Assembly: GCF_017349355.1 (NCBI RefSeq)
Contig: NZ_JAFMPM010000008.1
Location: forward strand, 1,054,001-1,118,000
Reading direction: 5' to 3'
From: Thiothrix fructosivorans
Lineage (GTDB): Bacteria; Pseudomonadota; Gammaproteobacteria; Thiotrichales; Thiotrichaceae
Length of the DNA: 64,000 nt
Position numbers and translations under genes: made by a program. The notes under the pieces are model-generated. The model was not told the origin of the DNA, searched no databases, and worked only from the letters and a program-made list of their open reading frames with translations. This document shows, in pieces, positions 1 to 64,000 of the stretch. Numbering within the stretch: position 1 is the stretch's first letter; each line of letters begins with the position of its first letter.

Positions 1-1221
1 AGTAAAGCGCATGGGATCAGCGGCAGTGGGGCTGAGTACATCTTCTTCAAACAGATCAAAAACACCATTATCGAACGGTAAACCACTGGCGGCTTTGCGT
101 AAGGCGAAACGTTCGCGCACGCCATTCGATGCATTGACTAGGGAACGGTGGTAGCAATAGGGATTGTTACCGCGCCGATCAAAGAATACGTGGGCTGTCC
201 AATTGCATGCGCCCCGGCACAATTCTGCAAAATCACAGGTTTTGCAGAAGCCCCATAGGTGATCCGTGGCTGCGGGTGTTCCGGCACTCAGGTTGAAGGT
301 CAGTTCGTCGCGTTCGGTGAGGATGGTAGCGAGTGAAGCCTCGCGGATAGTCCCGCCAGAATAAGCAGCCGTCGGCAGCGATGGGCAACCTTTGATCGTG
401 CCATCCGCTTCAATGCCGATAGTGCGCAAGCCTGCAAAACAGCCCTGCCAGAATGACCATTCTGTAGGTTTACCAAAACCCCGCAACATGCGCTCATACG
501 GGCCGTAGTAACCAAAGTTATTGCCGGGTTGCACGTAAAACCCTTGTGGATAGCCGCGCTTGGCGAGGTTGGCTATCAAGGGATGGAACACTAACAGTTC
601 GTCGGGTTGCAAGAGGATGTCAGCATTATCCGCCGCGTTGCCCATCGGTACAGTCATTTGGATTTGCCAGCCTTTCGCACCCGCATCCACTAATGCCTGA
701 AACAGCAGCGGAAATTCGGGGGCAGACAGGCGGTTGACTTGTGTGTTTGCGCCAAACGTCAGCCCTGCTTGTTGCAAGTGCCCCATCGTTTCAAAGGCGT
801 ATTTCCACGAGCCGATTTTGCCGCGCAAACGGTCGTGGGTGTTACGCATTCCATCGACAGAAACCGATACTTGATTGATACCCGCTGCTTTCATGCGTTG
901 TGCGGTGACTAAATTGATGCCATAACCGCCCGTGGTCATGGAGCAAATCATGCCGCACTTGACGATTTCAGCCGCAATTTCCAACCAGTCGCTGCGCAAG
1001 AAGGCTTCGCCACCAATTAGCGTGACTTCGGTGATGCCGACATCAGCCATTTGATGCACCAAATCCAGCGCTTCAGCCGTGGATAGCTCATTGACTCGTG
1101 CATCACCCGCCCGCGAGCCGCAGTGACTACAGGCAAGATTACATTTCAGGGTAATCTCCCAGACGGCGTAACAACTGCGTGTGCCGGGGGCATATTGTGT
1201 GATTGTTGGGGTGTCGGTCAT
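1..1221 (-). CDS. Radical SAM/SPASM RiPP maturase, splicease-like (3' end outside window)
   Basis: The gene reads leftward from an ATG at 1219-1221 and is still open at base 1, so its C-terminus is missing. Near residues 27-34 it has the radical SAM cluster motif CNLACSHC (CX3CX2C), followed by the glycine-rich IGGEA segment that binds SAM. Towards the C-terminal end of the visible part is a cysteine-rich SPASM segment (CKTCDFAELCRGAC), which holds auxiliary Fe-S clusters in peptide-modifying enzymes. It starts 10 bases after the stop of a small protein with three VYG repeats, so the two are probably co-transcribed as precursor and maturase. The XYG motif is the target of PlpX-type spliceases, which excise a tyramine unit. 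Assignment to that reaction is inference; radical SAM/SPASM membership is clear from the motifs. Confidence 0.85.
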   Translation of the reverse strand, partial: MTDTPTITQYAPGTRSCYAVWEITLKCNLACSHCGSRAGDARVNELSTAEALDLVHQMADVGITEVTLIGGEAFLRSDWLEIAAEIVKCGMICSMTTGGYGINLVTAQRMKAAGINQVSVSVDGMRNTHDRLRGKIGSWKYAFETMGHLQQAGLTFGANTQVNRLSAPEFPLLFQALVDAGAKGWQIQMTVPMGNAADNADILLQPDELLVFHPLIANLAKRGYPQGFYVQPGNNFGYYGPYERMLRGFGKPTEWSFWQGCFAGLRTIGIEADGTIKGCPSLPTAAYSGGTIREASLATILTERDELTFNLSAGTPAATDHLWGFCKTCDFAELCRGACNWTAHVFFDRRGNNPYCYHRSLVNASNGVRERFALRKAASGLPFDNGVFDLFEEDVLSPTAADPMRFT

Positions 1222-1231
1222 GGTGTGAACC

Positions 1232-1633
1232 TTAGATGGTTGTTGGGGTGTCACCGGATTGCTCGGCAGGTGCTCGAATGCCGCCGTAAACCGGTTGAAC
1301 GCCAGTTGGTTCGCCGGGAAGTATCACGCCGTAAACCGGTTGTACATCGGGTGGGGTCGGTTCATCGGGGACAATTGCGCCGTAGACTGGCTGTACATTC
1401 GGCGGCGTGGGTTCTTTATCAAATTGCGCGAGCAAGCGTTGGATCAGGTTCATGATATTCTGAAAAATATCTTTTGACTGATTATTGCCTTGTGGAGCGC
1501 ACGATTGGTTTTTTGCCCCGTTAGAAAAATTGTCCAAATGCTGGGCGGCATTGCGCACCTGTTGGTTTTGATTGCCGCCACTTCTGGGGAGTACCGGCGA
1601 GGTGTTGGCTTTGTTTCTGTTCTGAATATCCAT
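1232..1633 (-). CDS. Putative RiPP precursor with three VQPVYG core repeats
   Basis: This is a 133-residue protein of low complexity. Residues 1-75 are rich in Asn and Gln and would serve as a leader. Residues 75-120 carry three near-identical modules, each VQPVYG followed by a small residue and Ile, separated by acidic Pro-rich linkers (PDEPTPPD, PGEPTG). The VYG triplets lie at residues 83-85, 100-102 and 115-117. A GGAG ribosome site lies about 11 bases before the ATG. Its place directly upstream of a radical SAM/SPASM gene, with repeated identical cores, is the usual layout of a multi-core ribosomal peptide precursor. No nitrile-hydratase or Nif11 leader is obvious. A structural repeat protein is the alternative, but the enzyme next door makes that less likely. 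Confidence 0.7.
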   Translation of the reverse strand: MDIQNRNKANTSPVLPRSGGNQNQQVRNAAQHLDNFSNGAKNQSCAPQGNNQSKDIFQNIMNLIQRLLAQFDKEPTPPNVQPVYGAIVPDEPTPPDVQPVYGVILPGEPTGVQPVYGGIRAPAEQSGDTPTTI

Positions 1634-1739
1634 ATCGAAAAATCTCCATAATGTTCGTAAGAGTAAGTAGAGATTTTTAGGCTGGATACTGCTGTTGTTT
1701 CTAGGTTATTCAGATTAGCGGTTATGAAAACGGGATTAG

Positions 1740-1940
1740 CTAAACGGCACGTACAAGCGCTGCTGAAATTCGACGAATAGCTTTTTCACATCAGCGGCTT
1801 TACCCAGCTTTTCCGGCATATCGTGGATGCCTTGGTATTAGCATTCACCGCACGGCTGATCACTTGTAATTGTGCGGCGGCGTAACCTTTTGCCTGTAAG
1901 CCATCTAGCAAGCCTTGGCGGGTTTCGGGCTGATTAGTGA
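1740..1940 (-). pseudogene. Decayed C-terminal gene fragment, frameshifted
   Basis: On the minus strand there is a stretch of ordinary-looking coding sequence (RQGLLDGLQAKGYAAAQLQ) that shifts frame near 1830 and continues in another frame as MPEKLGKAADVKKLFVEF to a TAA at about 1740. It has no start of its own and ends abruptly near 1940, where a transposase remnant begins on the other strand. The first half weakly recalls the C-terminal helices of type I restriction HsdR subunits, but this is a guess. It is best read as the tail of a gene broken by an insertion sequence. Confidence 0.4.
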
Positions 1941-2300
1941 TCAAACGCCTCAAAAGTTTGCTGGATGTCGATGGGCTACGGGCGTACAAAGGCTCAAAAC
2001 TGGCTGAGCTGTATCTACACGGCAAATTATTGTACGCCAGCCGTGCTGGAAAAGATGACGCAAAGCTGTTTTGCCAATGCCAAGCGCAAACTCGACAATC
2101 CCCGCCAACTCACCGATTGGCGACTCTGGAGAACTGTCGCGGATGACCTTAAAGCGTGTTTCCCTGTCGATGCACGCTTTGGGGATGACAACATCAAGAG
2201 TTTGAGCGAACGCCCCAGAAAGCGGATGTTGCAATGTTTGCCCAGCCCGCTTCTTGTCCTGTTGAATCAATGTCGCGAAATGGAGTTGAGTCGTGTTTAA
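1937..2300 (+). pseudogene. IS4-type transposase C-terminal remnant, frameshifted
   Basis: The plus strand encodes IKRLKSLLDVDGLRAYKGSK and then LAELYLHGKLLYA, which resembles the region after the last catalytic residue of IS4-family DDE transposases (K/RWKSL...LRA...L.GKLL). After about 2040 the match continues in a second frame (VLEKMTQSCFANAKRKLD, then a WRLWRTV stretch, then RPRKRMLQCLP) to a TAA at 2298-2300. The N-terminal two thirds and both ends of the element are missing. It is an inactive relic. Its left edge coincides with the end of the opposite-strand gene fragment, so it probably marks an old insertion followed by deletion. Confidence 0.55.
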
Positions 2301-2589
2301 TCAAGGGGATAGGAGCTAGGGGCGGCTATTTTCGCAGTAACGCAGAAGAATAGCCATCAGCGCAGGGTAAAAGTAATTATTAATAAAAACTATCAAAAAT
2401 TGATTTCAGTTTAATTATTTTATGACAATGGGATTGTTGATAATTATCATTCTTATAAGTGGATAAATCATTTATAAATAAAGCCATAAATCCAGTGAAA
2501 TAAAATTCCCCTCTGGGGGTACTTTAGGAATGATTGGCTTTATTAATCTAAATTCAAAGTTTATCTATTATTCGTGATGGGAGGTTTTT
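2301..2589. other. AT-rich intergenic region, no gene seen
   Basis: This 289-base stretch is much richer in A and T than its surroundings and has no credible reading frame. It precedes the first DUF1566 gene and must hold its promoter. A TTGATA at about 2435 and several TATAAT-like strings are present, but in such AT-rich DNA no single promoter can be picked with confidence. A GGGAGG ribosome site lies at 2579-2584. Confidence 0.5.
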
Positions 2590-3591
2590 ATGGCCTTGTC
2601 ATGCGTGTCAATGCAGCCTAAACGTTTTGCAGTGCTGCCTTCAGTCGTTCTGATGTGTTCCCTTTTCCTCTTGAGTGCCTGCGGTGGCGGCGGCGGGGGT
2701 ACGGTGAGTCCCGAACCAGTAACACCGGTAACACCTGTTGCTGGAGGGGGCGATGTTGTTCCCGTAACGGTAAAAACAGCCGTGTTAGCCAAGTCAACTG
2801 GCAAGCTTAATGACACGGGTATTACCTTGTGTGCCGATTTTGCCGCTGACGGCAGTAAGCGCCACAATCTTGATTTGTCCTGCGCTTTGCTTACCGATAG
2901 TGACAGCGACCCTATACCGCCTGCCAATTCTCTTGCCCGTATCGACTGTCAGGGCAAGTCGACTGGTCAGGATGGGCATGTCGGGCGTGATGTCACGGTC
3001 AATGACGTTAGTGATGGTCATGCTGGTTTCAGTTTTACCAAAGTTGCCGCCGATGGAACGGCGTTATCTGCCAGTGCCAGCGCATGGCCTTGCGTCAAGG
3101 ATAATGTCACTGGCCTGATTTGGGAGGTTAAGACAGATGACGGCGGCTTGCATGACAAGGACTGGACTTATTCGTGGTACAGCACTGATTCTACCCAGAA
3201 TGGCGGTAGCCCCGGTACACCAACGGCTGGTATCTGTGGTGCACCCAGTGGCTGCGATACCGAAGCATACGTAAAAGCAGTGAATGCAGCAGGCTGGTGC
3301 GGCGCTAGTGATTGGCGGATGCCGAGCCAGAATGAGTTGCTGTCGCTTATTGATTTGTCGCGTATCGACCCGGCGATTGATACGGCGTATTTCCCGAATA
3401 CGCTTGCATCTTGGTACTGGTCAGGGACATCGGCTACCGAGTTCGATCTGGCAGGAGGTGGGGCTACAGGCTCCGGCGGGCTGAGCATTGTAGCGACTCA
3501 TGCATGGTATATCGGCTTCGACTACGGTTATGACGATACAGATAGCCGCAACATTGACAAGCATGTGCGTCTGGTTCGTTCCGGCAAATGA
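2590..3591 (+). CDS. DUF1566 (Lcl C-terminal) lipoprotein
   Basis: A 333-residue exported protein. Residues 1-31 form a signal peptide ending in a lipobox (LLSAC) followed by a run of six glycines and a Pro/Val/Thr-rich linker, so it is probably anchored to the outer membrane. The second half is a DUF1566 domain: it contains NVTGLIWEVK, the WRMPSQNELLSLIDLS motif, WYWSGTSA and the closing VRLVRSGK, all hallmarks of this family, which is related to the C-type-lectin/FGE fold. Function is unknown; such proteins are often surface or adhesion components. The start is supported by GGGAGG six bases upstream. A paralogous gene follows 22 bases downstream, which suggests a duplicated pair in one transcript. 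Confidence 0.8.
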   Translation: MALSCVSMQPKRFAVLPSVVLMCSLFLLSACGGGGGGTVSPEPVTPVTPVAGGGDVVPVTVKTAVLAKSTGKLNDTGITLCADFAADGSKRHNLDLSCALLTDSDSDPIPPANSLARIDCQGKSTGQDGHVGRDVTVNDVSDGHAGFSFTKVAADGTALSASASAWPCVKDNVTGLIWEVKTDDGGLHDKDWTYSWYSTDSTQNGGSPGTPTAGICGAPSGCDTEAYVKAVNAAGWCGASDWRMPSQNELLSLIDLSRIDPAIDTAYFPNTLASWYWSGTSATEFDLAGGGATGSGGLSIVATHAWYIGFDYGYDDTDSRNIDKHVRLVRSGK

Positions 3592-3613
3592 GCTGTTGAA
3601 GGGAGATGGGATT

Positions 3614-4219
3614 ATGAATAGGCAATATTTAAGCAAATTTTTCGTGGCTGGGTTGCTGATGTGTGGTGTGGCTGATGCCCAGACGTGCTCTAACTTTAAT
3701 ATAATGGAAACAACTCCCACCAGTGATTTTACTTTCCATATTGACGGCACTGTGACCCATAACACCACGGGTCTGGTGTGGAAACGTTGTTTGGAAGGGG
3801 AAGTCTTTTCAGATAATGCTACACCGGATAATTTTTTGGATGATAAATGTACAGGTGCAGCGGCAACCATGAATTGGCAGGTAGCGATGGATCAGGCGAA
3901 ACTTGCTAATGACAGTAACTTTGGCGGGCACTGTGACTGGCGAGTTCCTAATCTGAAAGAGCTGAAAAGTACTGTCGAGTACTGCAAAGGGCTTCGCAAC
4001 AGTTCGGGACTTGTCGCCGCCAATAAGGTTGTTTTTCCAAGTCTTGTCGGGTTTCCTGTTCTCTGGAGCAGCAGTCCTGCAATTTCAGATAATGTGGTTG
4101 TTACGCCTGATTTTCCAGCCAATTCTGCTGCTTGGGCAGTTTACTTTAACTTGGGTGATGCTGGTCGTTTCCTCCGCAAAACGAATCTTGCAACGCGGTT
4201 AGTTCGTTCCGGTGAGTGA
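3614..4219 (+). CDS. DUF1566 exported protein (paralogue)
   Basis: A 201-residue protein starting at ATG 3614, chosen because GGGAGAT lies at 3601-3607 and a signal peptide follows at once (LSKFFVAGLLMCGVADAQ, cleaved after ADA). A longer in-frame reading from 3500 would overlap the previous gene and lose the signal peptide. The mature part is one DUF1566 domain with HNTTGLVWKRC, CDWRVPNLKELKS, LWSSSPA and the terminal TRLVRSGE. It lacks the lipobox of its upstream neighbour, so it should be periplasmic or secreted. The shared domain and closeness suggest tandem duplication. Confidence 0.8.
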   Translation: MNRQYLSKFFVAGLLMCGVADAQTCSNFNIMETTPTSDFTFHIDGTVTHNTTGLVWKRCLEGEVFSDNATPDNFLDDKCTGAAATMNWQVAMDQAKLANDSNFGGHCDWRVPNLKELKSTVEYCKGLRNSSGLVAANKVVFPSLVGFPVLWSSSPAISDNVVVTPDFPANSAAWAVYFNLGDAGRFLRKTNLATRLVRSGE

Positions 4220-4226
4220 GTTCTTT

Positions 4227-4262
4227 AGCCTCCCCTGATAAAGGGGAGGCTGGGAGGATTTT
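4227..4262. terminator. Hairpin terminator between convergent genes
   Basis: AGCCTCCCC (4227-4235) pairs with GGGGAGGCT (4243-4251) around a short loop; a T-run occurs at 4259-4263. It lies between two convergent genes and could end transcription from either side. The sequence resembles CCTCCCC...GGGGAGG palindromes often seen dispersed in proteobacterial intergenic DNA. Confidence 0.6.
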
Positions 4263-4269
4263 TCAAACG

Positions 4270-5451
4270 TTACTTAGCGAAAGCTTGTTTCGCCGCCCGC
4301 ACCGCCACACCGCTATTAATCTGCGCATTCATGCCGGACAACACCGCATCCAACGCGCCCAAGCAGTTCAGCACGTTCTTCTCATTGCTGGCAAAGCCCA
4401 TCAAGCCGATGCGCCAGATTTTGCCAGCCAATGCGCCCAAGCCTGCGCCGATTTCCAGACTGTAATCGTTGAGCAACGCACTACGCACTGCGGCTTCATC
4501 TATACCTTCGGGCAAAGTGACCGAGTTCAGTTGTGGCAAACGGTAAGCCTCATCCACCACGAAACGCAAGCCCATCGCTTCGATCCCCGCTTTCAAGGCT
4601 TGATGGTTACGCGCATGACGCGCCCATGAGTTTTCCAAGCCTTCTTCTTGCAACATCACCAGCGATTCGTGCAGCGCATACAGGGTGTTGACCGCAGCAG
4701 TGTGGTGGTAAGCGCGTTTGCCCGCGCCACCCCAGTAAGCCATGACCAGATTCATGTCCATGAACCAGCTTTGCACGGTGGTTTTGCGGTTTTTGATGCG
4801 TTCAATTGCCCGATCACCGAAGCTCACTGGGGAAATGCCGGGGACGCACGACAAGCATTTTTGTGTGCCGGAATAAATCGCGTCGATTTCCCACTCATCC
4901 ATTTTCAGTGGCGTACCTGCCAATGATGTCACGGCATCCACAATGGTCAAGCAATCGTAATCGTGTGCCAGTTTCACCAACGTTTGCGCGTCGGATTGCG
5001 CACCTGTGGAGGTTTCTGCATGGACAAACGCCACGACTTTGGCATCAGGATTCGCTTTCAGCGCGGCTTCGACTTTGTTGGGATCAACTGGCTTGCCCCA
5101 ATCATCCATCACCATGATCGGGGTTGCGCCGCAACGCTCGACGTTCTCCTTCATGCGTCCGCCGAATACACCGTTTTGGCAAACGATGACCTTATCACCC
5201 GGCTCGACCAGATTCACAAAGCAGGTTTCCATACCCGCCGAGCCGGGCGCAGATACCGCCATCGTCAACTCGTTTTTGGTTTGGAAAGCGTATTGCAGCA
5301 TCGCTTTTACTTCATCCATCATGCCGACGAACATGGGGTCAAGATGCCCCAGTGTCGGGCGAGCCATTGCGCCCAACACACGCGGGCTAACGTCGGAAGG
5401 GCCAGGTCCCATGAGGGTACGGACGGGCGGGTGGAAAGATTTCACTGTCAT
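4270..5451 (-). CDS. Serine-glyoxylate / alanine-glyoxylate aminotransferase (class V)
   Basis: A 393-residue class V PLP aminotransferase of full family length. It opens with the family signature LMGPGPSDVSPRVL and GHLDP; it has HAETSTGAQ near residue 145, DAVTSLAGTPL near 172 and YSGTQKCL, in which Lys198 should bind PLP. The family moves the amino group from serine or alanine to glyoxylate, giving glycine plus hydroxypyruvate or pyruvate, so it can serve photorespiratory glycolate salvage or a serine cycle; which substrate is used cannot be told from sequence. It follows the C-C lyase of the Ter metabolic arm on the same strand after 43 bases, but is probably a separate metabolic gene. Confidence 0.85.
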   Translation of the reverse strand: MTVKSFHPPVRTLMGPGPSDVSPRVLGAMARPTLGHLDPMFVGMMDEVKAMLQYAFQTKNELTMAVSAPGSAGMETCFVNLVEPGDKVIVCQNGVFGGRMKENVERCGATPIMVMDDWGKPVDPNKVEAALKANPDAKVVAFVHAETSTGAQSDAQTLVKLAHDYDCLTIVDAVTSLAGTPLKMDEWEIDAIYSGTQKCLSCVPGISPVSFGDRAIERIKNRKTTVQSWFMDMNLVMAYWGGAGKRAYHHTAAVNTLYALHESLVMLQEEGLENSWARHARNHQALKAGIEAMGLRFVVDEAYRLPQLNSVTLPEGIDEAAVRSALLNDYSLEIGAGLGALAGKIWRIGLMGFASNEKNVLNCLGALDAVLSGMNAQINSGVAVRAAKQAFAK

Positions 5452-5494
5452 GCGTCAAGATTCTCTACTAAAGGGGGGTAAAACTAGCATCATA

Positions 5495-6451
5495 CTATGG
5501 AAAAATAACAGGGCAAATGTGGGGTTGTACGTTGCTAACGGTATGCAGGTGGCAACCAAAATACGTGGCACGTTCCATGATTTGCACTGCCCAATGGTGA
5601 TGCGTGGCAGGCTCACACATTGCGCCGTTAAACTGGAATACTGCTGGCATAGAATCATCTAAAATCCGTCGTGCTGCTTCGTAATCGCGGCTATCGACTT
5701 TCAAGGCTTGCTGGATCACCGCAATCTGGCTGGGGTGAATCACCGTTTTGCCCACCAAGCCGTGCAATAAATCGCGCTGGAATTCTGCCTGCAACACGCT
5801 GTGGTCTTGGAAATATTCAAATACAGGCGCGGTCAGGTTAAAACCGGCGGGCACACAATGCGTCACCAACATCGCCACCACATGCCCTAAGGGGCCATCG
5901 TACAGCGTGTGCGCATGGTGAGTACGCAGCCGCAAACACGACAATAAATCATTGCCACCAATCCGCAACGCAAGAATGCGCGACTTAATACCTTCATGTT
6001 GCAACTGTTCGCACAACTGGCGCACAGCACGTTCATCCAGCACTTGCGCCGTTTCTAGCGTGGGCATGAACATCCAATGCGGTGGGGCGTTTTGCACGAC
6101 GGAATACCAATCCGCGAAGGAATGATTGTCGAATTTCGGTAGCACCAAGCCGTCGATGCTGTCAATCCCATCCAGTGTCAGTATGTCGTGCGCCATGCGT
6201 GGGTGGCGTGGGCGGATAAATACCAGCGGACGTGAATCGCGCTCGTTCGGCGGGTGTAATTCGTGCAAGCACTGCTGGAGATTATCCAGACCAGCAATGA
6301 CTTCATCCTCGCGCAGGGAGTCTTCGAGGCAAATCACCATCGAGCGCAGGTCGGCAATTTTTTGGTGCAAAATCACGTCCAGCAAGTCGGGGCGTGTGGC
6401 GGGCATGTACAAAGTTGCGCCCAAACGGTAAGGGGATAGGGTTGGTGTCAT
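5495..6451 (-). CDS. HpcH/HpaI-CitE-like C-C lyase of Ter cluster
   Basis: A 318-residue TIM-barrel protein of the citrate-lyase beta/HpcH type. It shows ATLYMPATRPDL at the start, MVICLEDSLREDEV (acidic metal-binding segment), FIRPRHP, GLVLPKF and the late GKTVIHPSQI motif. Members beside ter genes are thought to form or cleave a C-C bond while building an unidentified, possibly nucleoside-like, metabolite. The start overlaps the StiP gene by four bases, so the two are translationally coupled. Malyl-CoA or citramalyl-CoA lyase activity is the alternative, because an aminotransferase of the serine-glyoxylate type follows. The Ter context is the better guide. Confidence 0.75.
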   Translation of the reverse strand: MTPTLSPYRLGATLYMPATRPDLLDVILHQKIADLRSMVICLEDSLREDEVIAGLDNLQQCLHELHPPNERDSRPLVFIRPRHPRMAHDILTLDGIDSIDGLVLPKFDNHSFADWYSVVQNAPPHWMFMPTLETAQVLDERAVRQLCEQLQHEGIKSRILALRIGGNDLLSCLRLRTHHAHTLYDGPLGHVVAMLVTHCVPAGFNLTAPVFEYFQDHSVLQAEFQRDLLHGLVGKTVIHPSQIAVIQQALKVDSRDYEAARRILDDSMPAVFQFNGAMCEPATHHHWAVQIMERATYFGCHLHTVSNVQPHICPVIFP

Positions 6452-7521
6452 GTGGTTTTCTTAATAATTGTGATGGCACGGTAGGGCGCAAGTGTGTCAC
6501 CGACCGCTTGCAGGGGAATACTCCGTGCTGCGGCTAAGTGGCGTAACAAGCGGATGTTGGGGTCATCGAGGCGTTGTACCAGAATATGTTCCGGTACGCG
6601 GCGCATGACGGCACGCGTGGCTTCGGCAATCCCCGGTTTGAGGCGGTTAAGGTTGGTAATCTGATGCGTTTCTACTAAGTGCGCAATCGTGGTGTGTGAC
6701 AGGGCAAGCAGTGGTTGCCGTTGTGCATTTGACCAGACGCACGGGCTGACATCCGCTTGTTGACGGCGGCAAGCATCCACGTCGCTGATGAAAGCATTGC
6801 TGACATCGTGCGCGGCTAGCTGTTGGTAGTTGACGCACGCGTGCCAGCCACCATCCTGCGTTAAGATCGAGCGCGATACCAAGCCGGAAACCGTTGTTCC
6901 CAATACGCCAAACGGAATCAGCCAATCTTCTCCCGATGCGGCAAGCCATGCTTTGCCGGTAGGGTCAGCCAATACGGCTAAGGGAATGTCGCCGTCAGGG
7001 TAACGTGAGCCTAGTGAGGCTTGCAGTTCGGTGTGAATCGCGCCTTTGCCGACCCAGCCATCTACCCACACAATGTCGGCGAAGGCGTGGCGTTGTGCAA
7101 TCCAGTCCACGGCGGCGTGGTCGATGCCTTTGTCACGGATAATGCTGATGCCGTAATGGGTGCTGTCCACACCTAAATCACGTAAAGCGCGTACCAGCAA
7201 CACGCCCAGCGGCACGCCTGCGCGTACAAAGCTCACCAGTACAATCGGGCGGTTGGGGCGGCGTTGCTGTAAGGTCAGCGCGAGGGCTTGAACTTCACGC
7301 GCCAAGCGTTCGCGCCCGTCATCAAGTGCTTGTTGGAACAAAGCTAAGTGTGCTGCATCGGGGGCGGATTCCACACTGAGCATTTCCGAATAATGGCGCT
7401 GCCCGCTTTGGATTAAGCGTTCTTTTTCGGCAATATCCGTGGTCGCCAACGCGACTTGCCGCAGCAAAAACGTCACATCGCTAGGCGGATACGAGCCGTG
7501 AAAAGCGTCAGCGGGGTTCAT
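6448..7521 (-). CDS. StiP-type PRTase/cysteine-protease-like protein with PELOTA domain
   Basis: A 357-residue protein of the StiP family found in Ter metabolic operons. The first ~250 residues form the StiP domain, with IVLVSFVRAGVPLGVLLVRA near residue 95 and VWVDGWVGKGAIHTEL near 155; published analyses see this as a phosphoribosyltransferase-like fold despite the cysteine-protease name. The last ~90 residues (TIAHLVETHQITNLNRLKPG onward) match a PELOTA RNA-binding-like domain. It overlaps the HAD gene upstream by four bases (ATGA) and the lyase downstream by four, in the middle of a tightly packed minus-strand operon. The biochemical activity is unproven. Confidence 0.8.
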   Translation of the reverse strand: MNPADAFHGSYPPSDVTFLLRQVALATTDIAEKERLIQSGQRHYSEMLSVESAPDAAHLALFQQALDDGRERLAREVQALALTLQQRRPNRPIVLVSFVRAGVPLGVLLVRALRDLGVDSTHYGISIIRDKGIDHAAVDWIAQRHAFADIVWVDGWVGKGAIHTELQASLGSRYPDGDIPLAVLADPTGKAWLAASGEDWLIPFGVLGTTVSGLVSRSILTQDGGWHACVNYQQLAAHDVSNAFISDVDACRRQQADVSPCVWSNAQRQPLLALSHTTIAHLVETHQITNLNRLKPGIAEATRAVMRRVPEHILVQRLDDPNIRLLRHLAAARSIPLQAVGDTLAPYRAITIIKKTT

Positions 7522-8252
7522 GACAACGACCTACAAATTTGCGTATTTGGTGGAAACGCCGCGAAGTCACACAAGCGCATAAAGCCCAAATCGGACACGC
7601 TATCGCCCATGCCAAACACGGGGACACGTCCCTGTTCAGCCGTGTGCCGCCGCAGAATTTCTGCCGCTGCTGCGCGTTTGTTGACGAAATCGGGCAGCAG
7701 CGCCAAGTTGTTGCCATTCATGTGGGTGTAGAAGCCTTGCAAGTTAAGAGTTTCACGTAAGCTGTGCAGCAGTTGCTGGAGGTCTGCTGTGCTGGCGGTA
7801 TTGCTTTTGATCACCAGATACGCCGCCGTATCTTCTACCGATTCCAGCCAGCCACGTAAAGATAACCCCAGCGTTTCACCGATTTGCAGTGCCGTTGCCA
7901 ACATGGCAGGCAAGCGGTCTTGGTAAGCAGCAAGCTGTGGTTGCATCTGTGAATGCCAGTCGGGGTCAAGTGTGCCATCCGTTTGCAGAATCGCCGCGCC
8001 GTGGACGCATACCGCGCCGTGTTGGAAGGGTAGGTGAACACGTTTGAAAGAGGCAATGCCTCGCGCCGTCACCGGAATCACCGTCATGCAATCTAGCGCC
8101 CAGTGGATGAAATCGTGTTGCCACGGGTGCATGAAGCTGCCGCTGTCGCTGGTTTTGCCTTGTGCGGCGGGGATTTTGTCCGCATCCGCTGGCATCTTTC
8201 GCGCTGTCTGGAACAGCGTGTCGTCAAGGTCGGTGAGTAACAAGGGCTTCAC
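7518..8252 (-). CDS. HAD-superfamily hydrolase of Ter metabolic operon
   Basis: A protein of about 244 residues with the HAD nucleophile motif LLLTDLDDTLF at its N-terminus, a middle lysine region and a late GMGDSVSDLGFM motif that holds the metal-binding aspartates; a Cof-like cap lies between. It is probably a phosphatase acting on a product of the two PRTase-like neighbours. A GTG at 8270 would also open the frame. I prefer the GTG at 8250-8252, because it overlaps the upstream stop as GTGA and has GGAG at 8261-8264 at good spacing. It is translationally coupled on both sides. Confidence 0.8.
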   Translation of the reverse strand: MKPLLLTDLDDTLFQTARKMPADADKIPAAQGKTSDSGSFMHPWQHDFIHWALDCMTVIPVTARGIASFKRVHLPFQHGAVCVHGAAILQTDGTLDPDWHSQMQPQLAAYQDRLPAMLATALQIGETLGLSLRGWLESVEDTAAYLVIKSNTASTADLQQLLHSLRETLNLQGFYTHMNGNNLALLPDFVNKRAAAAEILRRHTAEQGRVPVFGMGDSVSDLGFMRLCDFAAFPPNTQICRSLS

Positions 8253-9349
8253 GGGTAGAACTCCAGACACGTTGGGTTCAAAGCAGTGATCAGTTCCTTA
8301 TCCAGCAAATGCGCAGGTGGTTCGCTGCACAGCAAGATGCGGTCGTAGTCGCTTGGCACGACGTTGTAGAGGAAGTTGGCAATGCCTTGCCCGTAATTAT
8401 CGTGCAAGCAATAGCGGTGTTGGATGCTATGCCCTAACGCAATCGGCGAGCGGGTGGTCGCACTGAAATGTACCGTCGCACCTTGCTGTTCTAGATATTC
8501 CGCCAACAGGTACGGCGGCCAGACGAATTCGCCTGTGCCTAATACCAGAATGCGTTCGCCAGCGGTGACGTTGATGTTGAAGGTGGAAACCCGATGCTGG
8601 CGCACGCCCAAACGTCCCCAATCATTCGCGGGGTTGGCGTGCCATTCACCCGTACCGAGCACATCGACTTGCGGCATTTCGGGTGGGGGCGCATCGTTAG
8701 CTTGCCAGTCCCAATGTCCTGACAGCAGTGAAACGGCAATAGCGCGTTTGCCCAACCGTTCAGCGGCTGCTCCGCCCGACCAGTCAGTGAGGGTCGCGGC
8801 GACAATGTGTTCAAATTGATCTAGCCCCGCGTGTTGCAAGGCTTCCAGCAGGTTGGCGAAGGTTTTGCCGGTGGAGGCTTCGTCATCGACCAACACCAAG
8901 GAGCGTGCGGTGCGTAGCAATTCGACATCGGCAGCGTGTTGCGGCAGGTGCAGCACTTGCTGAGTGGCGTGGCTGTGTTCTTCGCGGAATTCGACCAACA
9001 CCGGCAAGTCCAGCGGGTGGCGCGTGGTACACAAATACAGCGTGTCGTCACGGTCACGACAAAGGGCTTGCTGCACCCCAGCACCCAAGGCAATCGCGGT
9101 TTCTGCCATGCCAATCACCACGACAGGGCCCGGTAAGTCGCGGGGGATTTGTGCGGCAAGCGTGTCAGTGGCGTTGCGCATGACCGCAGGCGATACCGGA
9201 ATATGCCTTCCCAACACTTTGGAAACAAATAGAAAAGCACGTTTCGGGTTGCGGCGCTGCGCAAAGCCAAACAGCTCGTCCGGCGCGTGTGTACCGGATT
9301 CAATGGTGAGATTGAGCGTGCCCTGTTCGAGGGCAACGTTGATTTGCAT
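8249..9349 (-). CDS. Phosphoribosyltransferase with TRSP domain
   Basis: A 366-residue protein. The N-terminal two thirds are a type I PRTase-like domain: GPVVVIGMAETAIALG near residue 75 and the PRPP-binding loop LVLVDDEASTGKTFANLL near 152. The last third, from about residue 240 (GERILVLGTGEFVWPPYLLA, then TRSPI), is the TRSP domain, named after its own motif, which is visible here. PRTase-TRSP proteins are a constant part of Ter-associated biosynthetic operons and are predicted to attach a base or similar group to phosphoribose. The gene leads into the HAD gene with a four-base overlap and follows the TerD-protease gene after 49 bases. Confidence 0.85.
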   Translation of the reverse strand: MQINVALEQGTLNLTIESGTHAPDELFGFAQRRNPKRAFLFVSKVLGRHIPVSPAVMRNATDTLAAQIPRDLPGPVVVIGMAETAIALGAGVQQALCRDRDDTLYLCTTRHPLDLPVLVEFREEHSHATQQVLHLPQHAADVELLRTARSLVLVDDEASTGKTFANLLEALQHAGLDQFEHIVAATLTDWSGGAAAERLGKRAIAVSLLSGHWDWQANDAPPPEMPQVDVLGTGEWHANPANDWGRLGVRQHRVSTFNINVTAGERILVLGTGEFVWPPYLLAEYLEQQGATVHFSATTRSPIALGHSIQHRYCLHDNYGQGIANFLYNVVPSDYDRILLCSEPPAHLLDKELITALNPTCLEFYP

Positions 9350-9371
9350 GAAACTATCGTCCTTTTGTAGG

Positions 9372-9387
9372 TCGGACTTTAGTCCGA
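9372..9387. repeat. Small palindrome TCGGAC-TTTA-GTCCGA
   Basis: A 6-bp inverted repeat with a 4-base loop in the gap between the TerD-protease and PRTase genes. The wording GTAGGTCGGACTTTAGTCCG resembles short palindromes scattered in many gammaproteobacterial intergenic regions. No T-run follows on either strand, so it is not a good terminator. It may stabilise or process the polycistronic RNA. Confidence 0.45.
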
Positions 9388-9398
9388 TATAAACGTGG

Positions 9399-10535
9399 TT
9401 AACCCGCGCATTCGACCCGCCAAATGGCGTTTTGCGTTTGTGCCACCATTTGCGCGGCGGATAGCATTTGGGCGTTGGTTTGCAGGGTGTATTGAATACT
9501 AGCCGCTTCCATCAGTGCAATCGCCAAACTGTGACGGATGGCAAAATTCATGTTTTGCGCGTGGGTAAACGTGGATGACACCACGCCCAACACTGCACCC
9601 GTTTCATCCAGCAAAGGGCTGCCGCTCGAACCGGGTTGGATTGGTGCCGTAAATTGCAACAGGCGAATATCATTGTGCGCTCCAAACAAGCCCGAAATAA
9701 CGCCTTGGGTGACTTGAATGCCACTGCCCATCAAGCCTGCCAGCGGATACCCTAACGTGGTGATGGCTTGCGCTAACCCTACGCCGCCGTTGCGAAACGT
9801 TAACGGTTGGCAGGGCGGGGTTGTGGTGATGCGTAGCAAAGCCAGATCGTTGGTGCTATCGCTGATAATGGGTTCGGCATCGAGATTGCCTTGCAAGGAG
9901 CTGAGGCGAATGCGACTTGCACCATCGGCAACATGCGCGTTGGTCATGAAGACTTGCGGGGCAACCAAAAAGGCGGTGCCTGTCCAATTGCCTGCGCGTG
10001 GTTCGGGGTTGCTTGGGGAAGTAAATGGCGAGCTTTCATCAATGTCCATGCCCATTCTGCGCCCTAGCGCTGCCAGACCATAGGCGGACGTTTCTGCCAA
10101 TGCACGCACTTTCCATTGCCCCGCTCGGCGGTAAAATTCGGTCACGAGCAGGGCGGATGCCTGCATTTCACCCAAGGCAAGGGGGTGGCTAAACACCTCA
10201 TCCATTTGCACCGTGACGTGGCTACCGACATCGACAGGGCCACGTGCGCCGTAACGGTATAAGGCGAGGTACACATGGCTAATGTTGGCATTGGGTAATT
10301 GGGTAACATCAAGTGTTACGGTGTAACTTGTACCCACTTCATTCAAGTGTGCGTTTGTCCACGCGGGGGCGGTGGCATGAGCCAAATAGGGTGCGCTAAC
10401 TAATTGCTTTTCATCATTAACAGCCAATACTGCCAGACCTAAATCGTGGCGAATGTCGTGCGGAAAGGTGAGGGTGCTGCTCCAGCGTGTGCCGCTTAAC
10501 AGCAGGTTTGCGCCTACGGGTAAATTCATCATCAT
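9399..10535 (-). CDS. TerD domain fused to trypsin-like serine protease
   Basis: A 378-residue two-domain protein. Residues 1-160 are a divergent TerD-like beta-sandwich, with the family ending EFYRRAGQWKVRALAETSAYGL. Residues 180-350 are a trypsin/HtrA-type protease with a complete triad: His201 in TNAHVAD, Asp230 in NDLALL and Ser304 in PGSSGSP. There is no PDZ domain and no signal peptide, so it should act in the cytoplasm near other TerD proteins. It is the first gene of the minus-strand Ter arm; the ATP-grasp gene diverges from it across 132 bases. A role as a stress-activated protease within the Ter complex is inferred from the fusion. Confidence 0.85.
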   Translation of the reverse strand: MMMNLPVGANLLLSGTRWSSTLTFPHDIRHDLGLAVLAVNDEKQLVSAPYLAHATAPAWTNAHLNEVGTSYTVTLDVTQLPNANISHVYLALYRYGARGPVDVGSHVTVQMDEVFSHPLALGEMQASALLVTEFYRRAGQWKVRALAETSAYGLAALGRRMGMDIDESSPFTSPSNPEPRAGNWTGTAFLVAPQVFMTNAHVADGASRIRLSSLQGNLDAEPIISDSTNDLALLRITTTPPCQPLTFRNGGVGLAQAITTLGYPLAGLMGSGIQVTQGVISGLFGAHNDIRLLQFTAPIQPGSSGSPLLDETGAVLGVVSSTFTHAQNMNFAIRHSLAIALMEAASIQYTLQTNAQMLSAAQMVAQTQNAIWRVECAG

Positions 10536-10667
10536 TATTGTTACCGAGCTGTCTTGTTATGGCTGGCATGATAGCAAAAATGCCGCTAAAAATGCCTAAA
10601 ATCTTTGCCATAGATAAGGCATACTAGCTGCCGTCATTATTATTAAAATTTTTAGACAGAGCCTACT

Positions 10668-11693
10668 ATGCGTATTTGGTTTAACAAAACATTTTCCAGT
10701 ATCAGTTCCGTGTTCCACAACCTGCGCCAAGCGCGTATTGAGGGGGGTGTAACCGTTATTTACAGCCATACCAATCCGGCAGCCTCGGCATTTCTGGCGG
10801 CAGCCGAGGCGTTCGTTGAACCCGCCGGTTTGGTGGGTTTGGCTTATGTCGAATGGTGTTTGCAATTTTGTCAGCAGCACCGTGTCGATTACTTTTGGCC
10901 TGCGAAAGAGTCGGTGTTAATCGTGCAACATCAGGCAGATTTTGCGGGCTTGGGCACGCAGCTTATTGCGGTGGCATCGCCGGAAACTTTGGCATTGCTC
11001 AATCACAAAGGGAACTTTTACCGCACCTTGCCTGCTGAGGTTGCACAGGCAATGGCTTGCCGTGCGGTGACGGATACCGCCGGTTTTGATCAAGCCATAG
11101 CGGAATTGTCGCAATACCATGCGGCGTTGTGTGTAAAGCCTGCGGTGTCCGTGTTTGGTTTGGGGTTTCGTATTCTGGATACGCAGCGTGACAGCATTAC
11201 GCATCTGCTGAAGGGTGTGGAATATGAAATCCCCTTGGTGGAGCTGCGGGCGGGCATGGAACATACCTCGCAATTCCCCGAGTTGCTGGTGATGGAGCAT
11301 TTGTCCGGCGTGGAATGGAGTGTGGATTGTGCGGGGCGTAATGGGCAGTTGCTGTGTGCGATTCAACGCCAGAAACATCCGCAAGCGGGTTACGGGCAAA
11401 CCATCGACAATAACGCGGCGATTCAAGGCATGGTGGAGCGTTTAACCGCGCATTATGGCTTGAATGGTTTATTCAATATCCAATTTAAAGCAAATGCGGC
11501 GGGTGAACCGCGTTTATTAGAGATCAATCCGCGCCCTGCGGGTGGCTTTGGGATGGCGTGTTTGGCAGGCGTGAATGTGGCGGCGATTTTCCTGCAAAGC
11601 CTCAGCGGTGCAGCGGTGCATGTGCCACCTATCCGTTACGGCTTGCGGGTTAGTGAGGTGAGTACGCCGGTGGTATTACAACCATTAAGCTGA
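10668..11693 (+). CDS. ATP-grasp ligase of Ter cluster
   Basis: A 341-residue ATP-grasp protein. It has the pre-ATP-grasp N-terminal domain, a lysine-bearing CVKPAVSVFGLGF segment near residue 160, LLVMEHLSGVEWSVD near 205 and the metal-binding LLEINPRPAGGFGM near 280. Such enzymes join a carboxylate to an amine through an acyl-phosphate. ATP-grasp genes regularly accompany the PRTase-TRSP, StiP, HAD and C-C lyase genes found on the opposite strand here, so this is very probably the fifth enzyme of that pathway, placed at the head of the divergent plus-strand arm. The substrate is unknown. Confidence 0.85.
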   Translation: MRIWFNKTFSSISSVFHNLRQARIEGGVTVIYSHTNPAASAFLAAAEAFVEPAGLVGLAYVEWCLQFCQQHRVDYFWPAKESVLIVQHQADFAGLGTQLIAVASPETLALLNHKGNFYRTLPAEVAQAMACRAVTDTAGFDQAIAELSQYHAALCVKPAVSVFGLGFRILDTQRDSITHLLKGVEYEIPLVELRAGMEHTSQFPELLVMEHLSGVEWSVDCAGRNGQLLCAIQRQKHPQAGYGQTIDNNAAIQGMVERLTAHYGLNGLFNIQFKANAAGEPRLLEINPRPAGGFGMACLAGVNVAAIFLQSLSGAAVHVPPIRYGLRVSEVSTPVVLQPLS

Positions 11694-11784
11694 AATAACC
11701 CGATAATTCTAGGTGAGTGTTGCTTGCTTTGGAGGCTCTCTCTAAGATGCTGGCATTAAACAATACAAAAGGATGGAGATTCTC

Positions 11785-12384
11785 ATGGCTGTTAGTTTAA
11801 GCAAAGGTCAACGTATTTCTTTGGAAAAAAGCGGTGGCGGTGGTCTGAGTAAAGTCCGTATGGGCTTGGGTTGGGATCCGGCAGTTGCGCCAAAGAAGAG
11901 CGGTTTTTTCGGCAGTATGTTTAGTGGCGGTGCGGCGCAAGACATCGACCTTGATGCATCTTGCTTATTGCTGGATGCGCAGAAAAACCTGTTGGATGTG
12001 GTGTGGTTTCAACAACTGCAAAGCCGTGACGGTTCAATCAAGCATTCCGGCGACAACTTGACGGGTGAAGGTTCGGGCGATGATGAAGTCGTTTTCGTTG
12101 ACCTGAGCCGTTTGCCGAGTGAGGTGGCGCATTTAGCGTTTACTGTGTGTTCATTCCGTGGGCAAACCTTTAACGAAGTCGAAGGCGCGTTTTGCCGCTT
12201 AGTCGATGACACCAATAACACCGAACTGGCGAAATTTAACCTGTCTGAAAAAGGTGCGCATACCGGCGTGGTCATGGCGATTGTGAGCCGTAACGGGGCG
12301 GGCTGGCAGATGAAAGCGGTCGGTACGCCGACGGCGGGTGCAGTGGCGAAAGACATGATGCCTGCGGTATTGGCCGCCATCTAG
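11785..12384 (+). CDS. TerD family protein
   Basis: A 199-residue TerD paralogue. The start at 11785 is chosen over an in-frame ATG 12 bases upstream because a GGAG precedes it at usual spacing and the protein then opens with the family sequence MAVSLSKGQRISLEK. It contains the IDLDASCLLLD motif and the DNLTGEGSGDDEVV acidic loop that binds calcium in TerD, although the usual GWD loop is expanded by a Gly/Ser-rich insert (residues ~35-48). TerD proteins are cytoplasmic calcium-binding proteins that gather near the membrane under stress. It heads a run of four TerD/TerA genes. Confidence 0.9.
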   Translation: MAVSLSKGQRISLEKSGGGGLSKVRMGLGWDPAVAPKKSGFFGSMFSGGAAQDIDLDASCLLLDAQKNLLDVVWFQQLQSRDGSIKHSGDNLTGEGSGDDEVVFVDLSRLPSEVAHLAFTVCSFRGQTFNEVEGAFCRLVDDTNNTELAKFNLSEKGAHTGVVMAIVSRNGAGWQMKAVGTPTAGAVAKDMMPAVLAAI

Positions 12385-12394
12385 GAGCAACGCG

Positions 12395-13612
12395 ATGTCA
12401 GTGACACAATTGGTTGCTGGGGCAAATTGCCCTGTACCGCCTGAAAAACTTCAGGTTGAGGTCACGTTGTCGCCTGCGCAAGTCAGCGGGGCGGAGGTGG
12501 ATATTTCTGCCTTCGTACTGGCAAGCACCGGCAAAGTGCGTGGCGACGATGACATGGTGTTCTACGGGCAACCCCGCCCCGGTAACGGCAGCGTAGCATT
12601 CGTTGCCAACGCAGTGGGACGCGCTGAATTCAACGTGGACATTCCGAAACTGCTTGCTGGCACGGAAAAAATTGCCTTTACCGCGACGATTCACGAAAAC
12701 CGCAAAACCTTCGGTGCGTTCACCAGCTTGCAAGTGACGGTGAAAAATGCGGCGGGGCAAGCGGTGCTTGTCGCAACCTTGCCTGCCACTGGCATGGTGG
12801 AATCGGCATTGATTCTGGGCGAATTGTATTTGCGTCAAGGGCAGTGGAAATTCCGTGCCGTGGGGCAAGGCTTTGCGGGTGGTTTGAAGCCCTTAGCCGA
12901 ACATTTTGGGGTGGATATTAGTGATGCACCTGCGCCCGCCGCTGCACCGCCGACTCCAGCACCTGCTGCGCCTGCGAAAAAGCCGATTTCCCTGAGCAAA
13001 GTGACCTTGGATAAAGCCAAACCCCGCGTGAGTTTGGAAAAGAAAACCGAGGGCTTTGGCGAAATCCGCATCAATCTAAATTGGAATCGTGATAACCAGC
13101 CTGCGCCTAAAAGCGGTGGATTGCTGGGCGGTCTGTTCGGTGGTGGCAATAAAGGCGTGGATTTGGATGTAGGTTGCCTATACGAACAGCGCGATGGCAC
13201 GATCAGCGCGATTCAATCACTAGGCAACCGCTTCGGTTCATTCCGCAGTGACCCGTTTATTGAACTGAAAGGCGATGACCGCACGGGCGCAATTTCTGAA
13301 GGTGAATGGTTGCACATTAACGGGCAGCAATGGCAAACCTTTAAGCGTATTTTGGTGTATGCCTTCATCTACGAAGGTGCGCCCAATTGGGCAAAAACCG
13401 ATGGTATCGTCACCATTTACGTGCCGAATGAACCGCCCTTGGAAATTCGTTTGACCGAAGGTGGCAATTCATTGGGCATGTGTGCGGTGGTCTTGCTGGA
13501 AAACGTCAATGGCGCATTGCAAGTCAATCGCGAAGTGCGTTATTTCAAAGGGCATCAAGAAATGGATCAAGCCTATCGCTGGGGCTTAAACTGGCGAGCT
13601 GGTTCAAAATAA
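12395..13612 (+). CDS. terA: TerA-like protein (two TerD-type domains)
   Basis: A 405-residue protein made of two TerD-like halves. The first (residues 1-180) has DISAFVLASTGKVRGDDDMV and ends with [20 protein letters not shown]. An Ala/Pro-rich linker follows (APAPAAAPPTPAP). The second half (residues ~205-405) matches TerA: NLNWNR, VDLDVGCLYE, LKGDDRTGAISEGEWLHING and the closing GLNWRAGSK. It begins 10 bases after the previous terD stop. The gene symbol follows the best-known TerA architecture; numbering of paralogues varies between genomes. Confidence 0.85.
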   Translation: MSVTQLVAGANCPVPPEKLQVEVTLSPAQVSGAEVDISAFVLASTGKVRGDDDMVFYGQPRPGNGSVAFVANAVGRAEFNVDIPKLLAGTEKIAFTATIHENRKTFGAFTSLQVTVKNAAGQAVLVATLPATGMVESALILGELYLRQGQWKFRAVGQGFAGGLKPLAEHFGVDISDAPAPAAAPPTPAPAAPAKKPISLSKVTLDKAKPRVSLEKKTEGFGEIRINLNWNRDNQPAPKSGGLLGGLFGGGNKGVDLDVGCLYEQRDGTISAIQSLGNRFGSFRSDPFIELKGDDRTGAISEGEWLHINGQQWQTFKRILVYAFIYEGAPNWAKTDGIVTIYVPNEPPLEIRLTEGGNSLGMCAVVLLENVNGALQVNREVRYFKGHQEMDQAYRWGLNWRAGSK

Positions 13613-13636
13613 GTGTTAAAATAAAAGGAGTGTGAC

Positions 13637-14215
13637 ATGGCTTTAAGTTTACAAAAAGGCGGCAATCTTTCCTTAAGCAAAACTGACCCTAGTTTAAGCA
13701 AAATCCTGATCGGTTTAGGGTGGGATGAACGTAGCACCGATGGCACAAGTTTCGACCTTGATGCTAGTGCATTTTTGCTGACCGCCAGTGGCAAAGTGCG
13801 CGGCGATGCCGATTTTATTTTCTACAACCAACTGAAATCCACCGATGGTTCAGTGGAACACACCGGCGATAACCGCACGGGGCAGGGTGATGGCGATGAT
13901 GAATCCATGAAAGTGGATTTGAGCAAAGTGCCTGCCGAGATTACCAAAGTGGCGTTTACTGTGACGATTCATGATGCTGAAGCTCGTCGTCAGAATTTCG
14001 GGCAAGTCGCGAATGCGTTTATTCGTGTCGTTAATGATGCCACAGGAACGGAAATCGTGCGTTACGATTTAGCAGAAGATTATTCCACTGAAACCGCGAT
14101 GGTGTTCGGTGAACTGTACCGCAATAATGCCGAATGGAAATTCCGTGCTGTTGGGCAAGGTTATGCGGGCGGTTTAAAAGCAATGTGTGACCAATACGGC
14201 ATTAGCATTGGTTAA
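13637..14215 (+). CDS. terD: TerD family protein
   Basis: A canonical 192-residue TerD/TerE protein: [20 protein letters not shown], then the DADFIFYNQ segment, [16 protein letters not shown] and the ending [19 protein letters not shown]. All the acidic residues of the two calcium sites appear to be present. An AAAGGAG ribosome site lies before the ATG. It is very similar to the next gene, so the pair probably arose by duplication. Which of the two corresponds to TerD and which to TerE cannot be decided by reading alone. Confidence 0.9.
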
Positions 14216-14252
14216 TGTTTTTATTAAATGATTAAGATAAAGGATTTTTACA

Positions 14253-14861
14253 ATGGCTGTTAGTTTACAAAAAGGTGGCAACGTTTCTTTAACTAAAGAA
14301 GCACCCGGTTTAACCGGCGTATTGGTCGGTTTGGGTTGGGATACGCGTGCAACGGACGGTGCTGGCTTTGACTTAGATGCCTCCGCTTTTATGTTGGGTG
14401 AAGACGGTAAAGTATTGTCGGATGACTCGTTTATTTTTTACAACAACAAGAAATCCGCGTGCGGCAATGTCGAACATCTGGGCGATAACAAAACCGGCGA
14501 AGGCGCTGGTGATGATGAGCAAGTGAAATTAAACCTTGCGGCGATGGGCGAAAATGTTAAGAAGCTGGTATTTGCTGTTACCATTCATGATGCGGAAGCG
14601 CGTAAGCAAAACTTTGGTCAAGTGAGCAATGCGTATATTCGTTTAGTGAATGCGGCGGACAACGTAGAAATTGCACGTTACGACCTGTCTGAAGATGCTA
14701 GCGTTGAAACGGCTATGCTGTTTGGCGAAGTATACCGCAATAATGCGGACTGGAAGTTTAAAGCAGTCGGTCAAGGTTTTGCTGGTGGTTTAGGCCCAAT
14801 GGCAGCATCAATGGGTGGTAAGCGTTCACGCCCTCTATTAGGCATTCCAGCGAACTTGTAG
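14253..14861 (+). CDS. TerD family protein, C-terminus altered by IS insertion
   Basis: A TerD paralogue that now reads 202 residues. Residues 1-188 are normal ([54 protein letters not shown]). After MAASMG the sequence runs into an IS66-type element at 14818 and ends with 14 foreign residues ([14 protein letters not shown]). Removing the element and one copy of the 12-base flanking repeat restores MGVNLG and a TAA at 16427-16429, giving a 190-residue protein. The fold should survive, because only the last few residues changed. Transcription onward into the TerC and TerB genes may be reduced by the element. Confidence 0.9.
14806..14817. repeat. Left target-site duplication CATCAATGGGTG
   Basis: These twelve bases directly precede the left inverted repeat of the IS and are repeated exactly at 16404-16415 directly after the right inverted repeat. 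The duplication lies in the last codons of the interrupted terD. IS66 elements usually duplicate 8 bases, so 12 is long. Confidence 0.85.
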
Positions 14862-16403
14862 TAAATTCACCCCATCCCAACAGCGAGTCATTTACCCCTT
14901 GTTAGCCGCCGTTCCTACCTTACCCACGACACTGGATGAAGCGCATCAGGTGATCGTGCGCCAACAGGAACGGATAACTGAGTTGGAGAAGCAAGTGGCA
15001 CGGGTGGCGGTGCTGGAGCAACAAGTCGAAATGCTGCAAAAACAACTGGAAGAACTGGTTGCCAAATTCGGCAGCAGTTCGCGTAACAGTTCCAAAGCGC
15101 CGTCCTCCGACAGCCCGGAACAACGGGCGTTGCGTCCCAAACGCAAGGGGAGTAGCCGCCCACACGGTGGGCAACCGGGGCATCCGCGTCACGAACGGGC
15201 GTTATATCCTCCCGAACAAGTGACCCGTACCGAACAGTATTTCCCTGAAAGCACCTGTTCCTGTGGTGGGGCAGTGGCGATTGATTGGGGAAACCCTTAC
15301 CGCCATCAGGTCACGGATATTGCTCCACCGCCGCCACCGGACGTGACGGAACACCAGTTTTATCAGGGTGTTTGCCAATCCTGCGGCATCAAGCACCACA
15401 GCCAGTGGCCGGATTGGGTGCCGAGCGGTCAAATGGGTGCAGGCGTGATCGCCTGGGTGGTGATTTTGAGTGGTCAGTTCCGCCTATCCATGCGCCAGAT
15501 CCAGGTTCTGTTGTGGGAAATGTGCCACGTGCGTTTTAGCACTGGGGCTATCAGCAAGGCGCAAGGCAAAGCCATTCCGTGGATGGGGCCGCTATACCGT
15601 CAAGTAGGTCAGTATGTACGCGGACAAGCGGTATGCCACGCCGATGAAACCCGCCATTATCGCGGTACGAACACTTACTGGTTATGGGCATTGGCTGACC
15701 ATAGCGTGAGTTACTTCATGACCCATTACTCACGCGGCAAGGCCGCCGCCGATGCCTTGTTGGGCAGCTTTACTGGCTATCTGGTCACCGACCACTTCAG
15801 TGGTTACGGCAACGTCCCACCCGAACGGCGGCAACTGTGTTGGGCGCATTTGATCCGCCACTTCCGCAAAATGGCGGGGCGTTGCGGCGAAGGGGGAAGC
15901 GTGGGCAAACGCCTGTTGTTACTCGCCTATACCACCGTCCGCACCCATCACCGCTGGCAACAACAACCCGATGAAGCCGCTCGCTACCAACGGCGGATAC
16001 TCCGCTTGCGCCGCAGCTTCCAAGCCACGCTCAACAAAGGCTTGGCATTGGAGAATTGCAAACGCACCACCAACCAATGCAAGCATTTGCTCAAGGATGA
16101 GGCGATGTGTTGGACTTTCCTCAAGGATAGTCGCATTCCCCTCACCAATAACCGTGCCGAGCGGGTGATCAGGCCGTATGTGCAATGGCGGAAAACCAGC
16201 TTTGCCAGCCAGTCGGCACAAGGTGACAGATTCCGTCCAACGGTGATGACCGTGCTGGGGACGGCACGTCAATTGGGGATGAATATGGCGATATTGATGC
16301 GGGACATTTGCTCACAAGGCTTGGCTCATAAGTCTGTCTCGGTGCGCTTCCCTTTGGCTCAACCGTTAGCTTCTAACCCGCTACAGACGGCGTGAACGCT
16401 TAC
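14818..16403 (+). mobile_element. Complete IS66-type insertion sequence (1586 bp)
   Basis: The element is bounded by a perfect 15-base inverted repeat: GTAAGCGTTCACGCC at 14818-14832 and its reverse complement GGCGTGAACGCTTAC at 16389-16403. Direct repeats of CATCAATGGGTG flank it exactly. It carries one transposase gene and no TnpA/TnpB accessory genes, like the ISBst12 subgroup. Ends, target duplication and transposase are all intact, so it looks recent and possibly active. It sits in the 3' end of a terD gene in the same direction. Confidence 0.9.
14899..16395 (+). CDS. IS66 family transposase
   Basis: A 498-residue DDE transposase. An N-terminal coiled coil (residues 15-58, heptads of Leu/Val/Glu) is followed by a basic Ser-rich linker, a zinc-binding-like segment (CSCGG and CQSCG), and the catalytic core with HADETRHYRG, LVTDHFSGYGN with QLCWAHLIRHF, and LTNNRAERVIRP. 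These three blocks carry the DDE residues. The first usable start is TTG at 14899, without a clear ribosome site; translation may start elsewhere or depend on read-in from terD. No frameshift or internal stop is seen. Confidence 0.92.
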   Translation: MLAAVPTLPTTLDEAHQVIVRQQERITELEKQVARVAVLEQQVEMLQKQLEELVAKFGSSSRNSSKAPSSDSPEQRALRPKRKGSSRPHGGQPGHPRHERALYPPEQVTRTEQYFPESTCSCGGAVAIDWGNPYRHQVTDIAPPPPPDVTEHQFYQGVCQSCGIKHHSQWPDWVPSGQMGAGVIAWVVILSGQFRLSMRQIQVLLWEMCHVRFSTGAISKAQGKAIPWMGPLYRQVGQYVRGQAVCHADETRHYRGTNTYWLWALADHSVSYFMTHYSRGKAAADALLGSFTGYLVTDHFSGYGNVPPERRQLCWAHLIRHFRKMAGRCGEGGSVGKRLLLLAYTTVRTHHRWQQQPDEAARYQRRILRLRRSFQATLNKGLALENCKRTTNQCKHLLKDEAMCWTFLKDSRIPLTNNRAERVIRPYVQWRKTSFASQSAQGDRFRPTVMTVLGTARQLGMNMAILMRDICSQGLAHKSVSVRFPLAQPLASNPLQTA

Positions 16404-16415
16404 CATCAATGGGTG
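16404..16415. repeat. Right target-site duplication CATCAATGGGTG
   Basis: An exact copy of 14806-14817, directly after the right inverted repeat. The 14 bases that follow (TTAACCTTGGCTAA, 16416-16429) are the displaced end of the terD reading frame. Confidence 0.85.
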
Positions 16416-16466
16416 TTAACCTTGGCTAAATCAGTAAGGCATTGTGATTAATGCACTTGCTTTGCG

Positions 16467-16497
16467 ACAGGCATCTTTTTGAGGATGCCTGTTTTGT
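16467..16497 (+). terminator. Rho-independent terminator after the terD run
   Basis: CAGGCATC (16468-16475) pairs with GATGCCTG (16484-16491) and TTTTGTC follows. It once ended the terD transcript and now lies about 65 bases after the IS. It argues against any start for the next gene before 16500. Confidence 0.75.
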
Positions 16498-16526
16498 CTC
16501 TACTTCATTTAATGTTAGTAAGTGAT

Positions 16527-17567
16527 ATGTTTCAAGATTTTAAATATTCGTTTTTAGTCACGCTGCTGTGTGTGGGCGTGGCTATTTGGTGGGGAGCAAC
16601 CACCACAATGGGGATCGCGACTGCCGTTTTCTTGGTGCTCGTGTTGGGGGTGATGGAAGTCAGCTTGTCGTTTGACAATGCGGTAGTCAATGCGTCTATC
16701 CTCAAAGAAATGGATGCGAAATGGCAGCAATTATTCCTAACCGTGGGTATTTTGATTGCGGTCTTTGGGATGCGCTTGGTGTTCCCGATTGTCATTGTTG
16801 CGGTTGCTACAGGCTTGGGTGCATGGGATGTCATGAGCATGGCGTTGAATAGCCCAGAGGAATATTCCCGCCATTTGATGGAAAGCCATGCGGGTATCGC
16901 TGCGTTTGGTGGCATGTTCTTATTGCTAGTATTCCTGAGCTTTATGTTCGACAACGAAAAGGATGTGCATTGGATTCATGCTATCGAAGAACGCATGAGT
17001 GCAATGGGTAAGCTCGACGTGATTAGTGTGCTGTTAGCCTTAATTATGTTGTTTTTGTTGCAAGAATTCCTGCCCATTAGCGATGCAACGCGTTTAACCG
17101 TGTTAGTGGCTGGTTTAGCGGGTGTGGTGTTATACATTGCGGTTAGTAGCTTAGATGTGTTTTTTGAAGACGAAGCTGAAGGTGATGCGGTTGTTAAAAG
17201 CGTTAAACGTAATGGTTTAGCAGGCTTTTTGTACTTGGAAGTATTGGATGCGTCGTTCTCCTTTGATGGGGTAATCGGTGCATTTGCGATCACTAAAGAT
17301 GTGGTTATTATTATGTTGGGTCTGGCGATTGGCGCGATGTTTGTACGTTCTCTGACGGTACATTTGGTACACAAAGGCACTTTGGATGAGTACATTTATT
17401 TGGAGCACGGTGCACATTACGGAATCGGTGCATTGGCGTTCATCATGCTGTTTAGCATTCACTACCATATTCCCGAAGTCATTACCGGCTTGATTGGTGT
17501 GGCGTTTATTGTGTTGTCGATTGTGTCATCACTGCGTCACAAAAAGAAATTATTGGCAGAAGCCTAA
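16527..17567 (+). CDS. TerC-superfamily membrane protein (DUF475)
   Basis: A polytopic membrane protein of about 346 residues with roughly nine hydrophobic segments. The family signatures are visible: VMEVSLSFDNAVVNASIL near residue 50 and the second inverted copy DASFSFDGVIGAFAIT near 240. The acidic and Asn residues in these FDN/FDG motifs are thought to bind a metal within the membrane. The frame is open from 16479, but that region is a terminator hairpin; ATG 16527 (MFQDFKYSF) gives the usual DUF475 start, with ATG 16512 as an alternative. It is the likely membrane partner of the TerD proteins upstream and TerB downstream. Confidence 0.88.
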   Translation: MFQDFKYSFLVTLLCVGVAIWWGATTTMGIATAVFLVLVLGVMEVSLSFDNAVVNASILKEMDAKWQQLFLTVGILIAVFGMRLVFPIVIVAVATGLGAWDVMSMALNSPEEYSRHLMESHAGIAAFGGMFLLLVFLSFMFDNEKDVHWIHAIEERMSAMGKLDVISVLLALIMLFLLQEFLPISDATRLTVLVAGLAGVVLYIAVSSLDVFFEDEAEGDAVVKSVKRNGLAGFLYLEVLDASFSFDGVIGAFAITKDVVIIMLGLAIGAMFVRSLTVHLVHKGTLDEYIYLEHGAHYGIGALAFIMLFSIHYHIPEVITGLIGVAFIVLSIVSSLRHKKKLLAEA

Positions 17568-17586
17568 CTTGTAAGGAGATTATGAA

Positions 17587-18042
17587 ATGTCATTTTTTGA
17601 TACGTTGAAAGAGAAAGCTAGCGAAGCGCGTGACAAATTAGTCACAGAAGTCGGTAAATTCAAAAACCGTGAATTCATGGAAGCCTGTGTAGCTGGTTGC
17701 GGTTTAGTTGCCGCTGCGGATGGCAGTATTGATTCGTCTGAAAAGCAAAAGATGATGAAGTTCATCCAGCAATCCAATGAATTAAAAGTTTTTGACACTA
17801 AAGACGTGATTGCTGTTTTCAACAAAATCACGGAAGGCTTTGAGTTTGACAATGAAATCGGTAAAGCCGAAGCTTTGAAAATGATCGGTAAATTGCGTAG
17901 CAAACCCGATGCCGCCCGTTTAATGGTGCGTGTTTGCATGGCAATCGGCAGCGCGGATGGCTCGTTTGACGACAAGGAAAAGCAAGTGGTGCGTGATATT
18001 TGCCGCGACTTGAATCTCCCTGCGGACGATTTCGGTCTGTAA
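17587..18042 (+). CDS. terB: TerB family tellurite-resistance protein
   Basis: A 151-residue, mostly helical TerB protein of full length. It shows CGLVAAADGSIDSSEKQKMM near residue 37 and the second pseudo-repeat MAIGSADGSFDDKEKQVV near 118; the acidic residues in both bind metal in TerB structures. AAGGAGATTATGAA gives a good ribosome site, and the gene begins 19 bases after the TerC-like gene. TerB couples TerC at the membrane to cytoplasmic TerD proteins in the accepted model. Its stop abuts the stop of the convergent nhaR with no gap. Confidence 0.9.
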   Translation: MSFFDTLKEKASEARDKLVTEVGKFKNREFMEACVAGCGLVAAADGSIDSSEKQKMMKFIQQSNELKVFDTKDVIAVFNKITEGFEFDNEIGKAEALKMIGKLRSKPDAARLMVRVCMAIGSADGSFDDKEKQVVRDICRDLNLPADDFGL

Positions 18043-18948
18043 TCAGAGCATCGCTTTGGTGTGTAGCCAGTCCTGCGCGTGTTTGGTAATCGCCAGCACC
18101 GCAGGGTGGCTAATGCGCCGCTCCACAGAAATGGCAAAAAACTGTTCTAGTACGCCTGTCGCTTGTCCAAGGCAATGAATATCAGGTTCTTTCGTGAAAG
18201 TGTCTTCTTGTACGGACGGGGCAACAAATACCCCTGTTCCCGCAAAGCCAAACGCTCGCATCAGGGCACTGTCATCGAACTCCCCTACAATATTGGTACG
18301 TAATTGTTGCTGATGAAACCAATTCTCCAACTCGTTGCGTACCGACGTGCCTTCGCTGGGAATTAACAAGGGCGCGTTGTCTAAGCACGCCGGAAATTGC
18401 CCTTGTAATCGCACTTTGATGCTTGTATGCGCAAAGAAGCTGATGCCGCTGAAACCGAGTTGATGCGAAAAGCCTTTAATCGCCATCGTATTCGGCATGG
18501 GTTTGTCGGCAATCACCAATTCAATACGGTGCATCGCTAGCTCACTCAGTAAGTCCGGCAACGGGCCTTCGGTACAAACAATATGAATTTGCGGACTGAG
18601 CTGCATAGCGGGTTCTAGCAATTTGTACGCAATGGTTTTCGGCACAACATCCACTACGCCAACACGGAAAAGCGGTGCTTGTGTGGAAGGATGGTTGCGC
18701 ACCGCCTGTTCCAAGGTGCTGCCCAGTTGGAAAATTTCATCGGCATAACGACGGGCAACGTGGCCGGCTTCGGTCAATTCCAGATTGCGCCCTTGTTTGC
18801 GGAACAGTTTGACGCCGAGCGCTTCCTCCAACAGTTGCAACTGTCCGCTGATGGTTTGTGGGGTCAGGTTGAGGCTTTCACAGGCACGGGTAATGCTGCC
18901 TAAAGTGGCGACTTCACGAAAATAGTACAAGTGTTTGTAATTCAGCAT
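18043..18948 (-). CDS. nhaR: LysR-type regulator NhaR
   Basis: A 301-residue LysR regulator. The N-terminal helix-turn-helix reads MLNYKHLYYFREVATLGSIT then LTPQTISGQLQLLEEALG, matching NhaR closely. The effector domain ends with the NhaR-like SHPAVLAITKHAQDWL. NhaR responds to sodium in Escherichia coli and activates an Na+/H+ antiporter; no antiporter gene is next to it here. It starts 3 bases after the stop of the large helicase gene on the same strand, so the two are probably co-transcribed. Its targets in this genome cannot be read from the window. Confidence 0.88.
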   Translation of the reverse strand: MLNYKHLYYFREVATLGSITRACESLNLTPQTISGQLQLLEEALGVKLFRKQGRNLELTEAGHVARRYADEIFQLGSTLEQAVRNHPSTQAPLFRVGVVDVVPKTIAYKLLEPAMQLSPQIHIVCTEGPLPDLLSELAMHRIELVIADKPMPNTMAIKGFSHQLGFSGISFFAHTSIKVRLQGQFPACLDNAPLLIPSEGTSVRNELENWFHQQQLRTNIVGEFDDSALMRAFGFAGTGVFVAPSVQEDTFTKEPDIHCLGQATGVLEQFFAISVERRISHPAVLAITKHAQDWLHTKAML

Positions 18949-18951
18949 GGC

Positions 18952-21837
18952 CTAGTGTTCCCGAATCTTGTGTAACTCTTGCTCGCAGAGAACTTTTAAC
19001 ATGGACAGCGCATCGTTCAGGAGTAGCTCCCGGACTTTTTGAAGTTCTTGCTGCAAAAAAGCCCGCCCACTATCCAACAAGTGATCGCCATGTTCTTGCA
19101 GGTGATTATCCCACCACGTCGTTTTATTGCTAGGACGATAAGCCAGTTTGTCGATCTTGAGCAGGTCATAAATATTCAACCACTGATGTTCCACCAAGAC
19201 CATCAGTGACGGATTGAAGACGTAATGCCCTTGGCGTAAGCGGTAAAACAATTTGCGGTTTTGTTTGTCAGCGCGGTACATCTCATTTTTGGCGAAAATA
19301 CTGGAGAGGTAAGCGCGTTGCTGGCGGTGTGGGGCTAATACGCTGTCAGGGAAATGTTCGATGGCATCGAGAATATCTTGCGTGCCGAATGCGCCGCGTT
19401 TCACTAATTTAGTGGGCATGACGCGGTAAAACAGCGCAATCAATAGGTTGAGCAAGAAAAATTCCATGCTACTTTTGTCGAGTTTCACCAAGTGCCCATC
19501 GACTTGAATGCTGAGGCTATCCGGTGCTAATTGCTGGTAAATGCTGCCGAGGTGTTGTTTGGCGTATTTGTCGTCCTTGCTGGCTTGTTGCAAGGCAATT
19601 TGGAACGCGGTGAAGCCGTTATTATCCACCAAGCTGGGGTTGGCGTTGCGTTCGGCGAGTTCTTGCACCAAGGCGGGTTTGCCCAGCCACGTTGCCACCA
19701 TCAACGGGGTTTGGTTGAACGGGTTGCGGAAATCGACCCCGAATTGATTGAGTTGTTGGCGCAATGCCACGGGGGTTTTGGTTTGGTAGGGCAGGTAATA
19801 TTTTTGCTGAAGCTGTTTGATGCCATTGTCGGGGTGACTGGCTGGCTTAAAATTGACGCGCAATAAATCGCGGAGGCAGTGGCGGTCTTCGTGTACCAAG
19901 GCGACTTCAAACAAGGCGAGACGGGCTTTTTTGTTATTGCTGTACAGGGCTTGCTGGTGCAATTGTTGCAATGCCGCACCCGTGTAAACCGTCCAGTCGG
20001 GTTCGCGCTGTTGCAGAATTTCGTGGCGGATGCGGTCTGCTTGGGCTTGTTTGCCTTGCAATTCGAGCTTGTGGGCTTCGCGCTGCCAATCGGCGAAGCT
20101 GGAATTTTGATTGTCCAACGCGAGCGTGTCGTGGGCATCGCGTAGTTCTAGCAACTCCAGCAATGCCTGCTTGGGGTCGGCTTCGATCCAATACAGATTG
20201 CGCACCGCACGGGTGAGGGCAACGTAGAGTGCGTTAATGTAAAATTTGTAGGTTTCCAGTGACTTATCGGTTTTATTTTTGGCGCGGGCGTAGCTGAGTT
20301 CTTGCTGCAAATCGGCGTGACTCACCCCGTTGCTGATCTCGCGGAAACGCTTGCTCTCGGCGCTGAGGAAGTTGTAGAGAATAATATTGTCGTATTCCAA
20401 CCCCTTGGCTTCTTGAATCGAGAACACCAGCGGCGTATTGAAATGTTGCTGCGCTTCAGCTTTTTGCGCGTCGTGCATGACGACCACGGCAAATTTGGTG
20501 GAGGTGCGCGTTTTGGCATTGAGTTCGCGGCGGATGTTGTCGCGGTCTTGCAGGAACACGACATCGCCTTGCAGATGCCCATTGCTGTGGACTAAGTAGT
20601 TGCTTTCGCGGTCAATCGAGCCGAAGCGCGCATTTTTGAGCAGCAGCAAGCGATTTGCCAACGCGGTGACTTGCGGCGAATTGCGGTAATTGGTGCTGAG
20701 AATGCAGATCAGGTCAGTGTCAGTCGTTAACTCCCCGTGGGTGTAAAACAGGCTTTTGAGCTTGCTCCACGAAAAGAAATTGGGGTGCACGATTTGGTTG
20801 GCATCACCACACAACAAAAAGCCGGTCGGGTCACGCAAGGTTTTGAGGATGAGGAAAAGTTGGATATTGGTTAAATCCTGCACTTCATCGACCACCACGC
20901 AGTCGTAGCGCGGCTCAACGCGTTTGAGGTAGCGATGGCTGAGCAAGTTAGTGTCGTAGCGGTTGGTTTCCTGCAAAAACGCGAGGTAACGGGTGAACAG
21001 GTCATAGACGGCGGGGCGTTCGTCATCCAGAAAAATGGATTGTTTAATGCCTAAATTCAGGTATGCCTCACGGCTCAGATACGCAGTTTCGACTGAAGGC
21101 CCCGTCAGTACACCTTTGAATTCTTCAAATAATTTGTGTGCGTCTTTGATCGGGGTACGCGGTAAACGGCCGAACCAGTCGGCAAAGTCTCGGAAGGTGA
21201 TGGGCTTGCCGACGGGGACTTGCACGCTTTCCAGAAATTCTTGGAAGGACAGAAAATCGACTTGCTGGTGCGGATTGGCATAGTCGTGCGCGTAATACAA
21301 GTCGCGGGAATTTTTTACCAGATAGGGGGAGAGTGTGACGTAGAGCACGTCGCCGGGGCAGGCTTTGAGCTTTTCCAACGTGAGGGCGGTTTTACCGCTG
21401 CCTGCTGAACCAATAATCACCAGTGGCGGCTGAAGATCGAACACCGCTTGCTGGGTGTCGTCAAACGAGATGATTTTATCCAGCAGGTTGAAACGCCCGT
21501 GTTGCGGATTGACGTAGGCGAGGGCGGGCGTGTCATCGGGTACGTGTTCTAGCGCGGGGATTTTGTCTTCGTCGATGACCGCGCCATGGTTGAGGAAACG
21601 TGAACCGGCGTAATCGTGGCTTTTCAGGTATTCCAAGACCAATGCGTAGCGGGTGTCGGCATGGTGATAGAACGCTAACAGCAGGCGGTCACTACGGTTG
21701 AGGCGGGCGCGGTACAAATTATCGCCAATCTTTTTGACATCGGCGGATTTGAGGTCGTCGGCTTCCATGAAGGAGCGCCATTTGCTGAAGCCAGTGATGG
21801 CTTTGGGGTCGAGTTCGTTGTAGAGAAGAATTTGCAT
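18952..21837 (-). CDS. RelE-like / UvrD-type helicase / ankyrin fusion
   Basis: A 961-residue multidomain protein. Residues 1-80 resemble a RelE/ParE toxin fold (KKIGDNLYRARLNRSDRLLL). Residues 140-600 are a superfamily 1 helicase: Walker A GSAGSGKT at 143-150, Walker B VVVDEVQDL near 320, a Q-motif-like FDDTQQAVF, and late motifs FSIQEAKGLEYDNII and YVALTRAVRNLYW. Residues ~690-760 hold two ankyrin-like repeats (NQTPLMVATWLGKPALVQEL, then NNGFTAFQIAL). The C-terminal 200 residues are unassigned. Such toxin-like/helicase/ankyrin proteins are poorly described and look like defence or damage-response proteins. No clear ribosome site precedes the ATG. Confidence 0.8.
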   Translation of the reverse strand: MQILLYNELDPKAITGFSKWRSFMEADDLKSADVKKIGDNLYRARLNRSDRLLLAFYHHADTRYALVLEYLKSHDYAGSRFLNHGAVIDEDKIPALEHVPDDTPALAYVNPQHGRFNLLDKIISFDDTQQAVFDLQPPLVIIGSAGSGKTALTLEKLKACPGDVLYVTLSPYLVKNSRDLYYAHDYANPHQQVDFLSFQEFLESVQVPVGKPITFRDFADWFGRLPRTPIKDAHKLFEEFKGVLTGPSVETAYLSREAYLNLGIKQSIFLDDERPAVYDLFTRYLAFLQETNRYDTNLLSHRYLKRVEPRYDCVVVDEVQDLTNIQLFLILKTLRDPTGFLLCGDANQIVHPNFFSWSKLKSLFYTHGELTTDTDLICILSTNYRNSPQVTALANRLLLLKNARFGSIDRESNYLVHSNGHLQGDVVFLQDRDNIRRELNAKTRTSTKFAVVVMHDAQKAEAQQHFNTPLVFSIQEAKGLEYDNIILYNFLSAESKRFREISNGVSHADLQQELSYARAKNKTDKSLETYKFYINALYVALTRAVRNLYWIEADPKQALLELLELRDAHDTLALDNQNSSFADWQREAHKLELQGKQAQADRIRHEILQQREPDWTVYTGAALQQLHQQALYSNNKKARLALFEVALVHEDRHCLRDLLRVNFKPASHPDNGIKQLQQKYYLPYQTKTPVALRQQLNQFGVDFRNPFNQTPLMVATWLGKPALVQELAERNANPSLVDNNGFTAFQIALQQASKDDKYAKQHLGSIYQQLAPDSLSIQVDGHLVKLDKSSMEFFLLNLLIALFYRVMPTKLVKRGAFGTQDILDAIEHFPDSVLAPHRQQRAYLSSIFAKNEMYRADKQNRKLFYRLRQGHYVFNPSLMVLVEHQWLNIYDLLKIDKLAYRPSNKTTWWDNHLQEHGDHLLDSGRAFLQQELQKVRELLLNDALSMLKVLCEQELHKIREH

Positions 21838-21978
21838 AGGCTATGGTACGTACCGCACGTCGTGTTGGCTAATACAAGCAATTTATTTGTCGAGCAAAGT
21901 TTGAATACTGCAAAGGTGTCAAGCTGTTCTATAGTATGCAGTCATTATTTAACACAACTTTACGACGAAGGAGATGAC

Positions 21979-22809
21979 ATGTTACGAAAAGCAGCATGGT
22001 TGCTTGCCAGCATGGTTATCCTGTTGAGTTCGGTCGCAGCGGCTGCCGAGACTTCAGCCAATAATAACCTGCTGGTGGCGGCGGATAGCAAAGCCAGTGG
22101 GGAATACGCGTTTACCCAATGCCGTGCCTTACAGGGTAAGCCGTTTGATACCAGTAGCACGAAGAAAAAGGCGCTGATTGTGGGGGATAGCTATGGCTGC
22201 GATTTCCTCAATAGTGTTTTAGAAAACAAGTATTTACAGGATTACCAAATCCGTTTGCGCTTTATTCCGTACAGTTGCCAGACGGTGGTGGGTGACAATT
22301 CGGACAAGTTCATTGATGCCAAAGATCGGGCATTTTGTGCGCAACCAGAACGTGCTGACAGTTTGGAGCGTGCTAAAGCGCAAATTCAGGAAGCCGATTT
22401 GGTGATCTTTTCAGCACGCTGGAAGCCAGAAATTGCGCAGGAATTGCCGCAAACCATCCATCAACTGGGCTTGAAGCCGCAACAAAAAGTGGTGGTGGTG
22501 GGCAGTAAGTTTTTTGGCAAAATCACCGTTCGTCAATATTTGCGGATGTCCGCTGAGGAGCGCAAGGCATTGCAAAATGAAGTGGATAGTGCCGAAGCGC
22601 AAAAGATCAATGCTAGTCTTGCGCAACATTTGGGGCAAAGTGTGGTGTTTGTTGACCCGCATTCTTTGGTGTGTGGTAATGATGCGAGTTGCCCTGTGTT
22701 TACCGATGACTTGAATTTGATTTCGTATGATGGGCGGCATTTGACCAAGGAAGGGGCGCGTTACGTCGGCAAAATGTTGTTTGAGCATTCGGCGCTTGGG
22801 CAGATGTGA
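21979..22809 (+). CDS. Exported SGNH-fold hydrolase-like protein
   Basis: A 276-residue protein with a signal peptide (WLLASMVILLSSVAAAAE). The start at 21979 is set by AAGGAGATGAC just upstream; longer readings give no signal peptide. The mature protein carries KALIVGDSYGCDFLNS, the SGNH block I with its nucleophilic Ser, and the closing DGRHLTKEGARYVG, the Asp-x-x-His block V. This resembles the SGNH domain often fused to OafA-type acyltransferases, which adds or removes acyl groups on surface polysaccharide. Here it stands alone and periplasmic. The substrate is unknown. Confidence 0.75.
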   Translation: MLRKAAWLLASMVILLSSVAAAAETSANNNLLVAADSKASGEYAFTQCRALQGKPFDTSSTKKKALIVGDSYGCDFLNSVLENKYLQDYQIRLRFIPYSCQTVVGDNSDKFIDAKDRAFCAQPERADSLERAKAQIQEADLVIFSARWKPEIAQELPQTIHQLGLKPQQKVVVVGSKFFGKITVRQYLRMSAEERKALQNEVDSAEAQKINASLAQHLGQSVVFVDPHSLVCGNDASCPVFTDDLNLISYDGRHLTKEGARYVGKMLFEHSALGQM

Positions 22810-22892
22810 CGGCAAATCCACATTTCCTGCATGACCTTTGCACCTGATTCGGGCAGAATCGTGGCTTCTTTGCATGGAAACCAACCTGAATA

Positions 22893-24449
22893 ATGAGCCG
22901 TTTATTGCGTTCCGGTGCTGTGATCAGTGCCATGACCATGATTTCCCGCGTGCTGGGATTGTTGCGCGATATGATCGTTGCCCGCTATTTTCCGGTAGAT
23001 GGGGCAACGGATGCGTTCTATGTGGCGTTTCGGATTCCGAATTTATTGCGGCGGCTATTTGCGGAAGGGGCGTTTTCACTGGCGTTTGTGCCAGTGTTGT
23101 CGGAATACAAAACCAAGCAGGATCGTGAAACTCTCAAGGATTTGATTGACCATGTGGCGGGTTATCTAGCACTGATTCTGCTGGTGATTACCGTGATTGG
23201 AATTGTCGCCGCACCTATTGTGATGTGGGTGTTTGCACCGGGGTTTGCGAGTAAGCCGAGTGCTCGCCCCGATTTAGCCGTGGATATGCTGCGGATTACC
23301 TTCCCCTATATTTTGTTCATTTCCTTGACCGCGTTTGTGAGCGGTATCCTTAATACTTTCCATAAGTTTGCGATTCCCGCGTTGACTCCGGCGTTGCTGA
23401 ATGTGGTAATGATTGCGGCGGCAGTATGGGGTGCGCCGTATTTTGATGAGCCGATCATGGCGCTGGCGTGGGGCGTGTTTTTTGCGGGGATTGCGCAATT
23501 GGTATTTCAGTTGCCAACCTTGACGCGCTTGGGCTTGTTGCCGCGTTTTCGGGTGCGCCGCAAGCATGAAGGCGTGAGTCGGATTATGACCTTGATGATT
23601 CCGACCTTGTTTGGATCGTCGATTGCGCAGTTGAATTTGCTGATCAATACGTTGCTGGCATCCTTTTTGGCGGTGGGTAGTATTTCGTGGTTGTATTATT
23701 CTGACCGCTTTGTGGAATTGCCGCTGGCGATTGTGGGCGTGGCGTTGGGTACGGTGATTTTGCCCAAGCTGTCGAGTGACCATGCCAAAGCGGATGCGAC
23801 GCAATTTCGGCATACGATGGATTGGGCGTTGCGGCTAGGCTTGCTGATTTCTTTGCCTGCTACGCTGGGTTTGGTATTGCTGGCAAAGCCGATTCTGGCA
23901 ACCGTGATGATGCACGGTGAATTTGCTTGGCAAGATGTGCAAATGTCATCCTTGAGCTTAATGACTTACGCGGTGGGTTTGAGCGGCTTCATTTTGGTGA
24001 AAGTGCTTGCCCCCGGTTTCTATTCGCGCCAAGACACGCGCACGCCGGTAAAAATCGGCATGATTTCGATTTTTGCGAACATGATGTTGAACGTGGTGAT
24101 TGTATTGCCGTGGTATTTTTCGGGTATAGCGGGGGCGCACGCGGGTTTAGCCTTAGCAACCGCATTGGCTGGATACGTGAATGCGGGCTTATTGTTCTAT
24201 CATCTGCGCAAGCAGCACATCTTTGACCCCGAAGCGGGTTGGCGCGGTTTCTTAAGCAAAATTGGCGCGGCGTGTGTGGCAATGGGTGCAGCGATTTGGT
24301 TGGTTTCGCCCAACGATGTGTGGTGGCAAACTGCAACGGTGTGGCTCAAAGTGAGTTGGCTCACGGGTTTAATTGGGTTGGCACTCGCTAGTTATTTTGT
24401 GACCTTGCGTTTACTGGGAATGCCGTTTAAGCAAATGCTGGGTCGTTGA
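22893..24449 (+). CDS. murJ: Lipid II flippase MurJ
   Basis: A 518-residue, 14-segment membrane protein of full MurJ length. It opens with LLRSGAVISAMTMISRVLGL and has the family motif GATDAFYVAFRIPNLLRRLF, RDRETLKD-like loops, and VALGTVILPKLSSDHA near residue 285. The conserved arginines in the N-terminal half that line the central cavity are present. MurJ flips lipid II from the cytoplasmic to the periplasmic face for peptidoglycan synthesis. It is preceded by the SGNH gene on the same strand after 83 bases and followed by a YdgA-like gene. No accessory fusion is present. Confidence 0.95.
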   Translation: MSRLLRSGAVISAMTMISRVLGLLRDMIVARYFPVDGATDAFYVAFRIPNLLRRLFAEGAFSLAFVPVLSEYKTKQDRETLKDLIDHVAGYLALILLVITVIGIVAAPIVMWVFAPGFASKPSARPDLAVDMLRITFPYILFISLTAFVSGILNTFHKFAIPALTPALLNVVMIAAAVWGAPYFDEPIMALAWGVFFAGIAQLVFQLPTLTRLGLLPRFRVRRKHEGVSRIMTLMIPTLFGSSIAQLNLLINTLLASFLAVGSISWLYYSDRFVELPLAIVGVALGTVILPKLSSDHAKADATQFRHTMDWALRLGLLISLPATLGLVLLAKPILATVMMHGEFAWQDVQMSSLSLMTYAVGLSGFILVKVLAPGFYSRQDTRTPVKIGMISIFANMMLNVVIVLPWYFSGIAGAHAGLALATALAGYVNAGLLFYHLRKQHIFDPEAGWRGFLSKIGAACVAMGAAIWLVSPNDVWWQTATVWLKVSWLTGLIGLALASYFVTLRLLGMPFKQMLGR

Positions 24450-24508
24450 AGCTTTTTTCTCTGATACACTGCACCGCGTGTCAGAATACCTAAAAATAGG
24501 ATCACATT

Positions 24509-26158
24509 ATGAAAAAATTAGTCACGCTGTTGTCTGTCCCCGTTGTCTTGCTGGCGGCATGGGGCGGTACTAACTGGTATGTCGGTCAACAGACTGAAAC
24601 CGTTTTGAAGCAATTCATTGAACAACAAAATCAGGCAGCCGCGCAAAGTGGCCTTAAACAAGAACTGGTGAGTTACGAAAAAAGTGCGTTTGGGGCGAAA
24701 GCCGTGACCAAATTGCAGATGGAAATAGCACCGCTGAAAGATCTCGGCGAGATTCAATTCATTAGCGACATCAGTAATGGCCCGATTTTCTTGGGTGGCG
24801 GCAGCGCGGTGCAGTTTGGTTCGGCGCGTATCAATACCCGTTTGGATATGGATGCACTCACGGCGGAACAGCGCGATTGGCTGACTACCGCATTTGCAGG
24901 CAAAGCGCCGTTGGAGGGTCATACCGTGATCGGTTTTGGGGGCGGCTCAAGCTACGACTTCACCACCAATCCGCTGAAACTCGATCAAGATGGCACGACA
25001 GCGGTGGTGGATAGCATTACCTTGTCTGGCACATCCACCGCCAATATGCTCGGTGAGATTAATGTGCAAGCAGGCAAAATTGAGGTGAAAGATGCCACCA
25101 CGCAATTTTCCCTGCCCTCCATGAGCGTGGATGGTAATGTGACGGGGATGATCGGCGGGCAAGCCTTGGGGACGTTTGACATCAAAATGCCGGGGGTCTC
25201 TTTCCTTGCAGAAGGCACGACTGTTCCGGTGAGTTTCGACTTGGCGATGCAGTCCGATAGCCAGCGTAACGATAATGTTTTGGCGGGCAAGGTTGCGGTG
25301 CAAGCCAGCAATATCAAAGGCGTGGAAGATGCGTTGAGCAAGGTCGATTACACCTTAGACATTACCGGTTTGGATGTGGCGGGTGTCGAAGAATTAGGTA
25401 AAATCCAAGCTGAATTGCAAAGTGCTCAAAACCAAATGGCGTGGAGCGCGGAGTCGATGGAAACGCCCGAAGGTCAGCAAAAGCAACAAGAGTTGATGAC
25501 TAAGTTGACCGAGGCATCCGGTAAAATGGTCAATGTCATGTTCGGCAAAGTGCTGAAAACCGACCAAAGCCATTTGCATTCTGTCCTATTGGCAGAAAGC
25601 CCGAAGGGTAAGCTGAATGCGGATATTGACCTGACGTACACTGGCACTGGTGCGCCCGATATGATGGCACTTGCCAGCTACGGCGCGAACGACTGGGCGA
25701 AAATGATGAAGGGCAAAATCAAGCTGGATGCCGATAAAGCCTTGTTGCCGCCCGGTACAGAGATGCTGTTAACCCCGTTAACCGAACAAGGATTGATTGC
25801 AATGGACGGTGAAAAAATCAAAAGTGACCTCGACCTCGCAGGTGAAAATGTCACCTTGAATGGCAAGGCGATGACGTTCGCTGATTTTGTGGCGATGCTT
25901 GCGCCCGCAGGGATGGGTGGGGAGATGCCAGCCGGTGGCGACTCGGCGGATATGGGCATTCCCGAAGACATCTTGAAACAGATTGAAACGGAAGGTGGCA
26001 TTACCCCTGAAATCATCCAGTTACTGGAAGAAAGTGATGACGTGCCCAAAGAAACGGTGGAACTCATGAAGCAATTGCAGCAGATGCAACAGCAAATGGG
26101 TGAAGGTAAACTACCGGAAACCGCACCAGCACCGCCTGCTGGGAACAACAAGGAGTAA
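24509..26158 (+). CDS. YdgA-like DUF945 protein
   Basis: A 549-residue protein with an N-terminal hydrophobic anchor (VTLLSVPVVLLAAWGGTNWY), followed by YVGQQTETVLKQFIEQQNQ, typical of the DUF945/YdgA family. The long middle is beta-rich and repetitive, as in periplasmic bridge-like or AsmA-like proteins. The C-terminal tail is rich in Met, Gln, Pro and Glu. The family is periplasmic and membrane-attached, without a proven function. Its stop overlaps the ribosome site of cnoX, so the two may be coupled. Confidence 0.75.
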   Translation: MKKLVTLLSVPVVLLAAWGGTNWYVGQQTETVLKQFIEQQNQAAAQSGLKQELVSYEKSAFGAKAVTKLQMEIAPLKDLGEIQFISDISNGPIFLGGGSAVQFGSARINTRLDMDALTAEQRDWLTTAFAGKAPLEGHTVIGFGGGSSYDFTTNPLKLDQDGTTAVVDSITLSGTSTANMLGEINVQAGKIEVKDATTQFSLPSMSVDGNVTGMIGGQALGTFDIKMPGVSFLAEGTTVPVSFDLAMQSDSQRNDNVLAGKVAVQASNIKGVEDALSKVDYTLDITGLDVAGVEELGKIQAELQSAQNQMAWSAESMETPEGQQKQQELMTKLTEASGKMVNVMFGKVLKTDQSHLHSVLLAESPKGKLNADIDLTYTGTGAPDMMALASYGANDWAKMMKGKIKLDADKALLPPGTEMLLTPLTEQGLIAMDGEKIKSDLDLAGENVTLNGKAMTFADFVAMLAPAGMGGEMPAGGDSADMGIPEDILKQIETEGGITPEIIQLLEESDDVPKETVELMKQLQQMQQQMGEGKLPETAPAPPAGNNKE

Positions 26159-26164
26159 ATGATA

Positions 26165-27031
26165 ATGGCTGATTCCCCGTATATTTTTGACGCAACGGCG
26201 CAGAATTTCCAACAGATTATGGACAGTTCATTCCAAGTCCCGATCTTGGTGGATTTTTGGGCGGATTGGTGTCAACCCTGCAAAACGCTGATGCCGATTT
26301 TGGCGAAATTGGCAAACGAATACCAAGGTGGTTTCATTCTGGTGAAGGTCAATAGCGACCAACAGCCGCAACTCGCCACCCAATTCGGGGTACGTAACTT
26401 GCCGACTGTCAAGGTCATCAAGGATGGCAGGATCGTGGATGAATTCACGGGGGTACAGCCAGAGTCGGAAATTCGTAAACTCATTGACCGTCACCGTACC
26501 CGCAAAACCGAGCCGTACCGCCAGCAAGCGCTGGAAATGTACAACAACGGTGATTTGCCGGGCGCGACCCAGTTGATGGAACAGGTGGTGCAGCACGAGC
26601 CGGATTTCTACGAAGCCGTGGTGGAATTGGCCGGAATGCTGATTCAGCAAGAACGTGCCGATGAAGCCGAAGTGTTGCTGCAAGGCATTCCGCCGGATGC
26701 CATCGACAACCAAATCCTCAGCCAACTGTTGGCAGATGTGAAACGTGCCAAATTGCAGGCGCAAGTGGTCGGTGTGGATACGTCAGCACTGGAACAGCGT
26801 TTAGCGGAAAATCCTGACGACCTCGCGACTATGCTGGAACTTGCCAAAATCCGTGTGGCGATGGATGAGGTCGAAGCGGGCTTGGAGCTGTATTTTGCTG
26901 TCCACAAAAAAGACAGTAAATTCGAGAATGGCGCAGGTAAGCAAGGGCTGTTCAATACGTTTGAATTGATCGGTTCGGGCAACCCGCTGGTGAAAAAGTA
27001 TCGCAATAAACTGTTTGCGTTGCTTTATTGA
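26165..27031 (+). CDS. cnoX: Thioredoxin-TPR co-chaperone CnoX (YbbN)
   Basis: A 288-residue protein: a thioredoxin domain (residues 5-110) and C-terminal TPR helices (FYEAVVELAGMLIQQERADE and onward). The active site is WADWCQPCKTL, so both cysteines are present; Escherichia coli CnoX has SQHC and no oxidoreductase activity, so this one may still reduce disulfides. ATG 26165 lies 9 bases after AGGAG and is preferred to ATG 26159, which is too close. CnoX holds chlorine- or heat-stressed proteins and hands them to DnaK/J and GroEL; the dnaK cluster follows directly. Confidence 0.9.
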   Translation: MADSPYIFDATAQNFQQIMDSSFQVPILVDFWADWCQPCKTLMPILAKLANEYQGGFILVKVNSDQQPQLATQFGVRNLPTVKVIKDGRIVDEFTGVQPESEIRKLIDRHRTRKTEPYRQQALEMYNNGDLPGATQLMEQVVQHEPDFYEAVVELAGMLIQQERADEAEVLLQGIPPDAIDNQILSQLLADVKRAKLQAQVVGVDTSALEQRLAENPDDLATMLELAKIRVAMDEVEAGLELYFAVHKKDSKFENGAGKQGLFNTFELIGSGNPLVKKYRNKLFALLY

Positions 27032-27070
27032 TATTTCCCGCCGTATTGGCGGCATTTTTCGAGTGTCGCC

Positions 27071-27099
27071 CTTGAAATTCCCAAACTAAACCCTACTTT
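27071..27099 (+). promoter_or_regulatory. Sigma-32 heat-shock promoter of grpE
   Basis: CTTGAAA at 27071-27077 and CCCTACTTT at 27091-27099, 13 bases apart, fit the sigma-32 consensus (CTTGAAA, then CCCCATnT). They lie about 40 bases before the grpE start codon. Confidence 0.8.
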
Positions 27100-27130
27100 C
27101 CACGGCGAAATGATTTTTATCGCCGTGGAG
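27098..27130 (+). promoter_or_regulatory. 5'-UTR hairpin covering the grpE ribosome site
   Basis: CCACGGCGA (27100-27108) pairs perfectly with TCGCCGTGG (27120-27128), and two further pairs (U-A, U-G) extend it to 27098-27130. The GGAG ribosome site at 27127-27130 lies wholly within the stem, 8 bases before the ATG. It could act as a thermosensor or another translational switch, though its high GC content would need strong unfolding. Confidence 0.5.
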
Positions 27131-27138
27131 TAGTAACA

Positions 27139-27684
27139 ATGAATGATCCCAAAGATAACCTGCAAGACGCAGCGACAAACGATGTAGAAGACGCTGTGAT
27201 TGACGTGATGGATATTGAGTCATTAGACACTGATGCCCTGCAAATCGAACTCGATAAAGCCAAAGCGGAAGCCGCCGATAACTACGAACAATTGCTGCGT
27301 GCGCAAGCGGAACTGGCGAATCAACGCCGCCGTTCGGAAAAACAAATTGAAGACGCGCACAAATACGCTGCCCAAAAGTTCCTCGAATCTATTATTCCGG
27401 TGATCGACAGCTTGGAAATGGGAATGCAGGCGCAAGGTGACATCGAGCAAATCCGCGAAGGCATGGCGCTCACCCTCAAGCAGTTTGAAACTGTCATGGA
27501 AAAATTCAATATCACTTCGGTCGGTAAACCGGGCGATGCGTTCAACCCTGAACACCATCAAGCCATGTCGATGCAGCCGCACCCTGAGTTCGACAACAAT
27601 ACCTTGTCGCTGGTGATGCAAAAAGGTTACTTGCTGAACGGTCGCGTGGTACGCCCTGCGATGGTCATGGTTAGCAAAAAGTAA
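27139..27684 (+). CDS. grpE: Nucleotide exchange factor GrpE
   Basis: A 181-residue GrpE. The N-terminus is acidic and disordered, followed by a long helix (LRAQAELANQRRRSEKQIED) and the beta-wing domain with FNPEHHQAMSMQ and the closing GYLLNGRVVRPAMVMVSK. It opens DnaK to release ADP. It has its own sigma-32-type promoter and a hairpin over its ribosome site. dnaK follows after about 100 bases, with a second heat-shock promoter between them. Confidence 0.95.
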   Translation: MNDPKDNLQDAATNDVEDAVIDVMDIESLDTDALQIELDKAKAEAADNYEQLLRAQAELANQRRRSEKQIEDAHKYAAQKFLESIIPVIDSLEMGMQAQGDIEQIREGMALTLKQFETVMEKFNITSVGKPGDAFNPEHHQAMSMQPHPEFDNNTLSLVMQKGYLLNGRVVRPAMVMVSKK

Positions 27685-27703
27685 AGATTCTGTCACATCG
27701 GCT

Positions 27704-27730
27704 CTTGAAAACGGGCAGTTAACCCCACAT
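27704..27730 (+). promoter_or_regulatory. Sigma-32 heat-shock promoter of dnaK
   Basis: CTTGAAA at 27704-27710 and CCCCACAT at 27723-27730 with a 12-base spacer match the sigma-32 consensus. They begin 20 bases after the grpE stop and lie 59 bases before the dnaK ATG. Confidence 0.8.
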
Positions 27731-27788
27731 AAACAAGCCAATTGACAACATTCGTATTAGCCCTACAAAAGCATTCTGGAGAGACACT

Positions 27789-29708
27789 ATGGGAAAGATT
27801 ATCGGTATTGACTTGGGTACAACTAACTCTTGCGTGGCGGTCATGGATGGCGACAAGCCCCGTGTTATCGAAAACGCAGAAGGTGATCGTACTACCCCGT
27901 CGATCATTGCGTTTATGGAAGATGAAGTGCTGGTGGGTCAAACCGCCAAGCGCCAAGCCGTCACTAACCCAGAAAATACCCTATACGCCATTAAGCGTTT
28001 GATCGGTCGCCGTTTCCAAGAAGATGCGGTACAAAAAGACATCAAACTCGTGCCGTACAAAATCGTTAAAGCCGACAACGGCGATGCGTGGGTTGATGTG
28101 CGCGGCAAGAAAATGGCACCACCAGAAATTTCCGCTCGCGTGTTGATGAAGATGAAGAAAACCGCCGAAGATTTCTTGGGCGAACCTGTTACTGAAGCGG
28201 TTATCACCGTTCCGGCCTACTTCAACGACTCGCAACGTCAAGCCACTAAAGACGCAGGCAAAATCGCCGGTTTGGAAGTCAAGCGTATCATCAATGAGCC
28301 AACCGCAGCGGCACTGGCTTACGGGATGGACAAATCTAAAGGCGATAGCAAAATCGCGGTCTATGACTTGGGTGGTGGTACGTTTGACGTATCCATCATC
28401 GAAATCGCCGATGTCGATGGCGAAATGCAGTTTGAAGTACTGTCTACCAACGGCGATACGTTCCTCGGTGGTGAAGACTTCGATATGCGTTTGATCGACT
28501 ATCTGGCAGACGAATTCCGCAAAACCAGCGGTTTGGATCTGAAAGGCGATCCATTGGCCATGCAGCGTCTGAAAGACGCGGCAGAAAAAGCCAAGATCGA
28601 GCTGTCAACCAGCCAACAATCTGACGTGAACTTGCCGTACATCACGGCGGATGCTTCAGGCCCGAAACACATGAACATCAAGGTGAGTCGTGCCAAGTTG
28701 GAATCATTAGTGGACGACCTGATTGAACGCACCATGGCGCCGTGCAAAATGGCACTGAAAGATGCAGGTTTGTCAGCAGCACAAATCAACGATGTCATCA
28801 TGGTCGGCGGTCAAACCCGTATGCCGAAAGTCCAAGAAGCGGTGAAAAACTTCTTTGGCAAAGAGCCACGTAAAGATGTCAACCCTGACGAAGCAGTGGC
28901 GGTTGGCGCGGCTATCCAAGGTGGTGTATTGGGCGGCGGTGTTAAAGACATCCTGTTGCTGGACGTTACTCCACTGTCCTTGGGTATTGAAACTCTTGGT
29001 GGCGTTATGACCAAGCTGATTCAGAAGAACACTACGATTCCAACCAAGGCATCGCAAGTGTTTTCCACCGCAGAAGACAATCAAACCGCTGTTACCGTTC
29101 ATGTATTGCAAGGTGAACGTGAAATGGCGCGTGATAACAAGTCACTGGGGCGTTTCGACCTGCAAGACATTCCACCCGCACCACGTGGTATGCCACAAGT
29201 AGAAGTGACGTTTGACATCGACGCGAACGGTATCTTGAACGTTGGCGCGAAAGACAAGTCTACCGGCAAACAGCAAACTATCGTCATCAAGGCTTCTTCC
29301 GGCTTGTCCGATGCTGAAGTACAGCAAATGGTGAAGGATGCGGAAGCGCACGCGGAAGATGACCGCAAGCAACGCGAACTGGTCGATGCGCGTAACCAAG
29401 CCGATAGCATGATTCACGGCACGGAAAAGTCGCTGAAAGAATACGGTGAAAAAGTGGATGGCGCATCGCGTGCTAACCTCGAATCTCTGATCAGCGAATT
29501 GCGTGATGCGGTGAAAGGCGACAACAAAGACGTGATAGAGCGTAAGTCCGAAGCGTTGATGGAAGCGTCTGGCAAGCTGATGCAGCAAATGGCGGGTGGC
29601 GCAAATGGTGGCGTTGAACCGGGTGCAGCAGGCGCACAAGCTGGCGGCAAAGCGGGCGACGATGACATCGTTGATGCCGAGTTTGAAGAAGTTGATGGCA
29701 AGAAGTAA
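27789..29708 (+). CDS. dnaK: Chaperone DnaK (Hsp70)
   Basis: A 639-residue Hsp70 of standard length. The ATPase domain shows [16 protein letters not shown] at the start, [17 protein letters not shown] near residue 145, [15 protein letters not shown] near 195 and [11 protein letters not shown] near 340. The substrate-binding domain and helical lid follow, and the protein ends in the EEVDGKK tail. DnaK binds unfolded peptides in an ATP cycle driven by DnaJ and GrpE, both encoded here. A sigma-32-type promoter precedes it, and a large GC-rich palindrome separates it from dnaJ. Confidence 0.98.
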
Positions 29709-29726
29709 TACACTAGCCATTTAAAG

Positions 29727-29835
29727 CCCCCCCACCCCAACCCTCCCCCGCAAGGGTGGAGGGAGCAAGAAGCCTATCATGGGTACTTTTTTGCTCCCTT
29801 CACCCCTTGCGGGGGAAGGGCTGGGGATGGGGGGT
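29727..29835. repeat. Large imperfect palindrome, GC-rich dispersed repeat
   Basis: The left arm (29727-29768, CCCCCCCACCCCAACCCTCC onward to GAGCAA) and the right arm (29790-29835, ending GGGGATGGGGGG) are near-complementary over about 42 bases and enclose a 21-base loop. The same left-arm sequence recurs at 34277-34306. The structure sits in the dnaK-dnaJ gap, where it could form a strong RNA stem that lowers dnaJ relative to dnaK. Confidence 0.7.
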
Positions 29836-29859
29836 TATTAATTTGTGGGGATTGAATTT

Positions 29860-31828
<1,969 letters not shown>

Positions 31829-31829
<1 letters not shown>

Positions 31830-32503
31830 TGCAAACGACACCCGTCCGCCTTTGGGATTTGCCCACTCGCCTGTTCCACTGGACATTGGTGCTGGGCATT
31901 GGCTTTTCGTGGTTTTGCGCAGAAGTTGGCGGCAATTGGACGGTGTGGCATGAGCGTAGCGGAATTTTCCTGCTGGCGTTAGTGTTGTTTCGCATCGTCT
32001 GGGGTTTTGTTGGCAGTGATACCGCACGGTTTGCGCGTTTTTTGACTTCGCCACGGCGCGCTTGGCAGCATTTACGCGAATTGACGGGGCAGGGCACGGC
32101 GTTCCATGCAGGGCATAACCCGTTGGGGGCGTGGATGGTGGTGGTGTTGTTGGCGCTAGTGCTGTTGCAAGGTATCACTGGCTTGTTTGCTACCGATGAC
32201 ATTATGACCGAAGGGCCGTTGATGGGGTTGGTGTCTGGTAGTACGGCGGAAACCCTGACGACTGTTCACCATGTCCTGTTCAATGGCATTCTGTTGTTAG
32301 TGGCATTGCATGTGGGGGCGGTGTTGTATTACCGCTTGGCGAAACGCACGAATTTGATTAAGGCAATGGTGGTAGGTAAGGCGGATTGGCCTGCGGCACA
32401 ACCACCACCGCAGGCTTTGGCATTCAAGCCTGCGTGGTGGGGTTTAGTACTGTTTGCGTTGTGTTACGCCAGCGTTTACTTCGGCATTGCGTGGTTAGCT
32501 TAG
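31829..32503 (+). CDS. Cytochrome b561-type membrane protein
   Basis: A 224-residue protein with about four or five hydrophobic helices. It matches the cytochrome b/b6 domain family: VRLWDLPTRLFHWTLV at the start with its haem-ligand His, then HERSGIFLLALVLFRIVWG, FHAGHNPLGAW and VHHVLFNGILLLVALHVGAV, each supplying a His. It should carry two b haems and pass electrons between the quinone pool and a partner. ATG 31829 overlaps the dapB stop as TGATG. The convergent cytochrome c' gene overlaps its end by four bases and is a plausible redox partner. Confidence 0.82.
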
Positions 32504-32967
32504 TCTTCTTTGTATTCTTTGTGGCAAGCCTTGCAGGATTCGCCTACTTTACCAAATTGTGGCTTGATGGCTGCCATGTCGCCACCTTTGGCGATTTCAG
32601 CCAGTGAAGCAGCTTCTACTTGGAAAGTTTCCATTTTCTTTTTGAAATCTTCCGCGTTGAGTTCGATCTCAGCTTTGGCTTCGGTTTCACCGGCATAACT
32701 GCCTGCAATAAAGCCATTCATGGGAAATTTGCTTAAGGCTGCAACGGCTTCAGCATTCTTGGTGAAGTCTGCCGCGTTGTACTCCATGTCACCCTTCATC
32801 ATCGCCGCCATTGGGCCAAAATGGTGTTTGATCATGGTGAATGCGCCTTGGCGGTAGTCGATGGCGGATTCTTCGGGTGATTTTTGTTCATCAGCCATGA
32901 CGTTGGAGATAACGCCAATGCTGCTGATGGCTAAAGTGATGGCTAGGGTTTTTTGTAACAGGTTCAT
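32500..32967 (-). CDS. Cytochrome c' (class II)
   Basis: A 155-residue periplasmic protein. Residues 1-25 are a signal peptide ending MADEQK. The mature part is a four-helix bundle (YRQGAFTMIKHHFGPMAAMM; FKKKMETFQVEAASL) with the haem site CKACHKEY at the very C-terminus, as in class II cytochromes c'. These bind NO or CO and may buffer nitrosative stress. It converges on the b-type cytochrome gene. Confidence 0.92.
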   Translation of the reverse strand: MNLLQKTLAITLAISSIGVISNVMADEQKSPEESAIDYRQGAFTMIKHHFGPMAAMMKGDMEYNAADFTKNAEAVAALSKFPMNGFIAGSYAGETEAKAEIELNAEDFKKKMETFQVEAASLAEIAKGGDMAAIKPQFGKVGESCKACHKEYKED

Positions 32968-33018
32968 CGGTTAGCTCCTTGGATTATTGATGAGTAAACG
33001 TCGTCGTTAGACAGCGTA

Positions 33019-33759
33019 TCATCGCAATTTGTGCCGCAACTTTTCAATAAAAGCGTAGGAAAGTGAGTAGTAATTGTAAATGGGCGTTAATGTGCCATTG
33101 AAGGTGCGCTTGAAACGGTTAATACCTTGCATACTGGGGTCGGCGGTGTGTTCCACGTAACCACCCCAGTCGTAAGTGTGGAAACCGGCGGTTTTGAAAT
33201 AGCGCATCCCTTGCCAATGTAAGCAGCGGTTGGCGAATCCCATAGCGCGGCGCATGTCGGCATCTTGGTTGTAGTCTTGGGCGCTGCATGAAATCAATAG
33301 ATTGGTGACGCCCGTTGCGGCAGAAATCAGGTAGAAATGGCAGATAATGGCTTTACCTGCATGATCGACACTGAGGATACGGTAGTTATCACGCCCGATA
33401 TTGCTGGCATCTTGCTCACTGAACAAGGATAAGCCGCGTGCTTGCGCAAAGGCATTGTAGAGCGGAATAAACTGTGCCAACGGGGTGGCAAGATTGAGGT
33501 TAAAATGCTGTTCTTGTTCACAGCGCCGAATCTGGTTACGCGTATCTTTGGGGAAGTTCTGGAAAATTGCCGCTTCATCAGGGTTTAAGTCGGTTAGCAG
33601 GGTATGGCGGTATTCTGTGCAAAACCAACGCGGTTTTTCTGCACTGTAACAGTCCATGTACGCCGTGGGCAGCAGCGTATCCCACCAGCGCGGATGGGTG
33701 GTGTGGTCAAAGTAATATTTTTGAAAGGGAATGCCGTAGCGATAGTGTTGAACGTGCAT
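33019..33759 (-). CDS. GNAT-fold acyltransferase, FemAB-like
   Basis: A 246-residue protein resembling the second GNAT domain of FemAB-like transferases. It includes FPKDTRNQIRRCEQE, common to that group, then a GNAT core (HAGKAIICHFYLISAATGVT) and the closing GGYVEHTADPSMQGINRFKR, in which the Gly-Ile/Lys-Phe segment is typical. FemAB proteins transfer aminoacyl groups; related ones act on polysaccharides. No pathway partner is next to it. It points away from rpsO and shares a divergent promoter region. Confidence 0.65.
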   Translation of the reverse strand: MHVQHYRYGIPFQKYYFDHTTHPRWWDTLLPTAYMDCYSAEKPRWFCTEYRHTLLTDLNPDEAAIFQNFPKDTRNQIRRCEQEQHFNLNLATPLAQFIPLYNAFAQARGLSLFSEQDASNIGRDNYRILSVDHAGKAIICHFYLISAATGVTNLLISCSAQDYNQDADMRRAMGFANRCLHWQGMRYFKTAGFHTYDWGGYVEHTADPSMQGINRFKRTFNGTLTPIYNYYSLSYAFIEKLRHKLR

Positions 33760-33850
33760 AATATTTATTTCACCGAGTTTTGTGCCGCATTCTAAGCAAT
33801 TGTGGTGGTTTAGGTCGTCGAAAGTCGATGAATGGCAGCTAAACTAAGGC

Positions 33851-33879
33851 TGTACTGACTAGTGGTGGAGGTGTATAAT
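33851..33879 (+). promoter_or_regulatory. Sigma-70 promoter of rpsO
   Basis: A perfect TATAAT lies at 33874-33879, about 42 bases before the rpsO start. A weak -35 element TGTACT lies at 33851-33856 with a 17-base spacer. The -10 is clear, the -35 is poor. Confidence 0.55.
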
Positions 33880-33921
33880 TCGCCCCTTTTTACCAACCAT
33901 TAATCTGGAGCCTAGGCGAAT

Positions 33922-34191
33922 ATGTCTCTGAGTGCAGAAGTTAAGGCCGGTGTTGTTGCACAATACCGCCAATCAGACACAGATACCGGGTCCCCGGAAG
34001 TGCAAGTTGCGTTGTTAACAGCGCGTATTCAGCATCTGACGGACCATTTTGCAAATCACAAGCATGACCACCATTCCCGTCGCGGATTGTTGGCAATGGT
34101 AAGTCAGCGTCGTAAGATGTTGGATTACTTGAAGCGTAAGGATCTGGCGCGTTATCAAGCGCTGATCGCTGGTTTGGGTCTGCGCCGCTAA
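33922..34191 (+). CDS. rpsO: 30S ribosomal protein S15
   Basis: An 89-residue S15 of exact family length. Key blocks are [35 protein letters not shown] (16S rRNA contact) and [12 protein letters not shown]. It binds the central domain of 16S rRNA and bridges to the large subunit. GGAG lies about 10 bases before the ATG. The rpsO-pnp order is the classical one, with a terminator and a small repeat between the genes. Confidence 0.98.
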
Positions 34192-34208
34192 GTCGGTGCA
34201 ACCACTAC

Positions 34209-34240
34209 AAAACACCGCCTTTGTGCGGTGTTTTGTTATG
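34209..34240 (+). terminator. Terminator after rpsO
   Basis: AAAACACCGC (34209-34218) pairs with GCGGTGTTTT (34225-34234) around CTTTGT, followed by GTT. It probably allows partial read-through into pnp, as in other rpsO-pnp operons. Confidence 0.8.
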
Positions 34241-34251
34241 TCGCGCAGGAA

Positions 34252-34336
34252 GGTTGTTGAAAAGGATTAATGATTACCCCCCCACCCCAACCCTCCCCCG
34301 CAAGGGGTGATGGTGTCAGAATCTTTTTCAACAGCC
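34252..34336. repeat. Small MITE-like repeat with inverted ends
   Basis: GGTTGTTGAAAAGGATT (34252-34268) and the near-perfect inverse AATCTTTTTCAACAGCC (34320-34336) enclose a GC-rich core (34277-34306) that is the same as the left arm of the dnaK-dnaJ palindrome. The total length is 85 bases with no coding capacity. It looks like a composite non-autonomous repeat. Confidence 0.5.
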
Positions 34337-34387
34337 TGCCCGTGACCCCTCTCTCCATAAAATCTCTTACAAGGAACGCCCAACGTC

Positions 34388-36481
34388 ATGGCAAAAATTA
34401 CCAAGACTTTCCAATACGGTAACAATACCGTCACTATCGAAACTGGCGAAATCGCCAAACAAGCCACCGCAGCGGTCATGATCACGATGGACGACACCAG
34501 CGTGCTGGTCACCGTTGTTGGCAGCAAAGAAACTGTGCCGGGTCGCGACTTCTTCCCGATGACGGTGGATTACCAAGAAAAATTCTATGCAGCCGGGCGT
34601 ATTCCTGGTGGTTTTTTCAAGCGTGAAGCACGTGCGACGGAAGAAGAAACACTGGTGGCGCGTTTGATTGACCGCCCGTTGCGTCCGCTGTTCCCTGAAG
34701 GCTTCACGCATGAAGTGCAATTGATTGCCACCGTGGTTTCCATGAACCCTTCTGTCAGTGCAGACATTCCAGCGTTGCTGGGTGCATCGGCGGTCATGGC
34801 TCTGTCGGGTATGCCATTCCAAGGCCCAATCGGTGCAGCTCGCGTGGGCTACCGTGATGGCGGCTATTTGCTGAACCCATCCAAAGAAGACTTGCTCACC
34901 TCAGATTTAGATTTGGTGATTGCGGGTACGGATGCTGCGGTGCTGATGGTTGAATCTGAAGCGAAAGAACTGAGCGAAGAAGTGATGTTGGGCGCGGTCA
35001 TGTTCGGTCACGAACAAATGCAAGTTGCTATCCAAGCCATCAAAGAGCTGGCAGCAGAAGTCGCTACTCCCGCATGGAATTGGTCTGCACCTGTAGCGAA
35101 CACGGCTTTGGCAGACGCAGTAGAAGCGGCTTGCGCGGCCGATTTGGTCGAAGCCTTCCAAATTGCTGACAAGCAAGCCCGTTATGCTCGTATTCATGAC
35201 GTGCAAGGCGCGTTGGTTGAGAAACTGGCAGCAAAAGAAGGTCAAGAAGGCTTCTCTGCTGAAGAAATCAAAGGCGAATTCAAAAACGCTGAGAAGAAAG
35301 TTGTGCGCGGTAGCATTCTCGATGGCAAGCCACGTATCGACGGTCGTACTCTGGATACTGTGCGTAAAATTACCGTGCGCGTTGGTGTATTGCCGCGTGC
35401 GCACGGTTCAGCGCTGTTTACCCGTGGCGAAACGCAGGCGTTGGTCGTTACTACGCTGGGTACAGAGCGCGATGCACAGGTGATCGATGCGATTACTGGC
35501 GAATACAAAGACAACTTCCTGTTCAACTACAACTTCCCGCCGTATAGCGTGGGTGAAACAGGGCGTTTCGGTTCACCTAAACGTCGTGAAATTGGTCACG
35601 GACGTTTGGCAAAACGCGGCGTGAAAGCGATGGTGCCGAGCACTGACGATTTCCCTTACACCATTCGTTGCGTGTCTGAAATCACTGAATCCAACGGCTC
35701 TAGCTCAATGGCGAGTGTATGCGGTAGTTCCTTGTCGATGATGGACGCAGGTGTGCCGTTGAAAGCGCCAGTGGCGGGTATCGCGATGGGCTTGATCAAG
35801 GAAGGCGAGCGTTTTGCAGTACTGTCCGACATCCTCGGCGATGAAGATCACCTCGGCGATATGGACTTTAAAGTAGCCGGTTCTGCTGACGGTATTACCG
35901 CGCTGCAAATGGACATTAAGATCACTGGTATTACCAAAGAAATCATGCAGCAAGCCTTGGTACAAGCCAAAGCGGGGCGATTGTACATCTTGGGTGAAAT
36001 GGCGAAAGGTCTGGAAGCCCCGCGTGATGAGGTATCTGAATACGCCCCACGCTATGTCACCATGAAAATCAACCCGGATAAAATCCGTGAAGTTATCGGC
36101 AAAGGTGGCGAAACTATCCGTGGTATCACTGCTGCGACGGGTGCAAGCGTTGACATCAACGATGAAGGTTTCATTAAAATTGCGGCGATTGATGCGAAAG
36201 CAGCTTACGAAGCACGCAATATGATCGAAGCGATTACGGCTGAAGTGGAACTGGATAAGGTTTACACGGGTAAAGTGGTGCGTTTGATGGATTTCGGTGC
36301 ATTCGTCACCATCCTGCCAGGCAAAGACGGTCTGTTGCACATTTCCCAAATCAGCAATGATCGTGTGGAAAATGTTACCGATTACGTCAAGGTCGACGAT
36401 ATTGTCCGAGTCAAAGTAATCGAAATCGACCGTCAAGGTCGGATGCGTTTAAGCATGAAAGCAGTGGGCGAAGGCGAATAA
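34388..36481 (+). CDS. pnp: Polyribonucleotide nucleotidyltransferase (PNPase)
   Basis: A 697-residue PNPase of full length: first RNase PH domain ([20 protein letters not shown]), helical linker, second RNase PH domain with the catalytic segment [18 protein letters not shown] and [16 protein letters not shown], then a KH domain ([15 protein letters not shown]) and an S1 domain ([17 protein letters not shown]). It degrades RNA from the 3' end with phosphate and works as a trimer in the degradosome. The start has AAGGA about 10 bases upstream. A strong terminator lies 25 bases after the stop. Confidence 0.98.
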
Positions 36482-36489
36482 AATTCCCC

Positions 36490-36499
36490 ATTGTCGACT
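36490..36499. promoter_or_regulatory. GTCGAC site 1 (ATTGTCGACT), imperfect
   Basis: The first of four sites with core GTCGAC (36493-36498) between pnp and odhB. Its left half (ATTGTCGAC) is the reverse complement of the GTCGACAAT form used by the other three. It lies before the pnp terminator, so its role is the least sure. Confidence 0.4.
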
Positions 36500-36505
36500 G
36501 ATCGC

Positions 36506-36535
36506 AAAAGACCCTACGGGGTCTTTTGTTTTTGG
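36506..36535 (+). terminator. Terminator after pnp
   Basis: AAAAGACCC (36506-36514) pairs with GGGTCTTTT (36519-36527) around a TACG loop, followed by GTTTTTG. A good rho-independent terminator. Confidence 0.88.
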
Positions 36536-36545
36536 TGTCGACAAT
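36536..36545. promoter_or_regulatory. GTCGAC site 2 (TGTCGACAAT)
   Basis: A ten-base operator-like sequence, identical to the two downstream copies. Its core is 44 bases after site 1 and 62 bases before site 3. Confidence 0.55.
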
Positions 36546-36597
36546 CACTAGTCTATGCTATGCTTTCGTGGCGTTCTAAGCGCGAAAACACGCAATA

Positions 36598-36607
36598 TGT
36601 CGACAAT
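36598..36607. promoter_or_regulatory. GTCGAC site 3 (TGTCGACAAT)
   Basis: Lies 17 bases upstream of the -35 element of the odhB promoter. Its core is 53 bases before site 4, about five helical turns, so the two could be bound on one face of the DNA. Confidence 0.6.
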
Positions 36608-36623
36608 ATAAGGGGCTTCTGAT

Positions 36624-36651
36624 TGACTTTTAGCATAAAAATCCCTATAGT
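36624..36651 (+). promoter_or_regulatory. Sigma-70 promoter of the TCA operon
   Basis: TTGACT (36624-36629) and TATAGT (36646-36651) with a 16-base spacer make a strong promoter. The last base of the -10 is the first base of GTCGAC site 4, so a bound regulator would block the start of transcription. Confidence 0.75.
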
Positions 36652-36660
36652 GTCGACAAT
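36651..36660. promoter_or_regulatory. GTCGAC site 4 (TGTCGACAAT) at the start point
   Basis: Overlaps the promoter -10 and the presumed +1 of the odhB transcript, the usual place for a repressor operator. The palindrome is of the short kind bound by GntR/FadR-type dimers, but no regulator gene is present in the window to name it. Confidence 0.6.
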
Positions 36661-36728
36661 TCGCTAGACCACCAAATAAAGCATCCGACTGGATGCCCGT
36701 TGAGATAATACCAAGAGGATGTGTGCAG

Positions 36729-37910
36729 ATGAGCAGTGAGATTCTGACCCCGGTACTGCCGGAATCCGTCGCCGACGCTACCGTGGTAACATGGAGCAAG
36801 AAAGTCGGTGATAGTGTCAAACAGGACGAAGTACTGGTTGAAATCGAAACCGACAAAGTGGTGCTGGAAGTACCTGCTCCTGCCGATGGTGTCCTGACTG
36901 AAATTATTGAACAAGCTGGTGCGACGGTTACCAGTAGTCAATTGCTGGGTCGTATGACCATTGGCGCTGTCGCCGCTGCACCTAAAGTAGAGGCCGCTCC
37001 TGTTGCTGCTGCAACCGTTGAGCCACAAACTGCACCTGCTGCCCGTAAGCTGATGGCAGAAAACAACCTGACGGCTGCTGATGTCGACGGTTCTGGTAAG
37101 CAAGGTCGTATCCTTAAGGAAGACGTACAAGCGGCGGTTGCTGCAAAACCTGCTCCTGCACCCGTCGCCACCGCACCTACACCAACTGTTGCAGTTACTG
37201 CTTCCGGTTCCCGCATGGAACAACGCGTGCCGATGACTCGCTTACGTGCGCGTATCGCTGAACGCTTGATGTACGCCAAGCAATCCACCGCGATGCTGAC
37301 CACCTTCAACGAAATCGACATGAAGCCGTTGATGGATATGCGTAACGAATACAAAGACGCATTCGAGAAAAAGCACAAAGCGAAACTGGGCTTTATGTCC
37401 CTGTTTGTGAAAGCAGCCGCTGTCGCGCTGCAACGTTTCCCTGAAATCAATGCCTCGATTGATGGCAATGATGTTGTTTACCACGGCTTCTGCGATATTG
37501 GGATCGCCGTGTCATCTGATCGCGGACTGGTCGTTCCGATCCTGCGCAACACCGAAAACATGGGTCTGGCTGACATCGAATCCGGCATTGCTGGTTACGC
37601 TGCCAAAGCCCGCGAAGGTAAGCTGGATATGAACGATCTGTCTGGTGGTACGTTCACTATAACCAACGGGGGCGTTTTTGGGTCGTTGCTATCAACCCCA
37701 ATTCTAAACCCTCCTCAAAGCGCGATCCTGGGGATGCACTCGATCCAGAAGCGCCCTGTCGTTGTCAATGATCAGATTGTTATTCGCCCGATGATGTACG
37801 TGGCTCTCTCTTACGACCACCGCATTGTCGACGGTCAAGGTGCTGTTACCTTCCTCAAAACCATCAAGGAATTGGTCGAAAACCCGGTTCGCTTGGTGCT
37901 GGATGTGTGA
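36729..37910 (+). CDS. sucB: Dihydrolipoyl succinyltransferase, E2 of 2-oxoglutarate dehydrogenase
   Basis: A 393-residue E2. Start ATG 36729 ([13 protein letters not shown]) follows AAGAGGATG and matches the family start. A single lipoyl domain carries the lipoylated Lys in [11 protein letters not shown]; an Ala/Pro linker leads to the E3-binding domain ([19 protein letters not shown]); a second linker leads to the catalytic domain with [18 protein letters not shown] and the active-site [18 protein letters not shown]. It transfers the succinyl group to CoA. The E1 gene sucA, which normally precedes it, is absent; pnp stands there instead. Lpd follows after 11 bases. Confidence 0.93.
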
Positions 37911-37915
37911 GGTAA

Positions 37916-39358
<1,443 letters not shown>

Positions 39359-39383
39359 GCCGACTTTCTAACAAAATACGCTT

Positions 39384-39422
39384 AACGCCACGGTCTGCTG
39401 TACGGCAGATACGTGGCGTTTG
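39384..39422 (+). terminator. Hairpin between lpd and sucC
   Basis: AACGCCACG (39384-39392) pairs with CGTGGCGTT (39412-39420), and CTGC (39395-39398) with GCAG (39406-39409) inside. Only two T follow, so it is a weak terminator, attenuator or RNA-processing stem rather than a full stop. Confidence 0.5.
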
Positions 39423-39472
39423 TACGACTATAACCCGCGTTTTAGCGGTGAACTACCAAAGGAAGACTGAGG

Positions 39473-40642
39473 ATGAATTTACACGAATATCAGGCCAAAG
39501 CTGTATTTAGCCAATACGGTATGCCTGTGCCAACTGGCAAAGTGGCTTCCACAGCGGCGGAAGCAGAAGCGGCCGCCGCCTCTCTGAGCACGCCGACTGT
39601 TGTGGTCAAGGCGCAAGTTCATGCTGGTGGGCGTGGCAAAGCTGGTGGCGTGAAACTGGTGAAGACGCCAGCCGAAGCGGGCGCATTTGCTGCTAGCTTG
39701 CTGGGTACAAACTTGGTGACGTACCAGACGGACAAACACGGTCAACCGGTTAACACCATTTTGGTGGAAGAAACTTGCAATATCGCGCGTGAACTGTACC
39801 TCGGCGCAGTACTGGATCGTTCTACGCGCCGTATCGTGATCATGGCTTCCACCGAAGGTGGCATGGAAATCGAGAAAGTTGCGCACGAAACGCCCGAAAA
39901 AATCCTCAAAGCAATGGTTGATCCACTGGTCGGCGTGATGCCTTATCAAGGTCGTGAACTGGCATTCGGTTTAGGCTTGCAAGGTGCGCAGATTGCACAA
40001 TTCACCAAACTGCTGGTTGGCTTGGGCAAAATGTTCAAGGAAAAAGACCTGTCATTGGTTGAAATCAACCCATTGGTTGTGACCGCAGAAGGCAACTTGT
40101 TGTGCTTGGATGGCAAAGTGAATGTCGACAGCAATGCGCTGTATCGCCAGCAAGAACTGGTAGCAATGCGTGACAAATCCCAAGAAGATGCGCGTGAAAT
40201 CGAAGCAGACGAATGGGAACTGAACTACGTTGCTCTCGAAGGCAACATCGGTTGCATGGTGAACGGCGCAGGCTTGGCGATGGCGACGATGGATATTATC
40301 AAATTGTCCGGTGGTCAACCTGCTAACTTCCTCGACGTAGGCGGCACGGCGACTGCTGAACGCGTGGCGGCGGCGTTCAAAATCATTTTGTCGGATAGCA
40401 ATGTTAAAGGCATTCTGGTCAATATTTTTGGCGGTATCGTGCGTTGCGATCTGATCGCAGAAGGCATTATCAAAGCGGTGCAGGAAGTGAATGTGTCTGT
40501 CCCCGTTGTGGTGCGCTTGGAAGGTAATAACGCCGAAAAAGGGCTGGAATTGCTGGATAAAAGTGGTTTGGCGGTGATTACTGCCCATGACTTGGGCGAT
40601 GCTGCCCTGAAAATCGTTGCTGCCGTAGGAGATGTCGCATGA
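39473..40642 (+). CDS. sucC: Succinyl-CoA ligase, beta subunit
   Basis: A 389-residue SucC. It opens with [20 protein letters not shown] and has the ATP-grasp segments [19 protein letters not shown] and [19 protein letters not shown], then [16 protein letters not shown] near residue 320. It binds nucleotide and works with SucD to make ATP or GTP from succinyl-CoA. Its stop overlaps the sucD start (ATGA), so translation is coupled. AAGGAAGA precedes the start. Confidence 0.97.
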
Positions 40643-41514
40643 GCGTATTAATCAATAAAGACACCAAAGTCATCTGCCAAGGTTTCACCGGCAAACAAGG
40701 TACTTTCCACTCTGAGCAAGCGATTGCTTACGGTACCAACATGGTCGGTGGGATTACGCCGGGTAAAGGCGGCACAATGCATTTGGGCTTGCCAGTATTC
40801 AATACTGTGCGTGAAGCGGTTGAAGCAACTGGCGCGGATGCTAGCGTGATCTACGTCCCTGCTGCGTTCTGTAAAGATTCCATCATTGAAGCAGCTTACG
40901 CGGGTATCAAGCTGATCGTGTGCATTACCGAAGGCGTTCCTGCGCTGGATATGCTGGATGTGAAAGTAGTCGTGGATAGCTTAGGCGTGCGTTTGATCGG
41001 GCCTAACTGCCCAGGCGTGATTACACCGGGCGAATGCAAAATCGGTATCATGCCGGGTCACATTCATAAGCCGGGTAGCGTTGGTATCGTTTCCCGTTCC
41101 GGCACATTGACCTATGAAGCGGTTAAACAAACCAACCAATGGGGTCAAAGCACCTGTATCGGTATCGGTGGCGACCCAATTCCAGGCACAAGCTTTATCG
41201 ATGCACTGACATTGTTCCAAGCTGACCCACAAACGGAAGTTATCCTCATGTGCGGTGAAATCGGTGGTTCTGCTGAAGAAGAAGCAGCCGCGTTCATCAA
41301 AGCCAATGTGACTAAACCCGTTGTGTCTTACATCGCGGGCGTGACTGCGCCGAAGGGCAAGCGTATGGGTCATGCTGGTGCGATTATTGCAGGCGGCAAA
41401 GGCACTGCGGATGAGAAGTTCGCAGCACTGGAAGAAGCTGGCGTCATTACAGTGCGTTCACCAGCGGAATTAGGGAAGGGCGTTGCTGCTGCTTTTGCGA
41501 AACTCGCTGGCTAA
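40639..41514 (+). CDS. sucD: Succinyl-CoA ligase, alpha subunit
   Basis: A 291-residue SucD: CoA-binding Rossmann domain ([20 protein letters not shown]), [20 protein letters not shown] near residue 123, and the phosphohistidine loop [16 protein letters not shown] near 243. It binds CoA and carries the phosphorylated His. It overlaps sucC by four bases and is followed by gltA after about 65 bases with a T-rich leader. Confidence 0.97.
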
Positions 41515-41579
41515 TGCTACCTTTTGCAACCCGCAAGCTTTCTGATTTTCTTTTTTGATTTTTGTTTCGGAGTGCCCTC

Positions 41580-42884
41580 ATGACCAAACAGACCGTTACG
41601 CTTACGGATAATGCTACTGGCAAACAAATTGAGCTGGATGTATTGCATCCCGCTGTGGGGCCGAAGTGCATCGACATCCGCAAGTTGCATAAGGAACTGG
41701 GTTATTTCACTTATGACCCCGGTTTCATGTCAACCGCAAGTTGTTCCAGTCAGATTACGTATCTAGATGGGGATGAGGGCACATTGCTCTACCGTGGTTA
41801 TCCGATAGAGCAGTTAGCGGAAAGTAGCACCTTCTTAGAAGTGTGCTATTTGCTGCTGAATGGTAATTTACCGACAATGACGGAAATGACTGATTTTGAA
41901 CATGTTATTACGCGTCACACGCTATTACATGATCAAGTCCAAGGTTTCTTCCGTGGTTTCCGTCGGGATGCTCACCCGATGGCAACGATGGTCGGTGTGG
42001 TTGGGGCGTTGTCTGCGTTCTACCACGATGATTTGAATATTCACGATCCAGAACAGCGTAAGCGTTCTGCACACCGTTTGATTGCGAAAATGCCGACGAT
42101 TGCGGCATGGAGCTATCGTTACTCAATGGGTCTGCCGTTTAACTACCCGCAGAACCGTTTGAAATATTCTGAAGATTTCCTACATCTGATGTTTGCTGTG
42201 CCGACTGAGCCTTACGTGGTTGACCCACTGATGGCGCGTGCGCTGGATGTCATCATGATTTTGCACGCGGATCACGAGCAAAATGCTTCCACGTCTACTG
42301 TGCGTTTGGCTGGCTCTTCTGAAGCAAACCCGTTTGCAGCAGTGGCGGCTGGTATTGCTTCTTTGTGGGGGCCTGCACACGGTGGTGCAAACGAAGCCGT
42401 GATTACCATGTTGCGCGAAATCGAGAAGTCTGGTCAGCCGCTCTCGCATTGGGTGGCACGGGCTAAAGACAAGAACGACCGTTTCCGTTTGATGGGTTTT
42501 GGGCATCGCGTTTACAAAAACTACGACCCACGCGCCAAAATCATTCGCACGCTGGCGAACCAAATTTTGGACAAATTGCCGCCTGACAATCCAAACCAAA
42601 AACTGTTCGACATTGCGCGTGAACTGGAGCAGGTTGCACTGAATGATGAATACTTCCAATCACGGAATCTCTACCCGAATGTGGATTTCTATTCTGGTGT
42701 GATTTTCCTGAGCATGGGCATTCCAGTCAGTATGTTTACGGTCATGTTCGCGTTGGCACGTACCATCGGTTGGATTTCCCAGTGGAATGAGATGATGGGT
42801 GATGAAGAGTCGCGCATTGGTCGCCCACGCCAGTTATACATGGGTGCGGAACGTCGCGATTACGTACCTGTGGATAAGCGTTAA
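41580..42884 (+). CDS. gltA: Citrate synthase (type II)
   Basis: A 434-residue type II citrate synthase. ATG 41580 is chosen over an upstream in-frame start because CGGAG lies 9 bases before it. The catalytic residues sit in the [19 protein letters not shown] block, the [12 protein letters not shown] block and the [14 protein letters not shown] block. It joins acetyl-CoA and oxaloacetate. In Gram-negative bacteria this hexameric type is inhibited by NADH. It lies between sucCD and acnB in one direction. Confidence 0.97.
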
Positions 42885-42913
42885 GTTTTGTTGTTTTGAG
42901 GAGTCGATAGAAA

Positions 42914-45517
42914 ATGTTGCAAGAATACCGTCAACACGTTGCTGAACGCGCCGCCCAAGGCGTTCCTCCCAAGCCACTGGATGCTGCACAAACTGCCGCA
43001 CTGGTGGATTTGCTGAAGAACCCACCGGCTGGTGAAGAAGCATTTTTGGTTGACCTGTTGGAAAACCGCGTCCCTGCGGGTGTGGATGAAGCGGCTTATG
43101 TCAAAGCCGCTTTCCTCGCAGCAGTCTCTAAAGGTGATATTAGCTGTGCATTAGTTAGCCAAGTTCGCGCTGTTGAAGTGCTGGGCATGATGCTGGGTGG
43201 CTACAACGTACAACCGTTGATTGCGGCGCTCGACAGCGATGTGACCGCAGCAGCAGCCGCTACAGCACTGTCACATACCCTGCTGATGTTTGATGCATTC
43301 CACGATGTGGAAGAAAAAGCGAAAGCGGGTAATGCAGCCGCACAGCAAGTCATGGCATCGTGGGCGGCAGGCGAGTGGTTTACTTCTAAGCCGGAAGTGG
43401 CACAGAAAATCACCGTTACCGTTTTCAAAGTTCCCGGCGAAACCAATACTGACGATTTGTCGCCTGCACCGGATGCGTGGTCACGCCCTGACATCCCACT
43501 CCATGCTAACGCGATGCTGAAAATGGCGCGTGACGGTATCGAGCCAGAAACGCAAGGCAGCGTCGGCCCTTTGAAGCAAATCGAAGCGGTCAAAGCGCAA
43601 GGTTTCCCAGTTGCTTACGTCGGTGACGTGGTAGGTACAGGTTCTTCACGTAAGTCTGCGACCAACTCCGTGCTGTGGTTCTTCGGCGATGATATGCCGG
43701 GGATTCCTAACAAGCGTGCAGGTGGTTACTGCTTCGGTAGCAAGATTGCCCCGATCTTCTTCAACACGATGGAAGACGCGGGTGCACTGCCGATTGAGAT
43801 GGACGTTGCTCAAATGAACATGGGTGATGTGGTTGATGTATATCCTTACGAAGGCGTTGCCAAGCGTCACGGTACGGATGAAGTCATTTCCACTTTCGGT
43901 CTGAAAACCCAAGTATTGTTGGACGAAGCCCGTGCAGGTGGTCGTATCAACTTGATCATCGGGCGTGGTTTGACGGCTAAGGCGCGTGAATCGCTCGGTC
44001 TGCCAGCGGTTGATTTGTTCCGCACTCCTGAGCAGCCTGCTGACACTGGCAAAGGCTTCACACTGGCGCAGAAAATGGTCGGTAAGGCTTGTGGCATGAC
44101 GGGTGTACGCCCTGGCATGTATTGCGAACCGAAAATGACGACGGTTGGTTCGCAAGATACCACCGGGCCGATGACGCGTGACGAGCTGAAAGATTTGGCT
44201 TGTTTGGGCTTCTCAGCGGATTTGGTGATGCAGTCTTTCTGCCATACCGCTGCTTATCCGAAACCTGTGGATGTAGTGACTCATCACACGCTGCCTGATT
44301 TTATCATGACCCGTGGCGGTGTATCACTGCGCCCCGGTGACGGTGTCATCCACTCGTGGTTGAACCGCATGTTGTTGCCGGATACCGTTGGTACGGGCGG
44401 CGACTCTCACACCCGTTTCCCGATTGGTATTTCCTTCCCAGCGGGTTCTGGTCTGGTGGCATTTGCGGCTGCGACGGGCGTTATGCCATTGGATATGCCG
44501 GAATCGGTGTTGGTACGTTTCACTGGCAAAATGCAACCGGGCATCACGCTGCGTGATCTCGTGCATTCCATTCCACATAAAGCGATCCAAATGGGTCTGC
44601 TGACGGTTGAAAAGAAAGGCAAGAAGAACGTTTTCAACGGCACAGTGTTGGAAATCGAAGGTCTGGATCACCTGACTGTCGAACAAGCCTTTGAACTGTC
44701 GGATGCTTCTGCGGAACGTTCTGCAGCAGGTTGTACGGTTGCGCTGTCGGAAGCATCGGTTGCGGAATACCTGCGTTCTAATATCGTGATGTTGCAATGG
44801 ATGCTGGCGGAAGGCTATGGCGACCCACGCACTATTGAACGTCGTATCAAAGGCATGGAAGCATGGTTGGCTAACCCAAGCCTGATGCGTGCTGACGCGG
44901 ATGCGGAATACTCGGCTGTGATCGAAATCAATATGGATGAGATCAAAGAGCCTATCCTGTGTGCGCCGAATGACCCCGATGATGCACGTCCGTTGTCTGA
45001 AGTCGCGGGTCGCAAGATTGATGAAGTCTTCATCGGTTCTTGTATGACCAACATCGGTCACTTCCGTGCCGCAGGTAAGTTGTTGGATGCTACCAGCAAG
45101 CAAATCCCAACGCGCATGTGGATCACTCCACCGACGAAGATGGATGCTTCCCAGTTGAGTGACGAAGGTTACTACAACATTTTCGGTCGTGCCGGTGCGC
45201 GTATGGAAATGCCGGGTTGCTCACTGTGCATGGGGAATCAGGCACGTATCGCTGAAAACTCCACGGCGGTGTCTACTTCTACGCGTAACTTCCCGAACCG
45301 TTTGGGTACTGGCGCGGATGTGTTCTTGGCATCTGCTGAGTTGGCTTCTGTGGCAGCGATCATGGGCAAATTGCCTACGGTTGCGGAGTACATGGAATAC
45401 GCGAAGAAGATCGACAGCATGGCAGGTGACATTTACCGTTACCTGAACTTCGATAAGATGGAGCATTACCAGAAGGCGGCGCAGAAGCTTGTGCCGATTC
45501 CGGTAGTCGCGCGCTAA
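42914..45517 (+). CDS. acnB: Aconitate hydratase B
   Basis: An 867-residue AcnB of full length, with the HEAT-like N-terminal domain ([19 protein letters not shown]) unique to AcnB, then the swivel domain ([15 protein letters not shown]), then the Fe-S core: [30 protein letters not shown] and [14 protein letters not shown], whose three cysteines hold the 4Fe-4S cluster. It interconverts citrate and isocitrate. A strong terminator follows 13 bases after the stop, closing the TCA cluster. Confidence 0.97.
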
Positions 45518-45529
45518 GACCCACTCCCT

Positions 45530-45562
45530 AAAAAAGCCCCGCATTGTCGGGGCTTTTTTTTG
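45530..45562 (+). terminator. Terminator after acnB
   Basis: AAAAAAGCCCCG (45530-45541) pairs with CGGGGCTTTTTT (45548-45559) around CATTGT, followed by more T. A textbook rho-independent terminator ending the TCA transcript. Confidence 0.92.
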
Positions 45563-45688
45563 TCTAAAAATTCTATCTATAGATGCGTTGATAACCACTA
45601 TTCTCAAGCGTACTATCCAATTGACTTATCTCAACAAATCAGCAGATTTTTTATCCCCAGTTGCGAGGGGGCAGGGAGTGTTACCTTT

Positions 45689-46858
45689 ATGCAGAATCCT
45701 ATCATTTTGAAAGCCGTGCTATGCAGCGCGGTGTTGGCGAGTACGGTTGCGCCGACCTTGGCAACGGCTGGGGTAGAGCCATTCGGTGAGTCGTTTGACG
45801 GCTGGAAATTCACGCAGGAAAATGTTGGGCAGAGCATTTTGTGCCGCGCCGTTCACAATAATCAGTACGTGCTGGGCAAACAGACGAATCGGCGCGTGCA
45901 TATCAGTTTCCCCAACAACACCTTCAACGGTACGGATACCCAAGCCAGCCTCGCTGTCGGCAATGATTCGGAAATAATCACCGCATCGGGTAATGGCACG
46001 CGCCTGATCCTTTCCAATATCCCCGAAGCAGTGTTTGATACGATTGGTCCCGAACGCGGTTTCACATGGCGGGCAGCAAGCAAGGGTAACGTTCAGCAAG
46101 GCATCGTCAAACTGAATGATTCAACCACCTCCGCGATTGAGCGCTTGGATGAGTGCCTTGATGCAAACAGCAGCAAAGCAACCGCAACGGCAGTGAGCAG
46201 CAGCCAAGATTGGCGCAAAGGCGCAGTAGGTCGCGAAGTGGCTTGCTCACTCAAGGTCAAAGGCAAAACTTACCTCAATGGGACGTGCAGATACGATGCC
46301 GATAAAGACGGTTCTTTCCGCTTGTTTGGGGACAAATATTTCGTTTACTTGACGATGTTAGACAAGGGTTTCGCAGGTGCTGCGTGGAATGCCAGCCCTG
46401 ACAGTTCCCACGCGCAAGCCCTCTTGGGTGAAGATTTCAAACGCAAAGGCGGCTGTTGGATCGGTAAATCCGCTGAAATTTGCGCATGGAATAAAACAGA
46501 GGTTAAGAAGCCACAAACCCCTAGCAGCACAACGCCAACGCGTATCAAATTTGCCAAGGGCGCAATTAGTGCAACCGTGACGGGTAAATTGGCAGGCTTT
46601 GAAAGCCAACAAAGCTACGTCATTGCGGTAGGCAAAGGGCAAACTATGACCGTGGAACAGCTTAATCCCGCCAACCAACGCACGACTTTAGGTATCACAG
46701 CACCCAATGGTGCTGACGTGAGTGATATGGATTTGTCCTGCAACAACAGCAAGAAAGTGTCGCCAACAATTGCGGGTGATTACACTATCCGTGTGAGTGA
46801 GTGCATGAAGGCTGATGCGTGGAAGGGCGGTTATAAGTTGAAAGTGACGGTGAAGTGA
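45689..46858 (+). CDS. Exported protein of unknown function
   Basis: A 389-residue protein starting at ATG 45689, set by GGGAG at 45674-45678 and a signal peptide (LKAVLCSAVLASTVAPTLAT) cleaved near residue 28. The first part (residues 30-150) has a weak invasion-associated-protein-like beta pattern. The middle (GREVACSLKVKGKTYLNGTC; GGCWIGKSAEICAW) is Cys- and Trp-rich and may bind a partner. The end (residues 300-389; SQQSYVIAVGKGQTMTVEQL) resembles a bacterial pre-peptidase C-terminal beta domain. No enzyme motif is visible. An LprI-like gene follows, which hints at a role in envelope defence. Confidence 0.7.
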   Translation: MQNPIILKAVLCSAVLASTVAPTLATAGVEPFGESFDGWKFTQENVGQSILCRAVHNNQYVLGKQTNRRVHISFPNNTFNGTDTQASLAVGNDSEIITASGNGTRLILSNIPEAVFDTIGPERGFTWRAASKGNVQQGIVKLNDSTTSAIERLDECLDANSSKATATAVSSSQDWRKGAVGREVACSLKVKGKTYLNGTCRYDADKDGSFRLFGDKYFVYLTMLDKGFAGAAWNASPDSSHAQALLGEDFKRKGGCWIGKSAEICAWNKTEVKKPQTPSSTTPTRIKFAKGAISATVTGKLAGFESQQSYVIAVGKGQTMTVEQLNPANQRTTLGITAPNGADVSDMDLSCNNSKKVSPTIAGDYTIRVSECMKADAWKGGYKLKVTVK

Positions 46859-46901
46859 TTTATTTAGCCGTGCATGTTTATTAAACGATTGGGGAATGAT
46901 T

Positions 46902-47312
46902 ATGATGAAAACTGTTATTAGCACCGCTTTGGTGCTGTTGTTGTCCGCTACTACCGTTATTGCTGGGGACATTAAATGCAATCCCGAAGGTAATCAGGCT
47001 GAATTGAACCAATGTTCTTTCAATGATTATAAAGCGGCAGATAAAAAGCTGAATGATACATGGAAAAAGCTGATGGCGAAGTTCAAGTCTGACAAAACCG
47101 CCACCACCAAGCTGAAAGCGGCGCAAAACGCATGGATTGCCTTCCGCGATGCCGAACTGGAAGCACAGTTTGCCTGTGACGCGAAAGATGCACCGTGCTG
47201 GGGCAGTATGGAGCCGATGTTGCGCAACGGAGTGATGCAAGAGCTGACCGAGGCTCGCACCGAGCGCTTGCAGAAATACATCGACGACGGTTTGGGCGTA
47301 CCGATGAACTAA
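46902..47312 (+). CDS. LprI-like (DUF1311) exported protein
   Basis: A 136-residue exported protein with a signal peptide (TVISTALVLLLSATTVIAG). The mature part contains NQAELNQCSFNDYKAADKKL, KLKAAQNAWIAFRDAELEAQ and CDAKDAPCWGSMEPM, the three blocks of the LprI N-terminal domain, with its four Cys. Some family members inhibit lysozyme. ATG 46902 is the best start after GGGGA at 46891-46895; ATG 46905 is nearly as good. It lies 43 bases after the previous exported protein and is probably co-transcribed. Confidence 0.85.
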   Translation: MMKTVISTALVLLLSATTVIAGDIKCNPEGNQAELNQCSFNDYKAADKKLNDTWKKLMAKFKSDKTATTKLKAAQNAWIAFRDAELEAQFACDAKDAPCWGSMEPMLRNGVMQELTEARTERLQKYIDDGLGVPMN

Positions 47313-47356
47313 TACTGATGCGGGGAATGGGTGCATAACGCTACAATCGTTGCCTT

Positions 47357-48385
47357 ATGAACCACCCTGTTGTATCCATGTTACCCAACACGCCCCACGT
47401 TCAGTTCGTCATTCCCGGCTTATGGCAGCCCTTGGCATTGTGGCGGAAGGACTTCAACTTCCGCCCTGTTGCACCGAGTTTGCTGCGTTTATGTGCGGAT
47501 CACCGTCCCGCACCGCTTGCTGCGCAAGGGTTGGAAAACACCTTGTTTCACCTGAAGGGTCATACGGTGACGACCGAGATTCCCTTTGCGTATCACCGTT
47601 ATCGGCTGGATTTTGGTGTACCGCCCGCGTTACCGTTATTGTGTGCCGACCCCGTTTTTCTGAAGAGCGGTTTGGATAGCGTGGTCATGCAGCCTGCTTT
47701 GCCGTTGCTGCCAGCGGATGAATTGGCAACATTATTAGCGCTATTGAATCACCATTTGGCAGAGGATGGCTTGCAACTGGTGGCAAAGCATCCGCAACGT
47801 TGGTATCTCATGGGGGAGCGTGTGCAAGGCGATGTACCCTTACAGACAGTGCCGCTGTCACAAGCCTTGGGGCAAAGTATTTTTCCGCTGCTGCCGCAAG
47901 GAGATAAACGGTATTGGCATCGGCTGCTCAATGAAATCCAGATGTTGCTGCATACCCGTGAGAATCCTGCGGTGAATGCGCTGTGGTTGTGGGGTGCGGC
48001 GTATCCTGCGTCATTGCCAGCGTTGCAAATGGATGAACAACAGACGTTTGTGGGGGAAAGTGTCACTGCGCAAGTCATGGCACTTGCCACGGCTGTCCGC
48101 TATCAAGCTGCTACACAGTTTGCCGATGTGCCGTTGACAACAGGGCATTACACCGTTGTGTTGGAGGAGCTGCATCCGTGTAGTGTTGCGGATGATTTGC
48201 AGGGTTGGCAACAAGCATTGGCGCAGTTGGAAACTGCTTGGTTTGCCCCCGCGCTCCGTGCCATGCAGTCCGGCCAGTGTTCGATCAGTGTGACGGCATG
48301 TGACGGGCGGCTACTGCATTGCCAGCGCCCATCTCCGTGGAAGTTTTGGGGAACGCCTTCGGCAACGTGGGAGCAGCTTAGCTGA
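47357..48385 (+). CDS. Phosphoglycerate-mutase-like regulatory protein family, function unknown
   Basis: A 342-residue cytoplasmic protein without signal peptide. It resembles a family often annotated as phosphoglycerate-mutase-like or regulatory protein: LMGERVQGDVPLQTVPLSQA, HRLLNEIQMLLHTRENPAVN and ALWLWGAAYPASLPAL are its conserved blocks. The alkaline-phosphatase-type metal residues of true independent mutases are not visible. The role is unknown. It converges on xseA and overlaps its end by 8 bases. Confidence 0.6.
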   Translation: MNHPVVSMLPNTPHVQFVIPGLWQPLALWRKDFNFRPVAPSLLRLCADHRPAPLAAQGLENTLFHLKGHTVTTEIPFAYHRYRLDFGVPPALPLLCADPVFLKSGLDSVVMQPALPLLPADELATLLALLNHHLAEDGLQLVAKHPQRWYLMGERVQGDVPLQTVPLSQALGQSIFPLLPQGDKRYWHRLLNEIQMLLHTRENPAVNALWLWGAAYPASLPALQMDEQQTFVGESVTAQVMALATAVRYQAATQFADVPLTTGHYTVVLEELHPCSVADDLQGWQQALAQLETAWFAPALRAMQSGQCSISVTACDGRLLHCQRPSPWKFWGTPSATWEQLS

Positions 48386-49580
48386 GCTTGGTGACGATGC
48401 TCTCAAATTGACCTTGTTTGAGCTGGGTGATGAGCGTTTGCCCCAGCCGTAACGTGGCGGTGCTGCGTATCACTTGTCCCGTTTCACCGACACGGGTAAT
48501 CCCAAAGCCGCGTTCTAATACCGCTAATGGGCTGAGCGCGTGCAACTTGCCTGCTTGCATTTGCACCTTATCTTGCTGGCGTAGCAAGTAACGTTGCGTG
48601 GCTGCACGGAGACGCATGTCCAGTTCATCCAGTCGTTGCGCTTTTTGCTGTAAGCGATTGGTGGGGCGTTGATTTTCCAAACGGCGTTGCAAGCGGCGTA
48701 AGTGTTCGCCTGCTAATTGCGTGCGGCGTTGCTGATGGCGTTGCAGTTGGGAAAACAGTCGTTGTACGTGCGCTTGCAACGCTGCCATATCGGGACTGAC
48801 CAGTTCTGCGGCAGCGGAGGGGGTAGGGGCGCGAATATCCGCCACGAAATCCGCAATGGTGAAATCAATTTCATGCCCCACGCCGCTAATAATCGGCAGC
48901 TTACAGGCATGGATGGCGTGTGCGACCACCGCTTCATTGAACGACCACAAGTCTTCAATCGAACCGCCGCCGCGAGCCAGAATCAAAACATCGCAATGTT
49001 GTTCGCGATCCGCTTGGCGAATAGCGTTAACAATCTGTTCCTTCGAGCCTTCACCCTGTACCAACACGGGGTAGACCATGACCGGAATTTGTGGGCAACG
49101 CCGTTTCAATACATTGAGAATATCGCGAATCGCTGCCCCTGTCGGTGACGTAATGACCCCAATACAGCGAGGAAACGTGGGCAGGGTTTGCTTGTGTTCG
49201 AGGGCGAATAAGCCTTGCGCTTGAAGCTGCTGTTTGAGTTCCTCGAACTGGCGCTGTAAGACACCGATTCCGGCATCTTCGAGGTGTTCAATAATGAATT
49301 GGTATTCGCCACGCGGTTCGTACAAGGCAACTTTGCCGCGTACCAGCACTTTTAAACCATTCTTGGGGGCAAGTTTTAAGGTCGAGGCACGACCTTTGAA
49401 CATGGCGCAGCGCACTTGAGCGCCTGCATCTTTCAGGCTGAAATACAGATGACCGGATGAGGCACGGACAAAGTTGGAGATTTCGCCTTCGACCCATAAA
49501 GCGGGGAAGCCGTGCGCAAGAAGCTGACCCACTTCGGCATTGAGTTGCGAAACGCTGAGAGTGAGGCGTTCAGTTTGCAT
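48378..49580 (-). CDS. xseA: Exodeoxyribonuclease VII large subunit
   Basis: A 400-residue XseA, a little shorter than the usual 440-460, with the difference in the C-terminal coiled coil. It has the OB-fold N-terminus (LWVEGEISNFVRASSGHLYF), CIGVITSPTGAAIRDIL near residue 140, ILARGGGSIEDLWSFNE near 205 and SGVGHEIDFTIADFVAD near 240, which form the nuclease core. With XseB it degrades single-stranded DNA to short oligomers. xseB is not in the window. The gene lies downstream of a sulfur-globule-like gene, separated by a terminator. Confidence 0.95.
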   Translation of the reverse strand: MQTERLTLSVSQLNAEVGQLLAHGFPALWVEGEISNFVRASSGHLYFSLKDAGAQVRCAMFKGRASTLKLAPKNGLKVLVRGKVALYEPRGEYQFIIEHLEDAGIGVLQRQFEELKQQLQAQGLFALEHKQTLPTFPRCIGVITSPTGAAIRDILNVLKRRCPQIPVMVYPVLVQGEGSKEQIVNAIRQADREQHCDVLILARGGGSIEDLWSFNEAVVAHAIHACKLPIISGVGHEIDFTIADFVADIRAPTPSAAAELVSPDMAALQAHVQRLFSQLQRHQQRRTQLAGEHLRRLQRRLENQRPTNRLQQKAQRLDELDMRLRAATQRYLLRQQDKVQMQAGKLHALSPLAVLERGFGITRVGETGQVIRSTATLRLGQTLITQLKQGQFESIVTKLS

Positions 49581-49600
49581 GATGTCCCTTTATGCAAGAC

Positions 49601-49637
49601 GAAAAAAATCCGAGACCAATAGAGTCGATCTCGGATT
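49601..49637 (-). terminator. Terminator of the globule-like gene
   Basis: Read on the minus strand, AATCCGAGA (49637-49629) pairs with TCTCGGATT (49615-49607) and a run of T follows (49606-49602). It separates the strong upstream gene from xseA. Confidence 0.85.
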
Positions 49638-49698
49638 CTCTCACGGCTAGCCGATACGTCAATATAGATTTATCGGGGCAACACGCGAGTCGGTCTGA

Positions 49699-50439
49699 TT
49701 ACTTTGCAGGAGCAGCCGGTGCAACCGCAGGTGCAGCCGGTGCGGCTGGAGCAGTGGTGGTGGCAGCAGCGGCAGGTGCTGGAGCAGCAACCGGGGCAGC
49801 AGCTTTGGCTGCATCAGCCGCTTTTTGCTGTTGTGCTGCCATCGCTTGACGCTGTTCTTCGACTTTCTTGAAGAACGCATCCGCTTGCGCACGCTGCATT
49901 TCCATTTGCTTTTGGATTTGCTCGAAGCTAGGCGCTTGTGGCATTGCGTAAGGTGCTGCCATCATCATCGGCATTTGACCTTGTGCAGGTGCTTGCATCA
50001 TCGGCATTTGCTGCATCATGTTAGGCATCGCGTAACCGCCCCACGGGTTGTTGTTACCGTAACCGTTTTTGGCAGTGTTGCTGTAGCCTTGCAGGTTGTT
50101 GTAGCCATTGCCATAGCCATAGCCGCTCCCTTGCAGGTTGCTAGCGCCGTCGCCACGACCTTGACCCGCAACGTCAGAATCCATCGCGGTATTGCCTTTG
50201 CCTTTGAAGGTGATGGTGAAATCCACTTCACCGTCTGCGTCGCCTTTGCCACGACCCCAGCCGTTTACATCAGAAGCGCCCGTGCCGTAGCCTTGACCTT
50301 GACCACTGGTGTTTGCTTGACCTTGGTTATTACCTTGACCTTGCATATTGCCGTTGTCGAAGCCATCGAAGAATTCAGCAGAAGCAACGCCGGAAGTAGC
50401 GAGCAGCGCGATCAATAGTGCGATTTTTGTGTGTTTCAT
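49699..50439 (-). CDS. Gly/Asn/Tyr-rich exported protein, sulfur-globule-like
   Basis: A 246-residue protein with a signal peptide (MKHTKIALLIALLATSGVASA). Residues 25-130 are built of Gly, Asn, Gln and Tyr (GYGYGNGYNNLQGYSN; NGYGNNNPWGGY), followed by a Met/Pro/Gln-rich part, a short charged coiled coil (QKQMEMQRAQADAFFKKVEE) and an Ala/Pro tail. The composition, signal peptide and WGGYAMP-like turns recall the proteins that coat periplasmic sulfur globules in purple sulfur bacteria. No homology can be proven from low-complexity sequence. The gene has a single-gene transcript with a strong terminator, as expected for an abundant structural protein. Confidence 0.6.
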   Translation of the reverse strand: MKHTKIALLIALLATSGVASAEFFDGFDNGNMQGQGNNQGQANTSGQGQGYGTGASDVNGWGRGKGDADGEVDFTITFKGKGNTAMDSDVAGQGRGDGASNLQGSGYGYGNGYNNLQGYSNTAKNGYGNNNPWGGYAMPNMMQQMPMMQAPAQGQMPMMMAAPYAMPQAPSFEQIQKQMEMQRAQADAFFKKVEEQRQAMAAQQQKAADAAKAAAPVAAPAPAAAATTTAPAAPAAPAVAPAAPAK

Positions 50440-50609
50440 AATATATAACCTCTAGCGGAGTAATGCGCCCGGCGGCGCGGAAAACGGGTTTAATTAATAT
50501 AAGCAAATCATAATATTCTGATTGTCTAAAAGCAAGCACCAGTCATCCTATTTTGCATTTTTTCATGATGATTTTTTGATTTACGTTAGAATAAGGCACT
50601 GTTTGAAGA

Positions 50610-51176
50610 ATGGATGAACACATGATTACATCGGAAGAAGCGATGCGGGTAATGGCAGAGGCAGACCTGCTGCATTCAGCGGAAGACGTCGCGGCAATGC
50701 TGGATCGCATGGCAGTCGAAATCACCGCCACACTGGGTGATAAAACCCCGTTGGTGCTGTGTGTGATGACGGGCGGCGTGATCGTCACGGGGCATTTGCT
50801 GACGCGCCTTAACTTCCCGCTGGAGCAAGATTATTTGCACGCCACCCGTTACCGTGGTGCAACCAGTGGCAGCAAAACCATTACGTGGTTACACAAGCCC
50901 GAAGCGGCGTTGGTAGGGCGGCATGTGTTGCTGGTGGATGATATTCTCGATGAAGGTTATACCTTGCGTGAAGTGGCGCGGTGGTGTCGGGAACAGGGCG
51001 CGGCATCGGTACACATCGCGGTGTTGGCGGATAAGCAGCACGACCGCCGTGTGGAAGGCATTTGGTGCGACTTTCCCGCGATTGAACTAGTCGACCGCTA
51101 CGTGTTCGGTTTTGGGATGGATTATAAAGAATACTGGCGCAACGCTAACGGTATCTACGCAGTAAAAGGACTTTAA
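50610..51176 (+). CDS. Hypoxanthine-guanine phosphoribosyltransferase
   Basis: A 188-residue type I PRTase. The PRPP loop reads HVLLVDDILDEGYTLRE near residue 105; LVLCVMTGGVIVTGHLL and YLHATRYRG precede it; the hood residues VDRYVFGFGMDYKEYWRN near 160 mark the HGPRT family. It makes IMP or GMP from the free base and PRPP. A second ATG at 50622 is also possible. Next to it, 2 bases downstream, is a methylthioinosine phosphorylase, whose product hypoxanthine is this enzyme's substrate. Confidence 0.9.
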   Translation: MDEHMITSEEAMRVMAEADLLHSAEDVAAMLDRMAVEITATLGDKTPLVLCVMTGGVIVTGHLLTRLNFPLEQDYLHATRYRGATSGSKTITWLHKPEAALVGRHVLLVDDILDEGYTLREVARWCREQGAASVHIAVLADKQHDRRVEGIWCDFPAIELVDRYVFGFGMDYKEYWRNANGIYAVKGL

Positions 51177-51178
51177 AG

Positions 51179-51916
51179 ATGACAATTGAATTTGCGGTGA
51201 TCGGCGGCACAGGCTTGACCGAAATCGAAGGTTTGGAAGTAATTCACCGTGAAGTGGTGCATACGCCTTACGGTGAGCCGTCGGGGCCTGTGACGCATGG
51301 CATGATTGCGGGCAAGCGCATCGTGTTTTTGGCACGGCATGGTTACACGCATAATATTCCACCGCATAAGGTTAATTACCGTGCAAATCTGTGGGCGCTG
51401 AAAAGTTTGGGCGTGGAAAAAGTCGTGGCAATGGCAGCGGTGGGCGGCATTACCCCTGAAATGAAGCCGATGCGCTTGGTGATTCCTGACCAGATTATCG
51501 ACTACACCTACGGGCGTCCGCATACCTTTTTCGAGGAAGGGTTGACGGATGTGACCCATATCGACTTTTCATGGCCGTATTGCCCTGAGGTGCGCAATGC
51601 CTTGCTGGCTGCGGCAGAATGCGCCCAGTTGGATGTGGTGCCGCGTGGTACTTACGCCGCTACACAAGGGCCACGGCTGGAAACAGTGGCAGAAATTGCG
51701 CGGCTGGAACGTGACGGTTGTGATTTGGTGGGTATGACGGCGATGCCGGAAGCCTCACTCGCCCGCGAATTGGGGTTGTGTTATGCCAGTTGTGCCGTGG
51801 TAGCAAACTGGGCAGCAGGCAAAGACAGCGACGAAATCACGATGGAAGAAATTCAGGAAAATCTGCTGGTGGGCATGGCGAATGCGCGTGCGTTGTTACG
51901 TGCGTTGATCTGCTAA
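51179..51916 (+). CDS. S-methyl-5'-thioinosine phosphorylase
   Basis: A 245-residue member of the MTA/PNP phosphorylase family. It shows FAVIGGTGLTEIEGLE at the start, FLARHGYTHNIPPHKVNYRA near residue 56, GTYAATQGPRLETVAEI near 160 and GMTAMPEASLARELGLCYA near 185. Residues of the purine site fit the inosine-preferring (MTIP) type rather than MTAP, judged mainly from context: the HGPRT gene is just upstream, so hypoxanthine released here can be salvaged. Ribosome site AAAGGACTTTAAAG overlaps the previous stop. Confidence 0.85.
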   Translation: MTIEFAVIGGTGLTEIEGLEVIHREVVHTPYGEPSGPVTHGMIAGKRIVFLARHGYTHNIPPHKVNYRANLWALKSLGVEKVVAMAAVGGITPEMKPMRLVIPDQIIDYTYGRPHTFFEEGLTDVTHIDFSWPYCPEVRNALLAAAECAQLDVVPRGTYAATQGPRLETVAEIARLERDGCDLVGMTAMPEASLARELGLCYASCAVVANWAAGKDSDEITMEEIQENLLVGMANARALLRALIC

Positions 51917-51919
51917 GCC

Positions 51920-52351
51920 TTGGTGGAAGCGCAACCGCCGTTATATTTGCAGCCAGTGGCTTCGCGGCAACTGGCTGTTTTTTTGGTGGGAACGCATCTA
52001 CTGGCGGCTGTTGTGGTGGGGTTGATGCCTGCGTTGGCGGTTTGGGCAAAGAGTTTGTTGTTGCTGCCGATTGTGTTGTCGTTGCGTTATTACTGGCGCT
52101 TGCATATTAGTCGGGTTGCGCCGAATGCGGTGCAGGAAGTGCGCTTTTATCAGGTGGATAATGCGTTGGTGCGTACTGCTTCTGCTGGATTTTTGGCGCG
52201 GCTGGATGACAGCAGTTTTTTGCATCCATGGCTGTGTGTGCTGAATTGGCGGGCGCAGAGCGGCACGTTGTATACGTTGATCTTAATGCCGGATAGTGTG
52301 CCTGATGATGTACTAAGGCAGTTGCGGGTGCGGGTGAAGTTTTATGGTTGA
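51920..52351 (+). CDS. YgfX/CptA-like membrane protein
   Basis: A 143-residue protein with two adjacent N-terminal hydrophobic segments (AVFLVGTHLLAAVVVGLMPA and LLLLPIVLSLRYYW) and a soluble C-terminal part (LHPWLCVLNWRAQSGTLYTL; the LPDSVPDDVLRQLRV-like ending), which is the layout of YgfX proteins. YgfX usually lies beside sdhE, which is absent here. The start codon is TTG 51920 or GTG 51923, without a strong ribosome site, so it is probably coupled to the upstream gene. It overlaps the next gene by 8 bases. Confidence 0.65.
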   Translation: MVEAQPPLYLQPVASRQLAVFLVGTHLLAAVVVGLMPALAVWAKSLLLLPIVLSLRYYWRLHISRVAPNAVQEVRFYQVDNALVRTASAGFLARLDDSSFLHPWLCVLNWRAQSGTLYTLILMPDSVPDDVLRQLRVRVKFYG

Positions 52352-54554
52352 TAATGTGCCAGCCAATTATTTTCCACTCCATGTATTTTTTGAGCGCCTG
52401 AATCGGGCGGGTATTGTGGTCAGTATCCGTGACTATCGGCGGATTAGCCGTGTGTTGGCGGCAGAGGGTGACTGGACATTACAGCGGCTGGAACGGGTGC
52501 TGGGCAATCTGTTAGTGCGTGATCGGGATGAGCGTTTGCTGTTTCAGCATGAATTTCGGGGATTTTTTGCCGTAGCAGAGGGCGAGCCGTTAGCGGTGGA
52601 TGTGCAGCGTTGGCGCGACGACATGGCACGGTTATTGGCTGAATCACCCCCATCAGTAACTTCCCCTGCAAGCGATTCTCCCGATTCCATTCCAGAAGAA
52701 GAATCGCTTGCAGGGCAAGCTCCTACAAAGCCAGTGCGTTCAAAGAGGTGGTGGCGTTGGTTGTTGTTGGTTGTGGGGGTGTTGGGTGCTGTTTGGTATG
52801 TCTACTTTTCCCCGCCGCCTACGGTTGCGCCGCCTCCAACGCCAGACAAGCCAAATGTCACTCAAACCGATACCCTCAGCGGCAAACCGCCAATTTCTGA
52901 CATGATCAAGGTGCAGGTAGCGCAACAGCCGCTTGAACCCGTGTCAGACAAACGTATCCTGACGGATTTATGGCTACCGGGGGCGATCGTTGCAGCGTTG
53001 TTGGCTGCGGGTTTGTTGGGGGTGTGGTGGACACAGTATCGCCCGCCCAACATTCGCCAGAAAATCCCGTGTGACCCGACGTTACCCGCGCAGTATTTTG
53101 ATGATGCCAGTGTGGGCGGGGCAATGCCGCCGTGGTTGGCGGAGGCGGATGCTGACCATCTGGCGTATCAGTTGAGCTACATTCTCACCGATCAGTACAC
53201 CCGCGAACTCGATATTCCTGCCAGTATCCGTGCCACGTCTGAGGCGGGCAGCGTGCCGGTATTGCGGTTTCAGAAACGGCGCGATTTGCAGCGTATCCTC
53301 ATCCTCACGGATCAGCTTGTGCCACAACAGGGTTGGCATCAGTTGCCTGTTGAATTGGTGCAAGCCTTGCAAGGGCGAGGTGTTCACCTCACCTTTGGGC
53401 GATTTAACCGTAGCCCAGAACGTTTCATGGATCAGCACGGTTGGGCGCAATGGCTGGAGGATTGGGAAGAATACCGTCATCACCTGTTACTGCTGATTTT
53501 TGCCGATACCCATCAGACGGAAGGTTTGCAGGATTTCCCGTGGCGGGACTGGCCGGATGCGCGGCTGTTGACGCGGCAAGAACAGCGGGATTGGGATTTT
53601 CGCGAACAGGGTTTGCAGGCGCAAGGGGTACGCTTGTTGCAGGCCGATGCGGCGGGTATCCAGCAAGCATGGGGTGCAGCGACGTGGCGACCAGCGGCCT
53701 TGGAGGCGACGCGGTGGGAAGTGGCGGGGCAAAAGCCTGAGGAAAGTGACGCAGCATTTTTGGAGCGGGTGCTGGGGGCGGCGTTGCCGTGGGCGCAAGC
53801 ATTGGCGTATTACCCCGGTGCGTGGTCATTGGTGGCGGCGGAACGCTTGCGGGAAGCATTGTTTGCAGATGTGCCGCGTTTGGCGTTACAGCGTTTGTTG
53901 GGCTTGCCGGGGATGTGGGCGGCGGCGGATTTGGCGGCGTTTGCGCCACGCTTGCGGGTGGTGTTGCTTACAGGATTTATGCGGCGCACGCGGGCGGAAC
54001 AGATGGCGGTGATTGAGGTTTGTTTGAGGATGATGAAGGAGGAAATCCCCGCTCCGACTTCTTTAGCATGGGCAATCTGGCTCTGGAAGTGCATTCGGTT
54101 GGGGTGGGTACTTGACCCAGATAAGGCGGCGGCAGAGCTGCATGCGTTGGTGGTGTCTGTGCCTGCGTTGTGTGAGGCTATCCGCGAGGAAATGGAGCAG
54201 ATGCCGGAGGATGTGGCAAGCGCGGCGTTGCTGGTGCCAGCGACGCGCACTGGGCGGCGGCATTTGTTGGCAGTGGGGAAGGCTTGTGGGCTGAAACAGG
54301 CGGTGGTGTATGCGGCTACGCGGTGGTTAAAGACGGTGGTGTATGCGGCTGCGCGGTGGTTAAAGACGGTGGTGTATGCGGCTGCGCGGTGGTTGAGGAA
54401 TGTCGGGCTGGTGAGTTTTGCGGCTGCGCGGTGGTTAAAGACGGTGGTGTATGCGGCTGCGCGGTGGTTGAGGAATGTCGGGTTGGTGAGTTTTGCGTTG
54501 GCGATTGTACTGTTGGGGGTTGGGGGTTGGGGGTTGGGGGGAATACATTTGTAA
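52344..54554 (+). CDS. vWA/CoxE-like membrane protein of conflict system
   Basis: A 736-residue protein not recognised as a known enzyme. Residues 10-75 (VFFERLNRAGIVVSIRDYRR; NLLVRDRDERLLFQHEFRGF) match the N-terminal helical part of CoxE-type vWA proteins, partners of MoxR ATPases. Membrane segments lie at about 137-154 and 210-229. Residues ~300-385 (LQRILILTDQL; LLLLIFADTHQTEG) look like a degenerate vWA domain without a clear DxSxS site. After residue 650 come tandem repeats of VVYAAARWLKT, then a third hydrophobic segment (FALAIVLLGVGGWGL). The frame stops just after four TTGGGGG units; one added unit would continue into the FGE domain downstream. Confidence 0.75.
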   Translation: MVDNVPANYFPLHVFFERLNRAGIVVSIRDYRRISRVLAAEGDWTLQRLERVLGNLLVRDRDERLLFQHEFRGFFAVAEGEPLAVDVQRWRDDMARLLAESPPSVTSPASDSPDSIPEEESLAGQAPTKPVRSKRWWRWLLLVVGVLGAVWYVYFSPPPTVAPPPTPDKPNVTQTDTLSGKPPISDMIKVQVAQQPLEPVSDKRILTDLWLPGAIVAALLAAGLLGVWWTQYRPPNIRQKIPCDPTLPAQYFDDASVGGAMPPWLAEADADHLAYQLSYILTDQYTRELDIPASIRATSEAGSVPVLRFQKRRDLQRILILTDQLVPQQGWHQLPVELVQALQGRGVHLTFGRFNRSPERFMDQHGWAQWLEDWEEYRHHLLLLIFADTHQTEGLQDFPWRDWPDARLLTRQEQRDWDFREQGLQAQGVRLLQADAAGIQQAWGAATWRPAALEATRWEVAGQKPEESDAAFLERVLGAALPWAQALAYYPGAWSLVAAERLREALFADVPRLALQRLLGLPGMWAAADLAAFAPRLRVVLLTGFMRRTRAEQMAVIEVCLRMMKEEIPAPTSLAWAIWLWKCIRLGWVLDPDKAAAELHALVVSVPALCEAIREEMEQMPEDVASAALLVPATRTGRRHLLAVGKACGLKQAVVYAATRWLKTVVYAAARWLKTVVYAAARWLRNVGLVSFAAARWLKTVVYAAARWLRNVGLVSFALAIVLLGVGGWGLGGIHL
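54303..54497 (+). repeat. In-frame 33/75-bp tandem repeats
   Basis: Two 33-bp units (54303-54335, 54336-54368) are followed by a 75-bp unit (54369-54443) and most of a second copy (54444-54497). The 75-bp unit is the 33-bp unit extended by a LRNVGLVSFAAARWLKT-coding part. All lengths are multiples of three, so copy number changes keep the frame. They encode VVYAAARWLKT-type repeats. Confidence 0.85.
54513..54541 (+). repeat. Heptanucleotide array (TTGGGGG)4 plus G at a frame junction
   Basis: Four direct TTGGGGG units (54513-54519, 54520-54526, 54527-54533, 54534-54540) end in an extra G. Seven is one more than a multiple of three, so gain of one unit (or loss of two) moves the vWA-like frame exactly into the FGE frame; the present copy number ends the upstream protein 13 bases later. 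This is the form of a slipped-strand phase switch. Confidence 0.8.
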
Positions 54555-55417
54555 GAGAAATACCCTTCATTCCCCCTTCTCTTGTTTCGTTTTTTGCACA
54601 GGATGGAGAGCAAACATCCAATAATGTGATAAATAAGTTGTCAAAAGCTTCTCAGCAATCGCAACCAACGACAGTAACCCCAACAATGGTTAAAATCAAT
54701 GGTGGTAAGTTTACAATGGGCTGCGACTCTGAACGTGAAGATGGCTGCTTGGCTAACGAAAAGCCCGCGCATGAAGTCAATGTATTGACCTTTTGGATGA
54801 GTAAAACCGAAGTGACGGTTAGGCAGTATATGGTCTGTGTGAATACGGGTGCTTGTCCTAAACCGCAATGGCAGGAAAAGAATGCGCCCAGTTATTACAA
54901 GGCTATGGGTGAGGCTCTCATTGGTGATAATTACCCGATTGTGGGTGTTAGTCAGCCAAATGCCATAGCTTATGTGCAATGGTTGAGTCAGCAAACCACC
55001 AAAAAATACCGTCTGCCGACAGAAGCTGAATGGGAATATGCAGCACGAGCAGGTACGAATACTGCCTACTCGTGGGGCAACGGGATAGGCAAAAATAATG
55101 CAAATTGTTCTGGGGACTTGTGCGGCGATAAATTTAACTATACTTCTCCTGTTGGTAGTTTTGCAGAAAACCCATTTGGTTTGTATGACATGCACGGTAA
55201 CGTGAATGAGTGGATGGAAGATTGTTGGAAGGATAATTACAATGATGCCCCTGTCGATGGTAATGCTCGTCAGGGGTGTCGCATGAATGCCTCTGGTGTG
55301 TTACGGGGGGGCGCGTGGTTTTACGAACCTCAGTGGTTGCGTTCTGCTTCCCGCAACGGTTATCCGCTAGATTTTCGTATCAATTTTGTTGGATTTCGTA
55401 TTGCTAGTACTAATTAA
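54542..55417 (+). CDS. FGE/SUMF1-like domain, out of frame with upstream gene
   Basis: About 240 residues of formylglycine-generating-enzyme fold: VKINGGKFTMGCDSE, FWMSKTEVTVRQYMVC, YPIVGVSQPNAIAYVQWLSQ, YRLPTEAEWEYAARAG, DMHGNVNEWMEDCW, GVLRGGAWF and the ending RINFVGFRIAS. The catalytic Cys pair of true FGE near the C-terminus is absent (LRSASRNGYPLDFR there), so it is probably a binding domain. No good start exists: the frame is open from a TTG at 54284, and the first ATG in the domain is 54686. It most likely forms the C-terminal half of the upstream protein after a frame change at the heptamer array; the start given is the end of that array. Confidence 0.75.
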   Translation, partial: NTFVREIPFIPPSLVSFFAQDGEQTSNNVINKLSKASQQSQPTTVTPTMVKINGGKFTMGCDSEREDGCLANEKPAHEVNVLTFWMSKTEVTVRQYMVCVNTGACPKPQWQEKNAPSYYKAMGEALIGDNYPIVGVSQPNAIAYVQWLSQQTTKKYRLPTEAEWEYAARAGTNTAYSWGNGIGKNNANCSGDLCGDKFNYTSPVGSFAENPFGLYDMHGNVNEWMEDCWKDNYNDAPVDGNARQGCRMNASGVLRGGAWFYEPQWLRSASRNGYPLDFRINFVGFRIASTN

Positions 55418-55504
55418 CAGGTTAAATTAACTTTTTCCTTCATTATCAATGCGCAAATCCTAAGCGTGTTGAATATGTGACACTGTTTGTTATAAGCTCA
55501 GTAA

Positions 55505-57409
55505 ATGATCGTTAGTTGGGGGGATCTTGTGCTGAATTTCGACCTCGTTATCCAATCGGCTGCTACGGGCTATGCGTGGGGCTTGTACCCGCAAGGGCAG
55601 CCAGCGCCCTGTTTGCAGGGCAATTTCCAGTTGGATACGGTAGAACTCAAAGGCAAGCCGGTAAAGCTGAGTATGCTGGATGATGCCTTTATCCATTTCA
55701 AAAAAGACATTCTGAGTGCATTTGACGAAGCTGCCCAGTTGCAATTGGGGCAATACCTTTACCAATTAATTTTTGCTGCTGCGTCCGCCAATCTTTTTCC
55801 CCCGCAAGAAGCCGTGCTATTACGGGTAGTGTCGGATGATGCCTTTATCCAGCGTATCCCGTGGAATTTATTGACCTGCCATAACACTTTTCTGGTGATG
55901 GAAGACTGGCATGTCACAGTGGCAACCCAAGCGAATGCGCCGAGGCGTGCCGTGCAGTTTGCCGATGTCCCCAAAGTCTTGCTGGTGTGTCAGGAACCGC
56001 GTGACCAAACCGCGACGGGGGCTGGGGAACACGGCAACGATTTACTGCAATATTTGCGGGGGCGGCGTTACGGCTATTTCCTCAACTCGCACGCCTTGGC
56101 AGTCGCGGCGGATTGGGATAGTTTTCGCCGTAAGCTGGATGAACAGTCGTGGGATGTCATCTATTACTACGGGCATGGCATGGGTGATGGTTACGGCGCA
56201 TCCCTATTGTTTACTGATGCCTCCGGCAAGGCGATGGAAGTGACGATGGGCAAGCTGGCGGCGATGCTGAAAGCAGCCCCGCCGAGTTTACTGTATTTGA
56301 ATGCCTGCCGCAGCGGTAGCAATGGCATTGCGGGGTCAGTGACACAATTGCAAATGATCCCCGCGCTATTGGTGAATCGTACCGATGCGCTGACTGATGC
56401 CGCCCGCGAACATGGGCGGATATTCCTCGAACGGCTGTTGCTTGACCATTACCCGCCGCATCAGGCCATTACCCATGCCTACAACAGCAAAGGGCATGGT
56501 TTAGCAGCGATTCGTTGGATGATCCCGATCCTTTACCAACATTACACCGAATGGCATTTCCCGCACAGTAATGTGCAGCGTTTTGTCGTCAAAGACATGC
56601 ACTGGTATTTGAAGCTTGACCGAACCGCCCAATTCAGCCGGGTGTTTTACCACACCAGTGAGATGCTGGTGTCCGATAGCCCGACCACCTTGGCGTGTTT
56701 CTGGCACGGTACAAAAGAGCAGGGCGTCGAACGTTTTCACGAGCGCCTGCCGATTGAGTTGAAAAAACATTCGCGGGATATGGAAATGGTGACCTTTACC
56801 TTCCGTTGGCCTGCCCATTTCAACGAGTTGCATCAGGCGTTTGAACACATGGTCTGTAAAGGCTTCGGGATACGCTTTCTGGATGATTTGCCCGGTATGC
56901 TGCAAAACCTCAGCATTGGCGGCATCAGCAATCCCTTGGTGGTACATTGCCGCTTTGAAACACTGCGCAAGGGTAGCCCTATGAATCTGGGGCGCTTGGC
57001 ATTCTTCCTGAAATGGTGGGAAACCGAAGTCCATGCTCGCCTGCGTTCATACGGGATACGCACTTTGTTGGCACTTGGCTATGAGTTGAAAGAGCCTGAC
57101 CCACAGTTTGCAACGATTTGTCGCAATGAATTAACCAAGGTTAAACTTAAGTCCGGGATGAAGCTGGAATTGCTGGATGAGCTACAACAGGTGAGTGAAC
57201 AAGACATCTTGGATTTTTTGGAGAAATTTGATGTGGAGTTGCCGGTAGTGGGGGATGACCGCTCGAAATTGATCAACGACATTGTGGTGCGTACCGAGGG
57301 GCATTACGAGAAAGTACTCAACGAATTGCAGACCATTGTTTCGCAAGCACATAAACTGTTTGAACAGCAGATGATGCCTGCCAATGTTATCACTGACCAC
57401 GGATATTAA
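55505..57409 (+). CDS. CHAT-domain caspase-like protease of conflict system
   Basis: A 634-residue protein. Residues ~155-370 form a CHAT (caspase/HetF-type) peptidase: His224 in YYYGHGMGDGYG and Cys268 in LYLNACRSGSNG make the catalytic pair. The N-terminal 150 residues look like a beta-rich CHAT-associated region (RIPWNLLTCHNTFLVMEDW). The C-terminal 260 residues are unassigned; they hold CKGFGIRFLDDLPGMLQNLS and a final helical part. GTG 55529 after GGGGGGAT may be the true start rather than ATG 55505. The MoxR gene follows after 2 bases. Expected role: proteolysis of a target when the system is triggered. Confidence 0.85.
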   Translation: MIVSWGDLVLNFDLVIQSAATGYAWGLYPQGQPAPCLQGNFQLDTVELKGKPVKLSMLDDAFIHFKKDILSAFDEAAQLQLGQYLYQLIFAAASANLFPPQEAVLLRVVSDDAFIQRIPWNLLTCHNTFLVMEDWHVTVATQANAPRRAVQFADVPKVLLVCQEPRDQTATGAGEHGNDLLQYLRGRRYGYFLNSHALAVAADWDSFRRKLDEQSWDVIYYYGHGMGDGYGASLLFTDASGKAMEVTMGKLAAMLKAAPPSLLYLNACRSGSNGIAGSVTQLQMIPALLVNRTDALTDAAREHGRIFLERLLLDHYPPHQAITHAYNSKGHGLAAIRWMIPILYQHYTEWHFPHSNVQRFVVKDMHWYLKLDRTAQFSRVFYHTSEMLVSDSPTTLACFWHGTKEQGVERFHERLPIELKKHSRDMEMVTFTFRWPAHFNELHQAFEHMVCKGFGIRFLDDLPGMLQNLSIGGISNPLVVHCRFETLRKGSPMNLGRLAFFLKWWETEVHARLRSYGIRTLLALGYELKEPDPQFATICRNELTKVKLKSGMKLELLDELQQVSEQDILDFLEKFDVELPVVGDDRSKLINDIVVRTEGHYEKVLNELQTIVSQAHKLFEQQMMPANVITDHGY

Positions 57410-57411
57410 GC

Positions 57412-58350
57412 ATGACCTACCCCTTCAACCTATTAGCACAATCTGACCCAAAAGCCGTGCTGGATGCGTTACAAAACCGCCGAATCCCCAAAGATGGTTT
57501 GAAAACCGACGCACCGCGTTTTGTTCCAGACATTGATTTGCAAGAAGCCATCAACACCGCGCTTGCTGTGGGCGAACCTTTGCTGCTGACTGGCGAACCG
57601 GGAACAGGTAAAACACAAGCAGCATACTACGCCGCATGGAAATTGGGGCTAGGCGATGTGCTGCATTTTCAGGTCAAGTCCGACAGCACCGCGCAAGACC
57701 TGCTCTACCATTTCGACAGTGTGCGCTATTTCCACGATGCCCATTTGCGGGCGGGTGTGACCCTGAGCAAAATGGATTACGTGGAAGAACGCCCCTTGTG
57801 GGAAGCGCTGACCTCCGACAAACCACGGGTGCTCTTGATCGACGAAATCGACAAAGCTCCACGTGATTTCCCCAACGACTTGTTGCATGAACTTGATCAA
57901 ATGAGTTTTACCGTCAAAGAAACCGGGGGAGTGGTAACGGTGCAAGACCATAACCGCCCTTTGGTCTTTATCACCTCCAACAGCGAACGCCGTTTGCCGG
58001 AAGCGTTTTTACGCCGCTGCGTGTTTCACCACATCGACTTCAAGCGTGATTTGTTGAAAACCGTGCTGGCAAGTCATCAGGCTTCGTTTAGCCGCTTCTC
58101 TGACGGTTTTCTGGAACTGGCGGTTAATCGCTTCATGCTGCTGCGTAAAGAACGGCTGCGCAAGATACCCGCCACGGGTGAACTGCTGGTATGGCTGAAA
58201 ACAATGGCATTGGATGCCGGTACGTCCAGCCAACGTCTGGATGAATTGTTCCGGCAACTCGACAATGCTCAGAAAAAGCCGCCTTATCTCGGCACACTGC
58301 TGAAAGACCGCGAAGATCTCAAAGCCATGCAACAGCGTTATCCAACCTGA
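57412..58350 (+). CDS. MoxR-type AAA+ ATPase of conflict system
   Basis: A 312-residue AAA+ ATPase: Walker A GEPGTGKT at residues 61-68, Walker B LLIDEID at 141-147, sensor 1 FITSNSERRLPEAFLRRC with the arginine finger, and a C-terminal lid. The FHHIDF segment after the finger is typical of the MoxR group. MoxR ATPases work with vWA proteins as assembly or disassembly chaperones. Here it lies 2 bases after the CHAT protease and downstream of a vWA-like protein, so it is probably the NTP-driven threshold part of the system. Confidence 0.9.
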   Translation: MTYPFNLLAQSDPKAVLDALQNRRIPKDGLKTDAPRFVPDIDLQEAINTALAVGEPLLLTGEPGTGKTQAAYYAAWKLGLGDVLHFQVKSDSTAQDLLYHFDSVRYFHDAHLRAGVTLSKMDYVEERPLWEALTSDKPRVLLIDEIDKAPRDFPNDLLHELDQMSFTVKETGGVVTVQDHNRPLVFITSNSERRLPEAFLRRCVFHHIDFKRDLLKTVLASHQASFSRFSDGFLELAVNRFMLLRKERLRKIPATGELLVWLKTMALDAGTSSQRLDELFRQLDNAQKKPPYLGTLLKDREDLKAMQQRYPT

Positions 58351-58384
58351 TTGCCGCTTTCTTAATCCAACAAGGAATATGTCC

Positions 58385-58720
58385 ATGAAAGAATTACCTG
58401 TTATCTTTTCTCAAGAAACCCAAGCAGCCTCAGGCAATGCTACCGGTGGCTTCGATAGCTTGGGTGGCGGACGCTTGAGTTCTAGTAACAGCAATGGTGG
58501 TTTGCGTAACTTACCGACCGAAAAGCTGGCAGCTTCCCTGAGTAGTATCAAAGATAGCCTTGATGATATTTTTGCTTCCATCAAGCAAGTGGGTAATTTT
58601 GAATTGAATGAAGTACAACTTACCTTGGAAATTACTGCTGAAGGTGGGTTTGCTTTGGTCGGTCTGGCAAAAGCCGGTGCAACCGGCGGTATTACCCTGA
58701 CATTTGCACCACCCAAATAA
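58385..58720 (+). CDS. Small Pepco/Trypco-like protein of conflict system
   Basis: A 111-residue protein. ATG 58385 is chosen because AAGGA at 58372-58376 has proper spacing to it; ATG 58379 is too close. The N-terminus is Ser/Gly/Asn-rich and flexible (LGGGRLSSSNSNGGLRN); the middle is one amphipathic helix (LSSIKDSLDDIFASIKQVGN); the end is a small beta sheet (LTLEITAEGGFALVGLAKAG, then GGITLTFAPP). This helix-plus-beta layout fits the Pepco/Trypco1 domains that co-occur with CHAT or trypsin-like proteases in conflict systems; the exact family is uncertain. It closes the operon before a hairpin. Confidence 0.6.
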   Translation: MKELPVIFSQETQAASGNATGGFDSLGGGRLSSSNSNGGLRNLPTEKLAASLSSIKDSLDDIFASIKQVGNFELNEVQLTLEITAEGGFALVGLAKAGATGGITLTFAPPK

Positions 58721-58723
58721 AAA

Positions 58724-58746
58724 ACCCTCCGGGGAGGGAGGGTTGA
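58724..58746 (+). terminator. Hairpin after the small protein
   Basis: ACCCTCC (58726-58732) can pair with GGAGGGT (58737-58743) in a GC-rich hairpin directly after the stop. The T-run is weak (TTG), so termination may be partial. Confidence 0.5.
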
Positions 58747-58873
58747 ATGCATTAAGGGCTGTGAATTTTTATTCATGTACTAGTTTTGGGGACTCTTGGG
58801 CTTAGAGTTCAGTATGTATAACGATTAAGCTCCGGTTCGGTTGACACCCTAATGAAATTTTTTGAAAACAGTC

Positions 58874-61800
58874 ATGCAAACACTTAACGCCAAAACCGTT
58901 GCCCTCACTGGCACAAACCTAATCGAAGCCAGTGCCGGAACCGGCAAAACGTGGACGATTTCATGGTTATACCTGCGCCTCGTCGCCGTCTATGACCTGA
59001 AAGTCGACACGATTCTAGTAGTAACGTACACCGAAGCGGCAACCGCCGAATTACGTGATCGTATCCGCAAACGCCTCGCCGATGCCTTGGCGTATTTGGA
59101 AGAGCGCCCGCACGAAGAAACCTACGCTGAATTGCTGATTGAAACCCCGTTACACGACTGCATTCAACGCCTGCAACTTGCCTTGGTGAGCTTTGATGAA
59201 GCCGCCGTTTTCACCATTCATGGCTTCTGCAAACGCGTGCTCTCGGAAAATGCGTTTGAAGCCCGTTTGCCGTTTGAAAGCGAATTGGTGGCAAACGAAG
59301 ACGCTTTGCTGACCGAATTAACCGATAAATTTTGGTATCAGCATTTTCTCAAACCCGACCCGCTGCATTTGATGCTGCTGCAAAAACGTGGTGTAACCCC
59401 GGATAGTTTGCTAGCGGATGTGCGTAACTTTATCGGCAAACCGTATTTGCAAGAAGAGCACGTCACCGTCACATCAGCGGATTTCACGGCGGTTAACACG
59501 GCATTACTGGCACAATTAAGCGTATGCAGCACCATCTGGCAGGCAGACGGTGCAACCATTCGTCAACTGCTGCGCGATGCGTTGGCTGCTAAGGTATTAA
59601 ATGGGGCTAGTTACAAAGCGGATAAACTCAACGACTGGTTTGCGTTGTTGGATGCGCTGTTCGCCAATGGTTTTACGGGAAAAGGCGAAGAAACCACCTT
59701 AGAAAAATTCACGACCAGTTACCTGAAGGTCAAAATCAATAAGGGCAAACAGCCGCCTGCCCATCGCTTTTTTGACAGCAGCGAACAACTCTTGGCATTG
59801 CGCCAGCCCGTTGAAGACATGTTGCCGTTAGCGTTGGAACAAGTGCGCTTAGCCTTATTGCACCACTTGCGGCACGAATTACCCATCCGCAAACAGCAAT
59901 TGGGCTTGCTGACCTTCGACGACTTGCTGCTGCATTTGCGCGAAGCCGTGACGCAACACCCCGCACTGGCGGCACGTTTAGCGACAAAATACCAAGCGGC
60001 GCTGATCGACGAATTCCAAGACACTGACCCGATTCAATACGAAATTTTTGAGCGCATTTACCGCAACAGCCCCGATCAACCCGTATTCTACGTGGGCGAC
60101 CCCAAGCAAGCCATTTACGGTTTTCGTGGCGCGGATATTTACACCTACCTGAAAGCGGCACAAGCCACCTGTTACCACCATACGCTGAAACACAATTTCC
60201 GCTCACACCCCGCGTTGTTGACTGCGCTCAACCACCTGTTCGCCCAGTCTGACCAACCCTTCCGCAGCGACATCAGCTACGAAGCCGTCGCAGCAGGCAA
60301 GCCGCAGTCCGATTTGCTGGTCGCACCACCGCTATCCCCCATCCGTCTATGGGACTGGGATTCCCTCGATGAAGGCAACAATAGCACGACCGTGCAAGCA
60401 GGCATCGCCAGCGCCGTCGCCAACGACATTGCCCGCTTACTCAATGCTGCCCGTCAAGGCGCAGCACGTATCGGCGAGCGCCCCGTGTGCAGCAGTGACA
60501 TCGCCGTCTTAGTCCGCGAAAACCGCCAAGGCGAACTGGTCAAGCAAGCCCTGTTGGAACGTGGCATTGCCAGCGTGCAAAAGTCCCGCGATAGCATTTT
60601 TTGCACCCGCGAAGCCAGCGAATTCCGTGCCGTGCTCCGCGCTATTGCCGAACCGGGCAATGAATCTGCCTTGAAACAAGCGCTCGTCACCGAGTTATTC
60701 GGCTTTACCGCGCAACGTTTGTTTGAATTGGATGAAAATCCCACCTTGCTGGAACGCGAACTCGAAGCCTTTCACCGCTGGCATAAAACCTGGCACACAC
60801 AGGGCTTTATGCCGATGTTCCGCCAGTGGATGCTGCAACGCGGGCATTACGCACACTTGCTGGCCTTGGTGGATGGCGAACGTCGCCTCACCAACTTATT
60901 GCATCTTGCCGAACTCATCCACACGGAAAGTCGCTTGCAAGGGCATGGGATGCACGCGCTAATCCGCTGGCTGCAACAAAAAGCCGAGGCTGCTGAAAAA
61001 GACGAAGCCCACGAATTGCGTCTAGAAAGTGACGAAAATCTGGTGCAAATCACCACCATCCACAAAAGCAAGGGGCTGGAATACGGCATCGTGTATTGCC
61101 CGTATTTGTGGCTAGAGCGTGACCCCAAGGCGAGTACGTGGTTCAGTTGGTATGACGCGGATACGGAGGAAGGCGTATCGCGTTTGCAAGCAGAAGCCTT
61201 TGCCAGTGATGCCGCTCGCCAGCGTTTCCGTGAGGCGGAACAGGCGGAAAACTTGCGCCTCCTGTACGTGGCAGTGACTCGCGCCAAATACCATTGCACT
61301 ATTGCACTGGTGAGCGGGCGTATTCCTGCTCCCTTTAGCTATTATTCGGCACTGGGGTGGCTGTTATTCGGTAAACTGGCGCAGGGGCATGAGATTCTCA
61401 GTAAATTGCGCAAAGACGGAATGCAGCCGGATGTGCGCCAAGCCTTGATGCACGCGCAACTCCAGCAGGTCGTGAAACAATCCGACGGTTGTATTAGCCA
61501 CGAATCCATGCCTGTTGATGATGCGTTGATTAGCTATCAGCCAGAAACAGGTGAGTGGCAATCCAGCATTCGGCGTTATCAGCCGCGTTATACACCCGTA
61601 CCCAAAGTCGGCAGTTTCAGCGGTCTGGCATCCGGCAAGGAAGACGAACGCCCCGACTACGATACCCTCGCGTGGCAAACGCCCGTGGTGCATGAAACGT
61701 TGCGCACTGCGTTTCCGCGTGGTGCAAAAGCGGGTAGTTGCTTACACAAAATGCTGGAAGAGTTGGATTTTACCCAGCCGCTTGCTGAGCAACGCGATAA

Positions 61801-62422
61801 GGTGTTGCTGCCTGCACTAAAACGGCATGGTTTACCAGAACGCTGGCGTGAAGCAGGCGAGCAATTATTGGAAAAGACATTGCATACGTCACTGGGGGCA
61901 ATCGTGCTGTGTCTTGCGGATCTTCCCAAAACACAACGTCTTGACGAGCTGGAATTTTATTTCCCCGTAGAACGTTTGCGCCTAAAGCCTCTGCAAGCCT
62001 TGCTGCACCAGCATTTGCCCGCCGAATGGACGCTGATTCACGCCGCCGTCGACAAGTTAAAATTCAATGATTTAACAGGGTATCTGAAAGGCTACATCGA
62101 CTTGGTATTCGCCGCTGATGGTCAGTATTTCGTGGTGGACTATAAATCGAACGAACTAGGCACGACCCCAGCAGACTACACGCATGAGGCGATGCAGCAA
62201 GCAATGGCGGAACACCATTATTACCTGCAATACCTGATTTACTGCTTGGCATTGCACCGCTATTTGCAGCAACGCCAGCCGCACTATGCTTGGGAGAAGC
62301 ATGTCGGCGGGGCGTTGTATTTGTTCTTGCGTGGCATGACACCGGAACAAGCGGGTTCAGGGGTGTTTTTCCACAAACCCGACTGGCAACTGATTGAGGT
62401 GTTGGATCATTTGATCCAATAA
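58874..62422 (+). CDS. recB: Exodeoxyribonuclease V beta subunit RecB
   Basis: An 1182-residue RecB of full length from ATG 58874; the frame is open from a TTG at 58862. It has the UvrD-type Walker [18 protein letters not shown], the [16 protein letters not shown] block, [14 protein letters not shown] (Walker B), [32 protein letters not shown] and [13 protein letters not shown], then the C-terminal nuclease with [11 protein letters not shown] and [11 protein letters not shown]. recC and recD are not adjacent in the window. RecBCD degrades linear DNA and recombines at chi, and is a main target of phage inhibitors, so its closeness to a conflict system is notable. No clear ribosome site is seen. 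Confidence 0.95.
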
Positions 62423-63171
62423 ACCACGGCGACCACTATCCCGATGCTCACGACTAGCCAGCGTAGGGTATTCGGGTTAACGTTGCTGGCAAGTTTGCCG
62501 CCTAATACGCCGCCTGCGAGTGCGCCGATCGCCATGACAAAGGCAAGCGACCAGACCACTTTGCCAGAGAATAGGAAAAAGCCTGCCGCCGCGATATTGA
62601 CTCCAAACGCAACCGCTTGTTTGAGCGCATTCAGCCGCGTCAGGGAGTCATCCAGAATCAACGCCAGTGCAGCCAGTACGATAACGCTTAGCCCCGCCCC
62701 GAAGTAACCACCGTACACGGCGGCTAGCAAGATTAACGGGATGACCCAAACGACTGGGATGCCTTGCGCACGGTGTGCCTGTAAGCGGCGGTTGAGCCAT
62801 GCTCGCAACGGCGTCTGGATAGCCAATAACAGTGCTGCCAACAAAATCAGGAATGGCACGAGTGCTTGGAACACTTTTTCCTCAGTATGCAGCAGTAAGA
62901 CCCCACCGATAATCCCACCCGCGAGTGCTGCCGGTAATACCAACCACAAACGTTGCGACTGGCTGCGAATATCCTTGAGCTGTGCCAGTGTTGCGCCGAA
63001 ATAGCCGGGGCAAAGCGCTACCGTGCTGGTGACATTGGCAACGACAGGCGGGATACCCAGTGCTAGTAAGGTTGGGAACGTAATCAGTGTGCCGCCGCCT
63101 GCCAGTGCATTAATTGCACCCGCTGCCATTGCCGCGAGGGCTGCGAGTAAATAAGCCATCCAATCCAGCAT
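62407..63171 (-). CDS. TauE/SafE (TSUP) family anion exporter
   Basis: A 254-residue membrane protein with about eight hydrophobic segments. It opens with [20 protein letters not shown] and has [20 protein letters not shown]; the two Gly-rich loops face each other as in TSUP transporters. The family moves sulfite, sulfoacetate, thiosulfate or similar anions, which fits a sulfur-oxidising host, but the substrate is not visible. It converges on recB and overlaps its last 16 bases. Confidence 0.9.
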
Positions 63172-63192
63172 GAAGTTTGGTTTCCGAAAAAG

Positions 63193-63894
63193 TTAATGCG
63201 GTAAGTCGTTGGCATAAGCGAGTAGCGCGGTTTCCAAGCGTGCAAACGCTTCGGGTTTTTTGCTAGCGCCCGGAAAATGTTGGTAGACCAGTTTTTTGCT
63301 TGTGCCGTCAATACTGACTTCAAGGCGTTGGTCGTAATGGCGTTGCCCCGCTTTTGCGTCGCCAAAGGTAGCGCGTTTCAGGGTTAAAATGCCACTGTCT
63401 TTGACGACGGCGTATAAGTTATCGAGATCTTCGGTGGTGAGTGCCATGCTGATGGTTTTGAGGTCGCTTTGTTGCCAGCAAGGGCTGCTTTTTACCCATT
63501 GGGCGCAACGTCCGGTGGTGTCCTCGAAGTAGGTGTAGCTGAGAATGCCGTTTGCCAAGGCAATTTCGGTGTAGAAACTTTCGCCCGTGGCTAGAAAGCG
63601 TAGTGCAAGCGTATTATCCGGCGTGGCTTGTTGCGCAAAGTTGGGAATTTTTAGCGTATTGGGTTTGTCCGGCGGCTTGGTGGGCATGGCGTTTTGCTCC
63701 GGCGGGTGCGTCTGCACAACCGTGGAATGATCGGGTTGCAATTTGTCCGCTTCGGGAATGATGACGGGTTCTGCCGCTATCGATTCGGCGGGGGGCATTG
63801 GTGGAGGGGGGGCACGTTGTTCGCAGCCACTCAAAAGCAGCAACGTTAACAGAAGCAGGGAGTAGGCAGCAGTGGCGAGGTTAGGCTGTTTCAT
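63193..63894 (-). CDS. Putative lipoprotein of unknown function
   Basis: A 233-residue protein with a signal peptide and lipobox (LLLLTLLLLSGC), then a Pro-rich linker (residues 25-80). The mature domain (TLALRFLATGESFYTEIALA; EVSIDGTSKKLVYQHFPGAS) is a small alpha/beta unit with a Cys pair (GRCAQWVKSSPCW). No family was recognised. It is 21 bases upstream of the TSUP exporter on the same strand, so the two may be co-transcribed. Confidence 0.65.
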   Translation of the reverse strand: MKQPNLATAAYSLLLLTLLLLSGCEQRAPPPPMPPAESIAAEPVIIPEADKLQPDHSTVVQTHPPEQNAMPTKPPDKPNTLKIPNFAQQATPDNTLALRFLATGESFYTEIALANGILSYTYFEDTTGRCAQWVKSSPCWQQSDLKTISMALTTEDLDNLYAVVKDSGILTLKRATFGDAKAGQRHYDQRLEVSIDGTSKKLVYQHFPGASKKPEAFARLETALLAYANDLPH

Positions 63895-63918
63895 CCCCTG
63901 ATTTTAGTCTATCAGGGG
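63894..63918. terminator. Palindrome CCCCTGAT...ATCAGGGG
   Basis: CCCCTGAT (63894-63901) and ATCAGGGG (63911-63918) form an 8-bp stem with a 9-base loop directly before the lipoprotein start, on the gap to the upstream gene. It has no long T-run; it may end the upstream minus-strand gene weakly. Confidence 0.5.
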
Positions 63919-63930
63919 ATTTGCGGGGGA

Positions 63931-64000
63931 TTAACGATTCGCCATGATCGGGTGCAGGCGTTTAATCATTTCTTTGAAGACTTTTGGGTTCGCTGCAACG
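63931..64000 (-). CDS. C-terminal end of a gene cut by the window edge
   Basis: On the minus strand the frame entering at 63999 reads VAANPKVFKEMIKRLHPIMA then NR and a TAA at 63933-63931. It is coding-like and helical, and lies in the right direction and position for the gene upstream of the lipoprotein. The 22 residues are too few to name a product. Confidence 0.45.
   Translation of the reverse strand, partial: VAANPKVFKEMIKRLHPIMANR

Follow-up and report, generated by a model that had tools for sequence, protein, structure and literature searches.

A heptamer array at the frame break of a putative conflict-system sensor gene in Thiothrix fructosivorans

Two kinds of bacterial heptanucleotide repeat and one class of sensor gene are the closest described relatives of the locus reported here. 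In neuO of E. coli K1, a coding array of the heptanucleotide AAGACTC underwent phase variation by strand slippage, and the passages on this array give 3 to 53 units in 64 complete genomes, with 20 units the commonest (PMC13001214). The heptamers of Xanthomonas and Nostoc (GGGAATC and GGGGA(C/T)T) can form G-quadruplexes, are numerous, lie mostly in non-coding DNA and are preferentially present in four units; in the passages on their function, the authors considered a role in phase variation unlikely (PMC4692102). FGE/CLec sensors encoded beside MoxR ATPases were proposed to act as antigen sensors in multicellular bacteria, where they are diversified by retroelements (PMC10907252), and an FGE-like domain was described as almost exclusive to the VMAP-ternary systems of cyanobacteria (PMC7159879).

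In this study, we analysed a window of 64,000 nucleotides of the Thiothrix fructosivorans genome, in which a perfect array, (TTGGGGG)4, can be read directly at 54513-54540 of the plus strand, followed by a sixth G of the last run at 54541. TRF reported the same array at 54512-54540 (period 7, 4.1 copies, 100% matches). It is located at a frame break, with an ORF of 736 codons upstream and the frame of an FGE (formylglycine-generating-enzyme-like) domain downstream, as had been claimed in a sequence-only reading of this DNA. The FGE frame is -1 relative to the upstream ORF and is open from 54284 to 55417. The upstream ORF is closed by a TAA at 54552-54554. Eleven bases separate the array from this stop codon, whose first letter is base 12 past the array, whereas 13 bases had been stated. 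No stop codon was present within the array in any frame. Because seven is a multiple of three plus one, each unit shifts the frame by one, and by frame arithmetic the two frames are continuous at 2, 5 and 8 units and broken at 3, 4 and 6. A five-unit allele would encode 1026 residues, which agrees with the fusion of about 1025 residues predicted earlier for the addition of one unit. Thus, two features of contingency loci are present, namely a perfect array inside a coding frame with a unit not divisible by three, and two gene halves, continuous in homologues, which a change in unit count would join by the same arithmetic.

The likeness to neuO, as far as that array is described, lies in the seven-base coding unit, in a frame set by the unit count modulo 3 and in the toggling of the full-length product by gain or loss of units. 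However, the neuO array is 5' in its gene, has 3-53 units and was measured to vary, whereas the present array is known from one assembled sequence. It is positioned at a domain joint, after about 71% of the joined frame, comprises four units, is G-rich and quadruplex-capable, and its off state leaves a stub of 736 residues. With the heptamers of Xanthomonas and Nostoc it shares a G-rich seven-base unit and a copy number of four, the minimum for a quadruplex (PMC4692102). In contrast to those repeats as described, the unit is TTGGGGG, the three-unit motif occurs at one place in the genome, and it is on the coding strand within a gene. Assignment to that repeat type (many GGGNATC-type copies, mostly intergenic) was rejected, as both the unit and the single genic site differ. 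In the open-licence literature, we found neither the combination of coding heptamer slippage, a four-unit quadruplex and an FGE sensor, nor the placement at a domain joint; a search for Thiothrix together with phase variation also found no report there.

The array is exceptional and more than a chance product. When the local peptide was recoded synonymously 200,000 times with the codon use of this genome, a fraction of 2e-5 of the sequences reached the observed period-7 identity run of 22 bases. Perfect arrays with a period of 2-12, at least 2.8 copies and at least 20 bases were listed in 864 kb of the own genome (the window and 40 stretches of 20 kb, about 20% of the genome). Twelve rows were obtained: eleven had a period of 6 or 9, nine of these at one contig end (L043), and the remaining one was (TTGGGGG)4, so that no other listed array has a period indivisible by three. 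That contig end, the start of contig C6, harbors arrays of the nine-base unit GGTGCAACT at L043 40-865. Among 63 family genomes, the three-unit TTGGGGG motif was present in one, the own. The array is also the sole case of four G tracts of at least 5 (loops 1-7) in the 864 kb sample, while tracts of at least 4 gave three cases. A looser test was weak: a 14-base motif with at most 2 mismatches gave 3 matches in the window where 0.71 were expected, all three fall within the array, and 7 of 100 shuffles reached 3.

The upstream ORF (52344-54554, plus strand), ending at the TAA in the assembled allele, forms the N part of the sensor gene. Hydropathy and AlphaFold2 secondary structure (4 sequences, mean pLDDT 60) suggest a helical N-terminal region, two membrane helices (residues ~139-157 and ~209-227), an alpha/beta and helical region and a third membrane helix (residues ~712-730). 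The array lies within the codons of this third helix, and its four G5 tracts match an intramolecular G-quadruplex motif. The N part matched no Pfam, NCBIfam or PADLOC family. Foldseek returned a best E of 0.16, with vWA-related entries among the weak matches to it, which include chain G of a NorQD complex (prob 0.75, E 0.34) and a vWA domain (1shu, TMt 0.42, E 2.1). These entries speak weakly for the name 'vWA-like' used in the sequence-only reading and the missing family match speaks against it; because of the mean pLDDT of 60 and the best Foldseek E of 0.16, the name is kept as a lead. Directly ahead of the third helix, TRF detected in-frame tandem repeats at 54301-54497 (plus strand; 33-bp period and two 75-bp copies that are 98% alike), which lengthen this segment, keep the frame and are absent from the aligned copies of G061, G057 (two) and G037. 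Therefore, the region beside the array undergoes duplication without a switch being involved.

The FGE part (54542-55417, plus strand, -1 frame) consists of a linker (54542-54676) and the Pfam domain (~54677-55405), with its stop at 55415-55417; residues 132-374 of the 377-residue ORF match Pfam FGE-sulfatase with E 4.3e-58. According to the positive-inside rule, the FGE domain would be located outside the cytoplasm. The earlier claim that this part has no good start of its own was borne out for the DNA outside the array, where inspection of 54500-54759 by eye revealed no start codon in the FGE frame that is preceded by a well-placed Shine-Dalgarno sequence. Inside the array, a TTG at 54527-54529 (plus strand) is in the FGE frame.

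Three genes follow on the same strand, each as one open frame. The first (55505-57409) encodes a CHAT-domain protein (Pfam CHAT E 8.9e-10; omega 0.16 against G061), with a weak iSTAND match below the cut-off (E 0.0075) and no VMAP match reported. The second (57412-58350) encodes a MoxR-like AAA_5 ATPase (Pfam AAA_5 E 5.5e-13; omega 0.05 against G061); its NCBIfam match to MadB_ATPase reached 74 bits, below the cut-off of 475, and PADLOC gave weak matches to IetA and mad8. The third (58379-58720) encodes a Pepco adapter-domain protein (Pfam Pepco E 6.5e-17). The adjacent AAA_5 and Pepco genes on one strand provide the MoxR-type AAA ATPase with a nearby adapter that characterizes vWA-MoxR-VMAP ternary systems, and the sequence-only claim of a conflict system fits the CHAT, MoxR-like AAA_5 and Pepco neighbours. 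Directly 5' of the sensor gene, a small protein encoded at 51920-52351 matches Cpta_toxin, a membrane toxin component (Pfam E 5.2e-10). No Rfam family reached the gathering score in 51500-58800. An N-terminal extension, a C-terminal FGE/CLec domain and a MoxR-type ATPase neighbour are also described for the MoxR-associated FGE/CLec sensors (PMC10907252, PMC7159879); in the targets covered by these descriptions, some extensions are without known domains and some contain membrane regions. In contrast to them, the accessory genes are here CHAT and Pepco, and the FGE gene is not seen as a target of a diversity-generating retroelement (DGR).

This latter point was examined in the own genome. The sensor FGE gene was rejected as a DGR target because no matching template repeat was found there: the self-match was the only significant one, the next best reaching E 0.04 over 23 bases, and no adenine-biased repeat pair was found in window positions 51001-60000. 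Two DGRs were detected elsewhere in the genome, and in them three further FGE genes or gene pieces end in a variable repeat (VR). In the one at L080 (G000:C5:252000-262000), the template repeat (TR) is at 3371-3495, the VR at 6490-6614 at the end of an FGE match and the reverse transcriptase (RT) at C5:258979-259626, with adenine in the template at 19 of 22 mismatches. The other, at L081 (G000:C5:406000-416000), has its TR at 6446-6578, VRs at 4633-4764 and 7470-7601 that end two FGE matches, and its RT at C5:411627-412214; the template carries adenine at 10 of 11 and 19 of 20 mismatches. No report on Thiothrix and DGRs was found in the open-licence literature.

Relatives of the N part were found in 8 of the 63 family genomes, including the own. 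Six homologues in four genomes (three in G057 and one each in G037, G018 and G022) each consist of one open frame (1081-1330 codons) that extends from the N part through the FGE part, the G022 frame running to its contig end, and they carry one or two FGE domains; similarity to the N part is weak for G018, G022 and the third G057 copy, with E between 4.7e-7 and 1.8e-10. Judged from these continuous frames, the fusion looks like the ancestral form, as had been proposed from the sequence alone. Hydropathy was scanned in five homologues (L019, L020, L021, L025 and L026, with L024 left out). In each of them a hydrophobic helix precedes the FGE part, separated from it by no gap or a short linker in L019, L020 and L021 and by more than 200 residues in L025 and L026; in L021, the second of three helices stayed below the threshold. 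The array was absent from the junction in all nine homologous loci (L018-L026, with L022, in G056, having no FGE part) and from the loci surrounding this genome's other FGE matches. One FGE domain is present in the window copy and two in the copies of G061, G048, G037 and two of those in G057. N-part relatives were not found in viral contigs, and 52344-54500 had no DNA match in plasmids. Of 369 class genomes, only the own had an N-part match among the matches listed (21 rows, three of its family), a listing that says little about the family. A single-sequence scan of genome contigs yielded no relative of the N part, and an alignment-based scan (A1) yielded three contigs of two MAGs.

Within the genus, the sensor gene was found in 5 of 16 genomes (own, G048, G056, G057 and G061) and is whole only in G057. 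The G061 copy (L018 6790-10555) has several frame changes and in-frame stops, and the G048 copy (L023 5958-9870) has several frame changes, its CHAT gene also being split. In the G056 copy (L022 6979-8556), in-frame stops are present and no FGE match was found in 16 kb, a case that is weak owing to 23 ambiguous bases. The AAA_5 frame beside the sensor is open in all five genomes and CHAT in four of them. Pepco was matched elsewhere in the genus only in G057 and, as two pieces that differ in frame, in G061, while CHAT and AAA_5 of G061 are single frames. In G061, a short C-/G-rich palindromic stretch (L018 ~8433-8466) follows the membrane helix and precedes the first FGE domain, and similar, IPPxPPFAKGG-like peptides recur inside the open frames of L019, L021 and L026; the sequences look as if a small mobile repeat had been inserting in frame into sensor genes.

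Apart from the break at the array, both halves of the gene are open. Omega values against G061 are 0.09-0.35 for the N pieces and 0.10-0.17 for the FGE pieces, the latter at a near-saturated dS of 1.2-1.9, and the G061 copy is itself broken. With both halves otherwise open and omega low, the gene of about 1,025 codons has a single frame lesion, which coincides with the array. Tajima-type counts of window-unique against G061-unique changes, with G057 as outgroup, gave 33 v 21, 5 v 4 and 7 v 10 for the N pieces, 12 v 5 for FGE, 19 v 23 for CHAT and 5 v 3 for AAA_5. The relative-rate chi-square was at most 2.88 and in no case significant; by this measure, preservation of the window copy does not visibly exceed that of the broken G061 copy.

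These observations can be read in several ways. The sensor might be an incipient pseudogene, on its way to being lost with the four-unit allele fixed and no switching. Other lesions break the gene in three relatives of the genus (weakly so in G056), G061 retains CHAT and AAA_5 as single frames beside its broken sensor with only Pepco matched in two pieces, one FGE domain may have been lost from the window copy given the two in relatives, and the relative-rate counts show preservation no better than in G061. However, random decay would rarely place the single lesion of some 1,025 codons in the only out-of-frame array of 864 kb. The frame is preserved through the additional 33- and 75-bp repeats, omega is low in both halves, and we consider simple decay rather unlikely. 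An assembly error, in which the true unit count or the terminal G run differs and the gene is intact, would account for a single lesion in a G-rich array that ends in a G6 run and is hard to sequence. Against this, the window contains no ambiguous bases, and only two of 105 same-strand frame-changing junctions in 464 kb (L033 ~6427 and L038 ~3396) were without a nearby start, in a rough scan for ATG, GTG or TTG that covered 75 bases ahead of the stop and 90 bases past it and missed the present locus itself. The assembly seems sound, and we give an error little credence.

The break might also be bypassed during translation. In programmed -1 frameshifting, one mRNA would yield both the stub and the fusion from unchanged DNA. 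A formal -1 slippery heptamer of the X XXY YYZ type (G GGG GGA, X = Y = G) is present at 54536-54542 on the plus strand, in the upstream frame at the frame change, where the -1 frame must be entered and 9 bases before the TAA; a G5 run ending 9 bases upstream could serve as an internal Shine-Dalgarno sequence, and an RNA quadruplex could pause ribosomes. Nevertheless, the motif is a by-product, since the array plus one G gives G GGG GGA automatically, and GGGGGGA occurs 31 times on both strands of 464 kb. The downstream RNA (54543-54660) is not predicted to fold unusually stably (z 0.26; 120 of 200 shuffles fold equally well or better, quadruplexes not being modelled). Moreover, the intact homologues are continuous frames (six single ORFs) that need no frameshift, and the split frame is not conserved. 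No report combining GGGGGGA, frameshifting and slippery sites was found in the open-licence literature, and we regard frameshifting as improbable. Finally, two separate proteins would result if the FGE domain were made from its own start. Among the FGE-frame starts, only the TTG at 54527 has, by eye, a Shine-Dalgarno-like run at fair spacing, namely a G5 run 7 bases upstream. TTG starts are weak, the later ones (GTG 54626, TTG 54638 and ATG 54686) have no well-placed Shine-Dalgarno sequence by eye, and the product would be without the membrane helix that precedes FGE in the five homologues scanned. Separate proteins are thus very improbable.

Slippage is the likeliest cause of the frame break. 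The two frames would represent one gene and not two, encoding a membrane-anchored sensor of the CHAT, MoxR-like AAA_5 and Pepco conflict module, with the FGE domain (C-type-lectin fold) placed after the third membrane helix and, by the predicted topology, outside the cytoplasm. Slippage of DNA strands in a G-rich heptamer array of recent origin would have led to four units and thereby put FGE out of frame. As the array is part of the codons for the third membrane helix, the product of four units is a stub that lacks the sensor domain: the assembled allele would give a membrane protein of 736 residues that ends a few residues past this helix and has presumably lost sensing. The sensor is therefore probably truncated in this genome. 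Slippage could restore 2, 5 or 8 units, and the site is therefore reversible by mechanism, although slippage might be a slow process with only four units, compared with the 3 to 53 described for neuO (PMC13001214). The observations fit a young slippage-prone site in an often-lost gene, and we lean, with no more than even confidence, towards a recently arisen and mechanistically reversible frame break via heptamer slippage rather than an evolved and maintained switch.

The phase switch that the sequence-only reading had put forward holds in part. The array is real and exceptional and the fusion exists in intact homologues, but an array is absent from all nine homologous loci, different lesions disrupt the gene in G061, G048 and G056, and the copy is not visibly better preserved than that of G061. 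A maintained switch is at most possible in view of these points and of the 33- and 75-bp duplications nearby. It is tempting to speculate that the quadruplex-capable heptamer at the domain joint is a DNA switch between a full-length conflict sensor and a sensor-less stub, and thus a second means of diversifying FGE sensors beside the two DGRs of this genome, an idea that we consider unlikely. If the array varies, this would be a phase switch at a domain joint, and not at the gene start, in the sensor of a conflict system. Potentially, some cells would then keep the membrane signalling part without the detector, which might hedge against the cost of a self-killing defence. The sensor is broken in four of the five genus genomes that have it while the adjoining AAA_5 gene is open in all five, and the cost of the sensor is therefore a testable question.
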